Shown here: positions 1-64,000 of the stretch, in pieces
How the letters are laid out: each line of letters opens with the position of its first letter
How positions within the stretch are numbered: position 1 is the stretch's first letter
Assembly: GCF_018408575.1 (NCBI RefSeq)
Contig: NZ_AP023418.1
Coordinates: 1,578,415-1,642,414, forward strand
Length of the DNA: 64,000 nt
Origin: Vescimonas coprocola
Lineage (GTDB): Bacteria; Bacillota; Clostridia; Oscillospirales; Oscillospiraceae
Direction of reading: 5' to 3'
Position numbers and translations under genes: made by a program
The notes under the pieces: generated by a model
The model's input: the letters and a program-made list of their open reading frames with translations, nothing else
Told to the model about the DNA's origin: nothing
The model's database searches: none

Positions 1-237
1 AAGTCGCTGGCGGCACTGGAGCAGAAGCTGCAAAGCCGTGGATTACACCCGCTGTTCCTCACCGGCCACACCGGCTGGACGGACAATTTTGACTTTGCCT
101 TTGGCCATAAGGACAAGCTTTGCTCACCGTTCCGAAAGCGGGTTCCCGACCCCACCGCGCCTTACGACGCCTACGATGAATCAGACGATACGGAGGAAGT
201 GGCGAGGGCCGGGTATCTTCAGGCTGTGGGGCGATAA
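1..237 (+). CDS. C-terminal fragment of an unidentified protein
   Basis: The window opens inside this reading frame. Seventy-eight residues remain before a TAA at 235-237. The end is acidic (DAYDESDDTEE). I do not recognise the family. The Shine-Dalgarno of the next gene (AGGAGG, 238-243) directly follows the stop, so this was probably the preceding gene of the same operon. Confidence 0.55.
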   Translation, partial: KSLAALEQKLQSRGLHPLFLTGHTGWTDNFDFAFGHKDKLCSPFRKRVPDPTAPYDAYDESDDTEEVARAGYLQAVGR

Positions 238-249
238 AGGAGGATGACT

Positions 250-1110
250 GTGCGCTATAAAATTGAAAAGAACACGGTGCAGGAGATGCTGATCATTCCG
301 CTGTACGCACGGAAAATGTGCTCCGAGCTGTACCCCAATTTGTACCGGGATGAGGCGGTGCGGCGGCTGGTAAACGCGGTCGACTATGATTTTTCCGCCT
401 TGGAGAAAAAATCCCGCAATTTGATGCAGCGCTTCGGCTTCCTTGAGGTCGCCATGCGGCAGAACGACCTTGCCTACGAGGTGCGGGATTATCTGAAAAC
501 GCGCCCCACGGCAGCAGTGGTAAACCTCGGCTGTGGGCTGGACTGCACCGGCCGCACCTGCGACAACGGACACTGCAAAATCTACAATCTGGACTTTCCG
601 GATGTCATTGCGGTGCGGAATCAGCTGCTTCCCTCCGGAGATCGGGAAACGAACATCCCCTGCGACCTGAATGACACAGCGTGGCTTGACAAAATCGACG
701 CCTCCGGCGGCGCGGTCTTTTTTGCGGCGGGAGTGTTCTACTATTTCCTAAAGGAGCAGGTAAAAACACTGGTACGTGCTATGGCAGACGCCTTTCAAGG
801 CGGCGTACTTGTGTTTGACGCCGCCAACGAAAAGGCGGTGAAACTGATGCTGAAAACATGGCTGAAGGATGCGGAAATCAAGGATGTGGGCGCGTACTTT
901 GCCGTTTCGGACGCGAAAAGCGAGATCGGTGCGTGGGACAGCAGTTTGCGGGTCTCCAGCCGGGGCTATATGCTGGGCTACAACGATCTGAAAGGCCCGT
1001 CAGTCAGCGGCTTTTTCCGCTTCCTTGCCCGGGTCGGCGATGGGATGATGAGAATGCAGATCGTAAAAATCAAATTTAGAGGGGAAAGCGATGAAGCATC
1101 AGCACTTTGA
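250..1110 (+). CDS. Class I SAM-dependent methyltransferase, LCMT/Tcmp-like
   Basis: This is a probable S-adenosylmethionine-dependent O-methyltransferase related to leucine carboxyl methyltransferases. The glycine-rich SAM loop VVNLGCGLD lies near residue 90, an acidic second-strand segment (YNLDFPDV) follows, and FFAAGVFYYF is typical of the family core. The ATG at 244 abuts the AGGAGG at 238-243, so the in-frame GTG at 250, six bases downstream of it, is the better start. It overlaps the next gene by 20 bases and is the first complete gene of a six-gene operon with hydrolases and a reductase. The substrate cannot be read from the sequence. Confidence 0.75.
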   Translation: MRYKIEKNTVQEMLIIPLYARKMCSELYPNLYRDEAVRRLVNAVDYDFSALEKKSRNLMQRFGFLEVAMRQNDLAYEVRDYLKTRPTAAVVNLGCGLDCTGRTCDNGHCKIYNLDFPDVIAVRNQLLPSGDRETNIPCDLNDTAWLDKIDASGGAVFFAAGVFYYFLKEQVKTLVRAMADAFQGGVLVFDAANEKAVKLMLKTWLKDAEIKDVGAYFAVSDAKSEIGAWDSSLRVSSRGYMLGYNDLKGPSVSGFFRFLARVGDGMMRMQIVKIKFRGESDEASAL

Positions 1111-2023
1111 TGTGGGAACCGTCGGCTTTTACGGCGCATACTGGGCGTGTGCCGGCGGATCGGACTGCGCGGTCATTGCGATGATTGGTGACGATCCGGA
1201 GGATCGGCTTGTGCGTTCAGCCGTGAAATGGCTCTGCGGGCGGGGCGTAAATGTGCTCACCATGTCGCCTGCGAAAAAGGATTACGGCCATCATAATTAT
1301 CCGCTGGAGCGTGTGGAGACGGCCATTTCGTGGCTGAAAGTCAACGGCAACCATAAAATTGGCATTGCCGGTGCATCGACTACGGGAACGCTGGCGCTGA
1401 CAGCGGCTGCCATGTTCCCGGATGTTACCCTGACCATTGCCATGACGCCCAGCGATTTTGTGTGGCAGGGTTTTATGCAGGGCAAAAGGGACGGCTGCAA
1501 GGAATGGCCGGTCGAGGGTGAATCGCTGTTCTCCTACCGGGGCAAACTGCTGCCCTATATGCCGTTTTGCTATCAGCACCCGGACTATTGGCACTGTATC
1601 GCCGCCGAGAGCAAACGCACCGGCGATATGGTAAACTCCCGCAAGCTGTTTGACGATTCCGAGGCGGCGCACCCGATCGAGCCGGAAGAATACATTCCCG
1701 TTGAAAACATCCGGGGAAAGCTGCTGCTGATCGGCGCGGAGGACGATGCGCTGTGGGACACCGCAAAGTATATCCGCCGGATGGAAAAGCGCCTTGCCGA
1801 AAAACCGCATGAATGCGAGATTGAGATGATGGTTTATGCCCACGGCACCCACTTCGTTTTCCCGGAGGGAATGCTGAAAATCATGCTGCCGATTGGCTCC
1901 GGTCTATTTGTGAAGTTCGCATTTCAGGCAGCAAAAAAATATCCGAAGGAATGCCGCCAGACCCGGATAGACATCGAGAAACGGATGTGCCGGGTGTTAG
2001 CGGAATGGAAAGGAGCAAAGTGA
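1091..2023 (+). CDS. Alpha/beta hydrolase, BAAT/acyl-CoA thioesterase C-terminal-like
   Basis: This 310-residue protein has the alpha/beta-hydrolase plan seen in BAAT-like acyl-CoA thioester hydrolases. The nucleophile elbow reads GIAGASTTGTLAL near residue 95, an acidic segment IGAEDDALWD precedes the C-terminal third, and the likely catalytic histidine is in HGTHFVFP. It starts at ATG 1091 behind GAGGGG and overlaps the upstream methyltransferase gene. Thioester or ester cleavage is the expected chemistry, and the true substrate is unknown. The next gene begins one base after its stop, so the genes are cotranscribed. Confidence 0.75.
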   Translation: MKHQHFDVGTVGFYGAYWACAGGSDCAVIAMIGDDPEDRLVRSAVKWLCGRGVNVLTMSPAKKDYGHHNYPLERVETAISWLKVNGNHKIGIAGASTTGTLALTAAAMFPDVTLTIAMTPSDFVWQGFMQGKRDGCKEWPVEGESLFSYRGKLLPYMPFCYQHPDYWHCIAAESKRTGDMVNSRKLFDDSEAAHPIEPEEYIPVENIRGKLLLIGAEDDALWDTAKYIRRMEKRLAEKPHECEIEMMVYAHGTHFVFPEGMLKIMLPIGSGLFVKFAFQAAKKYPKECRQTRIDIEKRMCRVLAEWKGAK

Positions 2024-2024
2024 G

Positions 2025-2675
2025 ATGCGTTGGACGGGAATGCCCATGGCCATGTGGGTGCTGTTTGCAAAGTCATTTGAAAAGCAACTGACAGAGGTGT
2101 TTGGTTATGATGCTAAAACCGCAAAAGCAATCCGAAAGACCGCAAAGCTCAGGTACAAAGAAATCATCGCCAAATTGCCGGAGTTTGAAAAGGGTGACCG
2201 CTTCCAATTGAACATCATTGGCTGCGCCATGCTGGGGGCGTTCGTTCTCTGTATGCCGAGGCGGCCGGATACGGAGTCGCTAACGGTATACTATGAGAAA
2301 GCTCAGATGACGCCGCTGATGAAGTGGTTCTGCCGCAAGAGCGGAAAAAACAAGTTTACCCCCAAAGATATTTCCGGCATGAAGGCGACCGCCACCTTGA
2401 AAGCCGCCGACCGCAACCCATATTCGTGGAACATGGAGTTTTACGAATATCCCGACGGCAGCGGCTATGAGGGACGCTTCACCAAATGCGGCATCTGTGT
2501 GCTGATGAAAAAGCTGGGGCTATATGACCTCACTCCCGCGCTGTGCCGTCTGGACTACACCATGAGCGAGGCGGGCGGCGTGACCGACTTTGTGCGGCAG
2601 TACACCCTCGCCTCCGGTGGACCCTACTGCGACTGCGGGTATAAGAAGAAACGGCTGCAAGAGGACAGAGCATGA
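2025..2675 (+). CDS. L-2-amino-thiazoline-4-carboxylic acid hydrolase family protein (copy 1)
   Basis: This 216-residue protein matches the ATC-hydrolase family, whose founding member opens 2-aminothiazoline-4-carboxylate to N-carbamoyl-cysteine. Family hallmarks are a central GYEGRFTKCGICVLMKKLGL block, the LTPALCRLDYTMSE segment and the terminal GGPYCDCGYKKK cysteine motif. An AAAGGAG lies upstream of ATG 2025. The gene overlaps the next by four bases (ATGA). Many genomic members probably act on other substrates, so the family name is safer than the reaction. A second member of the family lies two genes downstream. Confidence 0.75.
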   Translation: MRWTGMPMAMWVLFAKSFEKQLTEVFGYDAKTAKAIRKTAKLRYKEIIAKLPEFEKGDRFQLNIIGCAMLGAFVLCMPRRPDTESLTVYYEKAQMTPLMKWFCRKSGKNKFTPKDISGMKATATLKAADRNPYSWNMEFYEYPDGSGYEGRFTKCGICVLMKKLGLYDLTPALCRLDYTMSEAGGVTDFVRQYTLASGGPYCDCGYKKKRLQEDRA

Positions 2676-3463
2676 AATACTTTGAGTTCGGGCAGGAGCA
2701 TCCGGAGCTGATGGTCATGCTTCATGGCGGCGGGGTGTGCTATCGCGGCGCACTGCCGGTGGCAGAGGAGATGGCGAAAACCTACCATGTGGTGCTGGTG
2801 GCCTACGACGGCTTCAATCCCGATGAGCCGGAGACGCAGTTCCGGTCCGTGCCGGATGAGGCAAGGCGGCTGGGCGATTATATCGTGGAGCGCTACGGCG
2901 GAAAGATTGACATTCTCTACGGCGTGTCCTACGGAACATTCGTCCTCATGGACGTGCTGGCCGATAAGTGGCTGACCATCACGACTACCATTGCTAACGG
3001 TATGCCCACCATGGACTACGCCGACATCAAAAGCCCGGTTTTGCAGAACCTCTACATATTCTTCCTGACCGGCTTTTCCTATTGGCTCATCGGGAAGGCA
3101 GGCCCCATCCGGAAGAAGCTCGTCTGCAAGATGATGGGCCGCACGGAGGAATCCTTCGACCGCATCGTCTACAAAGACGCCACCTGGCAGAGCTGGGTCA
3201 ATCAGGACAAGTACATGATCGGGCGGCACCGGAATTTTGATCTTTTCAAGCGCACGGACATGTACATCTGGCACGGCATTGCAAGCTCGACGGAAAAGAA
3301 GCTGGCGAAACATGTCAGAGCGTGGCAGGACAAGGGCTATGCCTTTACCTACAAGGTTTTTCCCAATATGGGTCACGGCACACTGGCGGGCGAACACCCG
3401 CGGGAGTTTTCAAAAGAGGTGCAGGCGGCGCACCAGTGCAGCCTGCAAAAGGAGAAGCGATGA
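2672..3463 (+). CDS. Alpha/beta hydrolase
   Basis: This 263-residue hydrolase has an oxyanion-hole segment (MLHGGGVCY) near residue 13, a nucleophile elbow GVSYGTFVLMD near residue 93 and a C-terminal NMGHGT that supplies the catalytic histidine. It is translationally coupled at both ends through four-base overlaps, lying between the two ATC-hydrolase-family genes. A small-molecule ester or thioester is the likely substrate. Nothing in the sequence fixes it further. Confidence 0.75.
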   Translation: MKYFEFGQEHPELMVMLHGGGVCYRGALPVAEEMAKTYHVVLVAYDGFNPDEPETQFRSVPDEARRLGDYIVERYGGKIDILYGVSYGTFVLMDVLADKWLTITTTIANGMPTMDYADIKSPVLQNLYIFFLTGFSYWLIGKAGPIRKKLVCKMMGRTEESFDRIVYKDATWQSWVNQDKYMIGRHRNFDLFKRTDMYIWHGIASSTEKKLAKHVRAWQDKGYAFTYKVFPNMGHGTLAGEHPREFSKEVQAAHQCSLQKEKR

Positions 3464-4164
3464 GAGACAACAAACTGCAATTCAATCGCAGCTGCCATGT
3501 GCTGTATTCCAAAGCCTGCAAAAAGCAGATTCAATCGAAGATTGCCCTGCATTATCCGGAAGCGCAGCGCGAGGCCGTCTGGGAGCGGGTGCAGCGGCAG
3601 TATGTGGAATTTCTCTCGGACTGGCGGACGGACTTGGGCGGGAAGAAAAACTTTCACAACGGCGCGGGCGGCACTTACGACTGCATCGCTATCATGAGCT
3701 ATTATGCCGTGTGCCGGGATGTTGTCTCCTTCCGGGAGATCGAAGAGATCGAGGAAAACCTGATTCTGCCTACCTTCCGTAAGCTCTCCCGATTTGTGGA
3801 CTGCAACAAACCGTTTTTTAAGAGGCTGATGTATTGGGCCTTTCAGAACGCCGAAAAGCAGTGCGCCAAGTGGCACGATTACGAGATGCACGTTGCGCCC
3901 TATGATAAAGATAAACCTATCTATTATGAGTTCAACGCCTGCCCGGCGGCGGAGTTTGCCATCAAGCACGGTCTGACGGACATCATGCCCGCCCTGTGCA
4001 ATGTGGACTTTGCGTCCATGGAGTTGCTTCACGCAAGGCTTGTCCGGAAAACCACCTGCGTGGACGGCTGCAGGTGCGACTATACCATCTGCGGCGACAA
4101 AGACCCGTACTTAAACGACCATCCCGAATACCGCGATGCGGCAGGGTATCGCAGAAACCGATAA
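3460..4164 (+). CDS. L-2-amino-thiazoline-4-carboxylic acid hydrolase family protein (copy 2)
   Basis: This is a second, divergent ATC-hydrolase-family member of 234 residues. The start is ATG 3460, which overlaps the upstream stop (ATGA) and follows GGAGAAG; the longer upstream frame is overlap with the previous gene. Landmarks are YYEFNACPAAEFAIKHGL, MPALCNVDFASMELLHARL and a terminal CVDGCRCDYTI cysteine cluster equivalent to the GGPYCDCGY motif of copy 1. Two paralogues in one operon may form a complex or act on successive intermediates; that is inference. Confidence 0.72.
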   Translation: MRDNKLQFNRSCHVLYSKACKKQIQSKIALHYPEAQREAVWERVQRQYVEFLSDWRTDLGGKKNFHNGAGGTYDCIAIMSYYAVCRDVVSFREIEEIEENLILPTFRKLSRFVDCNKPFFKRLMYWAFQNAEKQCAKWHDYEMHVAPYDKDKPIYYEFNACPAAEFAIKHGLTDIMPALCNVDFASMELLHARLVRKTTCVDGCRCDYTICGDKDPYLNDHPEYRDAAGYRRNR

Positions 4165-4183
4165 GGAAAAGGAGAAAGTGGCC

Positions 4184-5110
4184 ATGAAGTTTTTGGTATT
4201 CGGCGCCGGCGTTCTGGGGTGTAATCTGGCGAACAATCTGTTCCGCGCAGGAAAGGATGTCACGCTGCTGGCAAGAGGCCCATGGGCAGATGAGATTCGG
4301 CGAAACGGGCTGCGGATCAAAAATACACTTTCCCGCCGCACGGCAGTCAGCCCCATTCCGGTGGCAGCGGAGCTTTTGCCGGGAGACGACTATGATGTAA
4401 TTTTTGTGGCTGTGCGGTACACGCAGATCGAAACAATTCTCGAAACTCTGCGGGCAAGCCTGGCGAAAACGATGATCTTTGTGGGCAACAATGTGCGCGC
4501 CTCGGAAACGGCAGCGCTTTTGCTGGAGAAGAACGTGCTGTTTGCCTTTACCAGCGCCGCCGGACACAGAGAAAGCAATTATGTGGCCTCGGTAGACCTT
4601 CGCAAGATTACCATCGGGCCGCTGCGGAATGCGCCGTCGCAGGAAGCGCTGGTTCAGGAAATCTTTGCAGGCACGAAGTATAAGGTCACCTACGAGCCGA
4701 ACATGGAGGACTATCTCCTGTGCCACGCTGCGTTTGTGCTCCCGGCGGTTTTTGCCTGCTACAAGACCGACGGCGACCTGAAAAAGCTGAAAAGGGACAA
4801 CGCTTATCTGAATCGCCTGATCGATGCGAATATCGAGGGTTACCGGGCAATCCGAAACGCCGGTCACGAGATTCTGCCGGATGCAGACAAGGAATTTGAG
4901 GATGCAGCATACCGCAAGACCTGCTTTCGCTTTTTTAAGCTCATGTGTGCAACGGCTTTAGGGAAAATCTGTGCGTCCGACCATGCCATGAACGCGGTGG
5001 ACGAAATGAGCGCACTGAATCGGGACATGAAAGCATTTTTTGACGTGACCGGCGCAAAGTATCCGGTCTGGAAAACGCTGGAAGCAGAATGTGGGAGCTA
5101 TCTGCGGTAA
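4184..5110 (+). CDS. Ketopantoate reductase-family NAD(P)H oxidoreductase
   Basis: This 308-residue dehydrogenase has an N-terminal Rossmann loop FGAGVLGCNLANNL and a C-terminal helical domain as in 2-dehydropantoate 2-reductases (ApbA/PanE). The ATG at 4184 follows AAGGAAAAGGAG; the longer frame from 4136 overlaps the upstream gene. As the last gene of the hydrolase operon, away from any pantothenate genes, it probably reduces a keto or imine group in the same unknown pathway rather than ketopantoate. No T-rich terminator is evident in the 114 bases after it. Confidence 0.75.
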   Translation: MKFLVFGAGVLGCNLANNLFRAGKDVTLLARGPWADEIRRNGLRIKNTLSRRTAVSPIPVAAELLPGDDYDVIFVAVRYTQIETILETLRASLAKTMIFVGNNVRASETAALLLEKNVLFAFTSAAGHRESNYVASVDLRKITIGPLRNAPSQEALVQEIFAGTKYKVTYEPNMEDYLLCHAAFVLPAVFACYKTDGDLKKLKRDNAYLNRLIDANIEGYRAIRNAGHEILPDADKEFEDAAYRKTCFRFFKLMCATALGKICASDHAMNAVDEMSALNRDMKAFFDVTGAKYPVWKTLEAECGSYLR

Positions 5111-5224
5111 AAAAGCGACCGGCTGGTCAGAGCTACGCTCCCTGCGGGGTTCGTTGCTTAAATTTGTGCGGTCGAGGAGCAGGGCAACAAATGCAGATTG
5201 CAGAGATTTGATTGAATAAACAAT

Positions 5225-6202
5225 ATGATTGACATCTTTTTTCATGACAAAACGGGCGTGGTTTCCGGCTTCCCCGGACAAATAGATGGTTTTGAACATG
5301 CGGATGGTAACGGAGAAATCCACTACTACCGGCTGTTTGACGGCGTGGGCGTGATGCTGATGCAGCTGGAAATGGGATCGTATACGGAGATCCGCACACA
5401 GGTCGGCGTGCTGGAAGTCAACTTCTGCATCAACGGACGCTTCGAAACCAGCTTTTCCATGCGCAGTCATGTTCTGCTGAAACCGGGAGACATGGCGATC
5501 AGCTGCTACGATGGGCTGCACGGGACAAAGTCGGAGTCACACTTTCCGCTTGGCTATTACGAGGGCCTTTGTCTCGAAATCGACCCCGCAGCCGCAGGAC
5601 ACTGGATACGTCTGAATGCTCCGGCATTTTCCATAGACTTTACCGCGCTCAAGCAGAATCTTCTGGGCAGCAAGTGGTATATGGTCGGCCCCGCCGGTCT
5701 GCGCTGCGAGCATGTATTCCGTGAGCTTTATGAAAGCGCCTCCTACGCAGAGCGCGGCTTTTTGCAGCTGAAGGTTCTGGAGCTGATGCTGCTGCTGGGC
5801 CGCATTCCGCAGGAACGTGCTGCGGATCCGTATTGCTCTGCAGAGCAGACGGCACTGGCACACCATCTCCGGGATCATCTGCTGACGAACCGGGAGGGAT
5901 ATGTGTCCCTTGCCCAGCTGGCGGCAGAGCACGCGATTTCCGTGTCGCACCTGCAAAAGCTGTTCAAGCAGACCTATGGTATGCCTGTCTACCATTACAT
6001 CAAGGAATACCGTCTGGAGCAAGCAGCGGTGGAGCTGGTTCGCAGCAGGAAGCCTATTACAGAGATCGCCCAGCACGCAGGATATGACAACGCCAGCAAA
6101 TTTTCGGAGAGCTTTAAAAAGCGGTACGGGAAGACACCGTCCCGCTATCGCGCTGATAAAACGAATGCAGTAAAACGGAGCATAGAAACCAAAACGGAGT
6201 AG
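5225..6202 (+). CDS. AraC-family transcriptional regulator
   Basis: This 325-residue protein has an N-terminal sensing region and a C-terminal AraC/XylS double helix-turn-helix over the last 100 residues (SVSHLQKLFKQTYGMPVYHYIKEYRLEQAA, then ITEIAQHAGYDNASKFSESFKKRYGKTPSRYR). The region before ATG 5225 has no good Shine-Dalgarno, so the start is less certain. It sits between the hydrolase operon and the lipoprotein/ABC transporter genes and is the obvious candidate regulator for either. The arrangement recalls AraC regulators paired with YbtP/YbtQ-type siderophore transporters. Confidence 0.88.
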   Translation: MIDIFFHDKTGVVSGFPGQIDGFEHADGNGEIHYYRLFDGVGVMLMQLEMGSYTEIRTQVGVLEVNFCINGRFETSFSMRSHVLLKPGDMAISCYDGLHGTKSESHFPLGYYEGLCLEIDPAAAGHWIRLNAPAFSIDFTALKQNLLGSKWYMVGPAGLRCEHVFRELYESASYAERGFLQLKVLELMLLLGRIPQERAADPYCSAEQTALAHHLRDHLLTNREGYVSLAQLAAEHAISVSHLQKLFKQTYGMPVYHYIKEYRLEQAAVELVRSRKPITEIAQHAGYDNASKFSESFKKRYGKTPSRYRADKTNAVKRSIETKTE

Positions 6203-6275
6203 TTTGAAAACGCGAATCATGTTAGAATGCCCAGTAGTTAGAGCACACTAACCAAAGAACTTCAGGAGGTACTGT

Positions 6276-6992
6276 ATGAAAAAGAAATTTGCTGCTTTTG
6301 CGCTTTGCTTAATCTGCCTGCTGTCGGCTGCTGGCTGTGGTCAGGCGAAAACAGATACACAGACACCGCCGACGGCGGACCAGAGCGCGGTGACCGACGA
6401 CTATCTGACCACCATCAGCGGTACTTATGTGGAGTTATTCCCAGAACTGTCGAAATCCGAGTATCGGAGTATCTGGATCGATGCCACCACGCCGATAGTA
6501 GGCGCTGAGAACGCAGAGACCACAACGGATATGCTGCTGGGAATGTGCATGGCGGAGCCTTACGGCCCGGTAGCCGCAGAAAAATATGCCTCAGACCCGA
6601 ACAGCATGGCCTTTAACTGCTATTTTCTGGGCGGCGTTGACAAGTTTGTGATGGACGGTCACACCATCACCGGTCTGGATGCACAGGGGCAGGAGGTTTT
6701 CTCCCGCACCTACAAGCTGCTGGATGAGGAAAATGAAAACGGCTTTATCTTCTATCAGAGCGAGGATGAAAATTCCGGCCAGTTTACCTATTTCGCCTTC
6801 TCGCCCGACACCATGGAAACCACCTATCATCTGGAATTCCGTTATGCAGAGGATCTGAGTGATCTGCAAAGCTGGTTCGAGGGCAATTACGCCTACTGGA
6901 ACGCGGCGGCGATTGCGGAAGATTATGATCAGGCAACCATGAAGCATGTCATTGAACTTTTCACCACGGAAAATTTGTCTGCGGCAGAATAA
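6276..6992 (+). CDS. ZinT-like lipocalin-fold lipoprotein
   Basis: This 238-residue exported lipoprotein has a signal peptide with lipobox LSAAGC (Cys at about residue 21). The mature part follows the ZinT/AdcA C-terminal plan: SGTYVELFPEL near the start, then an IFYQSEDE strand, TYFAFSPDTMETTYHLEFRYA and SWFEGNYAYW. In ZinT proteins the HxH of the HFHI strand binds zinc; here the equivalent reads HLE, so metal binding may be altered or lost. AGGAGG precedes ATG 6276. The gene lies directly upstream of the ABC transporter pair, which suggests a ligand- or metal-handling partner. The ZinT assignment is by eye only. Confidence 0.6.
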   Translation: MKKKFAAFALCLICLLSAAGCGQAKTDTQTPPTADQSAVTDDYLTTISGTYVELFPELSKSEYRSIWIDATTPIVGAENAETTTDMLLGMCMAEPYGPVAAEKYASDPNSMAFNCYFLGGVDKFVMDGHTITGLDAQGQEVFSRTYKLLDEENENGFIFYQSEDENSGQFTYFAFSPDTMETTYHLEFRYAEDLSDLQSWFEGNYAYWNAAAIAEDYDQATMKHVIELFTTENLSAAE

Positions 6993-6999
6993 ACGGCGC

Positions 7000-7032
7000 C
7001 TGCGCACCCGCTTGATTCAGGCGGGTGCGCAG
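7000..7032 (+). terminator. Strong GC hairpin between the lipoprotein and ABC genes
   Basis: A perfect 12-bp stem (CTGCGCACCCGC / GCGGGTGCGCAG) encloses a 9-base loop. It is not followed by a T-tract, so it may attenuate transcription or protect the mRNA end rather than terminate fully. Confidence 0.45.
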
Positions 7033-7052
7033 GGGAGCTTATCGGTAAGGAT

Positions 7053-8831
7053 GTGATTTTATTGAAAAAACAATCTGACTTTTCCCGCCTGATGGGCTAT
7101 GCGGGCAGGTATCGGGTTTTTACCTATGCCTCCTGGGTGCTTTCCGCCATCAGCGCGCTGACGGCGCTGGTGCCGTTCCTCTATATCTGGATGATTCTGC
7201 GGGATGTACTGGCCGCTGCGCCGGATTATGCGCAGGCGGTGAACATTCCTCATTACGGCTGGATGGCAGTGCTGTTTGCGGTGCTGGCTTACCTCATTTA
7301 CATTGCGGCACTGATGTGCTCCCATCTGTCGGCGTTCCGGGTGGCGACCAATCTGCGGCTGGCGGTGTCGGAGCATTTGGCGGTGCTGCCGCTGGGCTTT
7401 GCCGAGACCTTTGGCAGCGGCAAGCTGCGTAAGATCATCCATGAGAGCACCGGAGCCGCCGAGACCTATCTGGCCCACCAGCTGCCCGACCAGTACAACG
7501 CCATCGCCACCCCGGTGGGGCTGCTGGTCTTGCTGCTGGCGTTCGACTGGCGGCTGGGGCTGCTGAGCCTTGCGCCGGTGGTGCTGGCTTTCCTCATTAT
7601 GGCGACCATGACCGGCAAGCGGATGGTTGAAAAAATGCGGCAGTACGGCAACGCGCTGGAGGCCATGTCCAACGAGGCAGTGGAATACGTCCGGGGCATT
7701 CCGGTGGTCAAAACCTTCGGGCAGAGTGTGTTTTCCTTCAAAAAATTCAAGACCGCCATTGATGAGTACGAAAAGTGGGTCATCTCCTACACCAAAGACC
7801 TGCGCCTGCCCATGATGTTCTACACCGCCGCCGTCAACGGCGTGTTCGCCTTTCTGATTGCAGGCGGGCTGCTGTTCACGACACACGGCGTGACCCCGGA
7901 ATTTCTGCTGAACCTGCTGTTCTATATCATCATCACGCCGGTGATCTCCCTGACCTTGACCCGCATAATGTACATGAGCGAGAACAAGATGGTGGTAGCG
8001 GATGCGCTGGCACGCATCGACTCGGTGCTGGAGGCAGCACCCATGCAGGTTCAGGCTGTTCCGCAGCACCCGCAGGATGCTTCTGTCGCGCTGCAGAATG
8101 TGCATTTCAGCTATGACGGAAAAACCGAGGTCATTAAGGGCGTTTCGCTGGAGATTCAGCCGGGACAGACTGTGGCTTTTGTAGGTCCCTCCGGCGGCGG
8201 AAAATCCACGCTGGCAAACCTTGTCTGCCGGTTCTTTGATGTGCAGAACGGCAGCGTCCGAGTAGGCGGAGCGGATGTGTGGGCAATCCCCAAGGAAGAG
8301 CTGATGGATACCATCTCCTTTGTGTTCCAGAACAGCCGCCTGCTCAAGGGCAGCATTCTGGATAATGTCCGTCTGGGCAGACCGCAGGCCACCGAAGCCG
8401 AGGTGCTGGCAGCGTTGAAAGCGGCGCAGTGCATGGATATTATCGAAAAGTTCCCGGAGGGCATCCATACCGTTATCGGCACCAAGGGCTTGTATCTGTC
8501 CGGCGGCGAGCAGCAGCGCATCGCCATTGCCCGTGCTATGCTGAAAAATGCGCCCATCCTGATTCTGGACGAGGCCACCGCTTTTGCCGACCCGGACAAT
8601 GAAGCTAAGGTGCAGGCAGCCTTTGCCCGGCTTGCCAAGGGCAAAACCGTGCTGATGATCGCACACCGCCTGTCTACCGTAGCCAACGCCGACTGCATCT
8701 ATGTGGTGCAGGATGGGCAAATTGCAGAATCCGGAACAAAGGACGAACTGTGCGCGCAGAACGGCCTGTTTGCCCGGATGTGGCAGGATTATCAGGCCTC
8801 GGTGCAGTGGAAGGTCGCAAAGGAGGGGTAA
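7053..8831 (+). CDS. ABC transporter, fused permease/ATPase, subunit 1
   Basis: This protein of about 590 residues has an N-terminal six-helix type-1 exporter-fold membrane domain and a C-terminal nucleotide-binding domain. The Walker A GPSGGGKST is near residue 377, the signature LSGGEQQRIA near 482 and Walker B ILILDEATAFADPDNE near 503. GTG 7053 lies only two bases after TAAGG, so TTG 7062 is an equally good start. Four bases separate it from the second half-transporter, implying a heterodimer. The gene pair with a nearby AraC gene recalls the YbtPQ/IrtAB group, exporter-like proteins that import siderophores, but export is equally possible. Confidence 0.85.
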   Translation: MILLKKQSDFSRLMGYAGRYRVFTYASWVLSAISALTALVPFLYIWMILRDVLAAAPDYAQAVNIPHYGWMAVLFAVLAYLIYIAALMCSHLSAFRVATNLRLAVSEHLAVLPLGFAETFGSGKLRKIIHESTGAAETYLAHQLPDQYNAIATPVGLLVLLLAFDWRLGLLSLAPVVLAFLIMATMTGKRMVEKMRQYGNALEAMSNEAVEYVRGIPVVKTFGQSVFSFKKFKTAIDEYEKWVISYTKDLRLPMMFYTAAVNGVFAFLIAGGLLFTTHGVTPEFLLNLLFYIIITPVISLTLTRIMYMSENKMVVADALARIDSVLEAAPMQVQAVPQHPQDASVALQNVHFSYDGKTEVIKGVSLEIQPGQTVAFVGPSGGGKSTLANLVCRFFDVQNGSVRVGGADVWAIPKEELMDTISFVFQNSRLLKGSILDNVRLGRPQATEAEVLAALKAAQCMDIIEKFPEGIHTVIGTKGLYLSGGEQQRIAIARAMLKNAPILILDEATAFADPDNEAKVQAAFARLAKGKTVLMIAHRLSTVANADCIYVVQDGQIAESGTKDELCAQNGLFARMWQDYQASVQWKVAKEG

Positions 8832-8834
8832 AAG

Positions 8835-10562
8835 ATGATCGGAAAAATTCAACACGCCACAGCCAGCTCCCCGGAGGGCGCAAAAGGGCTTGTAAAGGGC
8901 GTTCTGGCCTGTGCGTTCCAAAACATGGCATTCATGTTGCCCACCGGGCTGCTGTATCTCTTGGTAAAAGACATGCTTGCAGGCTCCACGAGCGGGAGAA
9001 AAGGTTTTTATCTGCTGGGGTGTGCGGCCTGCTTTGCGCTGATCCTGCTGACCACATGGTTCCAGTACAATGGCACCTATTTTACGACCTATAAAGAGAG
9101 CGGCACCCGCCGCCTGACCCTTGCGGAACGGCTGCGCAAGCTGCCCCTGTCCTTTTTCGGCAAGCGGGACCTTGCCGACCTAACCAGCACCATCATGGCA
9201 GACTGCGAGGTGTTGGAAAAGGACTGCTCCCACTTCATCCCCGGTCTATTCGGTTCCCTCATCTCCACGGTGCTCATTGCTCTGAGCCTGTTCGCCTTTG
9301 ACGGACGGATGGCTCTGGCAGCATTGTGGGTCATACCGGTATCCGTTGCCATCGTGGTGGGCAGCTACCGGGTGCAGGACAAGGTGCAGGCCAAGACCAT
9401 GGCGGCGAAAATGGCCTGTGCGGACGGCATTCAGGAGTACATCGAGACTCTCCGGGACCTGAAAGCCAGCAATGCGGAGCAGCGTTATCTGTCCGGTCTT
9501 TCCGGCAAAATTCGGGCTGTGGAAAAGCAGTCCACCGCAGCAGAACTGGAAACAGCGCTGTTTGTGTCCTCTGCGGGCATGGTGCTCAAGCTGGGCATTG
9601 CGTCGGTGGCACTCACTGGCTCGGTGCTGCTGGTGCAGGGCAGCATCGACGTGCTGACTCTGTTTCTGTTCCTGATGGCGGCATCCCGGATGTACGACCC
9701 TATGCAGGGCGCATTGCAGAATCTGGCGGCGGTCATCGCCATGCGCACCAATGTGGGGCGGATGAACGAGATTCTGGACGCTCCCCTGCAGACCGGCAGC
9801 GAGCAGCTGACCAATCAGGGCTGTGATATCGTGTTCGACCATGTGGGCTTTGCCTACAACTCCGGCGAGACGGTGCTGCGGGATGTCTCCTTTACCGCAA
9901 AGCAGGGGGAGGTCACGGCACTGGTGGGCCCCTCCGGCGGCGGCAAGACCACCGTTTCCCGGCTGGCGGCACGGTTCTGGGACTACCAGAAGGGCCGCAT
10001 CACCGTGGGCGGCATGGAGGTTTCCCGAATCGACCCGGAAAAGCTTATGAGCCTGTATTCCATCGTCTTTCAGGATGTGACCCTGTTTGACAACACGATA
10101 CTGGAAAACATTCGTCTGGGGCGCAAAGGTGCCACCGACGAGGAGGTCCTTGCGGCGGCAAAGCTGGCAAACTGCGAGGAATTTGCCGAAAAGCTGCCGG
10201 ACAAGTGGAACACCAACATCGGGGAAAACGGCTGCGCCCTTTCCGGCGGCGAGCGTCAGCGCATTTCCATTGCCCGCGCCTTCCTGAAGGATGCGCCCAT
10301 CATTCTGCTGGACGAAGCCACCGCCAGTCTGGATGTGGAGAACGAAACTGCCATTCAGGAGGCACTTTCCCGGCTCATAAAACACAAAACTGTCCTTATC
10401 ATTGCCCACCGGATGCGCACCGTAGCCGGGGCGGACAAAATCGTGGTGCTGTCCGACGGCGTGGTGGCCGAACAGGGCGCACCCGATGCACTTTATGCCC
10501 GGAACGGCCAGTACACCCACATGGTGGATCTGCAGACCGAAAGCCAGCGCTGGGCCATCTGA
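8835..10562 (+). CDS. ABC transporter, fused permease/ATPase, subunit 2
   Basis: This is the 575-residue partner of the preceding half-transporter. It has the same domain order: transmembrane domain over the first 320 residues, Walker A GPSGGGKTT near 366, signature LSGGERQRIS near 468 and Walker B IILLDEATASLDVENE near 490. AGGAGG lies before ATG 8835. Both subunits keep the catalytic Glu after Walker B, so both ATP sites look competent. An intrinsic terminator follows, closing the AraC-lipoprotein-ABC block. Confidence 0.88.
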   Translation: MIGKIQHATASSPEGAKGLVKGVLACAFQNMAFMLPTGLLYLLVKDMLAGSTSGRKGFYLLGCAACFALILLTTWFQYNGTYFTTYKESGTRRLTLAERLRKLPLSFFGKRDLADLTSTIMADCEVLEKDCSHFIPGLFGSLISTVLIALSLFAFDGRMALAALWVIPVSVAIVVGSYRVQDKVQAKTMAAKMACADGIQEYIETLRDLKASNAEQRYLSGLSGKIRAVEKQSTAAELETALFVSSAGMVLKLGIASVALTGSVLLVQGSIDVLTLFLFLMAASRMYDPMQGALQNLAAVIAMRTNVGRMNEILDAPLQTGSEQLTNQGCDIVFDHVGFAYNSGETVLRDVSFTAKQGEVTALVGPSGGGKTTVSRLAARFWDYQKGRITVGGMEVSRIDPEKLMSLYSIVFQDVTLFDNTILENIRLGRKGATDEEVLAAAKLANCEEFAEKLPDKWNTNIGENGCALSGGERQRISIARAFLKDAPIILLDEATASLDVENETAIQEALSRLIKHKTVLIIAHRMRTVAGADKIVVLSDGVVAEQGAPDALYARNGQYTHMVDLQTESQRWAI

Positions 10563-10590
10563 CCCAATTCAAAACAGCCCCCGGCACAAC

Positions 10591-10629
10591 AAAAAAGGAC
10601 ATCTATTCGAAAGAATAGGTGTCCTTTTT
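10591..10629 (+). terminator. Intrinsic terminator after the ABC transporter genes
   Basis: A stem of about 17 bp (AAAAAGGACATCTATTC paired with GAATAGGTGTCCTTTTT around a GAAA loop) ends in a T-run. It is nearly symmetrical and would work in both directions. Confidence 0.85.
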
Positions 10630-10630
10630 A

Positions 10631-10740
10631 TAAGTACATAACCGCTCAGCCTTGCTGTGCGGTCGCACAGCAGAGACTGCCCGATTTTGAGAGATTGGTC
10701 AGTCTCTGCGCTTTTTTTACCAATCAAAGGAGGCATATCC
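10631..10740 (+). promoter_or_regulatory. Leader with intrinsic terminator ahead of truncated GAF regulator (copy 1)
   Basis: The leader has a small stem (GCTGTGCG/CGCACAGC) followed by a terminator stem GCAGAGACTG / CAGTCTCTGC (10670-10709) and seven T residues (712-718), then the ribosome site AAAGGAGG before ATG 10741. The same sequence, about 90 percent identical, lies at 37949-38050 ahead of the longer gene copy. A terminator conserved between leader and start codon suggests attenuation. Confidence 0.6.
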
Positions 10741-11037
10741 ATGAGCAACGAAATCATGCAGGAAAACACACCATTTGTTGAATACGGTGCATTCCACCGT
10801 GGAATGAGCGTGTTGGAGGCCAATCTGCGAAACACCGAGGATTCAGAAGCTATCATCAGTGGTCTTCTGAAAGGTGCGGCTGAGTTTTATGGCGCATCAA
10901 GAGAATGCACAAACTATTTCAAGTGCAATTTTCACCCATTACACCAGGCTACGGTCTCTTTGAATTGCTCCCATGTAATATCTTTGCAAAAACGGCGATC
11001 CAGTACATACAGGGATTGCCGGAAGCGAGACTGCTGA
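10741..11037 (+). pseudogene. Truncated copy of GAF/BTAD regulator
   Basis: The first 54 or so codons (10741-10903) are nearly identical to the start of the regulator at 38051: MSNEIMQENTPF, FHRGMSVLEA, NTEDSEAIISGLLKGAAEFYGAS. After GCATCAAGAG the homology stops, and the frame continues through unrelated sequence to a TGA at 11035-11037. The GAF, winged-helix and BTAD domains are missing. It is a decayed duplicate whose leader and ribosome site survive. Confidence 0.75.
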
Positions 11038-11075
11038 AATCTGTGGTCGTGCCGTTTTGGAAAGGCCGGGCATAA
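10905..11075 (+). pseudogene. Short remnant frame of an unidentified gene
   Basis: Right at the break in the truncated regulator, another frame runs from ATG 10905 to TAA 11073-11075 (56 codons). It reads like real protein (FSPITPGYGLFELLP, YIQGLPEARLLKSVVVPFW) and probably is the 3' end of a gene fused here by deletion. There is no ribosome site. I do not recognise the family. Confidence 0.35.
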
Positions 11076-12392
11076 TTATCCCCGGAGCATGACCCTTGCG
11101 CGGAATACGCCGTCCTGATAGGTAACCGTACTCACCCCGCCGGATTTTTCTGCGATGTGACGGACGGACTGAAGCCCGACACCGTCTCCTTTTCGCTTGG
11201 AGGACTGGAATACCCCGTCTTTTTCCCGGATAACTCCGTCATAGGTGTTTTCAACCTGAATCAGTGCCAGACTGTTGCCATGCAGATAGGCGGTCAGCTC
11301 GATTCTGCGTCTGGCAGGTGCAGTACGCAGGCTGGCTTCCAGCGCATTTTCCAGCAGATTAGAGAGAACCAGACACAGATTGATTTCGTCTACAGGAAGA
11401 CATTCCGGCAGATCGAGCTGCACGGAAAATGGGATCTGCTCCCGCTTCGCAAGTGCGCAGTAATATCCGACCACGCTGTCTGCCGCCCGGTTTTCACAGA
11501 AATGCAGCTCCAGACTCGGGATTCTGGAAACTGCGCCGGAAAGATAGGCTTTGATCTTTTCAAGATCCCCTTCTTCTGCAAGGGCAGCGAGCTGACATAG
11601 CTGGTGGCGCAGATCGTGCCGCGCCTGCCGTGCTTCCTCAATGGCAGCTTTCAGGCTTTCGTAGCGCTGCTGCTGCATGGAAAGCAGCTGGTTCTCCTGC
11701 TGCAATCTCACATTCCGGTTGATGCTGATCGCCATCAGAAGGAAGATTGCGTTGAAGAAAAGCATCAAAAACAAAAGTGCGATGCTGATCACAATATACC
11801 CCTGCAAAACACGCCCGGTATAGAGCGTGTCCGCATACTTGGGGATCATAAACAGATTCAGCGCAATGAACACCAGCGGTAGCACCCAGAAGGAATACCA
11901 AGTCTGCGCAAAATTTTCATTCTCGACCATCCTCCGCACGCTGTGCGTCGCAGGATAATAGGCGATGACGGCAAACAGCCAGCAGATCACCTGATAGCAA
12001 ATCACGGCCCGCAGACAGAACCATGGCGCAGCCTGCGCCTGCGGCAAACCGGCCAGCATAGCGGCGTTGATCGCTCTTGAAAGGCTGTTGATACAGGCAA
12101 ATACCGCACAGACGGACAACACAATCGTTCCGGATTTCCAAAGCGAGATCCGGAGCGTTTTTATGTAGATCACGGCTGCGAGCAAGGTCAGCCCCGCAAG
12201 CATCGGCGCAGTCGGCACGCAGCGCGCATAGCACACCACGCCTCCGGCGGCGCAAAGCAGCGCAAGCAGCGGAACAAGCCACAAAACAAGCTTTGACAGC
12301 GGCTGCTTTAAGCTGGATTTTACCGGGAAGTAGGCAAGCAGCATGCCGGGAATCACCACGCCGAGCTCCAGAATTGGACGCAGCAGCTCCAT
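11076..12392 (-). CDS. GHKL sensor histidine kinase (LytS/AgrC-like)
   Basis: This 438-residue membrane kinase has several predicted transmembrane helices over about 210 residues, a coiled linker, and a dimerisation/phosphorylation segment ARHDLRHQL near residue 255. A GHKL-type ATPase domain follows (LVLSNLLENALEAS, then KGDGVGLQSVRHIAEKSGG). The start is the ATG at 12390-12392, overlapping the regulator's TAA (TAATG). Such kinases pair with LytTR regulators and often sense peptides or envelope state. The signal here is unknown. Confidence 0.85.
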   Translation of the reverse strand: MELLRPILELGVVIPGMLLAYFPVKSSLKQPLSKLVLWLVPLLALLCAAGGVVCYARCVPTAPMLAGLTLLAAVIYIKTLRISLWKSGTIVLSVCAVFACINSLSRAINAAMLAGLPQAQAAPWFCLRAVICYQVICWLFAVIAYYPATHSVRRMVENENFAQTWYSFWVLPLVFIALNLFMIPKYADTLYTGRVLQGYIVISIALLFLMLFFNAIFLLMAISINRNVRLQQENQLLSMQQQRYESLKAAIEEARQARHDLRHQLCQLAALAEEGDLEKIKAYLSGAVSRIPSLELHFCENRAADSVVGYYCALAKREQIPFSVQLDLPECLPVDEINLCLVLSNLLENALEASLRTAPARRRIELTAYLHGNSLALIQVENTYDGVIREKDGVFQSSKRKGDGVGLQSVRHIAEKSGGVSTVTYQDGVFRARVMLRG

Positions 12393-13114
12393 TATGCCAT
12401 CCGCCCCCTTTGAAGTAAGAACTCCATAAACGCCTGTCGGGCTGGCTTCAAAAGCTCTTGACTGACAAACACGCGGCTTCCGTCCGCCATGCGGAAGGCG
12501 GCGCCTTCCAGATCCTTTGCGTGTTCCAGATTCACGATCACGCCGCGCCCGCACACAAAAAAGCGTGTGTCATCCTTTAGTGGGGCGATGAACGTCTTGA
12601 AGGGTTGGCGTGTGGCAAGCGTCTTTTGAACCGTCGTATGGACGTAGATCAAGTGGGCGAAGTGTTCTGCGTAGACGATGTCCTGATAGCGCAGATGGAT
12701 CTCGCTTCCCTCCACCTTTAGCTCCATATATTTGTCCGGCTGCGGTATGCGGGCAAGCAGCTCGTCCGTCAGCGCATCGATGTCCGCTTCGGTAAAGGGC
12801 TTGACCAGATAGTGCAGCGCCCGTACCTGAAAGCCCTCCAGCGCATGGTCGGTCGAGGTCGTGGTAAAAACCAGCAGGCAGTCCGTGTCGGTTTTCCGCA
12901 GCGTCCTTGCCGCCTCCATGCCGGTCATGCCATCCATATAAATATCCAGAAATGCGGCAGTAAAGGGCGCTTTCCTTGCCGCTTCCAGAAATGTCTCGCC
13001 GCTTTCGTATTCCAGAATATCCGCCTGCACATTTCTCCGGTGAAGCTGCTGCTCCAGCCGGTCTTTCAGCAGTGCACGTTCCGCAGCAAGATCATCCACA
13101 ATCGCAATTCTCAT
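12392..13114 (-). CDS. LytTR-family response regulator
   Basis: This 240-residue regulator has a receiver domain (acidic pair in IVDDLAAER near residue 5, phosphoacceptor Asp in AAFLDIYMDGMTG near 57, conserved Lys in LVKPFTEAD) and a C-terminal LytTR DNA-binding domain (YVHTTVQKTLATRQPFKTF, RFFVCGRGVIVNLEHAKDLEG). It is upstream of and translationally coupled to the kinase gene. A pseudo-receiver gene runs divergently next door. Confidence 0.9.
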   Translation of the reverse strand: MRIAIVDDLAAERALLKDRLEQQLHRRNVQADILEYESGETFLEAARKAPFTAAFLDIYMDGMTGMEAARTLRKTDTDCLLVFTTTSTDHALEGFQVRALHYLVKPFTEADIDALTDELLARIPQPDKYMELKVEGSEIHLRYQDIVYAEHFAHLIYVHTTVQKTLATRQPFKTFIAPLKDDTRFFVCGRGVIVNLEHAKDLEGAAFRMADGSRVFVSQELLKPARQAFMEFLLQRGRMA

Positions 13115-13304
13115 GCAGGGTTCTCTCCTTGTGCTTGAATTCCAAGATAATTATATCACAACGTGTCGAGGATGACAAAGAACCACTGCCGGAATTCGTG
13201 CCAGAATCGCCCCTTTCGTGCCACGGCGCTTGAAAAAGCCAAATGACCTTTTTATACTGAGCGCAAGCAAAATGCTAAATCGGATGAAGGAAGGAGGGAG
13301 ATCT

Positions 13305-13664
13305 GTGTATCGTATCGCCGTGCTGGCAGAACAGGAAGCAGAGCGGCAGCGCTACGCCGAGCAAATTACCCGGTTTTGTGAAGCGAAGGGGCTGTTTCCG
13401 CAGGTCATGCAATATGACGACCAGGAACGCTTTTTTGAAACGGCGCAGAAAGAGGCTCCAACCAATGCCGTCATTGCACTTTCCGGAGTGGCAGGACTGA
13501 ATGCAGCGGAGCATCTTCGCTCCTTATGCCCCGCGTGCCGGATGATCTGGTGCAGCGACTTGGATTTCTCCCTTCACGCCTTCCGGCTGCGGGCCGACTA
13601 TTTCCTGATGAAGCCGGTTTCCGAAGAAGCATTCCAGCGAGGGCTGAATGCCTGGATTGAATAA
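13305..13664 (+). CDS. Degenerate receiver-domain protein without output domain
   Basis: This 119-residue protein is shaped like a CheY receiver. It starts at GTG 13305, six bases after AAGGAGGG (13291-13298). The conserved Lys survives in YFLMKPVSEEAFQ, but the first acidic pair reads LAEQE, and the phosphoacceptor strand reads VIALSGVAGLNAAEHLR, with no Asp at the usual place. Phosphorylation therefore looks impossible. It might act as a phospho-independent partner or decoy for the neighbouring LytTR system, which runs the opposite way. Confidence 0.65.
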   Translation: MYRIAVLAEQEAERQRYAEQITRFCEAKGLFPQVMQYDDQERFFETAQKEAPTNAVIALSGVAGLNAAEHLRSLCPACRMIWCSDLDFSLHAFRLRADYFLMKPVSEEAFQRGLNAWIE

Positions 13665-13714
13665 ACGGGCATCGAACCAAACCGAGACAACAAGCACAAA
13701 AATGGAGGAAATCA

Positions 13715-15778
13715 ATGAAAAAGAAAAAGTTACAATGTTCTGTACCAACCCTTCTGCTGGCCGGTGTGTTGTGCCTGACTTTGGCGGCCTGCGGTGCGAA
13801 GCAGTCTTCCGACATGCCTGCATCGGATACAGACTCTGCGGCAAGCGCTGCCCTGCCGGTAAAGGCCATGAATGCCAAACGAGTTGACGAAAACCCTTAT
13901 ATGGCAAAGAGCGACGCCAACATTCACCACGACGGCTACAATACCGACTCTACGGATGAAGTCCTGCCGCTTGGCATCTATCCGGAGATCAATGTTTCCT
14001 ATGAAAAAACAAACGCAAACGCTTCGCCTGCCATTTACTTTGACAGCTACGGCCACGCAGTCGTTCCGCTGCTCGGCGGCATCGCCATCCGCGATCTGAA
14101 TGCCGAAGAGACGAAGACTCTTGGCTATTTCTCTCCGAAGCAGCACGACGGCGGCGGTTACGTCATCCAGAGCTCCTACACGTTCCTTGATTCGGAAAAC
14201 CGCATCGTCTGCCCCACCAGCAACAACCATGTGCTGATGCTGCGGGCAACCGATGAAGCAGGAAACGTCCTGCCTGAATTTGAAAAGGTACTGGACATTG
14301 ACATCAAGGCGGCAGCCGAAGCTGCGCTCGGCAAGGAGCTGACGCAGAATCTTCTGTCCGTGGTTTTTGACTACGATGGAAACCTCTGGTTTGCCACCGG
14401 CGGCTTCCGCATTTATCCACAACGCCAGCAGCAGGGCGTGCTCGGCTACATCGCCCACTCGGCAATCGAGGCGATCCTGAACGGAGAGCAGGCCGACCTT
14501 TCGAAGGCCGTCTTCGTCTACGGGCTGGCGCTCGGCGAGGGTGCGGAAAACGGGATTGCCGCCTCCAAGGACGGCGCGGTCATCCTGACAAACCAGAACT
14601 GCTATCTGCTGCGTGCCAATAACGGTGTCGAAGCTGTGTGGTGCACGCCGTATGAGAGCGTCGGCGCTAAGGTCAGCGGCGAAAACGACAAGACCACCGG
14701 CGGCGGTCTTGCCTGGGGCGGCGGCTGCTCCCCGTCGCTGACGCCGGATCTTGTGATGTTCACCGACAACGCAGACCCCGTCAAGCTGCTGGCGCTCGAT
14801 ATGAAGACCGGTAAGATCGTTGCAAGTCTGCCGGTGCTGGACGATCTGCCCGAGGGCTATCAGGTGGCGGTTGAAAACTCTGCCATCGTCTATGATGACA
14901 GTGAGGGCACCGTCAGCACCATCGTGTGCAACTGGTTCGGCGCAGGCAGCGCAGGCCTTGCCGATCCCAACAGTGACTCTTCCATCCAAAGCTACGCCAA
15001 CATCTATGATACGAACTGGCTGACAAAGGGCAACTGCATGATTGCGCCCGGCGTCGAACGTGTGGACACCGTGAAAACCGATTCCGGCTATGAGATGAAG
15101 AGCATCTGGTCTCGAAATGACCTGAGCGATACATCGATTCTCAAGCTCTCCACCGCGACGGGCTATATCTACGGCTATGTGCAGGATCTGGAAAGCGGCA
15201 TGTGGCAGTACATCATTCTGGACTTTGCCACCGGCGAGACGGTATTCACCATGGACGTCTCCAACAAATATGGCTACAATAACATGGCTATCGGTATGTA
15301 TGCCGGAAACAGCGGCAACGCACTCTACTGCCCGACCGGCTATCTGGAGCTGCTGTGCTTGCAGGACCGCTTTGTGTATCTTCCCGAAATGCCCTACCGC
15401 AAGGTCGATCTCGATAAGGCCGCGCGGAACGTACTGACACAGGAACAGTTTGAGCAGGACGGCGGTGACGGCACGGTCGCCAGCTGGCGCAATACTGTGA
15501 CGGTCGAAAATGTTCATCCCAACACGACGGTCTCGTTCCGGATGAACAATCTTTCCGGAAGCGCCGCTGATTTGAAGCTCTATGCCTACGGCGCAGACGG
15601 AAAGCTGGCGGAGGTCGGCAAGGAGCTGTGGTCGATCACGGATGAGACAGGCGCTGCCGTGGATACCCTGTCCGATGGCACACTGTATGAGCTGCGTGTG
15701 AGCGTCGCGGACGGCGGCGCATTCGACCTGAGCGAGGCGGAAAAGGAGATCAAAATTTCCGTTGTACTTGCGAAGTAA
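13715..15778 (+). CDS. Large lipoprotein with beta-propeller-like repeats, function unknown
   Basis: This 687-residue exported lipoprotein has lipobox LTLAAC (Cys near residue 26). The body has recurring strand-rich blocks (YDGNLWFATGGFRIY, LLALDMKTGKIVASLPVL, YIILDFATGETVFTMDV), suggesting a PQQ/WD-like beta-propeller, and the last 90 residues resemble a beta-sandwich. No catalytic motif is visible. ATGGAGG lies before ATG 13715. It follows the pseudo-receiver gene by 50 bases and may be coexpressed. I cannot name the family. Confidence 0.7.
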   Translation: MKKKKLQCSVPTLLLAGVLCLTLAACGAKQSSDMPASDTDSAASAALPVKAMNAKRVDENPYMAKSDANIHHDGYNTDSTDEVLPLGIYPEINVSYEKTNANASPAIYFDSYGHAVVPLLGGIAIRDLNAEETKTLGYFSPKQHDGGGYVIQSSYTFLDSENRIVCPTSNNHVLMLRATDEAGNVLPEFEKVLDIDIKAAAEAALGKELTQNLLSVVFDYDGNLWFATGGFRIYPQRQQQGVLGYIAHSAIEAILNGEQADLSKAVFVYGLALGEGAENGIAASKDGAVILTNQNCYLLRANNGVEAVWCTPYESVGAKVSGENDKTTGGGLAWGGGCSPSLTPDLVMFTDNADPVKLLALDMKTGKIVASLPVLDDLPEGYQVAVENSAIVYDDSEGTVSTIVCNWFGAGSAGLADPNSDSSIQSYANIYDTNWLTKGNCMIAPGVERVDTVKTDSGYEMKSIWSRNDLSDTSILKLSTATGYIYGYVQDLESGMWQYIILDFATGETVFTMDVSNKYGYNNMAIGMYAGNSGNALYCPTGYLELLCLQDRFVYLPEMPYRKVDLDKAARNVLTQEQFEQDGGDGTVASWRNTVTVENVHPNTTVSFRMNNLSGSAADLKLYAYGADGKLAEVGKELWSITDETGAAVDTLSDGTLYELRVSVADGGAFDLSEAEKEIKISVVLAK

Positions 15779-15784
15779 GACTCA

Positions 15785-15821
15785 AGGAAGGCTCCGGTGC
15801 CAAAAGCGCCGGAGCCTTCCT
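15785..15821 (+). terminator. Hairpin terminator after the lipoprotein gene
   Basis: A 13-bp perfect stem (AGGAAGGCTCCGG / CCGGAGCCTTCCT) follows the lipoprotein stop by a few bases. No T-run follows directly, so efficiency is uncertain. Confidence 0.55.
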
Positions 15822-15887
15822 CAGCCTGTCAAAAAACCACAAAATCACCCCCACTTCTGATATTCTGATATAATGAAAGAAACGGGG

Positions 15888-16330
15888 GTGTGCGCCGATT
15901 CGGTGGCAAGCATATAGCCGGCCTGGTAAGGCTTGGCAAGCCATCAGTATCGAGTCCTTGGAGCGTCAAAGGCCAACAATGACGTTTAAGCGTAGGACAG
16001 AGAGCAGGAAGGCCGTAATGCGAAAGCGTGAAGTGATAGAGCTCCGTCATAGAATCAATTGTGTGGGATGGCCATGTGCCTCCGCAGTCATCAACAAGGA
16101 ACGGTCGCTAACTGCAAGACCGGGAAAACACGCCGGAGTCCAAGAGCACGGCACACCTGACATTGTTATGTTTGTCATACCCGGGAGGCCTGAGTGGCTC
16201 CGCAGGAAAAAGAACTGCGGTAGGGAGTATCGGCCAAGCGCCTTGCCCCTTGTCCCATGCACGCCCCGGCAATACCGGCGCACCATGAGGGTAACGGTTT
16301 CGATCTCCTTTTCCTTGTTCAAGATCTGAA
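15888..16330 (+). ncRNA. Structured non-coding stretch, possible group II intron 5' fragment
   Basis: No convincing gene lies between 15822 and 16445. From 15888 the sequence begins GTGTGCG, matching the GUGYG 5' end of bacterial group II introns. It then shows repeated GGCAAGC/GGTAAGG elements and many short complementary segments, as in intron domain I. No reverse transcriptase frame and no domain V hairpin follow, so it would be a truncated remnant. The call is tentative; another structured RNA is possible. Confidence 0.35.
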
Positions 16331-16445
16331 GTCCTTTCTATTTTGTATGCAGTTAGCCATATCTAACTGTCTGGCAGAAGAAAAGGCAGGCCACCTGTAT
16401 GCAGTCTGCCTTTGTCTGGTGCGAAAGCCCGCAGACGCACGGGGC

Positions 16446-16955
16446 TTACAGCACCAGCGAGGGCGCAGTGTAGACCCGTGTCTTCAGCTCGCTGTTGAGC
16501 ATATACAGCCCCTTGCTGTCTCCGCCGAACAGCTCCATCTTGGTGATAAGGTCGGCGGCGTTCTTCTCTTCCTCGCCCTGCTCCTTAATGAACCAGTCCA
16601 GCATCTGCATGGTGCGGAAGTCCTTGACCTCGTATGCGGCGGCGTAGATGGCGTCGATGCTGGCGGTGACCAGCTTCTCGTGCTCCAGTGCCTTTTTCAG
16701 CGGGGTCATGTGGTCGCCTCGTTCCCACTCTGGCTTTGCGATAGCCTCAAAGGTGACACCCTCGCCGTTGTTCTGCAAATACTGATAGAACAGCATGGCG
16801 TGATCCCGCTCCTCCTGCGCCTGTACCCGGTACCAGTTCTCAAAGCCGTCCAGTCCGACGGCGGCGTAGTAGTTGGCAAAGTCCAGATACAGATAGGCGG
16901 AGTAGAACTCCTTGTTGATCTGCTCGTTGAGCAGCTTCGATACGTTAGCGTTCAT
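16446..16955 (-). CDS. ftnA: Ferritin
   Basis: This 169-residue non-haem ferritin oxidises and stores iron in a 24-mer cage. Ferroxidase ligands appear in the usual order: Glu in NKEFYSAYLYL (residues 15-25), ERDH near residue 50, and E/Q residues in WFIKEQGEEEKNA near 125. The start is ATG 16955 behind GGAGGAGAAG. It overlaps the stop of a truncated Fur-family frame (ATGA) and shares its promoter, which carries a 17-bp palindrome, so Fur/PerR-type iron or peroxide control is likely. Confidence 0.93.
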   Translation of the reverse strand: MNANVSKLLNEQINKEFYSAYLYLDFANYYAAVGLDGFENWYRVQAQEERDHAMLFYQYLQNNGEGVTFEAIAKPEWERGDHMTPLKKALEHEKLVTASIDAIYAAAYEVKDFRTMQMLDWFIKEQGEEEKNAADLITKMELFGGDSKGLYMLNSELKTRVYTAPSLVL

Positions 16956-17131
16956 GATACTTCTCCTCCATAAGATTGTCTTTTTCCTGCTCCCGGCAGG
17001 CAGGGCAGATATACCGTACCCAGAGCGATGCTGGGATGCTCCCTTTTCATCTCCAGGAACACCTGCTCCGCCGTGGGATGCTGCTGCAGTTCCGTTACGG
17101 CGGCCAATATCTCCTCTGCGTATTTTGGCAT
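16952..17131 (-). pseudogene. Truncated Fur/PerR-family regulator
   Basis: From ATG 17131 the frame reads as the N-terminal half of a Fur-family winged helix: AEEILAAVTELQQHPTAEQV, then FLEMKREHPSIALGTVY. After GTVY, where normal proteins continue into the recognition-helix end and the metal-binding dimerisation domain, it switches to LPCLPGAGK and ends at a TGA overlapping the ferritin start. At 59 residues against about 140 for the family, the regulator is deleted internally. Translation may still serve to couple ferritin expression. Confidence 0.75.
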
Positions 17132-17152
17132 ACCGCCAACCCTCCAAATGCA

Positions 17153-17206
17153 AGAATGAGTCTTATTCTCTTACTTTTATTATACCTATATTTTTTTCTC
17201 TGTCAA
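17153..17206 (-). promoter_or_regulatory. Promoter and palindromic operator of the fur'-ferritin unit
   Basis: On the minus strand, TTGACA (17201-17206) and TATAAT (17179-17184) are separated by 16 bases. Just downstream of the -10 lies an inverted repeat AGAAT-N7-ATTCT (17153-17169), in position to block initiation. It resembles the A/T-rich operators of Fur/PerR repressors. Confidence 0.7.
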
Positions 17207-17249
17207 CAACCACAAAGGGCCTGTGCTCCAAAAGCAGCCCCGAAGTACC

Positions 17250-17293
17250 TTGACAGTTTTAACTGTATCTGTTATAATCACAGTATAAACTGT
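17250..17293 (+). promoter_or_regulatory. Promoter with two identical-pattern operators for rhodanese/Rrf2 unit
   Basis: A consensus promoter reads TTGACA (17250-17255), 17 bases, TATAAT (17273-17278). Two copies of ACAGT-N4-ACTGT flank the -10, at 17253-17266 (overlapping the -35) and 17280-17293, both followed by ATC. Their spacing (27 bases centre to centre) and position suggest a dimeric repressor, most simply the Rrf2 protein encoded as the second gene of this unit. Confidence 0.75.
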
Positions 17294-17328
17294 ATCAGTA
17301 GCGAACACAGTTACATTGGAGGTTGATT

Positions 17329-17751
17329 ATGCGTCAGATATTACTTTTTGCGGCACTTGCCGCCTCGCTTGCGCTGCTGAGCGGCTGCGCGCTGTCCAAG
17401 GCAAAAGAAGACAAGGCGGAGGATATGCCCGACAAGGCGGCGTATCATAAGATCAGCGCCGAGGAAGCCTATGAGATGATGGCCTCGCAGGAGGTCGTGG
17501 TGGTGGACGTCCGCACCCGGGAGGAATACGACGTCGGACATATTGAAAACGCCGTTCTTGTCCCCAACGAAAGCATCGGGAGCGAAATGCCCGAGGCGCT
17601 GCCCGACAAGGAAGCCACGCTGCTGATCTACTGCCGCAGCGGCCGCCGCAGCAAGGACGCCGCGGAAAAGCTGCTGAAGCTGGGGTATCAGAACGTCTAC
17701 GACTTCGGCGGCGTCATCGACTGGCCCTACAAGCTTGTGAAGGAGGGGTAA
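17329..17751 (+). CDS. Rhodanese-domain lipoprotein
   Basis: This 140-residue exported lipoprotein has lipobox LLSGC (Cys20) followed by a single rhodanese domain: VVDVRTREEYDVGHIENA at 58-75 and the active-site loop YCRSGRRSKDAA with Cys102. It would bind or transfer sulfane sulfur outside the membrane. ATG 17329 follows GGAGGTTG. The next gene, an Rrf2 regulator, starts two bases after its stop, and two repeats at the promoter suggest that regulator controls both. Confidence 0.87.
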   Translation: MRQILLFAALAASLALLSGCALSKAKEDKAEDMPDKAAYHKISAEEAYEMMASQEVVVVDVRTREEYDVGHIENAVLVPNESIGSEMPEALPDKEATLLIYCRSGRRSKDAAEKLLKLGYQNVYDFGGVIDWPYKLVKEG

Positions 17752-17753
17752 GA

Positions 17754-18245
17754 GTGGACAGTTCTTTTAATCTGGCCGTCCATGCGCTGATCTGCCTGAG
17801 CCACAGTGGACGCTCCCTCAGCAGCGAAGCGCTGGCGGAGAACATCTGCACCAACCCCACCCGCGTTCGCCGGGTGCTGGCGGGGCTGAAAAAGGCGGGA
17901 ATGGTGGAGACCCGGGAGGGCTTGGACGGCGGCTATCGCCTTTGCACCGACCCCGCAGCCCTTTCTCTCCGGCAGGTGGCGGAGGCGATAAATACCCGCT
18001 TTGTGGACTGTGCGTGGCACAGCGGCGACATTGACCGGGACTGCTCCATCTGCTCTGGCATGGCGGGCGTGATGGATGCGCTGTACCGGAGCATGAATGA
18101 GGAATGCACCGCCTATCTCTCGCACATTACGATCACGGATATTGAAACACAGCTTTTTACACAGAAAGGGGTTTTGCAAATGGATGAAGCAGCTACGGTC
18201 TGTAGAGATCGGCAGGACAGCGTCAGCTCGTACAATCTGATTTGA
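17754..18245 (+). CDS. Rrf2-family transcriptional regulator
   Basis: This 163-residue winged-helix repressor has the N-terminal Rrf2 helix-turn-helix (SLNLAVHA-like start, LAENICTNPTRVRRVLAGLKKAGMV, GGYRL wing). Cysteines in the FVDCAWHSG and DRDCSICSG segments could bind an Fe-S cluster or sense sulfane sulfur or disulfide state. GTG 17754 follows GGAGGGG. It is cotranscribed with the rhodanese lipoprotein, whose promoter carries paired ACAGT-N4-ACTGT sites, so autoregulation is likely. Confidence 0.87.
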   Translation: MDSSFNLAVHALICLSHSGRSLSSEALAENICTNPTRVRRVLAGLKKAGMVETREGLDGGYRLCTDPAALSLRQVAEAINTRFVDCAWHSGDIDRDCSICSGMAGVMDALYRSMNEECTAYLSHITITDIETQLFTQKGVLQMDEAATVCRDRQDSVSSYNLI

Positions 18246-18362
18246 TCATACCCACAGTCGCTTTGGCTCTTGGTATTTTCTGTTTGAACTCCAAAAGCTT
18301 TGCAGAGCTCAAGGAGCCTAATCGTACAACCAGAGCAGCGCCGCGCCGATTTTCTCAAATTA

Positions 18363-18404
18363 TGTGACGCCGTCACAGTAAAACCGCTTGTCACGCAGTA
18401 TACT
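18363..18404 (+). promoter_or_regulatory. CRP/FNR-type site and -10 box of the thioredoxin operon
   Basis: The perfect palindrome TGTGAC-GCC-GTCACA (18363-18377) is centred 34 bases upstream of the end of a -10 box TATACT (18399-18404). This puts it about 41 bases before the expected start of transcription. No -35 is visible. This is the layout of a class II activator site. The same palindrome with the same spacing precedes the operon starting at 33668. Confidence 0.75.
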
Positions 18405-18435
18405 ATACCCAAACAAAGGAAAGGAGCTGACAGAT

Positions 18436-18759
18436 ATGGCAGCTATGAATATGAATCAGGAGCAGTTTGAGCAGGCGATCCGGGAGGAAAAGCCCGTTTT
18501 GGTGGATTTCTGGGCGCCCTGGTGCGGCTACTGCCGGAGGATCGGCCCTGCGTATGAGAAGATCGGAGAGGAATATGCGGACAGCCTCGTTGTCGGCAAG
18601 ATCAATATTGACGAGGAGCCGCGGCTGGCGGGGGCCGAGGGGATCGCGGTCATCCCAACTCTGGTGCTGTACCGAAACGGAAAGGCCGTGGATTCCGTCA
18701 CCGCACCCGGCTCAAAGGCAGAGATCGACCGTTTCATTCAGGAAGCCTTGGCGAAATAA
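18436..18759 (+). CDS. trxA: Thioredoxin
   Basis: This 107-residue thioredoxin has the active site WAPWCGYCRR near residues 28-37, where the usual WCGPC reads WCGYC, and the cis-proline loop AVIPTLVLYRNG. AAAGGAAAGGAG precedes ATG 18436. It is directly followed by a thioredoxin reductase gene, which is frameshifted, so both halves of an NADPH-type thiol-reducing system are encoded together. A CRP/FNR-like site lies at the promoter. Confidence 0.93.
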   Translation: MAAMNMNQEQFEQAIREEKPVLVDFWAPWCGYCRRIGPAYEKIGEEYADSLVVGKINIDEEPRLAGAEGIAVIPTLVLYRNGKAVDSVTAPGSKAEIDRFIQEALAK

Positions 18760-18773
18760 CGGGGGGTTCAGAT

Positions 18774-19704
18774 ATGAACAACAATCATGTTTATGATATG
18801 CTCGTGGTGGGCGGCGGCCCAGGCGGCTACACCGCCGCCCTGTACGCGGCACGGGCGGGGGCTGGACACCATCGTGCTGGAAAAACTGTCCGCCGGTGGG
18901 CAGATGGCACTGACCGAGCAGATCGACAACTATCCCGGCTTTGAGGACGGGATCGACGGCTTCTCTCTGGCGGAGAAGATGCAAAAGCAGGCGGAGCGCT
19001 TCGGGGTACGCAGCGAATACGCAGAAGTCCTCCGCATGGATCTGACGGCGGTTCCCAAGCTCTTGGAAACCAGTGAGGGGATCTTCCGGGGGAAAACCGT
19101 GGTGCTGGCCACCGGCGCAGACCCCAGAACGCTGGGCGTAGCCGGAGAGGCGGAGCTGTTGGGCCGGGGCGTGGCCTACTGCGCCGCCTGCGACGGGATG
19201 TTTTACAAGGGCAAAACGGTGGTCGTGGTGGGCGGCGGCAATTCCGCCGCGGCAGATGCCCTCCTTCTCAGCCGCGTGGCAAAAAAGGTGATCCTCGTCC
19301 ACCGCAGAGACACCCTGCGGGCCACCAAGATCTATCACGAGCCGCTGGCACAGGCCGAAAACGTGGAATTCCGTTGGAACAGCACCGTTTCCGCGCTGCT
19401 TTCCGGGGACAGGCTGACCGGCGTTCGCCTGCGGGACACCGTTACCGGTGAGGAAAGCGTGGTGGACTGCGACGGCGTATTTGTCAGCGTGGGCCGACAG
19501 CCCGCCACGGCGCTGGCGGCGGGTCAGCTATCGCTGGACAAGGGCGGCTATATCGTGGCCGGAGAGACCACGGAGACCAGCGTTCCCGGCGTTTACGCCG
19601 TGGGCGATGTGCGGACGAAGCCTCTCCGTCAGGTGGTCACCGCCGTGGCGGACGGCGCAGTGGCAGTCCACATGGCGGAAAAATATATCGCGGAAAACCG
19701 ATAA
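18774..19704 (+). pseudogene. trxB: Thioredoxin reductase, frameshifted near the 5' end
   Basis: The N-terminus from ATG 18774 (YDMLVVGGGPGGYTAALYAARAG) is the FAD-binding motif. The rest (LDTIVLEKLSAGGQMALTEQIDNY, redox site YCAACDGMFYKGK, NADPH loop VVGGGNSAAADA, GVYAVGDVRTKPLRQV) lies in the +1 frame. The switch falls in a run of five G at 18857-18861; four G would give a continuous gene of about 309 residues. It could be a sequencing error, a true mutation or slippage. Apart from this the protein is complete and pairs with the thioredoxin upstream. Confidence 0.85.
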
Positions 19705-19880
19705 GGGAGGTAGATTGAAAAAGCCGTGTTTAAGGTCAGGCCGGATACGACCGCAGTGGGGATGCCGACATATCTGCAAGGCAAACTGCCAGAGTGATGG
19801 CAGATAAGATAACCCATGTAAGATCGGGAGATATGTTGTCTCTCCATATCCAGTCCACGCAACAGTGAGCAACTGAACAC

Positions 19881-19917
19881 AAAACACAGCCACAGATGTA
19901 CTCTGCGGCTGTGTTTT
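19881..19917. terminator. Bidirectional terminator between trxB and the flavo-diiron gene
   Basis: Complementary arms AAAACACAGCCACAGA and TCTGCGGCTGTGTTTT (one mismatch) form a stem with A- and T-rich ends. This suits termination of trxB on the plus strand and of the convergent gene on the minus strand. Confidence 0.75.
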
Positions 19918-20063
19918 TATGCGTTCTCAAGACTCCGGTCTCGCCCCACACCACATCGTGACCTCAACCTGAGATGACGGTACTCTGCCCTTGGGACATA
20001 AAGCAAATGAGTAAGACCATCATCTGTACGAGAATAGCTGCAATAGCTGCGGTTTGTTGCAGC

Positions 20064-21245
20064 TTATTCCGCACAGAGCTCAGCCACCAGAGCATCCATC
20101 TGCGCCTCACTGGTTTGGTTCAGTGCGCCGCGCAGCGATACCTCCGTTTCACACAGTCGGAGTTCCTTCATCTTTTCCAACTCGGCGCGCATCAGCCGCG
20201 CGGCAGCAGGGGCCCATGAGCCGTTTTCCATGAGGCCGATCCGGCGGTTTCGGAATCCCTTTGTCTGTAAATGTTCCAAAAACTCCTTCATGGGCGGGAA
20301 CAGTCCTCCGTCATAAGTGGAGCAGGCCAACACCAGTTTCCCACAGTAGAATGCGCTGGTCACGGCATAGGAAAGGTCTGTTGCCGTCAGATCGCACATG
20401 GTGACTCGTACACCTTTTCCCTCCAGTTTGCTCTTGAGGGCCTCCGATGCATATGCGGTATTTCCATGGATGGATGCGTGAGCGATCAGGATGCCCTCCG
20501 GTTCTTCCGGTTTCCATTGTGACCAGAGATCATAGAGCCGCAGATACTCCCCCAAGTCTTCTGTGAGCATGGGGCCATGGAGCGGGCAGATCGTTTTGAT
20601 TTCCAGCGCGGAGATTTTTTTCAGCAGCGCCTGCACCTGTGCGCCATACTTTCCGACGATGTTGTAATAATACCGCCGGGCCTGCGGCGCCCAGGGGGCA
20701 CGGACAGTCCGCTCCAGTGCGCCGAAGCGGCCGAAGGCATCTGCTGAAAACAGGATCTTTTCCGTTTCCTCATACGCTGCCATCACCTCCGGCCAGTGTA
20801 CCATCGGTGCCAGCAGGAAGCACAGCCGGTGTGAGCCCAGAGAGATCGTGCTGCCCTCGCCAACCTCCAGCATACGCTCTTCCGGCAATGCACCTGTGCC
20901 GAAGAACTGCTTGATCAGGGTAAATGTTTTTGCGTTTCCCACGATCTTCATCTCCGGGTACTCTTGCGCTATCCGCATGAGGCTGCCGGAATGATCCGGC
21001 TCCATGTGTGTGACCACAAGATAGTCGGGGCTGCGCCCCTCCAACGCCTGCGCTACATTGGAAAGCCATTCCTCCGCCGCCCGTGCGTCCACGCTGTCCA
21101 TCACGGCGATCTTCTCATCCAGAATGATATAGGAGTTGTAGCTCACTCCCATAGGTTGGACGGGGTACTGGTTTTCAAAGAGTGCCAATGTGTTATCATC
21201 CGCCCCTACATAGCGGATGGCATCTGTTACCGTTCGGATAGCCAT
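20064..21245 (-). CDS. Flavo-diiron protein, FprA type (copy 1)
   Basis: This 393-residue class A flavo-diiron protein reduces O2 to water and/or NO to N2O. The N-terminal metallo-beta-lactamase-like domain shows the diiron ligand series HMEPDHSG (near 80), MVHWPE, SADAFG and CPLHGP. The C-terminal flavodoxin domain starts at LIAHASIHGNTAYASEAL near 255 and binds FMN. Electrons usually arrive through rubredoxin, and several rubredoxin sources are encoded in this island. It is followed by a bidirectional hairpin. A second copy lies at 26009-27220. Confidence 0.93.
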   Translation of the reverse strand: MAIRTVTDAIRYVGADDNTLALFENQYPVQPMGVSYNSYIILDEKIAVMDSVDARAAEEWLSNVAQALEGRSPDYLVVTHMEPDHSGSLMRIAQEYPEMKIVGNAKTFTLIKQFFGTGALPEERMLEVGEGSTISLGSHRLCFLLAPMVHWPEVMAAYEETEKILFSADAFGRFGALERTVRAPWAPQARRYYYNIVGKYGAQVQALLKKISALEIKTICPLHGPMLTEDLGEYLRLYDLWSQWKPEEPEGILIAHASIHGNTAYASEALKSKLEGKGVRVTMCDLTATDLSYAVTSAFYCGKLVLACSTYDGGLFPPMKEFLEHLQTKGFRNRRIGLMENGSWAPAAARLMRAELEKMKELRLCETEVSLRGALNQTSEAQMDALVAELCAE

Positions 21246-21373
21246 ATAAAAAATACCTCCTATTTTCCTTACTCAGACTCTGACTGATAGGTTCTTCTTT
21301 TCTAACGGAACATACGCTCAACTGCGGATCGACGGTCGCGCATTTTACCGTTGCCTTGCTTCCCACAGAGTCG

Positions 21374-22237
21374 TTACATGTGGTACACCGCAGCGGAGCG
21401 AAGTCCTTCCGGCAGGCCGTCGGGCGCAGCAGGTGAAAGTTCCCAGCGTACCTGCCCCGCCCACTGGGAGGCGACGGCGGAGAAGTGGAGCATGACAATA
21501 CCGAGATCCAATGCGGCATCCAAATTATCGGTGTAGGCATCCTCCTGCTGCACCAAATAGACGCTGTGATCCTGCACAAGGAAGCCATAGGGCTGACGAT
21601 TGAGATAGCTGGGGGAGAGCGAAGCGGCGTAGAAGGACTGCCAGAGCATATCGTCGTAGAAGTCCATCATCTCGTCAAGCCCAGACTTGTTGCTCCAGCT
21701 CCCCATGTGAACCAAATCATGCACGCCCTTTTTGGGCGCGTAGTACTGCTGCTCAGCCCGCACATCGATCTGAGCCATACTTAGGATATTCAGCCGCAGC
21801 TTTTTTGCGGTCTTTTCCCCGTAGCCAAAGGCAACGATTGCCGCCACCTCTAACGGGGTGGTGAGAGAAAGTGCCTTTTTGATTTTGTCGCTGTCGGTGA
21901 AGGTCATCCAGCAGGTGTCAATGTCCAACTCAGTCAGCTTGAGGACGAGATCTTCCATCATGTAGCCGGCGTTGATGGCCGCATAGGAATGCGGGGCAGA
22001 CATAAGGAGCAGGTAGTGCGGTGCTCCGATGAGAAATTGCTTATAGCCCGCTGAGCTCTCCAGTGCCGGCTGTGCATCCTTGTCCAAGACGATCAACTCC
22101 GTTGCAATCTCCGGGACAAGACGGGGGCAGGTCTTTTCATAGTAGGATCGGAGCTGGCCGATAGCCTCGCTCGGAACTTCCTTTTCGCGGAATGCGTGAA
22201 CGGATCTGCGATTTTGAATCATAGCGCTGTAATTCAT
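21374..22237 (-). CDS. Nitroreductase-family FMN protein
   Basis: This 287-residue protein has the nitroreductase fold of the TM1586 subgroup. It starts MNYSAMIQNRRSVHAFREKEV (cut here, Arg-rich FMN phosphate site), with a central LIGAPHYLLLMSAP and a second SPSYLNRQPYGF block equivalent to a duplicated half. It would reduce flavin-accessible substrates with NAD(P)H; the natural substrate is unknown. AGGAGG precedes ATG 22237. It lies 35 bases after nrdB in the same direction, as the third gene of the ribonucleotide reductase operon. Confidence 0.8.
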   Translation of the reverse strand: MNYSAMIQNRRSVHAFREKEVPSEAIGQLRSYYEKTCPRLVPEIATELIVLDKDAQPALESSAGYKQFLIGAPHYLLLMSAPHSYAAINAGYMMEDLVLKLTELDIDTCWMTFTDSDKIKKALSLTTPLEVAAIVAFGYGEKTAKKLRLNILSMAQIDVRAEQQYYAPKKGVHDLVHMGSWSNKSGLDEMMDFYDDMLWQSFYAASLSPSYLNRQPYGFLVQDHSVYLVQQEDAYTDNLDAALDLGIVMLHFSAVASQWAGQVRWELSPAAPDGLPEGLRSAAVYHM

Positions 22238-22272
22238 AGTGGTATCCTCCTATTCTGATGTCTTTGGTTTTC

Positions 22273-23316
22273 TTATAAATCGTCTATCAGTGCGGTGCTC
22301 TTGGCGTAGGCGGTACTGCGTGCCTCAAAGAAATCGGTCTTGACCATGTTGGCGTCGGCGTACTGGCTGACCCATTCCATGCTCTCCGGTTCGCTCTCAA
22401 AGCCCGGATACAATGCGGGATAGCCAAGGCTCGTCCAGCGAAGATTACCGAGATAGCGGATGTAATCGCTGATCATCTGCCGGTTCAGCCCGGGGATGTC
22501 GTCGCCGATCACATAATACCCCCAGGCGATCTCCTGCTCCACGCCCTCACGCATCATCTCGCGCAGCTCTTGTACGCTCTCGGCGGTGAACAACTCCGGC
22601 TGCTCCTTTTGCAGCTCCGTGATGATATTGCGGAACAGCCACAAGTGCGTGTTCTCATCGCGGTTGATGTAGCGAATCTCCTGCGCCGAACCGGACATCT
22701 TCCCGTTTCGGGAGAGATTGTAGAAGAACATAAAACCGCTGTAAAAATAGATGCCCTCCAAAATATAGTTCGCCATCATCACGCGCAGCAGCGTGGGAGC
22801 GTCCTTCCGCTCCTGAAACTCGTTGTAGCAGTTCCCAATGAAGGTGTTGCGGCGCAACAGATGCTCGTCCGTTTTCCATTGGTAAAGGATGTCATTGCGC
22901 TCCACGGGGGAACAGATGGTGTCGAGCATATAGCTGTAGCTCTGTGAGTGGACACACTCCTGAAACGCCTGAATGGACAGGCAGAGATTGACCTCGTTGG
23001 CGGTAATGTAGGCACCGATATTAGGCAAGTTCGCTGTCTGAATGGAATCCAAAAAGACAAGAAAACTCAGAATTTTATCGTAGGCGCTGCGCTCGGCTGA
23101 CAGTAGGCGGGGATAGTCCTTCACATCCTGCGAGAGATTGATCTCCTCAGGGATCCAAAAGTTGTTCATGGCCTGCCGGTACCAGTCGCTGACCCAAGCG
23201 TACTTCATATTGTTGAAGTCGTTGAGGTTGGTGGTATTGCCGCCGATCATGCGCCGCAGGCGCACATCAGGGTCGCCCTCCGGGTTAAAGAGGGGCTTTT
23301 TCTTCAGTTCCGTCAT
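22273..23316 (-). CDS. nrdB: Class I ribonucleotide reductase, beta subunit
   Basis: This 347-residue radical-generating subunit keeps all six metal ligands in order: Asp in FLDSIQ (about 90), ExxH in QECVHSQSY (about 120-123), Glu in LEGIYF (about 187) and E/H in RDENTHLW (about 220). The Tyr of SQSY is in place for a tyrosyl radical. Assembly of such a cofactor needs O2 or a flavodoxin partner. AAGGAGG precedes ATG 23316, ten bases after nrdA. Possessing this enzyme implies DNA precursor synthesis under some oxygen. Confidence 0.93.
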   Translation of the reverse strand: MTELKKKPLFNPEGDPDVRLRRMIGGNTTNLNDFNNMKYAWVSDWYRQAMNNFWIPEEINLSQDVKDYPRLLSAERSAYDKILSFLVFLDSIQTANLPNIGAYITANEVNLCLSIQAFQECVHSQSYSYMLDTICSPVERNDILYQWKTDEHLLRRNTFIGNCYNEFQERKDAPTLLRVMMANYILEGIYFYSGFMFFYNLSRNGKMSGSAQEIRYINRDENTHLWLFRNIITELQKEQPELFTAESVQELREMMREGVEQEIAWGYYVIGDDIPGLNRQMISDYIRYLGNLRWTSLGYPALYPGFESEPESMEWVSQYADANMVKTDFFEARSTAYAKSTALIDDL

Positions 23317-23326
23317 GCTATCCTCC

Positions 23327-25843
23327 TTATGACGAGCAGCTTTCGCAGTCCTCGACCTCAAGGGACTTGCTGCGGATGTAGTAGATCGTCTTGACGCCGC
23401 TGCGCCACGCATCCAGATACAGCGCCAGTACCTGCCGCATGGTGTAGTCGTTGGTGATATACAGGTTCATGCTCTGAGCCTGATCGATGTGCCGCTGGCG
23501 CACGCCTGCGGCCCGTACCGACCAGCTTTGGTCGATCAGATGCGCCGCCTTATAGTACCACCATGTATCCATAGAAAGCTCAGGGGCAACGCGGGGCAGC
23601 ATGCTGCCCTTTTTCTCCTCTAAGAAGAATTTCTTCATAATTGGGTCGATGCCCGCCGACGTGCCGGAGAGGATAGATGTGCTGGAGGTCGGTGCGACCG
23701 CCAGCAGATAGGCGTTGCGCATTCCCTGCACCGCCACCGTTTTCGCAAGCGCCTGCCACTTTTCGGAGGTATAACCCCGCTTTTCAAAATACGCGCCCGT
23801 CTGCCAGTCGCTGCCCTCAAAGAGCGTGTAATGACCCTTTTCCCGTGCCAGTGCTGTGTCCGCCTTGACGGCGGCGTAGTTGATGAGCTCGAACACTGCG
23901 TCGGTGAAGGCAAGGTGCTCATCGCTCTCCCAGCGGATGCCGCGCTTTGCCAGCATGTGGTGGTAGCCGCTGACGCCCAGACCGATGCTGCGGTACTTCT
24001 GATTGGTAAGCCGCGCGTATTCCAACGGGTAGAAGTTGAGGTCGATCACATTATCCAGTGCGCGGATGGCCGTTTCCACCGTGCGTTCCATATAGGCCTC
24101 GTCCTCCACCGGCAGATTACCGAGAGACAGACTCGCCAGGTTGCAGACCACAAACTCACCTGGGCGTGTAGCCGTCACCACCACTGTGTCGCCGTTCTCC
24201 GTGTGCACCTCAGTGCTGATATGCTCGATGGGCGCCATGTTCTGTGCGATCTCCGTGCAGAGATTGGAGCAATAGATCATTCCCGTGTGGCCGTTTGGGT
24301 TCATACGATTTACGCTGTCGCGGTTGAAGGCGAAGGGCGTGCCGGTCTCCACTGCCGAGCGAAGCACCAGCCGCACGATGTCCTTGACGGTGACGCTGCG
24401 CTTTTCGATGCGCGGGTCATTGACGCAGTCCAGATACCGCTTCTCCCATTCCGTACCCCAGTAATCCTCCAGCGCGTAGCCCTTGACCGTGAGGATCTCA
24501 TGCGGACACATGAGATGCCACGGCGCGTCTATGTTCTCCTCCGCCAGTCGCCAGAAGAGATCCGGATAGCACACGGCGGGAAACACATCATGCGCCTTCA
24601 TGCGGTCGTCGCCGTTGTTAGTGCGCAGTTGAAGGAATTCCGGCAGATCCCGGTGCCATGCGTCTAAGTAAACCGCCACAGCGCCCTGCCGCATCCCCAA
24701 CTGATCCACCGCCACGGCGGTGTCGTTGACCAGCCGGATCCAGCGGATAACACCGCCCGCCGCCCCTTGAAAGCCGCGGATGGTGCTGCCTGCAGCGCGC
24801 ACCTTACCGAAGTACATTCCCATTCCACCGCCGAATTTAGAGACCTTTGCGAAGTTGTCCAGCGAGCGGTAGATGCCGTCCAGACTGTCCGGCACAGTGT
24901 CCACAAAGCAGCTTGAAAGCTGATGGTAGGGCTTTCGTGCGTTGGACATGGTAGGTGTCGCCATCGTGACCTCCATACGGCTGAGCATATCGTAAAAGCG
25001 TTTTACCCACCCCATGCGGTCAGAGCCTTCGTTCATAGCAAGATGCAGCGCGATACCCAAAAACATCTCCTGCGGTGTTTCCAGCGGCACGCGGCTGCGT
25101 GACTGGATCACATAGCGTTTGAGCAGCAGGTCAAGGCCGGAGTAGGTGAACAGCTCGTCCCGTTCCGGGCAGAGAAAGTCCTCCGCCATGGCGATCTCCT
25201 CGTGGGTATAGTGGGCAAGAATATAGTCACCGTAGAGTCCCTTATCCGTCAGATAGCGAAGCCTGCCATAGAGGTCGCCGATGCCGCGCCCCTCCCATTC
25301 CTGTGCGTTGCGACAGCGAAAGGAGTGGTTCAGAAGCCGCGCCGCGATGAACTCCCACTTGGGTGCCTCTGCCGTAGTCAGCTCTACCGCTGCCTTGGTC
25401 AGTGCCTCAGCCCGCTCATCCTCCGTCATGCCCGGGCGACAGAAGCTCTCAAACTTCATTTGAAGCGCCGCGAGGGAGTAGATTTCCTCGGTAAAATCCA
25501 TCTGGATACGGCGCAGCACCTCGTCAAGCGAGTTATCCCCCACCGTCTGCGCGATGGTATGCCGGACGCGGCGCAGCGCAGACCGCTTTTCGCGATAGAG
25601 GATGTACGCCTTGGCCACCTCATAGTGTCCGCGCTCCATGAGCGTCCGCTCCACCTCGTCCTGCACACGCTCCACGGTGAGCGGCGCTGCGGCGGCGAGG
25701 TTGTCGAGAACGGCGGCGAGGATATCATTCAGTTCTCTGCTCCCGATCTCCAACCCCTGTCCATCAAACGCTTTCTTCATGGCGTTGAAAATTTTCTCCT
25801 GTTGAAAGGGAACAGACTTCCCGTTTCGTTTTCTGATCTCCAT
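23327..25843 (-). CDS. nrdA: Class I ribonucleotide reductase, alpha subunit
   Basis: This 838-residue catalytic subunit reduces ribonucleotides to deoxyribonucleotides. It has an N-terminal ATP-cone (EIRKRNGKSVPFQQEKI), substrate-reducing cysteines in SSCFVDT (about 312) and VVCNLASLSLG (about 566), the radical site NLCTEIAQN with Cys near 527, and a C-terminal thioredoxin-reducible pair in DCESCSS. ATG 25843 behind AGAGGA is the likely start; an in-frame GTG lies nine codons upstream. It forms an operon with nrdB and a nitroreductase. Thioredoxins encoded on both sides could supply its electrons. Confidence 0.93.
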   Translation of the reverse strand: MEIRKRNGKSVPFQQEKIFNAMKKAFDGQGLEIGSRELNDILAAVLDNLAAAAPLTVERVQDEVERTLMERGHYEVAKAYILYREKRSALRRVRHTIAQTVGDNSLDEVLRRIQMDFTEEIYSLAALQMKFESFCRPGMTEDERAEALTKAAVELTTAEAPKWEFIAARLLNHSFRCRNAQEWEGRGIGDLYGRLRYLTDKGLYGDYILAHYTHEEIAMAEDFLCPERDELFTYSGLDLLLKRYVIQSRSRVPLETPQEMFLGIALHLAMNEGSDRMGWVKRFYDMLSRMEVTMATPTMSNARKPYHQLSSCFVDTVPDSLDGIYRSLDNFAKVSKFGGGMGMYFGKVRAAGSTIRGFQGAAGGVIRWIRLVNDTAVAVDQLGMRQGAVAVYLDAWHRDLPEFLQLRTNNGDDRMKAHDVFPAVCYPDLFWRLAEENIDAPWHLMCPHEILTVKGYALEDYWGTEWEKRYLDCVNDPRIEKRSVTVKDIVRLVLRSAVETGTPFAFNRDSVNRMNPNGHTGMIYCSNLCTEIAQNMAPIEHISTEVHTENGDTVVVTATRPGEFVVCNLASLSLGNLPVEDEAYMERTVETAIRALDNVIDLNFYPLEYARLTNQKYRSIGLGVSGYHHMLAKRGIRWESDEHLAFTDAVFELINYAAVKADTALAREKGHYTLFEGSDWQTGAYFEKRGYTSEKWQALAKTVAVQGMRNAYLLAVAPTSSTSILSGTSAGIDPIMKKFFLEEKKGSMLPRVAPELSMDTWWYYKAAHLIDQSWSVRAAGVRQRHIDQAQSMNLYITNDYTMRQVLALYLDAWRSGVKTIYYIRSKSLEVEDCESCSS

Positions 25844-25889
25844 TTCGATCCTCTCATCTTCTCCGGTCACTTCTCATGTCCTTTTGGGC

Positions 25890-25933
25890 AAAGAGCGGGC
25901 AAGCGCAGTATCACGCTTGCCCGCTCTGTTTTT
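25890..25933. terminator. Bidirectional terminator after the second flavo-diiron gene
   Basis: A perfect stem of about 14 bp (AGAGCGGGCAAGCG / CGCTTGCCCGCTCT) separates the end of the Rrf2 to flavo-diiron operon from the promoter side of nrdA. T-rich tracts flank it, with five T on the plus side. Confidence 0.8.
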
Positions 25934-26008
25934 GAAAGCCGGTTTTTCTGCAGCCGACACGGCGGGGCTGTTTGTTATCTGTTGTCTTGGTTTTGGCTTT
26001 CCTGCCAG

Positions 26009-27220
26009 TTACTTCATAGATTCCAGAATGGCGTCCGCCAGTGCTTCCAGCTCAGTGCGCTTGTCCGTGCCCATGGACGAGGCGAGGCTGAGCCGCTCGT
26101 TGAGCACCGTCATGTTCTTAAGCTCATCGTTGACGAATTTCTGCATGAGGTCACCGGACTTCACCGCCCATGAGCCGTTTTCAATGATGGCAAAGGTGCG
26201 GTTTTGCAGATTCAGTGCCTTCATATCCATGAGGAAATCGTGCATGGCGGGATAGATGCCGAGGTTGTAGGTCACAGAGGCCAGAACAATGTGGCTGTAC
26301 TTAAACGCCTCGGAGATCAGCTGGGAGACATGAGTGGAGGACACATCGTACATCGCCACCTTGCTCATGCCCTTATCGCAGAGCGACGCCGCCAGCGCCT
26401 GCGCCGCGTTCTCCGTGTTGCCGTACATAGAGGCGTAGACGATGAGCACGCCCTGGGTCTCAGGGGCATAGCGGCTCCATGTGTCGTACTTTTCGATGAA
26501 CCAGCCCAGATCCTTGCGCCACACGGGGCCGTGGAGCGGGCAGATGTACTTGATCTGATTCAAAACGCCGCCGGCCTTTTTCAGCAGGAGTTGGATGTGG
26601 GGGCCGTACTTGCCCACGATATTGGTGAGGTAGCGGCGGGCGTCGTCCAGCCAGTCCCGCTCGAAGTCCACCTCGTCGGCGAACAGCTTGCCGTCCAGCG
26701 CGCCGAAGGTGCCGAAGGCGTCGGCGGAAAAGAGGACGCCGTCGGTGACGTCAAGGGTCACCATGGCCTCCGGCCAGTGGACCATAGGCGCGCCCACAAA
26801 GGTGACGGTGTGCTTGCCGAAGGAGAAGGTGTCGCCCTCCTTCACCTCGATGCACTCATGCCCGTCCACATGGAAACCGAACTGCCGCATGAGCATGAAG
26901 GCCTTCTCGTTGGAGATCAGCTTCACTTTGGGATGGCGCAGTAGGATCTCCTCAATGCAGGCGGCGTGATCCGGCTCCAGATGGTTGACCAGCAGATAAT
27001 CCAGCTCGCGGCCATCCAGCACATACGCCAGATTTTCCAAAAGCTGGCGGCAGGCAGACCAGTCCACCGTGTCAAAGAGCACCGTCTTTTCGTCCATCAG
27101 GCAGTAGGCGTTGTAGCTTACGCCCCGGGGAATGGGAAAGCAGTTTTCAAACAGGGCCAGGCGATGGTCGTTGGCGCCCACCCAGTAGAGGTCGTTCGTT
27201 ACTTTACGCACGCAATACAT
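26009..27220 (-). CDS. Flavo-diiron protein, FprA type (copy 2)
   Basis: This 403-residue flavo-diiron protein has a diiron domain with NHLEPDHAAC (about 80), MVHWPEAM, SADAFGTFG and CPLHGP, and a flavodoxin domain from LIVYASMYGNTENAAQALA (about 260). It reduces O2 and/or NO using rubredoxin-delivered electrons. It is the last gene of the operon Rrf2 - ACAD/EtfA/rubredoxin fusion - flavo-diiron, 22 bases after the fusion gene, so the rubredoxin domain of the fusion is its most likely electron donor. A strong hairpin follows. Confidence 0.93.
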   Translation of the reverse strand: MYCVRKVTNDLYWVGANDHRLALFENCFPIPRGVSYNAYCLMDEKTVLFDTVDWSACRQLLENLAYVLDGRELDYLLVNHLEPDHAACIEEILLRHPKVKLISNEKAFMLMRQFGFHVDGHECIEVKEGDTFSFGKHTVTFVGAPMVHWPEAMVTLDVTDGVLFSADAFGTFGALDGKLFADEVDFERDWLDDARRYLTNIVGKYGPHIQLLLKKAGGVLNQIKYICPLHGPVWRKDLGWFIEKYDTWSRYAPETQGVLIVYASMYGNTENAAQALAASLCDKGMSKVAMYDVSSTHVSQLISEAFKYSHIVLASVTYNLGIYPAMHDFLMDMKALNLQNRTFAIIENGSWAVKSGDLMQKFVNDELKNMTVLNERLSLASSMGTDKRTELEALADAILESMK

Positions 27221-27242
27221 CTTATCTTACCTCCTTCACGGC

Positions 27243-29156
27243 TCAAGCCTTTATAAATTGATCCTTCGTCTCCGCGCACTCGGGACACACCCACTCGGCG
27301 GGAAGCTGCTCAAAGAGCGTACCCGGCGCGATCTCGCCGTCCTCGTCGCCCAGCTCCGGCACATACTCGTAGCCGCATCCGCCGCACACATAGGTGTCGC
27401 CGATGGGCGTGGGCTTGGGCGGCGTAGGACGCTTCATCTTCGCCATCGGCGGCGCGGGCTGCTTCTCGCCGCTGTCCAGTGCGGCGGTGAGCAAGGGCAA
27501 AATCTCCATCACATCGCCCACGATGCCGTAGTCGCAGTTCTTGAAGATAGGCGCGTTACCGTTCTTATTGATGGCCACGATGGTGGAGGCATCCTTGATA
27601 CCCTTGAGGTGCTGGGACGCGCCGGAGATGCCGCAGGCGATGTACAGATTGCCGGTAAACTTCTGCCCGGACATACCCACATAGCGGTTCAGCGGCAGAT
27701 ACTTGAGGGTCTCCGCCACGGGACGGGAGGAGCCGATGGCCGCGCCGGCGGCCTTTGCCAGCGACTCTACCAGTTTCATGTTCTTTTTCTCCCCGATGCC
27801 CTTGCCCGCGGAGACCACCCGCTCCGCCTGCGGGATGGGCGTATCCATGGGGATGCCCACGGAGAAGTCGTGGCCGTCCTTCTTCAGTGCTGCCACAAGG
27901 TCGGCCACCTGCTGGGCGGCGTCCCCCTCCCGGAAGATGGTCTTTTTGCGGATGCCGGTGATGGGCGCAGGCTTTTTGGCCGCCGAACGGCTCTCGCCGC
28001 CGGAGCTCTTGCCCAGTCTGCCCACCAGATGAGAGGCGATGACCACCCGCTGGATCTCGTTAGTGCCCTCGTAGATGGTGGTGATCTTGGCGTCGCGGTA
28101 GGCCCGTTCCACCTCCATGCCCTTGAGGAAGCCGCTGCCGCCGTGGATCTGCAAGGCATCGTTGGTGACCTCCAGCGCGATGTCCGAGGCGTACATCTTC
28201 GCCATGGCGGACTCCATGCCGTAAGGTGCGTGCTGCTCCTTCAGCTCCGCCGCGGAGTAGATGAGGAACCGGGCGCAGCGCAGCTTGGTGGCCATATCCG
28301 CTAGCTTGAAGGCGATGCTCTGCTGGGCCGCGATGGGCTTGCCGAACTGAATACGCTCCTTGGAATAGCTCAACGCGTGCTCAAACGCGCCCTGGGCGAT
28401 GCCCAGCGCCTGCGCGGCGATGCCGATGCGTCCGCCGTCCAGCGTGGACATGGCAATCTTGAAGCCCTCGCCCTCCTTGCCCAACAGGTTTTCCTTGGGG
28501 ACCTTCACGTCGTTGAAGATCAGCTCCGCCGTGGAGGAGGAGCGAATACCCATCTTGTCATAGTGGTCGCCGAACGCAAAGCCCTTCCAGCCCTTCTCCA
28601 CGATGAAAGCGGAGATGCCCCGGGTGCCGATGTCCGGCGTGGTGACGGCGAAAACCACATAGGTGTCCGCCTTAGGGGCGTTGGTAATGAAGATCTTGCC
28701 GCCGTTGAGGAGGTAGTAATCCCCCTTATCCAGCGCCGTGGTCTCCGTGCCGCCGGCGTCGGATCCGGCGTTGGGCTCCGTGAGACCGAAGGCGCCGATC
28801 TTCTCGCCCTTGGCCAGCGGGATCAGATACTTCTTCTTCTGCTCCTCGGTGCCGTAGGCGAAAATAGGCCATGAGCCGAGGGAGACGTGGGCGGAGAGGA
28901 TGACGCCCGCGCCGCCGTCCACACGGGCCAGTTCCTCCACCGCGATGGCGTAGCTCAGGGCGTCCAGACCGGCGCCGCCGTACTCCTTGGGGTAGGGGAT
29001 GCCCATCCAGCCCAGCTTGCCCAGCTTCTTGACAGCCTCCTCGGGAAACTCATTGTTCTGATCCATCAGAAATGCGAGGGGCTTGATCTCCTCCTCCGCA
29101 AAGCTCCGGATCTTCGCGCGCAGCTCTTCGTGCGCCGCCGTGGTTTGAAACAGCAT
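27243..29156 (-). CDS. Acyl-CoA dehydrogenase - EtfA C-terminal - rubredoxin fusion
   Basis: This 637-residue protein has three parts. Residues 1-380 are a complete acyl-CoA dehydrogenase with the FGLTEPNAGSD flavin segment and the catalytic Glu in IYEGTNEIQR. Residues about 400-560 match the FAD-binding C-terminal domain of electron-transfer flavoprotein alpha (GSSRPVAETL, YIACGISGASQHLKG, NAPIFKNCDYGIVGD). Residues about 585-637 are a rubredoxin with CGGCGYEY and CPECA. The EtfA N-terminal domain and EtfB are absent. The layout suggests electrons pass from flavin to FAD to rubredoxin, and on to the flavo-diiron protein encoded next. It lies 22 bases after an Rrf2 gene. Confidence 0.9.
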   Translation of the reverse strand: MLFQTTAAHEELRAKIRSFAEEEIKPLAFLMDQNNEFPEEAVKKLGKLGWMGIPYPKEYGGAGLDALSYAIAVEELARVDGGAGVILSAHVSLGSWPIFAYGTEEQKKKYLIPLAKGEKIGAFGLTEPNAGSDAGGTETTALDKGDYYLLNGGKIFITNAPKADTYVVFAVTTPDIGTRGISAFIVEKGWKGFAFGDHYDKMGIRSSSTAELIFNDVKVPKENLLGKEGEGFKIAMSTLDGGRIGIAAQALGIAQGAFEHALSYSKERIQFGKPIAAQQSIAFKLADMATKLRCARFLIYSAAELKEQHAPYGMESAMAKMYASDIALEVTNDALQIHGGSGFLKGMEVERAYRDAKITTIYEGTNEIQRVVIASHLVGRLGKSSGGESRSAAKKPAPITGIRKKTIFREGDAAQQVADLVAALKKDGHDFSVGIPMDTPIPQAERVVSAGKGIGEKKNMKLVESLAKAAGAAIGSSRPVAETLKYLPLNRYVGMSGQKFTGNLYIACGISGASQHLKGIKDASTIVAINKNGNAPIFKNCDYGIVGDVMEILPLLTAALDSGEKQPAPPMAKMKRPTPPKPTPIGDTYVCGGCGYEYVPELGDEDGEIAPGTLFEQLPAEWVCPECAETKDQFIKA

Positions 29157-29178
29157 ACGGGTACCTCCTCTTAAAATT

Positions 29179-29610
29179 TTACAGCTCGCTTGTATCTTGG
29201 GGATCGGATCCGCCGGTCAGCAGCCTGCGCAGGCTCACGGCGCGGAACGCCTCGTCCTGCTTTCGCTGCAAGGCCGCCAGCTGATAGTGGATGGCGCACC
29301 GCCCGTGCTCGTCCTGCCAGCGGCACTCAAATCCCGGCTCCATGCAGGCGCACAGGACGCCCCGTTCCCCCATGACCCCCATGAGATCGTAGAGGGAGGT
29401 CGCATCCAGGTCGCAGGACAGTTCGCAGCCGCCGAGAGCGCCACGGCTCACCCGCACCAAATTGCCGGCGGAGAGCTTGCGCAGGATCTGGTAGGCAAAC
29501 TGATTGGGGATCAATTCCGTTTCCGACATCTCGGCCACCGAATGCTTCTCCCCGTCCAGCAGCACCCGCAAAATGCGCAGTGCGTAGTCCGTCTCTTTGG
29601 TGATGATCAT
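29179..29610 (-). CDS. Rrf2-family regulator with Fe-S type cysteines
   Basis: This 143-residue winged-helix regulator begins MIITKETDYALRILRVLL, typical of Rrf2. It has a recognition segment NQFAYQILRKLSAGNLV and wing GALGGCELS. Cysteines in GVLCACMEPGFEC plus one in HGRCAIH match the three-cysteine cluster site of IscR/NsrR-like members, which sense O2, NO or iron-sulfur status. Start 29610 has AGAGG nine bases upstream, so MRS at 29619 is less likely. It heads the operon with the ACAD fusion and flavo-diiron protein. Confidence 0.88.
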   Translation of the reverse strand: MIITKETDYALRILRVLLDGEKHSVAEMSETELIPNQFAYQILRKLSAGNLVRVSRGALGGCELSCDLDATSLYDLMGVMGERGVLCACMEPGFECRWQDEHGRCAIHYQLAALQRKQDEAFRAVSLRRLLTGGSDPQDTSEL

Positions 29611-29645
29611 GCTCCGCATCCTCTTTTCGCTTGCTTGTTATTGCC

Positions 29646-29677
29646 ATCATATCAATCTTGATAAATTTTGTCAAGAT
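29646..29677 (-). promoter_or_regulatory. Promoter and operator of the Rrf2 - ACAD fusion - flavo-diiron operon
   Basis: On the minus strand, TTGACA (29669-29674), 17 bases, TATGAT (29646-29651) forms a near-consensus promoter. A perfect inverted repeat ATCTTGA-N9-TCAAGAT (29655-29677) covers the -35 and spacer, where a bound dimer would block polymerase. The Rrf2 protein encoded first in the operon is the probable ligand. Confidence 0.78.
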
Positions 29678-29853
29678 AATTTCCAAAAAAATATCGCTTT
29701 TACACAGACCGCCCCAGCCCGGATCAGCTTCGCTTTCCATTCAGCGAAAAGCCATGTTCCTTCCAATTATAGAAGCCGAAAAAGCTGTGCCGTGGCAGCC
29801 CGCCGAAAGCAGAAAAGACTATGACTGAAAACCAGAAAACAGAGAAATCGGTT

Positions 29854-29902
29854 GGGGCTCTCAGCGATCACCCACCCAAGGCGGACGACCGCTGTGAGCC
29901 CC
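29854..29902. other. Hairpin in the 29.65-29.97 kb intergenic region
   Basis: Arms GGGGCTCTCAGCG and CGCTGTGAGCCCC pair with one mismatch around a 24-base loop. Between the Rrf2 promoter and the alarmone synthetase stop (29678-29968) I see no gene. The hairpin could end the operon that comes from the right on the minus strand, though no T-run follows. Confidence 0.45.
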
Positions 29903-29968
29903 GACAAGCCCAAGCTGTACACACGAAACAAGCAACAAAGAGCGTACTTGTCACTTTTATTCGACCCA

Positions 29969-30640
29969 TTATGTTATGATATGCAGTAAATGTTCCATCT
30001 TACCATCCCACTCTCTGCTGGAATCGGCGCACTCTTTCAGTTCAGTTTCGACTTCAGCATTTATCGGCACGTTTTTCTTATAGCGGATGGTATGCTCAAG
30101 GCTTGCCCAGAAGTCCATGGCGATTGTACGGAGTTGTATCTCCACCGGCACATGGATCTCTTTTTCCGCAAAGAATACCGGCAACCGGATCGTCAGGTGC
30201 AGACTGCGATAGCCATTTGGCTTAGGGTGTGAAATATAATCTTTCTCTGTGATGATTTCAATGTCGGACTGATCTTTTAAGCACTTTGCCAAAAAGAACA
30301 CATCCTCCTCGAAAGAGCAGATCACACGCACGCCGGCAACATCCATGATATTTGCCTGCATGGTCGGAAAATCCAGAGAAAGTCCGCGCTTCTGCATCTT
30401 ATTCATAATGCTGGACGGCGACTTCAAGCGGCTTTTCATACTTTCTATCGGATTGCGGTCATGCTGCAATGAAAACTCTTCGTTCAGAATTTCCAACCTG
30501 CTTTCAAGTGCTTTCAGTGCGCAGCGGTATTGCAGCATGACTTCCTGATACCTGCGATTTTCGCTTAAAAGGCGCTGGCATTGCAGATCATCCAAGCCTT
30601 TATCCGCCGCAACCGTCAAGCCAAATAGATTTTCACTCAT
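29969..30640 (-). CDS. Small alarmone synthetase, RelQ/YjbM-like (p)ppGpp synthetase
   Basis: This 223-residue single-domain RelA/SpoT synthetase would make (p)ppGpp from GTP/GDP and ATP. Visible motifs are DRNPIESMKSRLKSP, MDVAGVRVICSFEED, EKDYISHPKPNGYRSLHL and PVEIQLRTIAMDFWASLEH; no hydrolase domain is present. The start is ATG 30640, which overlaps the stop of the CoA-disulfide reductase gene by four bases; longer upstream frames overlap that gene. It is the last gene of a thiol-redox operon. Confidence 0.9.
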   Translation of the reverse strand: MSENLFGLTVAADKGLDDLQCQRLLSENRRYQEVMLQYRCALKALESRLEILNEEFSLQHDRNPIESMKSRLKSPSSIMNKMQKRGLSLDFPTMQANIMDVAGVRVICSFEEDVFFLAKCLKDQSDIEIITEKDYISHPKPNGYRSLHLTIRLPVFFAEKEIHVPVEIQLRTIAMDFWASLEHTIRYKKNVPINAEVETELKECADSSREWDGKMEHLLHIIT

Positions 30641-32331
30641 AGCTTCTCCATTCCGCAGGGATAGGCGCTCCGCGCTGTCTGCTGCTCTTTTGTTACGACC
30701 TGATAAAAGCTGTATCCGCTGGAGAGATGGGCACAGGTAAAACCATACTGCGTCAAAAGCCGGCAGGCCAGATAACTGCGAAGCCCTGTCTGGCAATTCA
30801 CATAGACAGGCTTGTCCCGGTCTAACTCGTCCAAGTGCTCCCGCAGATCGTCCAAGGGAATATTCCGAAAGCCATCCAGATGGCCCCGCTGATACTCCCA
30901 CGCCGTGCGGACGTCCAGCAGCGTCGCACTGCCATCGCAAGGCAACTCCTCAACCTCATTCCAATGGAACTGCCGCACTTTCTCGCTCTCCAAATCCTCG
31001 ATCATAAAACCGGCCATATTGACCGGATCCTTGGCAGAGGAATAGGGCGGCGCATAGGAAAGATCGAGCTCCGTCAGTTCCAAAGCTGTCATTTTTGTGC
31101 GAATGGTCGTTGCCAGTACATCAATGCGCTTGTCCACGCCCTCGCCGCCAACGATCTGCGCACCCAGCAGCCGCAGGCTTTCTTTTTCATACAGCACCTT
31201 CATTGCCATAGACTGTGCGCCGGGATAATAGGCAGCGTGGGATGCTGGGAACAATACGACTTTGTCGTAAGCGATCCCTGCTGTCTGCGCTACCTTCTCA
31301 TTGATCCCCGTAGAGGCCGCTGTCAAGCCAAACAGCTTCAGAACAGACGAGCCCTGAGAGCCGGTAAAGCGGCTGCTTCCGCCGCAAATATTATCAGCAG
31401 CAATTCGTCCCTGCTTGTTGGCAGGCCCTGCCAGCGAGATCAACGCTTTCTGGCCGGTCACGAAATGGGTGACCTCCACAGCATCGCCCACAGCGTAGAT
31501 GTCCGGCACGGAGGTTTCCATCCGCTCGTTGACAGCGATGCTGCCACGAATACCAAGCCTGAGTCCGGCTTCTTTTGCCAGATGGGTGTCCGGCGTGACG
31601 CCGATGGCCAGCAGCACCATGTCGGAGCGCAGTGGCTCACTTTCTTCCAACAGGGTCAGCACGGAATCTCCGTCCTGCCGGAATCCGGTGACGGTTTCAC
31701 CCAACCGCAGAGCCACGCCGTGTCTGCGCATTTCCGCATGGACAAAGCTCGCCATATCCGCATCCAGTGGTGCTAATAGCTGCTTGGGTCGCTGAACGAT
31801 GGTGACGGAAACGCCCATCTCCACAAGGTTCTCCGCCATTTCCAGACCGATAAAGCCGCCGCCAGCCAAAACAGCGGTTTTCGGCTTCTGATCCTCTACA
31901 AAGCGCCGAATGCGGAGGGTATCCTCCACGGTGCGCAGCGTGAAAACACGCTCACTGCTGACGCCGGAAAGCGCAGGAACTGTCGGCTTTGCGCCGGGGG
32001 CAAGGAGCAGTTTGTCATAGGTTTCCGTATAGATTTTCCCGCTGTCCAGTGCATGGACGGTAACGGTCTTCTCAGCGGGATTGATCGCAGTTACTTCCTG
32101 CCGTACCCGCACATCCATGCGAAAGCGGTCCCAGAAGCTCTCCGGAGTTTGGAGCGTCAGTTCTTCCCGATCCACGATCACACCGCCCACATAATACGGC
32201 AGGCCGCAGTTGGCGTAGGATACGTAGCCGCTGCGCTCGATCATGATGATCTGGGCGTGTTCATCCAAACGGCGGATGCGGGCGGCGGCAGAAGCACCGC
32301 CCGCCACACCGCCTACGATCACAACTTTCAT
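30637..32331 (-). CDS. CoA-disulfide reductase/NADH oxidase-like flavoprotein with C-terminal rhodanese
   Basis: This 564-residue enzyme has an N-terminal FAD loop GGVAGGASAAARIRR, the single redox cysteine SYANCGLPYY (Cys42) of the CoADR group, an NAD loop AGGGFIGLEMAENL and a dimerisation domain. A rhodanese domain covers about residues 460-560, with active-site Cys in YVNCQTGLRS. Such fusions reduce CoA disulfide, CoA persulfide or polysulfide with NAD(P)H. It overlaps the thioredoxin gene upstream and the alarmone synthetase gene downstream by four bases each. Confidence 0.9.
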   Translation of the reverse strand: MKVVIVGGVAGGASAAARIRRLDEHAQIIMIERSGYVSYANCGLPYYVGGVIVDREELTLQTPESFWDRFRMDVRVRQEVTAINPAEKTVTVHALDSGKIYTETYDKLLLAPGAKPTVPALSGVSSERVFTLRTVEDTLRIRRFVEDQKPKTAVLAGGGFIGLEMAENLVEMGVSVTIVQRPKQLLAPLDADMASFVHAEMRRHGVALRLGETVTGFRQDGDSVLTLLEESEPLRSDMVLLAIGVTPDTHLAKEAGLRLGIRGSIAVNERMETSVPDIYAVGDAVEVTHFVTGQKALISLAGPANKQGRIAADNICGGSSRFTGSQGSSVLKLFGLTAASTGINEKVAQTAGIAYDKVVLFPASHAAYYPGAQSMAMKVLYEKESLRLLGAQIVGGEGVDKRIDVLATTIRTKMTALELTELDLSYAPPYSSAKDPVNMAGFMIEDLESEKVRQFHWNEVEELPCDGSATLLDVRTAWEYQRGHLDGFRNIPLDDLREHLDELDRDKPVYVNCQTGLRSYLACRLLTQYGFTCAHLSSGYSFYQVVTKEQQTARSAYPCGMEKL

Positions 32332-32648
32332 CTTGCGCCCTCCACCATGGCGGTGATCTCCGGCTTAGGCCGATAGCCCACCGATTTGGCCACGGCTTTC
32401 CCGTCCTTGAATACGACCAGCATCGGGATGCTGGATACCTGAAAACGCATTGCCAGCTCCATCTGCTCGTCCACATTGACCTTGCCCACCTTGAGGGCAC
32501 CGGTGCTTTCCTCAGCGATCTCGTGGAGCACGGGAGCGAGCATTTTGCATGGTCCGCACCAGTCCGCGTAGAAATCCAGCAGGACGGGCTTGTCGGAACG
32601 CAGTACCTCGTTTTCAAAATTCGCAGCAGTAATTTTCAGTTCAGCCAT
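32328..32648 (-). CDS. trxA: Thioredoxin
   Basis: This 106-residue canonical thioredoxin has active site DWCGPCKM near residues 29-36 and the cis-proline loop SIPMLVVFKDGK. GGAG lies before ATG 32648. It is the fourth gene of an operon beginning with a ferredoxin-thioredoxin reductase-like protein, a ferredoxin and a membrane Fe-S protein. That upstream set is a plausible reductant source for it, distinct from the NADPH pair at 18.4-19.7 kb. Confidence 0.95.
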   Translation of the reverse strand: MAELKITAANFENEVLRSDKPVLLDFYADWCGPCKMLAPVLHEIAEESTGALKVGKVNVDEQMELAMRFQVSSIPMLVVFKDGKAVAKSVGYRPKPEITAMVEGAR

Positions 32649-32676
32649 GAGAACGGCTCCTTTCTGTTATCTTTGT

Positions 32677-33252
32677 TTATTCTTTGTTTTTCAGCTTGCA
32701 AATGCCCTGCGTCATGGTTCCCATCGGGCAAAACGCACACCATGTGCGGGGCTTGTAGAGCACCATAACGATCAGACCCAGCAGCAGAGAGGTCAGCATG
32801 AGGCTATAAAAGCCAAAGCTGAACTGCGCCACCCAATCAGCGACCGTCCCGGCTGTGTAAGTCCAGCCCCACGGCACACGGAAGGTCCAGAACAGCTTAA
32901 TGGCCTCCCGCAGGGACGCAGCACCAGCAGCGACCAGATAGGTCTGGAACACCATGTTGCCGAACATCGTCAGGAAAAAGATCAAAAAGCCGTAGCGGAA
33001 CCACTTGGAGGACATCCAGCGGGGCGTGGGCTTGCAGCGGGAGCATTTCAGGTCTGTCCCCAGCTTGCTGAACAGTTGACCCCGTCCGCAGAGGTGGTTG
33101 CAAAAGAATTTGTTCCCGCCAAAGATAGCTAAGAACAGCGGCAGAAGAAAATCAATCATGCCCAGCCATGCAAACAGGATGTTGAAAAAGCCAAGTGCAA
33201 AATAGATGATGGCATATACCCACAGGTAATCGTACCAATGCTTTGCTTTCAT
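32677..33252 (-). CDS. Membrane 4Fe-4S protein, NapH-like
   Basis: This 191-residue protein has about four transmembrane helices and two cytoplasmic cysteine clusters, CNHLCGRGQ with LKCSRCKPTP and CAFCPMGTMTQGICK, as in NapH/CcoG-like electron-transfer proteins. Its N-terminus overlaps the preceding ferredoxin gene (ATGA), so the two are coupled. It may pass electrons between a membrane donor and the ferredoxin. The exact partner is not evident. Confidence 0.8.
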   Translation of the reverse strand: MKAKHWYDYLWVYAIIYFALGFFNILFAWLGMIDFLLPLFLAIFGGNKFFCNHLCGRGQLFSKLGTDLKCSRCKPTPRWMSSKWFRYGFLIFFLTMFGNMVFQTYLVAAGAASLREAIKLFWTFRVPWGWTYTAGTVADWVAQFSFGFYSLMLTSLLLGLIVMVLYKPRTWCAFCPMGTMTQGICKLKNKE

Positions 33253-33452
33253 GCGTCAGCCCTCACTTTCACCTCAATGCAGCCGACGGGGCAGAGCTTT
33301 GCGCACTTGCCGCATCCTACGCATCGTTCCGCCTCCACGGCGGCGTAGCAGCCGCGGCGCACCTTGACAGCCCCCAGTGGACAGGTATTTTCACACACGC
33401 CGCAGGCGACGCACCGCGTCTTATCTATGGAAGCCAGTTTCTTTGACAGCAT
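33249..33452 (-). CDS. 2[4Fe-4S] ferredoxin
   Basis: This 67-residue bacterial ferredoxin has two CxxCxxCxxxCP motifs, CVACGVCENTCPLG and CVGCGKCAKLCPVG. GGGAGG precedes ATG 33452. It sits between the ferredoxin-thioredoxin reductase-like gene and the membrane Fe-S protein gene, and is the obvious electron carrier linking them. Confidence 0.92.
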   Translation of the reverse strand: MLSKKLASIDKTRCVACGVCENTCPLGAVKVRRGCYAAVEAERCVGCGKCAKLCPVGCIEVKVRADA

Positions 33453-33464
33453 AGTGTTCCTCCC

Positions 33465-33668
33465 TTAATCCTGCAAGGATTTGTAATAGAGCATACAGTG
33501 GCAGAATCCCTCAAAGCCCGGATCTGCAATTTGATCCTTAAACTCCTGGCACATACATTTGGTTGCCTCTGTGCGTTCTCTGCGGCAGGGACAGTATCCG
33601 CCGGTGCGCTTGAGTCCTTCCCGGATGGTATTGACAATCTCCTGATCGGGATTGAGCTTGATTTTCAT
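33465..33668 (-). CDS. Ferredoxin-thioredoxin reductase catalytic-chain-like protein
   Basis: This 67-residue protein carries the cysteine signature of the ferredoxin:thioredoxin reductase catalytic subunit: GGYCPCRRE (18-26), KCMCQEF and GFCHCMLYY, that is CPC...CxC...CHC, binding a 4Fe-4S cluster next to an active-site disulfide. The family passes ferredoxin electrons to thioredoxin. ATG 33668 follows GAGG. It is the first gene of the operon, with ferredoxin next and thioredoxin fourth, and has a CRP/FNR-like site upstream. The variable chain of the plant enzyme is not seen. Confidence 0.87.
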   Translation of the reverse strand: MKIKLNPDQEIVNTIREGLKRTGGYCPCRRERTEATKCMCQEFKDQIADPGFEGFCHCMLYYKSLQD

Positions 33669-33698
33669 GTTCGCCACCTCTTTCTTTATCGTGGCTTT

Positions 33699-33740
33699 AT
33701 CATACCGCATGGCAAAGCATTTTTCTGTGACGAGGTCACA
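33699..33740 (-). promoter_or_regulatory. CRP/FNR-type site and -10 box of the FTR-thioredoxin-CoADR operon
   Basis: The palindrome TGTGAC-GAG-GTCACA (33726-33740) lies upstream of a minus-strand -10 TATGAT (33699-33704). The distance from its centre to the far end of the -10 is 34 bases, identical to the site before the thioredoxin gene at 18436. Both are centred near -41. This is a class II activator geometry. Confidence 0.78.
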
Positions 33741-33764
33741 TTACGGAAATTTTTGTACAAACCC

Positions 33765-33810
33765 AAAAGAGCTGTGAAGCAGTATGTAAGATACCGCTTC
33801 ACAGCTCTTT
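33765..33810. terminator. Terminator between rubredoxin and the FTR operon promoter
   Basis: Perfect arms AAGAGCTGTGAAGC and GCTTCACAGCTCTT with a 15-base loop and A/T-rich flanks would terminate transcription of the rubredoxin gene on the minus strand. Confidence 0.8.
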
Positions 33811-33834
33811 ATTTATAGGTCCTGTTGTACTTCT

Positions 33835-33993
33835 TTACTCAGCCGCAGAAAACTGATCTTTGCCAACTGAACATAAGGGGCATTCAAAATCATCCGGAAT
33901 ATCCTTCCATTTTGTACCCGGTGCAATGCCGCCTTCCGGATAGCCCTTTTCTTCATCGTATTCCCAACCACACACATCACATACATATTTCAT
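33835..33993 (-). CDS. Rubredoxin
   Basis: This 52-residue stand-alone rubredoxin begins [20 protein letters not shown] and has its second cysteine pair in [13 protein letters not shown], giving the Fe(Cys)4 site. GGAG lies before ATG 33993. It can carry electrons to flavo-diiron proteins, desulfoferrodoxin and rubrerythrin, all encoded within 15 kb. A hairpin follows its stop. Confidence 0.93.
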
Positions 33994-34082
33994 AATGAAA
34001 TTCTCCTTTGATGTTTTTTATTTCGCACACAACATTAGCCCGACTTTATCGTCATCAGAAACAATAACGATTCCTATCTTAC

Positions 34083-34295
34083 TCAAAGAATATCCACAGC
34101 TTCCGCTTGTTTTACTCTCTTTGTTTTCTTATTCCCTGAAATCATTTTATGACCCGTATATACTGCCATAACCATGCAGATCAAGGAACTAAGCGCAAGG
34201 TACTTATGCGTTGTTTTTGAGCCTTTATATCCAGTGCAAAAAGTTCCAAACATGGTAATTACCGCTCCGATTGACCAATATTTATGTGCTTTCAT
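34083..34295 (-). CDS. Small two-helix membrane protein, DUF6219-like
   Basis: This 70-residue protein has two hydrophobic helices (WSIGAVITMFGTFCTGY, YLALSSLICMVMAVYTGH) and a basic C-terminus. ATG 34295 follows GGAGG; the longer frame would include that ribosome site. It lies between rubredoxin and desulfoferrodoxin genes on the same strand. No function can be assigned from the sequence. Confidence 0.65.
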   Translation of the reverse strand: MKAHKYWSIGAVITMFGTFCTGYKGSKTTHKYLALSSLICMVMAVYTGHKMISGNKKTKRVKQAEAVDIL

Positions 34296-34371
34296 GACTT
34301 GTTTGCCTCCTGCCTGCAATACATGACATTCAGTTCTCTATGTCGGTTCTAAGATACCATGCGCGGAACGA

Positions 34372-34746
34372 TCACGCTTTCCACAGACTGTGGAGGTTGC
34401 AGTAGGCGTAGACCGCCTCGACCTCGTCGCCCTCGCAGAGAGCGAAGCAGACCTCCGGCTTTTCGCCGGGATGCAGTTCCTTACGCTGGTTGCCCTGCTT
34501 GGTGTGGAGGGACACCCACTCGATGTAGTGCTCCGGCAGCATGGGATGCTCCACGGAGCCGACCTTGACATGGACGATGCCGTTTTCCACAGTCCAGACC
34601 GGGACGTGCTTCTCCACGGCGGCGTCGGTGGTGCCGGGGATGATCTCGCTCATCGGCTCACCGCAACAGATGACGGGAACGCCCGTGTCCTTGACCTTGG
34701 CAATGATGTTGCCGCAATGCTTGCAAATGTAAAACTTCTGCTCCAT
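34372..34746 (-). CDS. dfx: Desulfoferrodoxin (superoxide reductase)
   Basis: This 124-residue two-iron superoxide reductase has an N-terminal desulforedoxin-like centre (YICKHCGNI, VICCGEPM) and a C-terminal catalytic iron site with ligands in VEKHVPV, GSVEHPMLPEHYIEW and YCNLHSLWKA. It reduces superoxide to peroxide using rubredoxin. AAGGAG precedes the start. It lies 20 bases after the rubrerythrin gene, which would reduce the peroxide formed. Confidence 0.95.
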   Translation of the reverse strand: MEQKFYICKHCGNIIAKVKDTGVPVICCGEPMSEIIPGTTDAAVEKHVPVWTVENGIVHVKVGSVEHPMLPEHYIEWVSLHTKQGNQRKELHPGEKPEVCFALCEGDEVEAVYAYCNLHSLWKA

Positions 34747-34766
34747 GATTCGTTCTCCTTTTCTCT

Positions 34767-35308
34767 TTAATAGTTTTCCGCGTGAATTTCAAAGTAGCTC
34801 TGGGGATGGTTGCAGGTCGGGCAGACCTCCGGGGCCTTCTCGCCCACGACGATGTGACCGCAGTTGCGGCACTCCCACACCTTGACCTCGCTCTTGGCGA
34901 AGACCTCCGCCATCTCCACATTGTGCAGCAGGGCACGGTAGCGCTCCTCATGGTGCTTTTCAATGGTGGCTACCAGGCGGAAACGCTGGGCCAGTTCATG
35001 GAAACCTTCCTCATCGGCGGTTTTGGCAAAGCCGTCGTACATATCCGTCCACTCGTAGTTCTCGCCCTCAGCGGCGGCGAGAAGATTTTCAGCAGTGTCG
35101 CCAATGCCGTTCAGCTCTTTGAACCACAGCTTGGCGTGTTCCTTCTCATTATCAGCGGTTTTGAGGAACAACGCCGCGATCTGCTCGTAGCCTTCCTTCT
35201 TGGCCTTGGATGCAAAATAGGTGTACTTGTTGCGTGCCTCGGACTCACCGGCAAAGGCAGTCATCAGGTTTTTTCGGTTTGAGTACCTGCGTATTTTGTT
35301 TCTTTCAT
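34767..35308 (-). pseudogene. rbr: Rubrerythrin, frameshifted near its start
   Basis: The ferritin-like diiron domain ([33 protein letters not shown]) and the C-terminal rubredoxin domain ([24 protein letters not shown]) are intact. However, the natural start [13 protein letters not shown] at ATG 35308 behind GGAG is out of frame: a run of six A (35269-35274 on the minus strand) needs seven to join it to [10 protein letters not shown]. As read, translation stops after 14 codons. Re-initiation at ATG 35264 would yield 165 residues, but no ribosome site is present. Error, mutation or slippage are all possible. Confidence 0.85.
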
Positions 35309-35340
35309 GGTCGATGCTCCTTTCAGTTTTTTCTGCTCAC

Positions 35341-35369
35341 ATTATAATACGGATTCGTGTTAAAAACAA
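35341..35369 (-). promoter_or_regulatory. Promoter of the rubrerythrin-desulfoferrodoxin genes
   Basis: On the minus strand, TTGTTT (35364-35369), 17 bases, TATAAT (35341-35346) lies about 30 bases upstream of the rubrerythrin ATG at 35308. Confidence 0.65.
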
Positions 35370-35374
35370 TATTT

Positions 35375-36031
35375 TCATTTTAAGTGATTCAATCCGCCTG
35401 TATCCCGCAGCGTGATTGCGCCTCGTCTTAGCTCCACCAGTCCGTCCTCCGAGAAGCTTTTGAGCATCCGTGCCACCGCCTCCCGCGCCGAGCTGATGTG
35501 CTGGGCGATCCGCTCATGGGTCATGCGTATGGTATCGGAGCCGGTACGCTCCGCTTCGGCAAGAAGAAATTCTGCCAGCCGCCGATCCAAACCCTTGAAC
35601 ATGATCTGCTGCATCGCCCACATCACATCAGAGAACCGCTTCGTTGCCAACTCATAGAGGAAGCAGCGGACATATAGATTTTTCCCCTTGAGCGCAGCAA
35701 TGACATTTGCGGGGATAACCAGAACCTCCGTATCCATTCCCGCGGTCATTTGCGTATCAAAGGTGATCTGACTGATTACACAGGAGGCAGAAAGCACGCA
35801 TAATTCGCCCGGATACAGGCGGAACAGCGTTACCTCCCGCCCCTCCTCGGAGAGAAGATAGGTGCGAATCTCGCCGGAAAGGACGAACAGCATTCCAAGA
35901 CATTCGTTGTCGCTGCTGCGTACGAATGCACCCCTTTCATAATGACGGACAAAGGCACTTCGGCGTAGCGTTTCCATTTCATGTTCGGTCAAGGATGACC
36001 AGAACGGAAGTTGTGTCAGTGTGCGTTCCAT
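35375..36031 (-). CDS. CRP/FNR-family transcriptional regulator
   Basis: This 218-residue protein has an N-terminal cyclic-nucleotide-binding-type beta-barrel (residues 15-130) and a C-terminal winged helix (MTHERIAQHISSAREAVARMLKSF). The recognition helix keeps R-E-x-x-x-R, the residues CRP and FNR use to read TGTGA/TTGAT half-sites. Cysteines in ECLG, GELCVLSASC and VRCF may sense redox state, but there is no N-terminal FNR cluster motif. Start 36031 overlaps the end of the upstream gene. It is the natural candidate to bind the two TGTGAC-N3-GTCACA sites at 18.4 and 33.7 kb. Confidence 0.87.
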   Translation of the reverse strand: MERTLTQLPFWSSLTEHEMETLRRSAFVRHYERGAFVRSSDNECLGMLFVLSGEIRTYLLSEEGREVTLFRLYPGELCVLSASCVISQITFDTQMTAGMDTEVLVIPANVIAALKGKNLYVRCFLYELATKRFSDVMWAMQQIMFKGLDRRLAEFLLAEAERTGSDTIRMTHERIAQHISSAREAVARMLKSFSEDGLVELRRGAITLRDTGGLNHLK

Positions 36032-36032
36032 A

Positions 36033-36812
36033 TCAGTGGCAGCTATGCTTGCCGCAGCCGTGGTCACCGCAGGTGTGACCAGCTTCGCCGTGCGCATGGT
36101 CATGGTGGTCACAGTGAACATTGGGATCGTAGCCCAGATTTCCGCTGAGCAATGCGCTCACCGCTGCGTCAGCGTCCCCGCTGACACCGCCGTAGAGCTT
36201 GATGCCCGCTTCGGCCAGAGCCGCCTGCGCACCGCTGCCGATGCCTCCGCAAATCAAAGTGTCCACACCGTGCTGCATCAGGAAACCTGCCAGTGCGCCG
36301 TGACCGCTGCCGTTGGTATCAACAACTTCCGCATGGATGACTTTGCCGTCCGCTGCTTCATAAAGCTTGAACTGTTCGGTGTGGCCGAAATGCTGAAAAA
36401 TTTGACCGTTTTCATAGGTGACTGCAATTTTCATAATGGAATCTCCTTTGCATTTTTTGTTGGATTTTTCTGTGTTGGCTCTCTGCATCCGGCCGCAGCG
36501 GCCGCAGCGGGTCGCCTCCTGCCCTCCGCAGATGCGGTAGTTTCCCCCGGTGATGTGCAGCGGTTTCCCGTGGACAAGGCACGCTGCGATCTTGCGCCGT
36601 GCGCTTTCGTAAATCTCCTGCACGGTAGAGCGTGAAATGTCCATTTGCGCGGCACACTGCTCGTGGGTTTGCCGCTCCAGGTCAACCAACCGAATGACCT
36701 CGTATTCGTCCAGCGTCAGCAGGATCGGCTCGGTATCCTTGCACCCGTTGGGGCAGAATGTATCGACCTGTGGTGCTCCACAAATCCGACGGCACCGTGG
36801 CGGTCTTGGCAT
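36033..36812 (-). CDS. DUF134 helix-turn-helix fused to NifX/NifB-like domain
   Basis: Residues 1-100 form a DUF134 DNA-binding domain (RPPRCRRICGAP, TLDEYEVIRLVDLE, QMDISRSTVQEIYESARRKIA). Residues about 130-235 match the dinitrogenase iron-molybdenum cofactor family (YENGQIFQHFGHTEQFKLYEA, GVDTLICGGIGSGAQAALAEAGI). The C-terminus is rich in His and Cys (HCDHHDHAHGEAGHTC). ATG 36812 follows GGGGG. No nitrogenase genes are near, so an iron-sulfur or metal-sensing regulator is likelier. The CRP/FNR gene is translationally coupled behind it. Confidence 0.85.
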   Translation of the reverse strand: MPRPPRCRRICGAPQVDTFCPNGCKDTEPILLTLDEYEVIRLVDLERQTHEQCAAQMDISRSTVQEIYESARRKIAACLVHGKPLHITGGNYRICGGQEATRCGRCGRMQRANTEKSNKKCKGDSIMKIAVTYENGQIFQHFGHTEQFKLYEAADGKVIHAEVVDTNGSGHGALAGFLMQHGVDTLICGGIGSGAQAALAEAGIKLYGGVSGDADAAVSALLSGNLGYDPNVHCDHHDHAHGEAGHTCGDHGCGKHSCH

Positions 36813-36831
36813 GAACACGCCCCCTTTGTTT

Positions 36832-36873
36832 TCGGTATATACCGATTATAACGCTTTAGACAGGAAAAAGCAA
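36832..36873 (-). promoter_or_regulatory. Promoter with perfect palindrome ahead of the DUF134 gene
   Basis: On the minus strand, TTGCTT (36868-36873), 17 bases, TATAAT (36845-36850) is followed at once by the 14-base perfect palindrome TCGGTATATACCGA (36832-36845). It sits at the transcription start and may be an autoregulatory site for the DUF134 protein. Confidence 0.7.
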
Positions 36874-36994
36874 TATTCTTTTCAAAAGCCGCTGCAATTT
36901 CTATCCTCATGTAGATGTTGGCTGATAGTCGGAGTCGAAAGCAACATGTGAGCTATCCTCAAGTTAGATACTTCACGAAAAGAAGCGACGCCTG

Positions 36995-37022
36995 AACGAG
37001 TGCCCGTGGCACTCGTTTTTTT
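36995..37022 (+). terminator. Intrinsic terminator
   Basis: Perfect arms AACGAGTGCC and GGCACTCGTT with a three-base loop are followed by a T-run to 37022. No plus-strand gene ends nearby, so it may be a leader terminator or shield the XRE gene from readthrough. The stretch 36874-36994 shows no gene. Confidence 0.7.
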
Positions 37023-37033
37023 GTTGCAATGCA

Positions 37034-37375
37034 ATGCGGGTTAAAACATTTTTGATACGCTATAAACAAACACAATTCGTGCGTGATCGAATTACTCAGC
37101 TGAGATTAAAAAAGGGTGTCTCTGAATATCAAATGAGTTATGATCTCGGGCATAGCAGAAGCTATGTTTATAACATATCCTCTGGCAAATCGTTGCCACC
37201 TATGGCAGAGTTTCTTCAAATCTGCAACTATTTTGATATTACACCAAGCCAATTCTTCGATGAATCCGAAGAAAATCCCGCACTCCTGCAAACGGCCATT
37301 GAAGAATTGCGAAAGCTGAATGACGATGACTTAATGCTCATCATCGGCAATATTCGTCGGCTGACCCGTGAGTGA
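37034..37375 (+). CDS. XRE-family helix-turn-helix protein
   Basis: This protein of up to 113 residues has a Cro/CI-type helix-turn-helix: RDRITQLRLKKGVSEYQMSYDLG and YVYNISSGKSLPPMAEFLQI, then a short acidic C-terminal helix. No ribosome site precedes ATG 37034, and a start closer to FVRDRITQ is possible. It probably binds DNA as a small regulator of adjacent mobile genes. Confidence 0.7.
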   Translation: MRVKTFLIRYKQTQFVRDRITQLRLKKGVSEYQMSYDLGHSRSYVYNISSGKSLPPMAEFLQICNYFDITPSQFFDESEENPALLQTAIEELRKLNDDDLMLIIGNIRRLTRE

Positions 37376-37413
37376 CCATTCCCTGAAATAACATATTTGT
37401 AAGTACAGAGAAA

Positions 37414-37448
37414 CCGCAAGGCATCGGTGTATAATCCATGCCTTGCGG
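37414..37448 (+). terminator. Hairpin after the first XRE gene
   Basis: Arms CCGCAAGGCAT and ATGCCTTGCGG are followed by GATTTTGCTTT, a moderately T-rich tail. The stretch 37449-37644 shows no gene. Confidence 0.6.
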
Positions 37449-37644
37449 GATTTTGCTTTATAGAGGTGATTTGCATTGAAACCTGAGAGAAAAACAATTT
37501 GCAGTTCTAACTCTGGGTAATACGCCGGAATTGCATAGTATATCACCACAAAGTACACATCATTTAATTACCATATACCATACTGATGAGTTCTACAAGG
37601 ATAATCAAATGAGGTGTAAACTAATGACATAGTAGGTGGTATAT

Positions 37645-37950
37645 ATGTTCAATGCACAAAACCGAATCCGGCAGCTGATGGTCGAGCGTGGATGGACTAT
37701 TTATCGATTAGCGCAGGAATCCGGCCTGTCGCAGACAACGATCAGCAATATCTTCAAAAGAAATAATCAACCATCCCTGCCAACGGTAAATGCGATTTGT
37801 GACGCTTGCGGGATTACACTGGCGCAGTTCTTTACGGAGAACGATACGGCAAATTCACCTAACACCAAGAGTGAATTAGATGATAGTGTTGCGGCTCTCA
37901 AGGAGGATCAGCGCGAGGCGCTTGCTGCATTCATCAAGACAATCGTATAG
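37645..37950 (+). CDS. XRE-family helix-turn-helix protein
   Basis: This 101-residue regulator has a clear HTH_3 domain (NRIRQLMVERGWTIYRLAQE, SGLSQTTISNIFKRN, VNAICDACGITLAQFF) and an acidic C-terminal helix. ATG 37645 lies five bases after AGGTGG. Its stop abuts the repeated leader of the GAF regulator, and the two may be functionally linked. Confidence 0.8.
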   Translation: MFNAQNRIRQLMVERGWTIYRLAQESGLSQTTISNIFKRNNQPSLPTVNAICDACGITLAQFFTENDTANSPNTKSELDDSVAALKEDQREALAAFIKTIV

Positions 37951-38050
37951 TACATAACCGCTCAGCCATACTGTGCGGCTCACAGCAGAGGCTGCCCGAG
38001 TTACATTGGACAGTCTCTGTATTTTTTTACAGATCAAAGGAGGCGTATCC
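37949..38050 (+). promoter_or_regulatory. Leader with intrinsic terminator ahead of GAF/BTAD regulator (copy 2)
   Basis: This is a near copy of 10631-10740. A terminator stem GCAGAGGCTG / CAGTCTCTGT (37985-38020, one G-T and one mismatch) is followed by seven T, and then AAAGGAGG before ATG 38051. An upstream mini-stem CTGTG/CACAG can compete with it. Conservation of these elements across both copies supports a regulatory role. Confidence 0.6.
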
Positions 38051-39355
38051 ATGAGCAACGAAATCATGCAGGAAAACACACCATTTTTGGAATGCAGTGC
38101 ATTCCACCGTGGGATGAGCGTGTTGGAGGCCAGTCTGCGAAACACCGAGGATTCAGACGCTATCATCAGTGGCCTTCTGAAAGGTGCAGCTGAGTTTTAT
38201 GGCGCATCAAGAGCCTCTGTGGTGGAAGCTGACTGGGATCTGGGAATCGGCGTCATTACCTACGAATGGTGCAAAGATGGTGTGCCGGCGCAAAGGGATA
38301 TGCTCCAGTGCCTGCCCATGGAGAAGTCCCCGAGATGGAGGAAAGCACTTCGGGCCAATAAACCGGTCGTGATTTCTGACTTGCAGAGATTAGAGAAAGT
38401 CTATCCAGATGAGGCAGCCTTCTTTCGGGAGTATGGGGTGACTACACTGCTGGCGGCACCATTCTCCAAACGGATTAATCAGGGATTCATTGCCGTGGAC
38501 GATCCGACCCGCTACACGGATGACCCGGTTTTCCTATTCATCGCCTCCTATGCAGTGGTTGTGGAACTCAACGAAATCAAACAGCAGCAGTCCCTGTTGG
38601 CAGCAACAAAAGCCTCCAAATACAATCCGGAGGATGTCCATATCAATTTCTTTGGAGGTATGGAGATCATCAGCCCCAAGGGAACACTGACTGGAGAGGA
38701 TATCAAGGCGGACCAGTGCTACCTGCTTCTGGCATATCTCATTCTGAACCACAAAAAGAATTTCACTGTTGACACACTGGCAGAGATCATCTGTCCATAC
38801 GACGAACTCGATTCGCCATATAAGGTCGTCAATAATATCGTTTACCGCCTGCGGCGTACTCTTTCCGTCATCGGGCTCGACAAGCTGGTCATCGGGAAGA
38901 ATGGTACATTCCAGATCAATCCCAACTTCAATATCCATACGGATTTCGACCGCTTTGAGGATGCCTGCATTCAGTTGAAAACAGAAGAAAACCCGGATAT
39001 GCGGCATTCCCTCTACCACAGCGCAGTCGATATGTATAAAGGACAGTTACTCCCAAGATGTGAACATGAGCTGTGGCTGATGCAGTTGTCCATGTACTAT
39101 CAGTCCCTGTACCTGCAGATTACCAAGGGATATGTCTGCCTGAAGATGGAGTGCAAGGATTATATTCTGGCGTAAAAGACGGCCATTGATGCTCTGCGCT
39201 TCGATCCGAAGGATAGCGAACTGAACATGTATGCGATCCTCGCCATGGGATTCCAAGGAAATCTCTCTATGGCGCAGACCTACTATACGGCGGCAAAGCC
39301 CTATCTGGCGTTAGAGCATGCCGAGGTCATCAAGAAGTATTTGCACATAAAATGA
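38051..39355 (+). pseudogene. GAF - winged helix - BTAD regulator with in-frame stop
   Basis: From ATG 38051 the protein has a GAF-like domain (residues 30-190), a winged-helix DNA-binding region (QCYLLLAYLILNHKKNFTVDTLAEIICPY) and a bacterial transcriptional activator TPR-type domain from about 310. A TAA at 39173-39175 stops it after DYILA. The same frame then continues KTAIDALRFDPKDSELNMYAILAMGFQGN to a TGA at 39355, plainly the rest of the domain. A single base change would restore it. The first 374 residues may still be made. Confidence 0.8.
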
Positions 39356-39362
39356 GAGCTGC

Positions 39363-39510
39363 TTAATGTCGCTCCGGAGGTTGTAGCAGAGGTTACGCAG
39401 TAGGTTGCTCCAGAGGTTACGGAGGAGGTCGTACAGGAGGCTGCGCAGCAGGTTGCAGCTGAGGTCATAGAAAAGTCATACAGCAGGTTGTCCAGCAGGT
39501 CACGGTTGAG
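39363..39510 (+). repeat. Degenerate coding-type repeat
   Basis: Imperfect tandem units of roughly GTTGCTCCAGAGGTTACG recur between 39370 and 39510. In one frame they read VAPEVVAEVTQ, stop, VAPEVTEEVVQEAAQQVAAEV, the decayed remains of a Val/Ala/Pro/Glu repeat segment. No intact gene is present in 39356-39756. Confidence 0.55.
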
Positions 39511-39514
39511 GTTG

Positions 39515-39576
39515 CCCGCCCGTTATCATTGGTTATCGGATGCGTCCGATAGATGATGCGGGCGGGTGATTTTTTT
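39515..39576 (+). terminator. Intrinsic terminator
   Basis: A long stem CCCGCCCG / CGGGCGGG with further inner pairing (ATCGGAT/CCGAT, ATCATT/GATGAT) is followed by six T (39571-39576). It closes the GAF-regulator and repeat region. Confidence 0.8.
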
Positions 39577-39710
39577 GCTGTACAGGAGACGATATTACGC
39601 CGTTGGTCACCACAAGGCCGGTTTGCGCCCCTTGTGTACGGATCTGTACGGCCCTCCTGCGCCGCAGACAGCCCATCATTCTAATATTGCGTCCTGCTCC
39701 CGGAGCCATG

Positions 39711-39758
39711 GCGAGTGTTCTTATAGCATTTGAAAGGCTGTAAGAACACTCGCTTTTT
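39711..39758. terminator. Strong terminator at the edge of the mobile region
   Basis: A 17-bp stem (GCGAGTGTTCTTATAGC / GCTGTAAGAACACTCGC, one mismatch) is followed by TTTTT. It overlaps the end of the minus-strand recombinase fragment and would serve both strands. Confidence 0.8.
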
Positions 39759-40297
39759 ATACAGCGAGTTCACAGGGGGCGTAGTTGACGACTACGCCTT
39801 TTCTTGTATTTACGGACACTTCCGGGATCGGCAGGGGCAGCACCGTTGGAATCTCAATCGTTCCGACGCAGTTATAGTGGATGCGAAGCCGCTGCTCCCA
39901 TACGCCGTCGATCTTCTCAGCATTGAACACTTCGATCTTCTCAATCAGTTCGTTCAGCATCCTGGGCGTCAGTTTTCTCGCTCTGGTGTACTTGCGGACA
40001 AGACCGATAAACATATCCGTTGTCTTGGAACGGCTGCTCTGCTTCTCTATTTCGGAGCGGAGCTTTTTTATTTTCTCCGACAGTTCCTTTTGCTCGTCCT
40101 CATACCGCCGGGACATTTTTGCGAAGCGGTCATCAGAGAGTTTGCCGGAAACATTATCCTCATAGATACGTTCAAAGAGGCCGTCCAATTCTTCATCACG
40201 GGCAAGGAGCGTTTTCAGTTCCTTTTCCTTCAGCTTGCGGTCTGTCTGTTCCGCCTGCTGGGAATGACCGATCACCGCTTTTACAAATTCGTCCTCA
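39757..40297 (-). pseudogene. C-terminal fragment of a large serine recombinase
   Basis: About 178 residues are the end of a TnpX/TndX-type recombinase: a long coiled coil (EQTDRKLKEKELKTLLARDEE, EDEQKELSEKIKKLRSEIEKQ in parts) and a final DUF4368-like domain (RMLNELIEKIEVFNAEKIDG, RIHYNCVGTIEIP). The catalytic and zinc-ribbon parts are absent. It is joined directly to the truncated relaxase gene at about 40296, so a deletion fused two elements. Confidence 0.8.
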
Positions 40298-41602
40298 TAG
40301 CTTTTTCAGAATGCGGTATGCCTTATTAAAAGCGGTCAGCTCGTCCTTATGACTTTCGACATAGGCTTCCTTTCGGATTTTCCAGCCGATTTTGATATAC
40401 TTGTCATGGACTGCTTTATGCTTTTCACAATCAGCAACGGCGGTCTGAATGGCGGTAATGGCTTTCATGCGGTTAGCGGCTTTCTGCATATCTTCACGAA
40501 TGGCAGTAGCCTTTTCACTCACCCCTTGCAGGGCAATGTCCAAATCTTCCAGCGTGAAAAGCTCATGCCGTTGTAGATAGACGGTCGCTTGGGAAATGGT
40601 TTTCAAATCATCGGTCGTGCCTTTCTGCTGTCCGTATCTCGACCATTCGCTACGCTCTGCCTTTCGCAGATTCAGATAATCACGCAGTAGAACGGCAAGG
40701 TTCGGAGAAGCATTTTTCTTTTCCGCTTCATTTTCTGCAATGACTTCTTTGGTGGCTTCCAGAATGTCAGCAATCCAGTCACGCAGACTTTTGATAGTGC
40801 TGCGGATAGCGTTCATCATGCGGTTGGCGGCTTTAATGTCTCGGTTGAGATTGCCGATGTTGGTGGCAATGCCTTTTCGCTCCAACGCAGAGACAGCCGT
40901 TCCCATGTGGACTGTCGGGATAATGTCAAGTCCCTGTCTTTCATAGGAACGCATATCAATCCGTTCTGGACTTCCGGCAAGTTCCAGATATTTGTTCTGA
41001 ACAATTTCCCAACCATGCCGCCATTCCTCGGCATGGTACTGTTCGTTCCAGTCAACGGTATCTTCCTTATGGCTTTTCCATCTGCCGGATGGGAGCTTGA
41101 TACGCTCGCCGTTTTCGTCAAGGTCATAAACCTTGCGGCTCTTAGGCATCCATTTTCCATTTTCATCAATGGCTCGCATGGTCAGCATGAAATGGCAATG
41201 GGGATTGTGTCCCGGCGGATCGGGGTCATGGATTGCGAAATCACAACACATTCCCTTTGAAACAAACTGTTCCTCGCAGTATTCTTTGACCATCTGCGGT
41301 AACAGCTCCATCGGGACTTCTCTGGGCAGGGCGGCAACAAACCGTCTTGCAAGCTGTGAGTTCCATTGCTTTTCGATTTCTTCAACGGAGTTCCAGAGGG
41401 TTGCTCGGTCTGCATATTCGGGTGGAGCATTTGGGGGCAGCATGATTTCCGTATAGACCACTTCTTTTTTGCAAGTGTAATTCTTGGTTTTCTGGTCATA
41501 CTCGGAAAACAGCTTTTCTCCGGCTTGGTAGGCAGCTCCGGCAACCGCAGAGTTGCCTTTGCTTCGCTGAGTGATTTTGATATTGAAGTGGGGTACTGGC
41601 AA
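40295..41602 (-). CDS. MobA/MobL relaxase, C-terminally truncated
   Basis: This 435-residue MobQ-type relaxase nicks oriT to start conjugative mobilization. The N-terminus HFNIKITQRSKGNSAVAGAA and the metal site GHNPHCHFMLTMR mark the relaxase domain; a long helical region follows. It ends in RILKKL at the junction with the recombinase fragment, shorter than typical, so the helical tail is probably cut. It lies downstream of a DUF3847 gene and a putative oriT, the mobilization module of the Tn4451-like element. Confidence 0.87.
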   Translation of the reverse strand: MPVPHFNIKITQRSKGNSAVAGAAYQAGEKLFSEYDQKTKNYTCKKEVVYTEIMLPPNAPPEYADRATLWNSVEEIEKQWNSQLARRFVAALPREVPMELLPQMVKEYCEEQFVSKGMCCDFAIHDPDPPGHNPHCHFMLTMRAIDENGKWMPKSRKVYDLDENGERIKLPSGRWKSHKEDTVDWNEQYHAEEWRHGWEIVQNKYLELAGSPERIDMRSYERQGLDIIPTVHMGTAVSALERKGIATNIGNLNRDIKAANRMMNAIRSTIKSLRDWIADILEATKEVIAENEAEKKNASPNLAVLLRDYLNLRKAERSEWSRYGQQKGTTDDLKTISQATVYLQRHELFTLEDLDIALQGVSEKATAIREDMQKAANRMKAITAIQTAVADCEKHKAVHDKYIKIGWKIRKEAYVESHKDELTAFNKAYRILKKL

Positions 41603-41858
41603 TTTGTGTGAACCTCCTTTCGGTGCAAAAAAATGACCGATACTTTTCAGCAGCGGTCAGGTGGTGGAATATAAACTTGCTGTCGGGGAATGATTGCTTG
41701 CAATCGTTTCCCGGCGGCAAGTCCACAAAGGGGTAGTTGGCAAAGCCAACGCAGGGGAAGTGTAGCTTCCCCTGTATGATTGGAGCAGACTGCGGAAATC
41801 ATCAGCTCCCTGCAAGGGGCTTTCGGCAGAACGCAATGCACAACCTTTAGGTGGTGTA

Positions 41859-41886
41859 TAATTGCGCCCTTTTTCCAAAAGGGTCT
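41859..41886 (+). other. Candidate oriT nick region
   Basis: TAATTGCGCCCT (41859-41870) resembles the nick consensus TAAGTGCGCCCT of MobQ/RSF1010-type relaxases and is followed by a small hairpin CCCTTTT/AAAAGGG. The non-coding 41603-41887 stretch also holds the stem GGGGAAG/CTTCCCC and lies directly upstream of the relaxase gene. The match is imperfect, so this is a proposal. Confidence 0.4.
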
Positions 41887-41887
41887 T

Positions 41888-42199
41888 TTAGCTCCCGTTC
41901 GGCTGCCCCAATTCCTTTCGGTTCGCAATCAGCAAATCCAACTTCTTTTGAACCGCTTCGCTGTGAAAGATGAAAGTCAAAAGCTCCATCACATCATCAT
42001 CGGTCAGAGTGGTCGGCTCTTTCAAAAAGGTTTCCAACATTCCGGCACGAGTGCAAAGGCGGTGGGTTCGCTCACTTCGGGTCAACCTCTTTAATTCGCT
42101 CTGCAATCGCTTTTCCTTGTGCATGGCTGCGGTCAGCTTTCGCTCGACCACATATTTCTCACGCTCCAATTTTTCCAGTTCTTCTTTACTCATAGACAA
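41888..42199 (-). CDS. DUF3847 mobilization-associated protein
   Basis: This 103-residue protein begins with a charged coiled coil (KEELEKLEREKYVVERK, MHKEKRLQSELKRL) followed by RTHRLCTRAGMLETFLKEPTTL. This layout is common to small proteins encoded next to MobL relaxases, where they may act as MobC-like accessory DNA-binding factors. AGGAG precedes the start. Genes further up the element run the same way. Confidence 0.75.
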   Translation of the reverse strand: MSMSKEELEKLEREKYVVERKLTAAMHKEKRLQSELKRLTRSERTHRLCTRAGMLETFLKEPTTLTDDDVMELLTFIFHSEAVQKKLDLLIANRKELGQPNGS

Positions 42200-42279
42200 G
42201 CTCCTTTCGCAATAATGGATAAAACAAAAGCGACCAACTTTTTACGGTTGATCGCCTTTGGCTTAGACAATACTTATAA

Positions 42280-42837
42280 CTATTTTTCTATCTTTGCAAG
42301 TGTATCCTCTCGTATAGCTTGTCGTAATGTAGTAAGATATTCTGAAAAACTCACTCGGTCATCTGCATAAGTCAAATTTAATTTATACTCTTTCGGAATC
42401 CATGTAGATAAATCAGAAGCGTTATGCTGAATTAAAGCTTCCAAGCTATCAATAGCTTTATATATCTTAGCTTCGACAGTTTTTCTTTCTGTCATCTCAT
42501 TATATAGAGCTTTCATTTCTTCTGCATAATAAGACGGTAACGTATCTATCCAGTTAAATAGTAAATTTTCTTCTATATCCTCATGCACTTGCTTTTTATC
42601 AAAGGTAGGAATGTCTCCTGTAAAGCATTCACCCAAATCATGAATAATACACATACGAATAACTTTATCCATATCAACATCTGGAAACTCATCCCGCATA
42701 AAAAAAGCCATCAGCGTCATCATCCAGCTATGTTCTGCTACACTCTCGTGTCTTCCTTTCGATGTATAGCAATGCCTTGTCGTATCTTTTAAACGCTCAG
42801 CGACACTTAGCGCATTTAATAATTCTCTGGAATTCAT
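42280..42837 (-). CDS. HD-domain phosphohydrolase, YfbR-like
   Basis: This 185-residue protein has a metal-dependent HD domain: RHESVAEHSWMM near residue 30, CIIHDLGECFTGD near 67 and a distal Asp in YKAIDSLEALIQ. It resembles 5'-deoxynucleotidases that dephosphorylate deoxyribonucleoside monophosphates. GGAGG precedes ATG 42837. It sits as cargo within the Tn4451-like element, just behind a uracil phosphoribosyltransferase remnant, which hints at a nucleotide-salvage cargo. Base composition is AT-richer than the flanking transfer genes. Confidence 0.85.
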   Translation of the reverse strand: MNSRELLNALSVAERLKDTTRHCYTSKGRHESVAEHSWMMTLMAFFMRDEFPDVDMDKVIRMCIIHDLGECFTGDIPTFDKKQVHEDIEENLLFNWIDTLPSYYAEEMKALYNEMTERKTVEAKIYKAIDSLEALIQHNASDLSTWIPKEYKLNLTYADDRVSFSEYLTTLRQAIREDTLAKIEK

Positions 42838-42855
42838 AATTTTACCTCCACATTA

Positions 42856-43026
42856 TCAAATTACATATTCATTTTCTCTTACTCCATATAATCTATCTCC
42901 GGTATCTCCATTATACGGCAGTAAATACCCATCTTCTCTAATTCCGTCTGCCATATGGACTAAAAATAGCTTCACTTCTGGATGCTCCTTAAAAATTCGT
43001 TCTATTCCAGATTGACATCCGAACAT
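42856..43026 (-). pseudogene. Uracil phosphoribosyltransferase C-terminal remnant
   Basis: Fifty-six codons read GIERIFKEHPEVKLFLVHMA, DGIREDGYLLPYNGDTGDRLYG, closely following the end of Upp proteins (GVE...HPDV, L..HGYIVPGLGDAGDR.FG). The N-terminal three quarters are missing. The stop is about 18 bases before the HD phosphohydrolase gene. From 43027 to 43189 I see no gene. It is a decayed passenger gene. Confidence 0.7.
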
Positions 43027-43189
43027 AATTTATAATTGCAGGACTATGTCCTTACTCGAAGTATATCATATCTGTATTTCTAATTCAACATTGTACACCT
43101 CATATAATCTGTATTTTTCAGCTAACAGCCAAAGAAAACATCAAGTGCAGACCCGACATTTTGACCGCAAATCAACCCAAAATGCTACA

Positions 43190-43480
43190 TCATTCCATCT
43201 GGCTATTGAAACCGTTTTGCTTGGCGTTCTCGCTTGCTTTTCGTCTGCGTTCCTCGCTGTACGGCGGTTGCAGACGGATAGAAAGTCTGGACTTGTCCAG
43301 AAGATAAGTCACACCGCCTTGCTCATGGGATTTTTCCAGTCGGCAGAGATCGGGGTGCTTTTTACTGAACAATGCCAGTCGCTTTCGCAGGCTGGCATTG
43401 TAGGTGTAGATACTGGCTGTGTCCTCGCCCTCATTAAAGAGGATGATAGTTTCTTTTTCATACTTCGTCAGCTTCGCCAT
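43190..43480 (-). CDS. Conserved accessory protein of Tn4451-like elements, function unknown
   Basis: This 96-residue basic protein starts MAKLTKYEKETIILFNEGED at ATG 43480. The middle (YNASLRKRLALFSKKHPDLC) may be a small helix-turn-helix and the end (YSEERRRKASENAKQNG) is strongly basic, suggesting nucleic-acid contact. It overlaps the upstream gene by 23 bases. No function is recognised. Confidence 0.6.
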   Translation of the reverse strand: MAKLTKYEKETIILFNEGEDTASIYTYNASLRKRLALFSKKHPDLCRLEKSHEQGGVTYLLDKSRLSIRLQPPYSEERRRKASENAKQNGFNSQME

Positions 43481-43754
43481 AACTTTTCTCCATGTGATGA
43501 TTCCAGTAGCTATCCATAATGACTGCCTTGTGCTGGTAGTATTCCTGCATCTGCAAACGCAGATTGTAGTAGAAACGACGATACCATTTGTCGCACTTCT
43601 CGTCACTCAGCTTGACCGACAGCATATAGAACAGTTTCTTTGCCGCCGGATCAGGAGTAAGGGCAGCTACATAACGCAAACGCTCAACCGTTGCTTCACG
43701 GTTCGGACAGCCAAAGGTATACAGGGTTTTCATTTCCTTCAGGTTCATTTTCAT
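43458..43754 (-). CDS. Conserved mobile-element protein, function unknown
   Basis: This 98-residue protein is rich in aromatic and basic residues (CDKWYRRFYYNLRLQMQEYY). It contains a TFGCPNREATVERLRYV segment resembling transposon accessory proteins. GGAGG lies eight bases before ATG 43754. It is cotranscribed with the neighbouring small genes between tnpV and the cargo. Confidence 0.65.
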   Translation of the reverse strand: MKMNLKEMKTLYTFGCPNREATVERLRYVAALTPDPAAKKLFYMLSVKLSDEKCDKWYRRFYYNLRLQMQEYYQHKAVIMDSYWNHHMEKSYGEADEV

Positions 43755-43863
43755 TCAAAAGTCCTCCTTGATAGTTGATAAAATAAAAGCGACAGATACT
43801 CAGAATAGAAATACCTGTCGCTTTGCTCACGATATTAAATTGTTGGTTCTGCACTTGACTTTT

Positions 43864-44136
43864 TTACTTAAAGTCGGGCAGTTCGTATATCTCTTTCATC
43901 AGCAGAACGCCCATTGTAAAACCATACTTGAAATGTTCCTCGGTCTGCATAGTCTGGCAGTCTGCAAAATTGTCATTGAGCTTATCCAGCTTCGCATAAT
44001 CTTCTTTGCTCAATGTCTGCTCAAAGTATCGCATGATGTCTGCGATTGCCTGTCCTGCTTCCCGAAACTTCTCTGATTTCGGTACTACCGTTTCTGCCGG
44101 ATAAATCTCTCCATTGAAGATTGCTTCTAAAATCAT
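43864..44136 (-). CDS. Small mobile-element protein (DUF6809-like)
   Basis: This 90-residue, mostly helical protein begins MILEAIFNGEIYPAE and contains the KLDKLNDNFADCQTMQTEEHFKYG (in part) helix-turn pattern common in proteins of this kind. It ends in an acidic tail. GGAGCG lies before the start. No function is known to me; it lies between tnpV and other small genes of the same unit. Confidence 0.65.
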   Translation of the reverse strand: MILEAIFNGEIYPAETVVPKSEKFREAGQAIADIMRYFEQTLSKEDYAKLDKLNDNFADCQTMQTEEHFKYGFTMGVLLMKEIYELPDFK

Positions 44137-44153
44137 AAATTCACGCTCCTTTC

Positions 44154-44501
44154 TCAGCAGTAAATCAGCTCGCCCTTGATGGCTTCCTCAGCCTGTGCAA
44201 CACAAGCGTTCATCTGGCGAACCCATTCGATTTGATTTTCGGCTTTGAGCTGCTCCGTCACGCCGTATGCCTTTGCAAGCTGTGGCACGATGATTTCCAT
44301 ACGCTTCTTGGCGGTTTCCTCAATCTCCGCACAATGCTCATAGAGAGTTTCATTCAGCACCATGTCGGAGAACAGGACTGGATTAGCCAGTCGCAGATAC
44401 TCCTTTCGCATCCGTCCCCACTTGCCAAGACGGATATTCGGATTTTTCAGCTTGATGTCGGGGATGTAGTAGTCTCCACATTTGATAAAATTCAGTTCCA
44501 T
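44154..44501 (-). CDS. tnpV: TnpV-family transposon protein
   Basis: This 115-residue protein has the TnpV pattern of Tn4451-type elements: N-terminal IKCGDYYIPDIKL, then GRMRKEYLRLANPVLFSDMV and TLYEHCAEIEETAKKRMEII. Its role in the element is not established. ATG 44501 lies seven bases after AAAGGTG. It directly follows tnpX with a two-base gap and completes the recognisable Tn4451-like backbone. Confidence 0.8.
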   Translation of the reverse strand: MELNFIKCGDYYIPDIKLKNPNIRLGKWGRMRKEYLRLANPVLFSDMVLNETLYEHCAEIEETAKKRMEIIVPQLAKAYGVTEQLKAENQIEWVRQMNACVAQAEEAIKGELIYC

Positions 44502-44503
44502 AT

Positions 44504-46891
44504 TCAAGCACCTTTCTTTCTGTGATATTCTTCCCTGCGTTTGGCAAGGGTAGTTTCATAGCGTTTGATTGCATCGGGGTCTCCGGCTTCTGCATCGGCT
44601 TTCATTTTCTGATAGCTTCTGACAGTAGCTTGGCTCTGATACTTTCGCATTTCAGCCAGCTTCTTTGCTGCTTCTTCATCGGTCTTGGCAAGCTCTACAA
44701 GGGCTTCACGCTCTGCCTGTCGCTTGGCAGTTCTTGTCCTCGTGTATTCAGCCTTGCGTTCTGCCATCATAGCGGCATATTCGGGGTCTGCCGCCATGCG
44801 TTCTTCCTCACGCTCCTTTTTTCGCTGTCTGGCTACGGCTTCTTTTTCTTTCAAGGCTTGCCATTCCTCGGCGGCTTTCGGGTCTGTCTTGGCGGCTTCT
44901 TTCAGCTCCTTTCGGGAAAGTTTCTTTTGCCTGTTGGCTCGTTCTGTCCGTTTGCGTTCCGCTTCCAGTAGCTTTTCTCGCTGTAAGCGTTCCTTTTCTT
45001 CCATTTGGGCGATATAGGCAGGGTCGGCTTCTCTGGCTTCCTTGATTTTCTGCTGTCTGCGGTGGTTTCGCTCACGCTGCAAGGCAAGTTTGCGTTCATA
45101 TTCAGCAATAGCTTCCGGGTCTCCGGCTTCAACAGCTTTCATCAATGCTGCTTTTTTCTGTTTCTGAACCTCTGCGGCTCGTTTCGCCTTTTCCTGCTTC
45201 TTTCGCAACTGCTCGGCTTCGATGGCGGCAATGCGTTCTTCTTCGGAAACAGTTTCAACAGGGGGATAGTAGTTGCCGATGAAGTTGAAATAAATGTCGA
45301 TATTCTGCTGACGGTAAACGGTGCGACCACCTGTGGCTTCGTGGACTTCCACTCTGTCAATAAAGGCATAGAGCATGGTGTCCGTCAGTTCCTCGCAGTT
45401 TCGGTACTTGTTGACTAAGGCGATAAAGCGGTTGGTGTCGATTTTCTCAACTTCTTCCTCTTGTATCTGTCCCTGCAATTCCTCAACTCGTTTTTCCAGC
45501 ATAAGCTGTTCTTCATCGTACTGCTGTATCATTCGCTGTGCCTGTCGCTCCGGCAACAGACCGCTGATGGCACTGTCATAGAGCTTCTGTATCTTTGCAT
45601 CCAGTTCAGCCATTCGTTTCTTGGCTTCGTCAATTTCCTGCTGTCCGTTGTTGGCTGACTTGGATTTGCTCTCATTCCATACGGTCTTGAGCTGGGAAAT
45701 AAACTCTGCTTCGTTCTCAATGACATATTGGCTGACCGCTTTGATTGCCTGCAAAATCGCCGCTTCCAGAGCAGAGGTTTTAATGAAGTGGGAAACACAT
45801 TCATTGTTCTGATTTCGATAATTGCCACATTGAAAAGCAGAATCGGAATCATAATGTTTTCCGCTTTGCCTTGCTTCGGGGCTGATGAATCCCATTCGTG
45901 AACCACAATCCGCACAATAGATCATGCCGGACAAACGGTGGGAATAAGTTCCGTTTGCGGCTCTCGGTTTTGCACGAACACGGAGCTTCTGGGCAATGTC
46001 CCATGTGTCTTGGTCAATGATGGCTTCGTGGGTATCGGGGAATATCATCAGTTCTTCCGGCGTTGCGGCTCTGCGTTGCTTTGTCTTGAAGTTCTCACAG
46101 ATGGATTTGCCCAACACGGTATGACCGAGATATTCCTGCCTGTCCAGAATATGACCAATCGTATTTGCGTTCCAACGGTAAGGGTCGCTGAAGCTCCTGT
46201 TTCTGCAATTTTCGGGGAAATACTTTGCCGTATATGCAGATGGTATCAGCACCTTTTCTTCGGTCAGTTGTTCCGCAATCGCCGTCACGCCCATACCTTG
46301 ACAGGCAAGACGGAACACCTTTCTGACGATTTCAGCAGCCGGTTCATCCACAACAAGGGTCTGCTTATCTCCGTTGATACGCTTGTAGCCATAGGGGATA
46401 GCACCGCTGCACCTTAGTCCCTCTTTCATTCTGGACTTAAAGACAGCCTTGATTTTGTTGCTGGTGTCTTTGGCGTACCACTCGTTCATGATATTCAAAA
46501 ACGGTGTGAAGTCATTTTCGGTTGGATTGGCACTATCCACATTGTTGTTGATAGCGATAAAGCGAACACCCTTTTTCGGGAATACAATCTCTGTGTAATA
46601 GCCGACTTGCAGGTAATTTCTGCCAAACCTTGAAAGGTCTTTTACTACCAGAGTGTCCACCCGTCCGGCTTCGATTTCTTCCAGCAGGGCGGTAAAGCCG
46701 GGGCGGTTGAAATTCGTGCCTGAGTAGCCATCGTCATAGAAATGGCGGATATTTCTCAGTCCCTTTTGTCGGGCATATTCTTCGAGATACTTTTTCTGAT
46801 TTAGGATGGAGTTCGATTCGCCAGCCTGTTCATCGTCTCTGGATAATCGCTCGTATAGAGCTGTGATTTTGATTTCTTCTTTCTTTGCCAC
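44504..46891 (-). CDS. tnpX: Large serine recombinase, TnpX-like, with repeat-rich C-terminal tail
   Basis: This 795-residue recombinase excises and inserts the element. The catalytic domain starts ALYERLSRDDEQ, with the nucleophile Ser in RLSRD near residue 17 and DLSRFGRNYLQVGYY near 85. Recombinase and zinc-ribbon domains follow (IYCADCGSRMGF, FQCGNYRNQNNEC), and a DUF4368-like part ends near residue 560. The last 230 residues are a highly charged coiled coil with six spaced units built around (A/G/T)DPxxxxxY/W, unusually long for the family. Its gene starts next to the interruption in the VirD4 gene. Confidence 0.9.
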   Translation of the reverse strand: MAKKEEIKITALYERLSRDDEQAGESNSILNQKKYLEEYARQKGLRNIRHFYDDGYSGTNFNRPGFTALLEEIEAGRVDTLVVKDLSRFGRNYLQVGYYTEIVFPKKGVRFIAINNNVDSANPTENDFTPFLNIMNEWYAKDTSNKIKAVFKSRMKEGLRCSGAIPYGYKRINGDKQTLVVDEPAAEIVRKVFRLACQGMGVTAIAEQLTEEKVLIPSAYTAKYFPENCRNRSFSDPYRWNANTIGHILDRQEYLGHTVLGKSICENFKTKQRRAATPEELMIFPDTHEAIIDQDTWDIAQKLRVRAKPRAANGTYSHRLSGMIYCADCGSRMGFISPEARQSGKHYDSDSAFQCGNYRNQNNECVSHFIKTSALEAAILQAIKAVSQYVIENEAEFISQLKTVWNESKSKSANNGQQEIDEAKKRMAELDAKIQKLYDSAISGLLPERQAQRMIQQYDEEQLMLEKRVEELQGQIQEEEVEKIDTNRFIALVNKYRNCEELTDTMLYAFIDRVEVHEATGGRTVYRQQNIDIYFNFIGNYYPPVETVSEEERIAAIEAEQLRKKQEKAKRAAEVQKQKKAALMKAVEAGDPEAIAEYERKLALQRERNHRRQQKIKEAREADPAYIAQMEEKERLQREKLLEAERKRTERANRQKKLSRKELKEAAKTDPKAAEEWQALKEKEAVARQRKKEREEERMAADPEYAAMMAERKAEYTRTRTAKRQAEREALVELAKTDEEAAKKLAEMRKYQSQATVRSYQKMKADAEAGDPDAIKRYETTLAKRREEYHRKKGA

Positions 46892-46943
46892 GGTTTTGCC
46901 TCCCTTCTGTATGTAATTAGCGTTGATAAAACGCTACCTTTTT

Positions 46944-47486
46944 CTATCTTGGTATATTGTAACCTTTTGGATCGGTGATGACATAGGAGCTGTGCATCTG
47001 CATGATAGACGGTTTGACAAAGAACCGCGTCTTGCCGCTGCCGGAGCCGCCGATGACGAGGATATTTTTGTTTCTCGCATACTTTGGCTGCTTCGGGCGG
47101 CTGGTCATGGTGAGGCTTTCCGTCCTGGTCAGAGGGATGTTCCAATCGGGAACGGGGTCTACGTAGGGCGCGATATCCGCCGCCGTGCCCCAGCGGGCAG
47201 AGCCGTATTCAATACCCTTGCGGTATTTCTTCGCATTCTTGCCCTTGACATACACCGTCAGCCGGACGAGGACTGCGCCGAGGATGCCGACGCAGATATC
47301 CAGCGCGTGAAAGCTGGGTGCGGAGCTGGCGAAGGCCGTCTGAAAGCCCTGCCCGATATGCAGCAGCTTTTCCGAGGCGTCAAGCCCCAGCGCCAGCCGC
47401 ACCGCCTGGCAGAGCTTATCAAAGAGATACACAAAGAACAGATACGGCAGGTTTGGCAGAAGATATTTTTTGAGTTTGTCCTTCAT
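46944..47486 (-). pseudogene. VirD4/TraG coupling protein, 3'-truncated by insertion
   Basis: This 180-residue N-terminal part of a type IV secretion coupling ATPase has two membrane helices, the linker EYGSARWGTAADIAPYV and the Walker A site VIGGSGSGKTRFFVKPS, then TDPKG. After TDPKG (about 46965) it runs into YNIPR and stops, exactly where the Tn4451-like element begins. The rest of the ATPase is not found in the window, so conjugation from this locus is disabled. Confidence 0.85.
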
Positions 47487-47983
47487 CGCTCCACGCTCCG
47501 TTCTCTGGTCTTGACCTTTTCGCCGCGCTCCTGCTCCTTGTGCTGCGTTTTGGACTGCTCCTGAGCCTTTTCCAGCTTGCGCCGGATGGAAGGGGCTTTC
47601 CCGCGGCTCAGGTTTTTAGCGGAAAACTCCCGGAAGGCCGCCGTGATCACATCGGCGTCCCGGCCCTTGAAGAACACCAGGTAACGGGTATGCTCCCCGG
47701 AGGTGTCCTTCTTCAACGCAAAATCCAGGCCGTACTTCTTCGCCGTGGAAGAAAAGGCCCGGATGTTCTGATCCGTGATCTCGATGTTGGAAACGCCGGT
47801 GTTGTGTTTCATAAGCTGCCGGAGCGTCTGCTTGCCGTGCCGGAGTGGGGGATTTTTCTTGTGCTTCTCCATATCCGCCAGCACCTTCTTCATAGCCTGC
47901 TGCAAGAACTGGGCGGTCATTTTGCTGGCCTCCACACAAAGCGCAAGGGTTTTCTGCGTGATTTCTTCCTGCAAGGCGTTCAC
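47483..47983 (-). CDS. PcfB-family conjugation protein (DUF3801)
   Basis: This 166-residue protein has an N-terminal helix set (CVEASKMTAQFLQQAMKKVLA), the conserved HGKQTLRQLMKHNTGVSNIEI and DQNIRAFSSTAKKYGLDFALK blocks, and a basic coiled tail. It precedes VirD4 with a four-base overlap, as in Tn1549-type elements, where PcfB-like proteins help deliver DNA to the coupling protein. Confidence 0.85.
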   Translation of the reverse strand: MNALQEEITQKTLALCVEASKMTAQFLQQAMKKVLADMEKHKKNPPLRHGKQTLRQLMKHNTGVSNIEITDQNIRAFSSTAKKYGLDFALKKDTSGEHTRYLVFFKGRDADVITAAFREFSAKNLSRGKAPSIRRKLEKAQEQSKTQHKEQERGEKVKTRERSVER

Positions 47984-48858
47984 CTCCGATCTCCGCTGCC
48001 GTACAGGTCATGGCTGACAAGGGATGTGTAATAGCTGTCCATCGTGACCGGGGCGTTATACAGCGCCGCCAGCAGATATTTCTTGATGTTGCGGACATAG
48101 GTGGTGTTCTCCCGCATCCGGTCAAGGACATACTCGATGTGCGAGGCGTTCAGCTTCAGGAACCGTGACCGGACGACCTCTGCCGGGTAGTCGTCCCCGG
48201 CCACGCGGATCATCTCCCGGTTGGAACAGACGGTATCCACCATAAGCTCCACCAGCTCGTCCAGTCGGTCCTTGTCAAGCTGCACGTTCTGCGAGAGAAC
48301 GTCATATTCGATGTTCTCCAAGATCAATGCCCGATAGCTTTCCCGCTTTCGCACCCCGTCCTGCCCGCTCCGCTCCCTGGGGGCTGGGGGACTTGATAGG
48401 ATAGGACTTGATTTTTGCGTAATTGATAAATCTGTCTTTGATGGATAGTTACTTGATTCTTCTTTATTTAATTGGGCGGGGTTCTCCTGAATTGGAGCGT
48501 CCAACATTGGATTTGCCTGTACGGGATTTTCCCGTATAGGTTTTTTCTGTGTAGGTGACGGCGCTTTAGGCTGTTCCAGAATGGTGTATTCGATAGAGCC
48601 GAGCTGCCCGTTTGCGCTGCGGACACGCGAACGGATCAGATAGCCGTGCGCCTCCAGCTCCCGGATGCCGCCGCTGATGCTGTCGATGCCGTCCTTGCAG
48701 ATACGGGCAAGGCCCTTCATGGTGTAGTCCCAATTCTCCGGCAGGGACAGCATAAGGGATAGAAGTCCCTTCGCTTTCAGCGACAGCGACATATCCCGCA
48801 GATGGTAGTTGGACATGACCGTGTAATCCCTGGTCTTTTCGATACGGAATACAGCCAT
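47980..48858 (-). CDS. Replication initiator protein of a Tn1549-like element (DUF6017)
   Basis: This 292-residue protein has an N-terminal winged-helix initiator part (FRIEKTRDYTVMSNYHLRD, GLLSLMLSLPENWDYTMKGLA) and a variable Pro/Gln-rich linker. The C-terminal DUF6017 domain has LDELVELMVDTVCSNREMI and RFLKLNASHIEYVLDRM. GGAGG precedes ATG 48858. It overlaps pcfB by four bases. Such proteins support element replication during transfer. Confidence 0.87.
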   Translation of the reverse strand: MAVFRIEKTRDYTVMSNYHLRDMSLSLKAKGLLSLMLSLPENWDYTMKGLARICKDGIDSISGGIRELEAHGYLIRSRVRSANGQLGSIEYTILEQPKAPSPTQKKPIRENPVQANPMLDAPIQENPAQLNKEESSNYPSKTDLSITQKSSPILSSPPAPRERSGQDGVRKRESYRALILENIEYDVLSQNVQLDKDRLDELVELMVDTVCSNREMIRVAGDDYPAEVVRSRFLKLNASHIEYVLDRMRENTTYVRNIKKYLLAALYNAPVTMDSYYTSLVSHDLYGSGDRR

Positions 48859-49038
48859 CTTCGCACCTCCTTCCTGTGAAAATGAAAAGTGTTGATTTTG
48901 AGCGGTTTGTCCGTCTGTGAGCCTCCGCTGCCTCTCGCATGGGAAAACACCCACGTCATGTTCAGAACGCAAGCCACAGCGAAAGAAAACGCAGATTTTC
49001 CACCCAAATCACGGCACTTGAATTGGGGTATAGAAAAA

Positions 49039-49065
49039 GGGCGGCTGTCTGAAAAACAGTCGCCC
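49039..49065 (-). terminator. Minus-strand terminator upstream of the replication initiator
   Basis: The stem GGGCGACTGT / ACAGCCGCCC (minus strand, one mismatch) is followed by TTTTTC. It lies in the 48859-49273 stretch, which has no gene, and would stop readthrough entering from the right. Confidence 0.65.
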
Positions 49066-49218
49066 AAAAAGGGGATATATACAAGTTATTTGCTACTCGT
49101 CCGCCTTGAAAACCGTTGATATTACTGGCTTTTTCAAAAAGTTCTGTATCGCCACTCGCACCATTGCGCTCCGGGAGCTTTTTTGCATTTTGGGGCTCCT
49201 TTGCCACGCTGCCGTGGC

Positions 49219-49266
49219 CCTCCGTTTTCGAGATTTGCTTCACCACCAAATCTCGAAAAACGGAGG
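49219..49266 (+). promoter_or_regulatory. Long hairpin sequestering the ribosome site of the sigma-like gene
   Basis: Arms 49219-49237 and 49247-49266 pair over 19 bp with a single bulged A and a nine-base loop. The downstream arm ends in CGGAGG, the Shine-Dalgarno lying seven bases before ATG 49274. Folding would hide it, suggesting translational control. Confidence 0.6.
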
Positions 49267-49273
49267 ACAGAAA

Positions 49274-49735
49274 ATGTCGTATCACAATGACCCATATCGG
49301 GTCGATTATTTGAAGATATATCCCTGCTTAAAAGAGCGCCCGGATGTGTTGGAAGTCTTGAAGAAAAGCGACCGCAAGATGAAATACATGGAGGTGGATC
49401 TGAAAAGCGAACAGCGCAGGAAAAATGCCGCGAATGGGGCGGAGAGTTATATCCCCAGCAAGGAGGATTCGCTGGAGCGACTCGTATATTCTGCAAAGTG
49501 CCAGTTTGCGGACGATGCTGAAGGCGTCGAGGATGCCGTGATCAAGAAAGACGATTTATGCCGTTTGCGGGCCGCACTGGATCAGTTGAGCGAAGAAGAA
49601 CGGGCTCTGATCCATGCGCTGTTTTTCGACGAGTGCTCAGAGCGTGAGCTGGAAGAAATGATGGGTATCCATCGAATGACGATCCATAATCGAAAGATCC
49701 GTATTTTGCAGAAAATGAAAAAGATGCTGAGATGA
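49274..49735 (+). CDS. Sigma-70-like region 4 protein of a mobile element
   Basis: This 153-residue protein ends in a sigma region-4 helix-turn-helix (LDQLSEEERALIHALFFDE, CSERELEEMMGIHRMTIHNRKIRIL), with an N-terminal part rich in charged residues (YLKIYPCLKERPDVLEVLKK). Such proteins act as element-borne regulators in clostridial integrative elements. It runs opposite to the replication initiator and towards the recombinase cluster. Confidence 0.8.
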   Translation: MSYHNDPYRVDYLKIYPCLKERPDVLEVLKKSDRKMKYMEVDLKSEQRRKNAANGAESYIPSKEDSLERLVYSAKCQFADDAEGVEDAVIKKDDLCRLRAALDQLSEEERALIHALFFDECSERELEEMMGIHRMTIHNRKIRILQKMKKMLR

Positions 49736-49799
49736 CAAAAAAGTTTGGTGCAAACGGTGTTTTCAACGGCTAATAGAGTGAGAGGGCTTTGAACCTCCC

Positions 49800-50374
49800 C
49801 CCGCTGCTGATAAATCAGCGGCTTTGCTCCTTGAAAAATACCGCCCAGGTCATATCCGGCAACTTGAATACATTAGCTGACGGAGCCAGCGTCAGGCCGA
49901 GTGCGCCAAGACCACCTGTGCGGAAAACTCCGCATCAAAGGACGGCCAAGTAAGGTGCAGAGCGATACCCACTCGGGCCAAGGCAGCCTTGGCAAGCTGT
50001 CCCCGCCATGATCCCGTCAGCCCATAATGATACTCCTGTACGCAGCTTCGAGAGATCCTCGGAGGGGTGAGAGTCCCGTGATGTGCGCCCGCACAGTTCA
50101 AGTTGCCGCCCTGCCTGGGGAAGTAGTGTCGAATACAGGCAAACAAAACCGTAAAGTTCTGGCCGCTCCGGTGACGGGAGCGTTTGCTTCCGCTGCCGGA
50201 GCGACCACACTCTTGCGGCAGAAGCATGGGAACTGTCTACACCCTTCAACATTTTTACATTCATTTTTCTTTCCTTTGTCCGATGGCCACGCTATTCTCT
50301 CCTGCCTTTCCCTTCCTTGGACGGTTCCCATGCTTGTGCCGCAGAGATGGTCAAATGTAGAAAGGAGAACAACT
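49800..50374 (+). other. Structured non-coding leader before the recombinase genes
   Basis: No gene is seen from 49736 to 50374. The stretch holds a small stem (GCTGATAAATCAGC), a GCTCCGG/CCGGAGC pairing at 50165-50202, and a 27-base imperfect inverted repeat between 50211-50237 and 50319-50347 (shared core GAAGCATGGGAAC / GTTCCCATGCTT) around a pyrimidine-rich 80-base loop. It could be an element terminus, an attenuator or an untranslated leader. Confidence 0.5.
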
Positions 50375-50518
50375 ATGGACCCCAACATCAATTACTATGG
50401 AATCGTCATCCTGCTCAGAAAGCTCCGGGAATGCGGTATTTTCACCGAAAAAGAACTGAGAAAGATCGCCGCACGGATCGCTGCGGATAGCGGTGTTGAA
50501 GTCGTGTTTTTTCTCTGA
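50375..50518 (+). CDS. 47-residue protein upstream of recombinases (SHOCT-like)
   Basis: ATG 50375 follows AAAGGAG. The product starts MDPNINYYGIVILLRKLRE and ends with a short amphipathic helix (TEKELRKIAARIAADSGVEV) like SHOCT oligomerisation modules. Small proteins of this kind recur directly upstream of recombinase triplets. No function is established. Confidence 0.65.
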   Translation: MDPNINYYGIVILLRKLRECGIFTEKELRKIAARIAADSGVEVVFFL

Positions 50519-50592
50519 TTTTCTTCATCTTTCAGTAGCTATTTGGATGCAGTTGTGGTAGTGTTTGTGTTGCAAAAAGGAGGTGAGCGGAC

Positions 50593-52164
50593 ATGGATGA
50601 AAAGCTGATAGACGGAGCAACGGCACTGGCAGAAAAGCAGTCCCGTGTTATAAAGATCGAGCCTGCGGAGCGGCCTCAAAATGTATGGCTGCGGGTCGCT
50701 GCCTACACTCGTGTCAGCTCAGACTCCGAGGATCAACTCAATTCCTTTGCGGCCCAAAACCGCTACTACACGGAGTTGATCTCAAGCAAGGCCGAATGGC
50801 GCATGGTCGACATCTATGCGGATGAGGGAATCACAGGAACTTCAGTGGCTAAGCGAGATGACTTCCAGCGGATGATGGCAGACTGCCGCCGGGACCTGGT
50901 CGACCAGATCCTTGTCAAATCTATTTCCCGCTTTGCCCGCAACACCAAGGACTGCCTTCAAAATATCCGTGAACTGAAAGAGTTGGGTGTCAACGTCCGT
51001 TTCGAGCGTGAAGGCATCGATACTGTCAATGTGAGTAGTGAACTCATCACCGCCATCTACGCTGCTTTTGCTCAAAAAGAGAGCGAGTCCATCTCGGGTA
51101 ATATGCGATGGAGCTATCAGCACAGGATGGAAAGCGGCGAATTCAATACCTGTAAAGCCCCGTGGGGGTTTCGGCTTGATGGCAGAAAGCTCAAAGTATA
51201 TGAACCGGAAGCAGACATTGTCCAAAGAATTTTCCATGAGTATTTATCCGGTAAAAATCCTCAAGAAATCGCAGACGACCTAAATGCCAGCTGCCTGACT
51301 GAGCGAGTATGGAATTATAAAGCGGTAGATTACATCCTGCAAAACGAACGTTACGCCGGGAATGCGCTTCTGCAAAAGAGGTATACGCCGGATATGCTCT
51401 CGAGGCAGCAGAAAACCAATCATGGTGAGCGTGAAATGTATTTTGTGCCAGGGAGCAACGATGCGATCATTTCTCCAGAGCTATTTGAACGAGCTCAAGT
51501 CCTACGGAAAAAACGCAGTTTAGGAAAAGCACCCGTACACAGCGAGATCATCTCACAAATCCGGTGTATCTGCGGCGCACGGATGCGGTTTAAAAATGTT
51601 AACAGCAAATGGTATCTATGCTGCACAAGTCATGACACAAAGGGGGATTGCTTAATCACGCCGATCCGTGAGACTCAGATCCATGCATCCTTCTGCCGCC
51701 TATACTACAAGCTGAAACATCAGAGCATCCCCATTCTGGAACAGATGCTTACAAACCTCCAGCTGATCCGCAATCGCAGGATGCTCTGGAGTCCTGACAT
51801 CGTTGCCCTGAATAAAAGAATATCAGATCTATCCAGTCAGAATCAGACATTGGCCTTCCTCAAGCAGCAGGGCCTTGTTGATCCTGACATTTTTATAGCC
51901 AAAACCAATGAGCTGACCAAGCAGCTCCAGCAGGCCAAGCTGGAAAAAGAAAAGCTGATGGATGCTGAGAGCGACATGACCGCCCTGCAAACACGAGACT
52001 TGATAGACATCCTGGAAGGTGGGCCGGAATTCCTCGACAGCTTTGACGCGGAACTATTCGGTGAACTCGTTGAAAAAATTATCATAGAGAGCAACGACTC
52101 CGTCCGCTTCTGCCTAAAAAATGGGCTGGAGCTGCGGGAGTCCATAGAGAGGACGGTGCGGTGA
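50593..52164 (+). CDS. Large serine recombinase 1
   Basis: This 523-residue recombinase has a catalytic domain AAYTRVSSDSEDQLNSF (Ser in RVSS near residue 43) with DEGITGTSVAKRDDFQRM and SISRFARNTKDCLQ, then a recombinase domain (APWGFRLDG, YILQNERYAGNALLQ) and zinc ribbon (RCICGARM, KGDC). A C-terminal coiled coil follows. AAAGGAGGTG precedes ATG 50593. It is the first of three overlapping recombinase genes, and its stop overlaps the start of the next. Confidence 0.92.
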   Translation: MDEKLIDGATALAEKQSRVIKIEPAERPQNVWLRVAAYTRVSSDSEDQLNSFAAQNRYYTELISSKAEWRMVDIYADEGITGTSVAKRDDFQRMMADCRRDLVDQILVKSISRFARNTKDCLQNIRELKELGVNVRFEREGIDTVNVSSELITAIYAAFAQKESESISGNMRWSYQHRMESGEFNTCKAPWGFRLDGRKLKVYEPEADIVQRIFHEYLSGKNPQEIADDLNASCLTERVWNYKAVDYILQNERYAGNALLQKRYTPDMLSRQQKTNHGEREMYFVPGSNDAIISPELFERAQVLRKKRSLGKAPVHSEIISQIRCICGARMRFKNVNSKWYLCCTSHDTKGDCLITPIRETQIHASFCRLYYKLKHQSIPILEQMLTNLQLIRNRRMLWSPDIVALNKRISDLSSQNQTLAFLKQQGLVDPDIFIAKTNELTKQLQQAKLEKEKLMDAESDMTALQTRDLIDILEGGPEFLDSFDAELFGELVEKIIIESNDSVRFCLKNGLELRESIERTVR

Positions 52165-52907
52165 TGGGAAACCGGAAGCAGCCCTTCGGTTACAAGATGG
52201 CTCTGGGTGAGATCGTCATACAGGAATCAGAGGCGAAACTTGTGCAGGAGATCTTCCTCCGATATATTGCAGGAGAATCCTTGAATGAGTTGACGGAGTC
52301 GCTTCGCCATCAGGATATCCAATACGACGAAGGGCGGCTCTGGAATAAAAATATGATTGCCCGTATTCTGGCGGACACACGTTACATCGGAGAAAAAGGA
52401 TATCCCAAGCTCATGGATGAGAAACAGCTTATCGCGGCAAATGAAAAACGCGCAAACAAGCCGCATCTTCCGAAAAAGACGGACGCCCAAAAAGTGCTGC
52501 GCAGGCTCTGTGGAACACCGCCATCTGAACGGGTGGAACAAAGTGTCACCGATTTGCTCAACGGCCTTGCAAATTGCCCGGACTGTATACGGCATCAGCG
52601 CAGTCCTGCGCCAGCCCTACATTCTAAAACGCAGGAGGCGCTGGATAATGCTCTGGAACAGCAGCCAATCGACGAGGACAGCGCCAAAGGGCTGATCCTC
52701 CAGCTTGCGGCGGAGCAATATGCTGCGCTGGGGGATGAAGAATATGAAACAAATCGCCTCCGGCACCTCTTCTCCGCATTCGAATGCGTGGCGGAACTGA
52801 ACGCTGATCTTCTGAAAAGCACCGTGTCCGAGGTGCTGGTGACCCGCCAAAATGTCAAACTGCGATTAAAAAATGGGCAAGTCATAGAAAGGAGCGACCT
52901 GCAATGA
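52164..52907 (+). CDS. Recombinase-domain protein lacking the catalytic domain
   Basis: This 247-residue protein opens directly in the recombinase DNA-binding domain (KQPFGYKMALGEIVIQESEAK, LVQEIFLRYIAGESLNEL, IARILADTRYIGEKGYP; shown in parts). It continues through a reduced zinc-ribbon area (NCPDCIRHQ) to a C-terminal part ending VKLRLKNGQVIERSDL. The N-terminal resolvase domain with its serine is absent. ATG 52164 overlaps the upstream TGA and its end overlaps the next gene. It probably helps bind DNA as a partner of the flanking full-length recombinases. Confidence 0.85.
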   Translation: MGNRKQPFGYKMALGEIVIQESEAKLVQEIFLRYIAGESLNELTESLRHQDIQYDEGRLWNKNMIARILADTRYIGEKGYPKLMDEKQLIAANEKRANKPHLPKKTDAQKVLRRLCGTPPSERVEQSVTDLLNGLANCPDCIRHQRSPAPALHSKTQEALDNALEQQPIDEDSAKGLILQLAAEQYAALGDEEYETNRLRHLFSAFECVAELNADLLKSTVSEVLVTRQNVKLRLKNGQVIERSDLQ

Positions 52908-54523
52908 AAGAGGATGCCCCAAGAGTAATTAAGATCCCTGCCAAGCCGGAAGCCACCCGTCAGGCAGAAGCCCGCAGACAGCTCCGGGTGGCAGCTTACT
53001 GCCGAGTCTCCACCAAAGAGGAGGATCAGGCAAACAGCTATGAGGTGCAGAAAGAGTACTATACCGATAAAATCATGTCCAACACCGCTTGGACGATGGC
53101 TGGCATCTTTGCGGACAAGGGCATCACCGGAACCTCGGCCAAGAAGTGCGAGGACTTCATGCGGATGATCCGGCACTGCCGCCAGAAGAAAATCGATGTG
53201 ATCCTGACCAAGTCGGTTTCCCGCTTCTCCCGCAACACGGTGGACTGCCTCTACTATATCCGGGCGCTCAAACAGCTTGGCATCGCAGTCATCTTCGAGA
53301 AGGAAAATATCAATTCTCTGGAGGAGGACAGTGAGCTGCGGATCACCCTCTCCGGTGCCTTCGCCCAATCTGAAAGTGAATCCATCTCCGCCAATGTCAC
53401 ATGGGGGAAACGCCGTGCCATGGAAGCCGGAAAGGTCAGCATCCAATATAAAAAGCTATACGGCTACCGCAAAGGTGAGGATGGTCAGCCGGAGATCATT
53501 CCGGAACAGGCCGAAATCGTCCGATGGCTCTATGAGCGCTATCTCACCGGAGCCAGCCTGCGGATGATCAAAGAGGAACTGGAACAGCAAGGCGTCAAGT
53601 GCTTCGAGGATTCTCCGGAGTGGACCATTTCCCGCATCCGTAGCATCCTGCAGAATGAAAAATACTGCGGTGATGTGTTGATGCAGAAGACCTTCCGGCA
53701 GGACTTTATCAACCGCAAGGCCATCAAGAATACAGGCCAGCTTCCCATGTACCTCATTGAAAATCACCACGAGGGCATTGTCAGCCGTGAAAAGTATGAT
53801 GCCGTACAGGCGGAGATGGCACGGCGGAATGCAGCAAAGAGTCCTTCTAAAAACGCAGTCACAGGGATGGCCTCCTACGCCAGCAAGTATGCGCTCTCGG
53901 AGCGGTTGGTCTGCGGTGAGTGCGGGACCCTGTATCGCCGCTGCACATGGACACGAAACGGTGAAAAGCGAGTCGTGTGGCGCTGTGTGAGCCGATTGGA
54001 CTACGGTAAGAAATACTGCCACAATTCGCCCACACTGGATGAAGCACCACTCCAGCAAGCGATCCTCGCAGCCCTGAACACAGCTATGGCCGACAAGAAT
54101 AGCTTGATTCGGCAGATCACAGATGCCATGGAAACGGAGATCATCCCATTCCCCGGCGGCACGATGAGCCTGGGAGATATTGAACGCAGGCTGAGAGAAC
54201 TGGAGCAGCAATTCCAAACACTGCTGGAAAAAGCCACGGATGACCCGGCTGCCTATGGCGGTCAGTTCAAGGAGATACTGGACGAGCAAACCCTCCTGAA
54301 AGAAAGACGTTCCGGGATCCTTGCGAATAACAACGAACAGGCAAAAGCCAATCAGCGCATCATGGATGCCGCACAGACATTGGAAAACGCATCGCCCTAC
54401 ATTACAGAGTGGGACGAGAGCGCCGTTCGCCAACTGGTGGAGACAGTAAAAATCCTATCCAAGGATGAGGTCGCAGTCACCCTGAAGGGTGGCATTGAGA
54501 TTTGCCAGAAAATTATGTACTGA
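52904..54523 (+). CDS. Large serine recombinase 2
   Basis: This 539-residue recombinase has a catalytic domain VAAYCRVSTKEEDQANSYE (Ser near residue 36), KGITGTSAKKCEDFMRM and SVSRFSRNTVDCLYY. A recombinase domain (LYGYRKGEDG, ILQNEKYCGDVLMQKTF), a zinc ribbon (LVCGECGTLYRRC, KKYCHN) and a long coiled coil follow. It overlaps the preceding gene by four bases. The two full recombinases and the catalytic-less middle protein probably work together on the element ends. Confidence 0.92.
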   Translation: MKEDAPRVIKIPAKPEATRQAEARRQLRVAAYCRVSTKEEDQANSYEVQKEYYTDKIMSNTAWTMAGIFADKGITGTSAKKCEDFMRMIRHCRQKKIDVILTKSVSRFSRNTVDCLYYIRALKQLGIAVIFEKENINSLEEDSELRITLSGAFAQSESESISANVTWGKRRAMEAGKVSIQYKKLYGYRKGEDGQPEIIPEQAEIVRWLYERYLTGASLRMIKEELEQQGVKCFEDSPEWTISRIRSILQNEKYCGDVLMQKTFRQDFINRKAIKNTGQLPMYLIENHHEGIVSREKYDAVQAEMARRNAAKSPSKNAVTGMASYASKYALSERLVCGECGTLYRRCTWTRNGEKRVVWRCVSRLDYGKKYCHNSPTLDEAPLQQAILAALNTAMADKNSLIRQITDAMETEIIPFPGGTMSLGDIERRLRELEQQFQTLLEKATDDPAAYGGQFKEILDEQTLLKERRSGILANNNEQAKANQRIMDAAQTLENASPYITEWDESAVRQLVETVKILSKDEVAVTLKGGIEICQKIMY

Positions 54524-54537
54524 AAGAAGGTGGAAAG

Positions 54538-55284
54538 ATGATTTTTGTAACCGGTGATTGCCACGGAAACTTTGAACGCTTCAAGCCGAAATATTTCCCG
54601 GAGCAGGCACAAATGACAAAGCGGGACATCGTGATTTGTGCCGGAGACTTTGGTGGTGTGTGGTTTGGAGACGGCCGTGACGAGGCTGCATTGGACTGGC
54701 TGGAAAGTCTTCCGTTCACGCTGGCCTTCGTCTGCGGGAATCATGAGAACTACGACGCACTGGAACGATATCCGGTGAAAGACTGGCACGGCGGCAAGGT
54801 ACACCGCATTCGCTCTCATGTCCTGCACCTGATGCGTGGACAGGTCTTCGAGCTGGAAGGCTATCACTTCTTCACCATGGGCGGAGCAAAAAGCCATGAT
54901 ACGGAGGACGGCATTCTGGAACCGGGTGCTCCGGATTTTGAGCGAAAGCTCCTGATGCTGCAGAGAAAGCCCCGAGCGAGGTATCGCATCAATCACATTT
55001 CGTGGTGGGCGCAGGAGATGCCTTCTGAGGAGGAGTACGCTGAAGCACGGAAAAATCTGGCCAAGGTCGATTGGGCGGTGGACTATGTTATCACGCACTG
55101 CGCTCCCACCAGCATTGCTCTCATGGAAAACCGCCACAATGAGGCAGACCCGCTCACAGATTTCCTGCAGGAGGTCAAGGAGAGGGCACATTATCACTAC
55201 TGGCTGTTCGGCCATTACCACGACAACCGGGCCATTGATGAAAAGCACATACTGCTCTGGGAGCAGATCGTACAAGTTATCTGA
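54538..55284 (+). CDS. Metallophosphoesterase
   Basis: This 248-residue calcineurin-like phosphoesterase has the full metal motif set: GDCHGN (near 6), CAGDFGG (near 36), CGNHEN (near 64), THCAP (near 185) and FGHYH (near 222). The substrate could be a phosphodiester, a protein or a nucleotide. ATG 54538 follows AAGGTGGAAAG, 14 bases after the recombinase stop, so it is cargo cotranscribed with the recombinase genes. Confidence 0.88.
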   Translation: MIFVTGDCHGNFERFKPKYFPEQAQMTKRDIVICAGDFGGVWFGDGRDEAALDWLESLPFTLAFVCGNHENYDALERYPVKDWHGGKVHRIRSHVLHLMRGQVFELEGYHFFTMGGAKSHDTEDGILEPGAPDFERKLLMLQRKPRARYRINHISWWAQEMPSEEEYAEARKNLAKVDWAVDYVITHCAPTSIALMENRHNEADPLTDFLQEVKERAHYHYWLFGHYHDNRAIDEKHILLWEQIVQVI

Positions 55285-55378
55285 AACAGGTCAAGGCAGA
55301 GAAAAACACGGCGATGTTACCGTGCTTTTCTCTGCCTTGAGCGTTGAATCAGGCGCTGTGCGTCGGAAAGGAGAAACT

Positions 55379-56320
55379 ATGAATATCCGAAAGGCTGTGG
55401 ACTACAGCACAATGTTTGCCACACTGGAATCTGTCATGAAAGCAGATCTGCCGCAGATGGAGCTGTACTGCGAAATCGGCAAGGCCGTCTGTGCCCACTC
55501 GGAAAAGGGTGCAGCGGTAGCTGCTGCGGAGTTCATAAAAGAACAATACCCGGATATGACCGGCTTCTCTCCGCGCAATGTGCGCCGGATGCGGGATTTC
55601 TGGCAGTTGTACAGCGGCACGCCGGAACTGCTTGGCGACGCGCTTCACTTGAATTGGACACAGAACGTTGTGATCATGGAGGCAGAGCTGCCCGCAGAGG
55701 AGCGCCGCTGGTACATCCGGCAGGCTACAGCACGGAATCTATCCAAGGCGGAGCTTCTGCGAATGATCGAGGATTCTGCGTATCTGGAAAGTGTTCTCGA
55801 CGAAAAGATCGATGTGTGGTATAATGAGGGCAACGATGAGATTTCGGAGAGAACGCAGTATGAAGAGGATCCTGTTTATCTGTCATGGGAATATCTGCCG
55901 CAGCCCCATGGCCGAGTTCGTGATGAAGGACTTGGTAAAAAAGGCGGGACTGGCATCGCAATTTCATATCGAATCAGCGGCTACCAGTCGGGAGGAGATC
56001 GGCAACCCAGTCTATCCTCCGGCACGGCGCAAGCTGGCCGAGCATGGGATCTCCTGCGAAGGCCATGCCGCACGGCAGTTGACAAATCGGGATTACGACG
56101 AATACGATCTCCTGATCGGCATGGACCAGGCCAACCTCCGGGATATGTACCGTATCTGCGGCGGCGACTATGTCGGCAAGATGTCCCTCCTGATGGATCA
56201 CACCGCCCATCCCGGCAATGTGGCAGACCCATGGTACACCGAGGACTTCGAGGCGACCTGGCAGGATGTGCTGGATGGCTGCCAAGGACTTTTGAAAGAA
56301 TTCATGACAGAACGAGGTGA
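55379..56320 (+). CDS. DUF1016 N-terminal-domain protein with long out-of-frame overlap
   Basis: From ATG 55379 (AAAGGAG upstream) about 150 residues match the DUF1016/PDDEXK-associated N-terminal domain: GKAVCAHSEKGAA, FSPRNVRRMRDFWQLY, LNWTQNVVIMEAEL, WYIRQATARNLSKAELLRMIE. From about residue 160 the frame enters the downstream phosphatase gene out of register and reads low-complexity Arg/Gly/Pro to a TGA at 56320. The natural stop seems lost, or the true protein carries a meaningless tail. DUF1016 proteins are often linked to mobile DNA and nuclease functions. Confidence 0.6.
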   Translation: MNIRKAVDYSTMFATLESVMKADLPQMELYCEIGKAVCAHSEKGAAVAAAEFIKEQYPDMTGFSPRNVRRMRDFWQLYSGTPELLGDALHLNWTQNVVIMEAELPAEERRWYIRQATARNLSKAELLRMIEDSAYLESVLDEKIDVWYNEGNDEISERTQYEEDPVYLSWEYLPQPHGRVRDEGLGKKGGTGIAISYRISGYQSGGDRQPSLSSGTAQAGRAWDLLRRPCRTAVDKSGLRRIRSPDRHGPGQPPGYVPYLRRRLCRQDVPPDGSHRPSRQCGRPMVHRGLRGDLAGCAGWLPRTFERIHDRTR

Positions 56321-56342
56321 TTCAAATGGCACAAAACGATAA
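55860..56342 (+). CDS. Low-molecular-weight protein-tyrosine phosphatase
   Basis: This 160-residue phosphatase has an N-terminal catalytic loop FICHGNICRSPMAE, the CX5RS signature with Cys8 and Arg14, and the general acid in VADPWYTEDF near 128. ATG 55860 lies about ten bases after GGAGAG and is inside the 3' part of the preceding frame. It overlaps the Bro-N gene by 17 bases. An LMW phosphatase as cargo in a recombinase element is uncommon; it may alter host tyrosine phosphorylation. Confidence 0.9.
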   Translation: MKRILFICHGNICRSPMAEFVMKDLVKKAGLASQFHIESAATSREEIGNPVYPPARRKLAEHGISCEGHAARQLTNRDYDEYDLLIGMDQANLRDMYRICGGDYVGKMSLLMDHTAHPGNVADPWYTEDFEATWQDVLDGCQGLLKEFMTERGDSNGTKR

Positions 56343-57210
56343 TATCCAACTGTTCGAAGACAAGCGTATTCGAACCGCATGGGATGAGGAAAAGGAAGAA
56401 TGGTACTTTTCCGTCGTTGATGTGGTAGCTGTGCTGACTGATCAGCCAGATTATCAGGCAGCTCGTAACTACTGGAAGGTAACGAAGAAACGCCTGAAGG
56501 ATGAGGGAAATGAAACGGTTACAGCTTGTAACCAGTTGAAAATGACCGCTTCGGATGGCAAAAAACGATTGACTGATGTAGCCGATACCGAGCAGCTTCT
56601 CCGAATCATCCAGTCTATTCCTTCCCCGAAGGCAGAACCGTTCAAGTTGTGGCTGGCACAGGTCGGTCGAGAGCGTATCGAGGAGACCATCGACCCAGAG
56701 CTGACCATTGACCGCGCTCTGGAAACCTATCTCAAGAAGGGTTACAGCCGTGAGTGGATCAATCAGCGGCTGCAGGCTATCCAGGTCCGTAAAGAACTGA
56801 CGGATGAATGGGATGCCCGCGGTGTGCAGAAAGGCGTAGAGTACGCCATCCTCACGGACGAGATTTCCCGAGCCTGGTCTGGCATGTCCACCCGGCAGTA
56901 CAAAAATCTGAAGGGCTTGAAAAAGGAAAACCTTCGTGATAACATGACGACGCTGGAACTGGTACTGAATATGCTGGCGGAGGCCACTACCACTCAGTTT
57001 TCAAGAGATCGCAAACCAACGACCTTCCAAGAGAATTTGGCAGTTGCCAAGGCGGGCGGTCAGGTGGCTGGACGAACCAGAAAAGACATTGAGTCCCAGT
57101 CAGACACGCCGGTCATTACTGCTAAGAATGCCGCACAGCTTAATCAGGTAGTGACAGATCTGCTGGAAGGAGCAGTCTCTGACACAACTGAAGAATCAAA
57201 AGACAAGTGA
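56326..57210 (+). CDS. Bro-N domain protein
   Basis: This 294-residue protein has an N-terminal Bro-N/antirepressor-type DNA-binding domain (FEDKRIRTAWDEEKEEWYFS, VVDVVAVLTDQPDYQAARNYW; in parts) with the RIIQSIPSPKAEPFKLWLAQVG segment, as in DinD-like and phage antirepressor proteins. A helical C-terminal half follows. ATG 56326 lies after GAGGTGA. It is the last gene of the cargo run and could regulate element genes or respond to DNA damage. Confidence 0.85.
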   Translation: MAQNDNIQLFEDKRIRTAWDEEKEEWYFSVVDVVAVLTDQPDYQAARNYWKVTKKRLKDEGNETVTACNQLKMTASDGKKRLTDVADTEQLLRIIQSIPSPKAEPFKLWLAQVGRERIEETIDPELTIDRALETYLKKGYSREWINQRLQAIQVRKELTDEWDARGVQKGVEYAILTDEISRAWSGMSTRQYKNLKGLKKENLRDNMTTLELVLNMLAEATTTQFSRDRKPTTFQENLAVAKAGGQVAGRTRKDIESQSDTPVITAKNAAQLNQVVTDLLEGAVSDTTEESKDK

Positions 57211-57297
57211 GTTCTGTGCATCAAGTTTTTCTTGCTGTCATACGACGTTTTTTTAAAGCAAATTTCAAAAAATCTATAGTGTTGAGTTATGACATTT

Positions 57298-57358
57298 GAA
57301 CGAAACGGTATAGATGCGTCTGGCGAAAAGCCGGGCGCATCTATACCGTTTCCGTTCA
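57298..57358. other. Long perfect hairpin after the Bro-N gene
   Basis: Arms AAACGGTATAGATGCG (57303-57318) and CGCATCTATACCGTTT (57336-57351) are perfectly complementary, with GAACG/CGTTC extending the pairing. No T-run follows. It could be a terminator of the cargo operon or a structural element. The 57211-57451 stretch has no gene. Confidence 0.6.
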
Positions 57359-57451
57359 TAAGGAAGTATTTTCTTATGAGGAATTGGTCGCAACCTCTGT
57401 TATGGAGGCTGCGGCCTTTTCTCTTTCTGCGGTAGATCACGGCCTTGATGA

Positions 57452-57679
57452 TTCTGCGATAGCAAGCATCTCCTTTATGCTGTCTGCTCTACCACTCCGA
57501 CCATCCGCATCAACGGCGAGGATATGCCGCAGCAAGTGGTCAAGTCCCGCTTTCTCAAGCTGAATAGCAGCCACATAGAGTACGTTCTGGAAGCAATGAA
57601 CAAGAACCCGTCAGACATCCGTAATATCCGGGCGTACCTGTTGACCGCTCTGTATACGCAGCATATCAGATTCATATAG
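57452..57679 (+). pseudogene. C-terminal remnant of a DUF6017 replication initiator
   Basis: The frame reads LYAVCSTTPTIRINGEDMPQ, QVVKSRFLKLNSSHIEYVL, EAMNKNPSDIRNIRAYLLTALY and stops at TAG 57677-57679. It parallels the end of the initiator encoded at 47980-48858 (RFLKLNASHIEYVLDRM, VRNIKKYLLAALYNAP) but is on the opposite strand and clearly divergent. The N-terminal four fifths are missing: the wreck of another conjugative element. Confidence 0.75.
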
Positions 57680-57899
57680 ATTGCACCATTGAACAGTGTT
57701 TAAGCTTTATTCAATTTACTTAACCAGTAGGAAATGTTGCATGATTCATCTGCTGTTTAGGCTGCTTTGATACTTCTTAGGTTGACGGCTAGATACGCAT
57801 TAGAGATGTCTCCATCCAAATGCTGTTCTAGCAAGGGATTTTTCCCTTGAACCCTTTGTTTATTATATGTGGTGGCGCTTTTCGCCCCCAAATAGTGAA

Positions 57900-57924
57900 A
57901 GTGGGGGCACTTTCTGCCCCCACT
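57900..57924. other. Perfect 10-bp hairpin
   Basis: Arms AGTGGGGGCA and TGCCCCCACT enclose the loop CTTTC, in the gene-free stretch 57680-57982. No T-run follows, so termination is doubtful. Such stems occur near mobilization and element-terminal regions. Confidence 0.5.
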
Positions 57925-57982
57925 CAGGAAATATTGCTAAAATACAGTTTAGATTTACCATACATACAAATCGGAATTTGTT

Positions 57983-58426
57983 TTATAGAGGTCTTTGCAA
58001 ATACACCATATCTACAAGGTGTACACCACACTCATATATCGGGTGATCATAATGATCCGTAAAGAAATTTGGCACGGTATGCGAGCGTACAAAGCCACAT
58101 TTTTCATAAAAGGGTATCGTCAACGGGCTGTCGCCGGTTCCCACTTGCAGTATCGAAAATTGTCTGCGGTATTTTTCAACAAGAAATTCAATCAGCGCTT
58201 TGGCATAGCCTTTTCGCTGAAATGGGGGAACTGTAGCGATATTCTTAATTTCAAGTATTCCATTCCCTTCGTCCGTTACGACACACTCGCATTTCACTCC
58301 GTCATCATCAAGAACATACATTTTACCATTATAGAGATAACGGTCAACCATATCTTCCTGCTCATCCGCCAACAGGAGCAAATCAAGATATTGTTTTTTG
58401 TTTTCTGTAACTTCTACAATTCTCAT
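57983..58426 (-). CDS. GNAT-family acetyltransferase
   Basis: This 147-residue acyltransferase has the acetyl-CoA loop ATVPPFQRKGYAKALIEFL near residue 67 and the C-terminal FYEKCGFVRSHTVPNFF segment typical of GNAT enzymes. ATG 58426 lies six bases after AGGTG. It overlaps the displaced rlmD 3' end by about 44 bases. The substrate is unknown. Its AT-rich composition fits horizontal transfer. Confidence 0.85.
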   Translation of the reverse strand: MRIVEVTENKKQYLDLLLLADEQEDMVDRYLYNGKMYVLDDDGVKCECVVTDEGNGILEIKNIATVPPFQRKGYAKALIEFLVEKYRRQFSILQVGTGDSPLTIPFYEKCGFVRSHTVPNFFTDHYDHPIYECGVHLVDMVYLQRPL

Positions 58427-58793
58427 CAATCACACCTGCAAATTCCGACTTATCAGACTCTTTTTTCGACTGAATCATCTTAAAATACTTCAGTGCCTCC
58501 ACAATTGCACTTTCTTTATCTTCTGGACACTGCGGCTGCCTGCTATCTTCATTTTTAGGTAAATTATAATTCTTTCCAACCTCAATTCCGCATTTTCTCT
58601 TTACCTGTGAAATATACAGATTGGAAACCTTCATTCCGGCATTATGTTCAGCCACATACTTCTTTATCTCATCATATGTTGCCTTAGTCTCTGCAGATGT
58701 TATATCCATATCATCAAGTTCAATCGTGACATTAATATAATCATCCGGCTTTTGTTTCCCGTGACAAAAGAACTACCGTCTCCACATGGCACG
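58383..58793 (-). pseudogene. Displaced 3' end of an rlmD/rumA-type 23S rRNA methyltransferase
   Basis: Reading the minus strand from 58793, the codons HVETVVLLSR match the end of RlmD-type methyltransferases. After a one-base frame change, KQKPDDYINVTIELDDMDIT and KVSNLYISQVKRKCGIEVG, YNLPKNEDSRQPQCPEDKE give the C-terminal extension seen in Lachnospiraceae enzymes. It begins exactly at the 17-base repeat shared with the rlmD end at 62024. It is the severed tail left by integration of mobile DNA. Confidence 0.75.
58774..58790. repeat. Attachment-site-like direct repeat, left copy
   Basis: TACCGTCTCCACATGGC is identical to 62024-62040. On the minus strand it encodes the HVETV codons at the end of rlmD, a known integration hot spot for serine-recombinase elements. 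The gene-free 58794-58909 stretch next to it shows nothing else recognisable. Confidence 0.75.
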
Positions 58794-58909
58794 ATACCTT
58801 CTGATTGATGTCTGGTTCTTTGTCCGTTTGCGGAAACATAGCACTCTCACATTGTCAAACTTTAGTCTTCCTGTCAATTGTATTCCACTAATTCAGGAAC
58901 CTCTGCGAA

Positions 58910-61738
58910 TCAATTATGTACATACCTTAAAATCGTTTTTATAACTTCATCAATCACAATCGGCTTTGACAAATGTGCGTTCATTCCTGCATCCAGTGAT
59001 GCCTGAATATCTTCTGCAAATGAACTAGCTGTCATTGCTATAATAGGAATGTTTTTTCCATCCGGTCTGTCATTCATTGCCCTGATTGCTTTTGTCGCTT
59101 CATAACCATTCATTTCAGGCATCATGACATCCATCAGGATCACATCAAATGTGCCTTTCGGATGATTTCTGAAAATCTCAACAGCATTCTTTCCATCCAC
59201 AGCTCTTTCTACATTCATCCCGAGCTCTTCCAACTGCACGGCAGCAATCTCTGCATTCAGTTCATTATCCTCCGCAAGAAGGACATTCACACCTGTAAGA
59301 TTTACCTTTTCCGAAAAACCTGTGTCTGACTTATTACATTCCTGATCTGTAATTTCCAAAGGAATATCCACAGTAAATGTGGTTCCCTCATGCTTTTTAC
59401 TCTGCACGGAAATGGTTCCACCCATCATATCCACATACTTCTTTACGATAGCCATCCCCAGTCCAACTCCGTGGTACTGCGTTCTCGCACCGGAATCTTC
59501 CTGTACAAATTCCTCAAAAACTTCTTTTGTAAATTCCTCACTCATGCCAATACCAGTATCCGAAATGCGGTAACGCATATTTATGTATCCATCCCCGCCC
59601 TTTTCCTGACACCGGGCTTCAAAGGTAATCGTCCCTCCATCCGGAGTGTATTTCACGGCATTGCTCAGAATATTGACCAGCACATCGCGCAGGCGTGCAG
59701 GATCCGCAAGTACATTCGGAATCTTTGCATCTTCACGCTGAATCTTAAAGTTGATATCCCTGTTCGCAAGAAAGCCTTTTATAATATCCAATGCAGTATC
59801 TGTAATGTTTTTCACATCCGCCGGTACCGGATTGTATTTCATTTTTCCACTTTCGATGTGGGTCAGATCTAATACATCATTGATCAGCGACAGTAAATGC
59901 TCTGAGCTTTCACCAATCTTTTCCAGACAATTTTTCACTTTGTCTGACGGATTGTTTTTCATTGCAATACCGGTAAATCCTATGATTGCATTCATCGGTG
60001 TCCTCATATCATGGGACATGTGTGACAGAAATGCTGTTTTTGCCTTGTTTGCAGCCTGTGCATGCTCTGCCAGTTCCGCCATTTCCTCAGCTTTCTCCTG
60101 GGCCGCCTTCTGAGCTTTTTTTCTTGCATTGAGACGCACCATTGTCACAGCAATAGTATTCAGCAGCCATCCAAAAATAAGAAGAACCCAAACAGTAATA
60201 ACAGGATGCAGACGGATCCAGTCAACAAGTGTAAGCTCTGTTGCTTTGTATGTGGTATACTGTGCTGCAAGATCTTCCACAAGATATTGGGGCATGGCAT
60301 ACATTGCTTTCGTCAGAATACCAGCCAGCGCATGGTTCTCGGTTGATGAAATCACCATGCGGTAGGTGAATGTAGGGTGCTCCAGCAGAGTATATGCCAT
60401 GGTGCCCGTAGTGTCACTGTTCACAAACGCCTGTGCCGTGTAATAGTAGACGAAGGCAGCATCTGCTTTACCCTTACGGACAGCTTCCATCATTTCCTGT
60501 CGGGTACTGCACATCAGTTTTTCTGCACCGGGTGCCATTGCATCTTCAATTGAATTTGCTACTGTCTGGTCAACAGTCGTAACAACATCAATTTTTCCAT
60601 CAAAGTCACGCCGTGTCACCCTTGCCATCTGCATCGTAATGAAAGGTGCAGTAATCCCCCATTTTTTCGTCTCAGCATAATTATCTGTTTCCAGGCGTGC
60701 ATCGATGCTCATATCTGTGGTTTCCGTATTTTTCTGATAGGCAATATACTCATCTCTGGTAGCAGGTGTAAGAAACTCATAGGAAATCCCGGCATAGTCT
60801 GCAATTCTCCGGAAGTAATCCGGGATAATACCCTTCATCTCACCATTTTCGTTATAAGAATATGGATAACGGGTCGGATCACACAGAACATGAAGGGGGT
60901 TGTCCTTGGAATACTGTGAAATAATACTTTTCTCTTTCTTGGTATATTCCAGATTCTTAGTTTCTATGCTTTCATAATTTTTATTATAAAGTGTCGTTTT
61001 CCAGTCACCCTCAACTGCATTCATCTGGTCAATTGCATAATTGATCTCATCCAGCAATTCTGTATTACCTTTTTTAACCATGACATAGAAATCGCTGCTG
61101 TCAAATTTATCCACGATACGCTCATTGTTTGTTTTTCTCAGAGAACTAGCAGCAATAGCATCAACATTTCCGCTCTGAAGAGCTTCCGCCATCTCTGCTG
61201 TCGTATCAAAATAAAATGGATCATATATAAATCCTTTGTTGCCTGCAAAACCCGCAAAACTCTTTATCTCGGAGCTTCCGTTCAAAAATGCCACACGCAT
61301 ACCGTTGTAAGTACTGTAATTGCCATCCACAATCGTGCTGTTGTCACTGCGGACGGTCAGAATCCCATTATTGGTTCCGATCGGACGTGAAAAATCAAAC
61401 TTTTCTTCTCTTTCCGGTGTTATGCGGGGAGATGTTACCATATCAATCTCGCCATCTTCAAGCATCTGCTGCATATCATCCCAGCTCTTATCATATCCGA
61501 CATATTCGTAATCTACATCCCAATAACGGGCCATCAGCCGAAGAAAATCATAACCATACCCGCTGCGGTTGCCTTCTTCGTCCATCACATGATAACCATC
61601 CATGGCAAAGAAACCGACTTTGACAGTTTCATGCTGCGAACTGTCCTCGGCTGCATATACAGTCTGGGGAGAAAATATCATAGACACGCATACAAAAAGC
61701 AGTAACACTGCCACATATTTCTTTGCTTTTGAAATCAT
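58910..61738 (-). CDS. Hybrid sensor histidine kinase with two solute-binding domains
   Basis: This 942-residue protein has a signal peptide, then two SBP_bac_3-type periplasmic-binding domains (about 35-270, YGYDFLRLMARYWDVDYEYVG; about 300-530, GIIPDYFRRIADYAGISYEF). A membrane helix lies near 545, HisKA with His in SHMSHDMRTPMNAI near 572, HATPase (GVGLGMAIVKKYVDMMGG) and a C-terminal receiver with Asp in VILMDVMMPEMNG near 869. ATG 61738 follows AGGAGA. It probably senses amino-acid-like ligands. It is AT-rich and lies alone between the two attachment-site repeats, so it is likely acquired. Confidence 0.93.
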   Translation of the reverse strand: MISKAKKYVAVLLLFVCVSMIFSPQTVYAAEDSSQHETVKVGFFAMDGYHVMDEEGNRSGYGYDFLRLMARYWDVDYEYVGYDKSWDDMQQMLEDGEIDMVTSPRITPEREEKFDFSRPIGTNNGILTVRSDNSTIVDGNYSTYNGMRVAFLNGSSEIKSFAGFAGNKGFIYDPFYFDTTAEMAEALQSGNVDAIAASSLRKTNNERIVDKFDSSDFYVMVKKGNTELLDEINYAIDQMNAVEGDWKTTLYNKNYESIETKNLEYTKKEKSIISQYSKDNPLHVLCDPTRYPYSYNENGEMKGIIPDYFRRIADYAGISYEFLTPATRDEYIAYQKNTETTDMSIDARLETDNYAETKKWGITAPFITMQMARVTRRDFDGKIDVVTTVDQTVANSIEDAMAPGAEKLMCSTRQEMMEAVRKGKADAAFVYYYTAQAFVNSDTTGTMAYTLLEHPTFTYRMVISSTENHALAGILTKAMYAMPQYLVEDLAAQYTTYKATELTLVDWIRLHPVITVWVLLIFGWLLNTIAVTMVRLNARKKAQKAAQEKAEEMAELAEHAQAANKAKTAFLSHMSHDMRTPMNAIIGFTGIAMKNNPSDKVKNCLEKIGESSEHLLSLINDVLDLTHIESGKMKYNPVPADVKNITDTALDIIKGFLANRDINFKIQREDAKIPNVLADPARLRDVLVNILSNAVKYTPDGGTITFEARCQEKGGDGYINMRYRISDTGIGMSEEFTKEVFEEFVQEDSGARTQYHGVGLGMAIVKKYVDMMGGTISVQSKKHEGTTFTVDIPLEITDQECNKSDTGFSEKVNLTGVNVLLAEDNELNAEIAAVQLEELGMNVERAVDGKNAVEIFRNHPKGTFDVILMDVMMPEMNGYEATKAIRAMNDRPDGKNIPIIAMTASSFAEDIQASLDAGMNAHLSKPIVIDEVIKTILRYVHN

Positions 61739-61996
61739 ATTAAATCTCCTGCCTGTCCAATACATTTCTCTATACATCTCTTTGTCAAACTCCTGGTTTA
61801 ACAAAATTGATTGTTTGAATAATACTATACAATTTTGCAATAATCCTGTCAATTATTAGTCTTTCCGCTGCGATAGCGTATAGTTATGCGAACTATGATT
61901 TACCGAAATTTCCCTTCACATCTATTCTGCTGCCTGCAACCGCCCCAAATAGTCGAGTTGCCGGATTGGTTGTCAGCCCTTTCCGTTTTTCAAAAA

Positions 61997-63349
61997 TCAA
62001 CCCGAACTCCTTGACATCAAGCATACCGTCTCCACATGGCGAGTGCGGGGGAAGAGGTCCACGGCCACGGCACGGCGGGCGAGGTAGCCCAGCTCGGCAA
62101 AGCGCTTCACGTCCCGGCCCAGTGTGCCGGGGTCGCAGGAGACATACACCACCCGCCGGGGAGCCATGGCGGCGATGGAGGCGATGACCTCCGGGACCAA
62201 TCCCTTCCGGGGTGGGTCCACGCAGATGACATCCGGCCGCAGCTGCCGCCGGGCCAACTCTGCCGCCACATCGGCGGCGTCCCCTTCCAGAAACTCCACG
62301 TTCTCCACACCGTTGCGCCGGGCGCTGGCCCGTGCATCCCGGATGGCCTCCGGCACGATCTCGCCGCCGATGACATGGCGGGCCTGCCGGGCCAGCACCT
62401 GCGTGATGGTGCCTGCGCCGCAGTACAGATCCACCGCCAGCTCCGTACCAGTGAGACCGGCGAACTCCAGCGCCTTGCCGTACAGCACCTCCGCCTGGGG
62501 GTGGTTCACCTGATAAAACGACGGCACCGACAGCCGGACCGTCCGACCGCACAGCACGTCCGTCAGGGCGTCCTCCCCCCAAAGAGTGCGGTAGCGATCC
62601 CCCAGAATGGCGTTGCCGGGGCGGGTATTGACCCCCAGCACCACGCCCACGGTCTGTGGTGCCGCCTGACGCAGCAGGGCCACCAGTTCCGTCTCGTAGG
62701 GGAGGCTTTCGCCGTTCACCAGCAGGCACACAAGGCTCTCGCCTTTACAGTTGCTCCGCACATACAGGTGCCGCACCAGCCCCCGGCCGGTGGTCTCGTC
62801 GTATCCCGGCACATGATACTGCGCCAGATACTGCCGCAGGGCCGCCGCCAGTACATCCGCCTGCGGCTTCTGGAGGAGGCAGTGCTCCACCTCCACCACC
62901 TGATGGCTGCGAGCCCGATAAAAGCCCACCCTGCCGTCGGCGGACACCGGGTACTGGCTCTTATTGCGGTAGCGCAGGGGCTGTGGGGCGCCCAAGATCT
63001 CCTCCACGGTCACGTCGCTGCCGCCCAATCGGGTCAGGGCATCCTGAACCCGCTGGCGCTTGGCCCACAGCTCCTCGGCGTAGTCCAGATGGCGGAAGTC
63101 GCAGCCGCCGCAGCGGCCATAGTAGGGACAATCCGGCTCCTGCCGGTGGGGGGAGGTGCTATGGCGCAGGACCGGCTTGCCGAAGGCCACGTTTTTCAGC
63201 ACCTTCATCACCAGAATGTCGCAGTCCTCGCCCCGGACGGCGTCGTGGACGAACACCACCTGCCCGTCGATGCGGGCCACACCCAGTCCCTCGCTGGAGT
63301 AGCCCTCGATGATACTGCGGTATATATGATTTTTCTCCAATGCGGGCAT
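61997..63349 (-). CDS. rlmD: 23S rRNA (uracil-C5)-methyltransferase RlmD/RumA
   Basis: This 450-residue enzyme has an N-terminal TRAM domain, an Fe-S cluster site (CPYYGRCGGCDF near 70), the SAM loop VDLYCGAGTI near 300, DPPRKG near 375 and the catalytic Cys in VYVSCDPGTLGRD. It methylates a uridine of 23S rRNA. AGGAGG precedes ATG 63349. The 3' end from HVETV on (CLMSRSSG) is supplied by the integrated mobile DNA, which carries a 17-base repeat here. The enzyme core is intact, so it is probably functional. Confidence 0.93.
   Translation of the reverse strand: MPALEKNHIYRSIIEGYSSEGLGVARIDGQVVFVHDAVRGEDCDILVMKVLKNVAFGKPVLRHSTSPHRQEPDCPYYGRCGGCDFRHLDYAEELWAKRQRVQDALTRLGGSDVTVEEILGAPQPLRYRNKSQYPVSADGRVGFYRARSHQVVEVEHCLLQKPQADVLAAALRQYLAQYHVPGYDETTGRGLVRHLYVRSNCKGESLVCLLVNGESLPYETELVALLRQAAPQTVGVVLGVNTRPGNAILGDRYRTLWGEDALTDVLCGRTVRLSVPSFYQVNHPQAEVLYGKALEFAGLTGTELAVDLYCGAGTITQVLARQARHVIGGEIVPEAIRDARASARRNGVENVEFLEGDAADVAAELARRQLRPDVICVDPPRKGLVPEVIASIAAMAPRRVVYVSCDPGTLGRDVKRFAELGYLARRAVAVDLFPRTRHVETVCLMSRSSG
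62024..62040. repeat. Attachment-site-like direct repeat, right copy
   Basis: TACCGTCTCCACATGGC lies within the last codons of rlmD and is repeated at 58774-58790. The interval of 3250 bases holds only the hybrid kinase gene and remnants. The stretch 61739-61996 has no recognised gene. Confidence 0.75.
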
Positions 63350-63440
63350 AGCGGCCCTCCTTTGATATGGGGATTTTCTTCTTATTTCCGACGGGTGACT
63401 TGGCGACTCCTTGCGAGATTGACTACCCGGGGGCATTACG

Positions 63441-63478
63441 GATTCCCACGGCCAGCTTGTGAACCAGCCGTGGGAATC
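63441..63478. other. Perfect 12-bp hairpin upstream of rlmD
   Basis: Arms GATTCCCACGGC and GCCGTGGGAATC enclose a 14-base loop. No T-run follows. It may end the minus-strand transcript of the small gene at 63551-63754 before rlmD. The 63350-63550 stretch has no gene. Confidence 0.55.
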
Positions 63479-63550
63479 ATGCATTCAGAGAAGAATACCG
63501 TGGTGGAAGCCATACGTCTCAGCAGAGGCCATCGGCAGGGCGGTCAGGTC

Positions 63551-63754
63551 TCAGCGGTGACCATCCGGCAGCACCACCGGCTCGCCGGAGAGCGTCTGCG
63601 GCATGGCGATCAGGAGGGACATCTGGCGATACCAGCGGTTGGTGGTAAGGCCGAAGGCGTACCGCTCCTCCCTTTCGGGAAGGCGCAGGGTGCTGCCCAG
63701 CGGGCGCACCGGCCCCAGCTGGCCCAAGCACCATGGCAAGCTCTCCATCTGCAT
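63551..63754 (-). CDS. Small conserved-looking protein, function unknown
   Basis: This 67-residue frame starts at ATG 63754, seven bases after AGGAGG, and uses GC-rich host-like codons. It reads LPWCLGQLGPVRPLGSTLRL, YAFGLTTNRWYRQMSLLIA, PQTLSGEPVVLPDGH. I do not recognise the family. It lies between the gene cut off by the window edge and rlmD, all on the minus strand. Confidence 0.6.
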   Translation of the reverse strand: MQMESLPWCLGQLGPVRPLGSTLRLPEREERYAFGLTTNRWYRQMSLLIAMPQTLSGEPVVLPDGHR

Positions 63755-63788
63755 GGACGCTGCCTCCTATCCGGCCATCGGCGGGCCG

Positions 63789-64000
63789 TTAAAACTCGAA
63801 CTTCTCAATCAGCTTACGCAGCGACTCGGCAAAGGATGCCAGCGTCTTGTTGTCCCGGCCCTTGCTGCGGCGAATGAGGCCCAGCAGGGCATCGCCCAGC
63901 TGCACCAGCCGCTGATAGGCCGCCGTGGTGCGGGGTGCGCCCTCGAAGGCGGGCTTCTTCCGCTCCGGCAGGTAGCCTGCCTCCAGCTGGCGGCAGGTCA
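63789..64000 (-). CDS. C-terminal part of an unidentified protein, cut by the window edge
   Basis: Seventy residues in the minus frame end at TAA (63789-63791). The sequence is helical and basic (YLPERKKPAFEGAPRTTAAY, LGDALLGLIRRSKGRDNKTL, FAESLRKLIEKFEF). No family is recognised. Codon use matches the GC-rich host genes. Confidence 0.6.
   Translation of the reverse strand, partial: TCRQLEAGYLPERKKPAFEGAPRTTAAYQRLVQLGDALLGLIRRSKGRDNKTLASFAESLRKLIEKFEF

Follow-up and report, generated by a model that had tools for sequence, protein, structure and literature searches.

The DNA analysed here is a 64,000-nt window of the Vescimonas coprocola genome (GCF_018408575.1, contig NZ_AP023418.1, 1,578,415 to 1,642,414). 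Within it, a three-gene unit on the minus strand encodes an Rrf2 regulator, a fusion of an acyl-CoA dehydrogenase (ACAD), the C-terminal domain of EtfA and a rubredoxin, and a flavodiiron protein (FDP). All elements named in a preliminary description of this locus were found, on the minus strand.

Proteins and neighbours of the unit

The Rrf2 frame spans 29179-29619 and matches PF02082 above the cut-off (E 9.4e-17). Translation from 29619 would give 146 aa; the second ATG, at 29610, is the likelier start because AGAGG sits 9 nt upstream, and it yields a regulator of 143 aa (29179..29610). Asp8 is conserved in 46 of the 47 aligned Rrf2 sequences and the three cysteines in 47, 47 and 46, giving the combination of Rrf2 fold, three conserved Cys and Asp8 by which an Fe-S Rrf2 protein is recognized. 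The regulator reached no NCBIfam cut-off: the superfamily model TIGR00738 scored 60.7 against a required 73.3, and the best of the IscR, RirA and SUF regulator equivalogs scored 39.1 bits against 110.65.

The fusion (27243..29156, 637 aa) carries ACAD N, M and C domains, the EtfA FAD domain PF00766 at residues 441-521 and rubredoxin PF00301 at residues 589-634. Pfam found no EtfA N-terminal domain in it and no EtfB or NAD-binding domain among the unit's three proteins, which upholds the earlier statement that the EtfA C-terminal domain stands there without its N-terminal domain or EtfB. The unit therefore lacks the full-length EtfA and EtfB that define, with the dehydrogenase, a bifurcating Bcd-EtfAB. 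An AlphaFold2 model of the fusion, for which 26 sequences were used, was of poor quality, with a mean pLDDT of 62. The flavodiiron protein (26009..27220, 403 aa) consists of ODP and flavodoxin domains (Pfam). The residues assigned as functional are almost invariant: the acyl-CoA base, Glu of YEGTNE (E363), in 85/85 aligned BCR (fusion) sequences, the four rubredoxin cysteines in 84-85/85, and the seven diiron ligand positions in 77/77 FDP sequences, with 4/89 BCR and 5/82 FDP open frames excluded for their odd length.

Immediately around the unit, ribonucleotide reductase genes lie downstream on the same strand. Desulfoferrodoxin and rubrerythrin (Pfam) are also in the neighbourhood, as is a ribonucleotide reductase small chain, presumably of the ferritin-like class I type. 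Rfam gave no match within 25700-30100. A hairpin with a 14-bp stem does lie between the flavodiiron gene and nrdA (25892..25927), but the proposal that it closes the unit fared less well: its T-run is on the plus strand only and its tail on the operon's strand reads TTTGCCC, which disqualifies it as a canonical intrinsic terminator of the unit.

Three domains in one chain, an adjacent flavodiiron gene and intact ligands are the features of butyryl-CoA:oxygen oxidoreductase (BOOR), described in Fusobacterium nucleatum as the pair FN1424 (BCR) and FN1423 (FDP) (Bystrom & Wolthers 2024, via PMC12288474). That alpha4beta4 complex is reported to perform butyryl-CoA-dependent O2 reduction, with electrons passing from acyl-CoA through flavins and rubredoxin to the flavodiiron protein and on to O2 (PMC12288474).

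Gene order and movement between genomes

Conservation of gene order was followed in the best 80 of at least 440 relatives, drawn from at least 597 pattern matches, a sample that leans to close relatives. Within it, the flavodiiron gene lies no more than 1 kb downstream of the fusion in all 75 uncut loci, so this part of the proposed order is conserved; an Rrf2 gene within 700 bases upstream is found in 41 of 73 loci, and two of those 41 (L073 and L101) have less than 700 bases upstream of the fusion. Since Rrf2 is missing upstream in the other 32/73, BOOR does not need it. On the BCR tree, a quick one in which 29 of 74 inner branches are weakly supported, the presence of Rrf2 takes 8 changes, at least 5 of them forced by well-supported branches.

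The C-terminal part of the fusion (E 1e-50 or better) occurs in 31 of 391 genomes of the class, the host's own included, and the full-length fusion in 7 of 31 other genomes of the host genus, several of which are incomplete. The unit shares about 96% DNA identity with records from Clostridium fessum, Faecalibacterium and Oscillibacter whose rpoB genes share 71-82.5%. On this comparison of sequences, the unit moves horizontally. Contamination as a source of the near-identical copies could be rejected in C. fessum alone, whose divergent rpoB shares a contig with the copy, and not in the other four genomes. Operon and rpoB identities are 87.1 and 87.8% for a same-genus genome, 67.6 and 70.5% for an other-family genome (G048), 74.8 and 68.7% for Sinanaerobacter, and 77.2 and 72.1% for A. 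colihominis; by these values, recent transfer is not visible in every genome.

A conserved repeat at the promoter

The perfect 7-9-7 inverted repeat ATCTTGA-N9-TCAAGAT, a putative operator, is present as first described (29655..29677, minus strand), and it is the one mismatch-free copy in the 2.56-Mb genome. It overlaps a predicted sigma-70-type promoter, TTGACA-17-TATGAT (29646..29674, minus strand; 11/12 matches), with its left arm covering the TTGACA -35 box and its right arm within the 17-bp spacer. The promoter scan returned 2 such sites against 1.4 expected, a count that proves nothing alone; the support comes from cross-species comparison, in which the -35 and -10 columns are conserved.

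For the dyad, 45 sites could be anchored in 47 upstream regions; collapsing them left 33 non-redundant ones, and a site (L034) anchored in the wrong register adds noise. Across these 33 sites, 4.70 of 7 positions pair at spacer 9, as compared with 1.00-3.09 at the other 27 spacings. Because the -35 box partly explains the conservation of the left arm, the right arm carries the argument, and its TC-n-A positions are conserved at 0.97, 0.94 and 0.94, with the next G at just 0.55.

The core of the repeat, allowing up to 2 mismatches in 13, lies upstream of 34/38 Rrf2-linked loci and of 0/33 loci without Rrf2 among the best 80 of at least 440 relatives. Three of the 41 Rrf2 loci, with less than 150 nt upstream of Rrf2, were left out, and the 33 include L082, with about 680 nt upstream. 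For shuffles, the corresponding figure is about 0.3%. The core goes with Rrf2 in this way although the presence of Rrf2 changes repeatedly on the BCR tree. The comparison favours the Rrf2 group in that the core pattern was derived from those same loci. Across 9 genomes the exact core occurs in 7 places, every one a BOOR promoter. An off-register control with the core gap one base shorter gave 2 exact hits, neither at a BOOR promoter, and missed all BOOR sites. With one mismatch, there were 35 strand-hits, 15 at BOOR promoters, and the 20 others compare with 12 for the reversed pattern. When up to 3 mismatches to the perfect repeat are allowed, each strand of the genome has 118 matches, one single-mismatch site among them, versus 49 for the reversed control. 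Weaker operator-like sites elsewhere are thus possible, and the pattern search of the 9 genomes established no regulon beyond BOOR. We conclude from these alignments and scans that the repeat is a conserved operator at BOOR promoters, to which Rrf2 would bind.

An operator of this kind might also serve an Rrf2 that senses iron or Fe-S supply in the manner of RirA or IscR, in which case O2 would induce BOOR only indirectly. Its TGA-N9-TCA spacing resembles the RirA box, and RirA integrates iron and O2 (PMC5863699). We nevertheless consider iron or Fe-S sensing unlikely, given that exact cores stand at BOOR promoters only in the 9 genomes, weaker sites being possible, and that IscR and RirA model scores are far under the cut-off.

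Proposed function and relation to known systems

The unit is very probably a BOOR operon under an Fe-S Rrf2 switch of its own that also regulates itself, and by analogy this copy would catalyse as F. nucleatum BOOR does. Butyryl-CoA, or another short acyl-CoA, would reduce the dehydrogenase FAD (substrate specificity is not readable from sequence); electrons would then pass through the EtfA-type FAD domain and the fused rubredoxin into the flavodiiron protein, reaching its FMN and diiron site, and this protein would reduce O2 to water. Crotonyl-CoA could go back to bifurcating Bcd-EtfAB, and O2 would be removed while low-potential electrons for Rnf were regained. Elsewhere in the same genome, an enoyl-CoA hydratase, a 3-hydroxyacyl-CoA dehydrogenase, an acyl-CoA dehydrogenase, an EtfB-type and an EtfA-type gene form one contiguous array, and the genome also has an rnfC over the cut-off. 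Under anoxia, cluster-bearing Rrf2 would sit on the 7-9-7 operator, over the -35 box and spacer, repressing all three genes; O2 (or NO), the probable signal, would damage the cluster and lift repression.

The preliminary description allowed acyl-CoA or NADH as donor and O2 or NO as target. Acyl-CoA and O2 agree with the F. nucleatum pair (PMC12288474), and the O2 reading is placed above the NADH and NO readings. Defence against NO, with an NsrR-type NO-sensing Rrf2, a flavodiiron protein mainly reducing NO and acyl-CoA as donor, is improbable: an Rrf2 with Asp8 and three Cys has been likened to NsrR (PMC13404960) and flavodiiron proteins in general can reduce NO (PMC12288474), but the same review reports no NO reductase activity for the BCR-FDP complex of F. 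nucleatum, the neighbouring desulfoferrodoxin, rubrerythrin and ribonucleotide reductase small chain point to O2 and its products, and the regulator falls below every NCBIfam cut-off. That the EtfA domain takes electrons from NADH, directly or via an unlinked EtfB, and hands them through rubredoxin to the flavodiiron protein is most improbable: reduced pyridine nucleotide is the donor in most other flavodiiron systems (PMC12288474) and the domain matches the genome's full-length EtfA at 41% over 121 residues, but the EtfA N-terminal domain, EtfB and an NAD domain are absent from the unit and the acyl-CoA base is invariant.

Strict anaerobes in the gut are under selection from O2 that leaks out of the gut wall, and with BOOR butyrate is given up in exchange for getting rid of O2. 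That records from C. fessum, Faecalibacterium and Oscillibacter hold near-identical copies suggests a trait shared by transfer, not by descent alone. We give even weight to the proposal, and to its negation, that BOOR, Fe-S Rrf2 and operator together make up a self-contained aerotolerance cassette that travels horizontally and has recently passed between families of gut Clostridia with a butyrate pathway; recipients would use O2 as a butyryl-CoA sink, and the O2 sensor encoded in the cassette, not the regulators of the host, would set expression. With the operator defined, the proposed Fe-S control can be tested directly.

The earlier view that the complete unit had not been described was wrong for the enzyme (2024) and for the Rrf2 neighbourhood (2026 preprint). 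The architecture described for F. nucleatum BOOR, a Bcd domain-EtfA C-terminus-rubredoxin fusion beside a flavodiiron gene, is matched here; that operon is presented as bicistronic, with no Rrf2 in the account of PMC12288474, whereas Rrf2 is the first gene here. For gut Clostridia, a July 2026 preprint (PMC13404960) reports BOOR with a neighbouring Fe-S Rrf2 gene, the C0FN14-BOOR neighbourhood of Roseburia inulinivorans, Eisenbergiella tayi and F. prausnitzii. It shares with the present unit an Fe-S Rrf2 that carries Asp8 and adjoins BOOR, rubrerythrin, thioredoxin and ribonucleotide reductase in the vicinity, and the same proposed derepression. The preprint's main text does not mention an operator, promoter, palindrome, motif or binding site, and horizontal transfer comes up there once, in connection with OxyR/PerR. 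RirA is a precedent for an O2-sensitive [4Fe-4S] Rrf2 repressor with three Cys that lets go of DNA once its cluster is lost or altered (PMC5863699); NsrR is likewise a three-Cys [4Fe-4S] repressor released by such a loss or alteration (see also PMC13404960). RirA controls a broad iron regulon, whereas the exact operator cores here stand at one promoter per genome. With the enzyme and the Rrf2 neighbourhood already known, what is new is the conserved operator at the promoter and the horizontal movement of the unit.

Gene content and conservation of the BOOR unit

The putative butyryl-CoA:oxygen oxidoreductase (BOOR) unit lies on the minus strand. In the sense of transcription, it runs from an Rrf2 regulator (29179-29619; Pfam Rrf2) through a 637-residue acyl-CoA dehydrogenase-EtfA C-terminal domain-rubredoxin fusion, BCR (27243-29156), to a 403-residue flavodiiron protein (26009-27220; Pfam ODP beta-lactamase and flavodoxin), with intergenic gaps of 22 and 22 bases. 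The primary paper on Fusobacterium nucleatum BOOR is that of Bystrom and Wolthers (2024, Biochemistry 63:2352). Pfam places three acyl-CoA dehydrogenase domains, an EtfA FAD-binding domain (residues 441-521) and a rubredoxin (589-634) in BCR. For the dehydrogenase part the nearest NCBIfam model, acryloyl-CoA reductase, scores 490.9 bits, under its cut-off of 640; the top solved-structure matches are acyl-CoA and butyryl-CoA dehydrogenases, and none of the 60 structures listed among 202 matched covers the fusion beyond residue 398.

We scanned a species-genome collection with the EtfA-rubredoxin part and obtained at least 597 pattern matches and at least 440 confirmed relatives, of which the best 80 were kept. 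Within these 80, the fusion-flavodiiron gene order was conserved: the flavodiiron gene lies at most 1 kb downstream in all 75 loci uncut there (5 were cut). Of the same 80 loci, 41 have an Rrf2 gene no more than 700 bases upstream of the fusion, 32 lack one there, and 7 are unjudgeable. Among 391 genomes drawn evenly from the class, 31 carry the BCR C-terminal part with an E value no higher than 1e-50. In residue alignments that include near copies, the acyl-CoA base (Glu of YEGTNE) is invariant across 85 fusions, the rubredoxin cysteines are retained in 84-85 of 85, the seven flavodiiron ligand positions are invariant in 77 proteins, and Rrf2 retains Asp8 in 46 of 47 proteins and its three cysteines in 47, 47 and 46.

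The putative operator and promoter

The ATCTTGA-N9-TCAAGAT repeat, previously noted as perfect, is indeed so at 29655-29677 and occurs free of mismatches only once in the whole genome. A promoter-like TTGACA-17-TATGAT overlaps it, with the -35 box within the left arm and the right arm within the spacer, and 33 non-redundant Rrf2-linked sites share this layout. Conservation of the -35 and -10 boxes across these sites is what any promoter would show; the right arm TC-n-A is also conserved (32/33, 31/33 and 31/33), and arm complementarity averages 4.70/7 at spacer 9 versus 1.00-3.09 at 27 other spacings.

We searched for the operator core, CTTGACANNNNTTNTCNAG (13 positions), allowing at most 2 mismatches, a level reached in ~0.3% of shuffles. 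Such a site lies within 200 bases upstream of Rrf2 in 34 of 38 Rrf2-linked loci, and in 0 of 33 Rrf2-less loci within the 400 bases preceding the fusion (a 3-mismatch site occurs in 4); derivation of the core from Rrf2 loci favours the first figure but not the second. The Rrf2 label requires 8 changes on the BCR tree, at least 5 of them forced by well-supported branches, and thus the co-occurrence of operator and Rrf2 does not go back to a single inherited event.

In nine genomes there are 7 exact core matches, every one at a BOOR promoter, and the BOOR sites of Clostridium fessum and Oscillibacter sp. MSJ-31 have one core mismatch each. We infer that Rrf2 binds this operator, and on the simplest reading it would be an autorepressor with one strong target. 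Imperfect sites somewhat exceed reversed controls, both for the repeat with at most 3 mismatches (118 per strand versus 49 in the V. coprocola genome) and for 1-mismatch cores outside BOOR (20 strand-hits versus 12 in the nine genomes), which speaks against a strict single target.

Evidence for horizontal spread, and genomic surroundings

Operon DNA is 95.8-96.7% identical to that in records titled C. fessum, Faecalibacterium prausnitzii (two), Oscillibacter sp. MSJ-31 and Oscillibacter sp. ER4, which by their labels belong to two families, Clostridiaceae and Oscillospiraceae, while rpoB identity over aligned parts is 71.2%, 76.1 and 75.8%, 82.5% and 81.0%, respectively. A same-genus genome gives agreeing values (operon 87.1%, rpoB 87.8%). 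In three more distant genomes (67.6-77.2% versus 68.7-72.1%) there is no excess of the size seen in the near-identical copies. The C. fessum record matches 14.66 kb of the window (22246-36900) collinearly at 94% identity, and its divergent rpoB sits on the same contig, which argues against contamination in that case. Together, these comparisons provide good support for transfer of the operon between distant lineages. A sharp break at 29762, upstream of the operator, is common to three of the compared genomes (G061, G063 and G064).

A wider oxygen-defence region (15992-37651) is common to distant gut Clostridia in long pieces of about 89-97% identity. It contains ferritin, a second Rrf2 regulator (PF02082; 17754-18245, between the ferritin and disulfide-reductase genes, the latter at 18787-19704), a second flavodiiron protein, nitroreductase, ribonucleotide reductase, BOOR, CoA-disulfide reductase-rhodanese, thioredoxin, desulfoferrodoxin (34372-34746), rubrerythrin and Crp. 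Sharing breaks recurrently at 18405, 19924, 29762 and 34371; in C. fessum and the two F. prausnitzii records, piece 18405-19924 is inverted relative to the adjoining one. Directly upstream of the BOOR promoter, frame 29969-30940 has a RelA/SpoT domain (PF04607, residues 170-290, E 8.9e-34) and probably encodes a small alarmone synthetase. A 17.8 kb mobilisable element (37652-55413) splits a stretch that runs uninterrupted in Oscillibacter sp. MSJ-31 (G062:C3:167825|167826); it carries a MobA/MobL relaxase, a conjugative-transfer ATPase fragment and serine recombinases (44504-46891, 50593-52164 and 52904-54523).

Proposed mechanism and known systems

Electrons would most likely pass from butyryl-CoA to FAD, EtfA FAD, rubredoxin, FMN, the diiron site and O2, a series of catalytic steps extrapolated from F. 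nucleatum. Consecutive genes of this genome (locus L176) specify enoyl-CoA hydratase, 3-hydroxyacyl-CoA dehydrogenase, acyl-CoA dehydrogenase, EtfB and EtfA, and RnfC is encoded as well; thus the substrate pathway is present, as are the energy-conserving partners named in a review (PMC12288474). About 1.1 kb past the enoyl-CoA hydratase end of this butyrate-type cluster, L176:12382-14019 encodes a flavodiiron protein with a C-terminal rubredoxin-like domain, bringing the genome to at least three flavodiiron proteins. Of the alternatives raised earlier, NADH as donor has no visible entry in the unit, and the result reported for F. nucleatum (PMC12288474) makes NO reduction less likely. The hairpin noted earlier as closing the unit does follow the flavodiiron gene, but its T-run is on the opposite strand, and therefore read-through into nrdAB is possible.

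Comparative evidence supports our inference of the regulatory steps: under anoxia Rrf2 would cover the BOOR promoter, which would be released once O2 or NO had destroyed the regulator's cluster. RirA offers a precedent for cluster destruction by O2 with release (PMC5863699), and a July 2026 preprint (PMC13404960) proposes that oxidation of the Rrf2 cluster induces BOOR.

The complete unit had been considered undescribed. However, a BCR-like architecture adjoining a flavodiiron gene is reported as characterised in F. nucleatum under the name BOOR (PMC12288474; PMC12630350), and in gut Clostridia an Fe-S Rrf2 regulator gene is described as adjoining BOOR, the genes enriched around the pair being those for rubrerythrin, thioredoxin and ribonucleotide reductase (PMC13404960). 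The window has the matching neighbourhood, with ribonucleotide reductase at 22273-25870, thioredoxin at 32328-32648 and rubrerythrin at 34767-35264. Thus both the enzyme and the complete unit have already been described.
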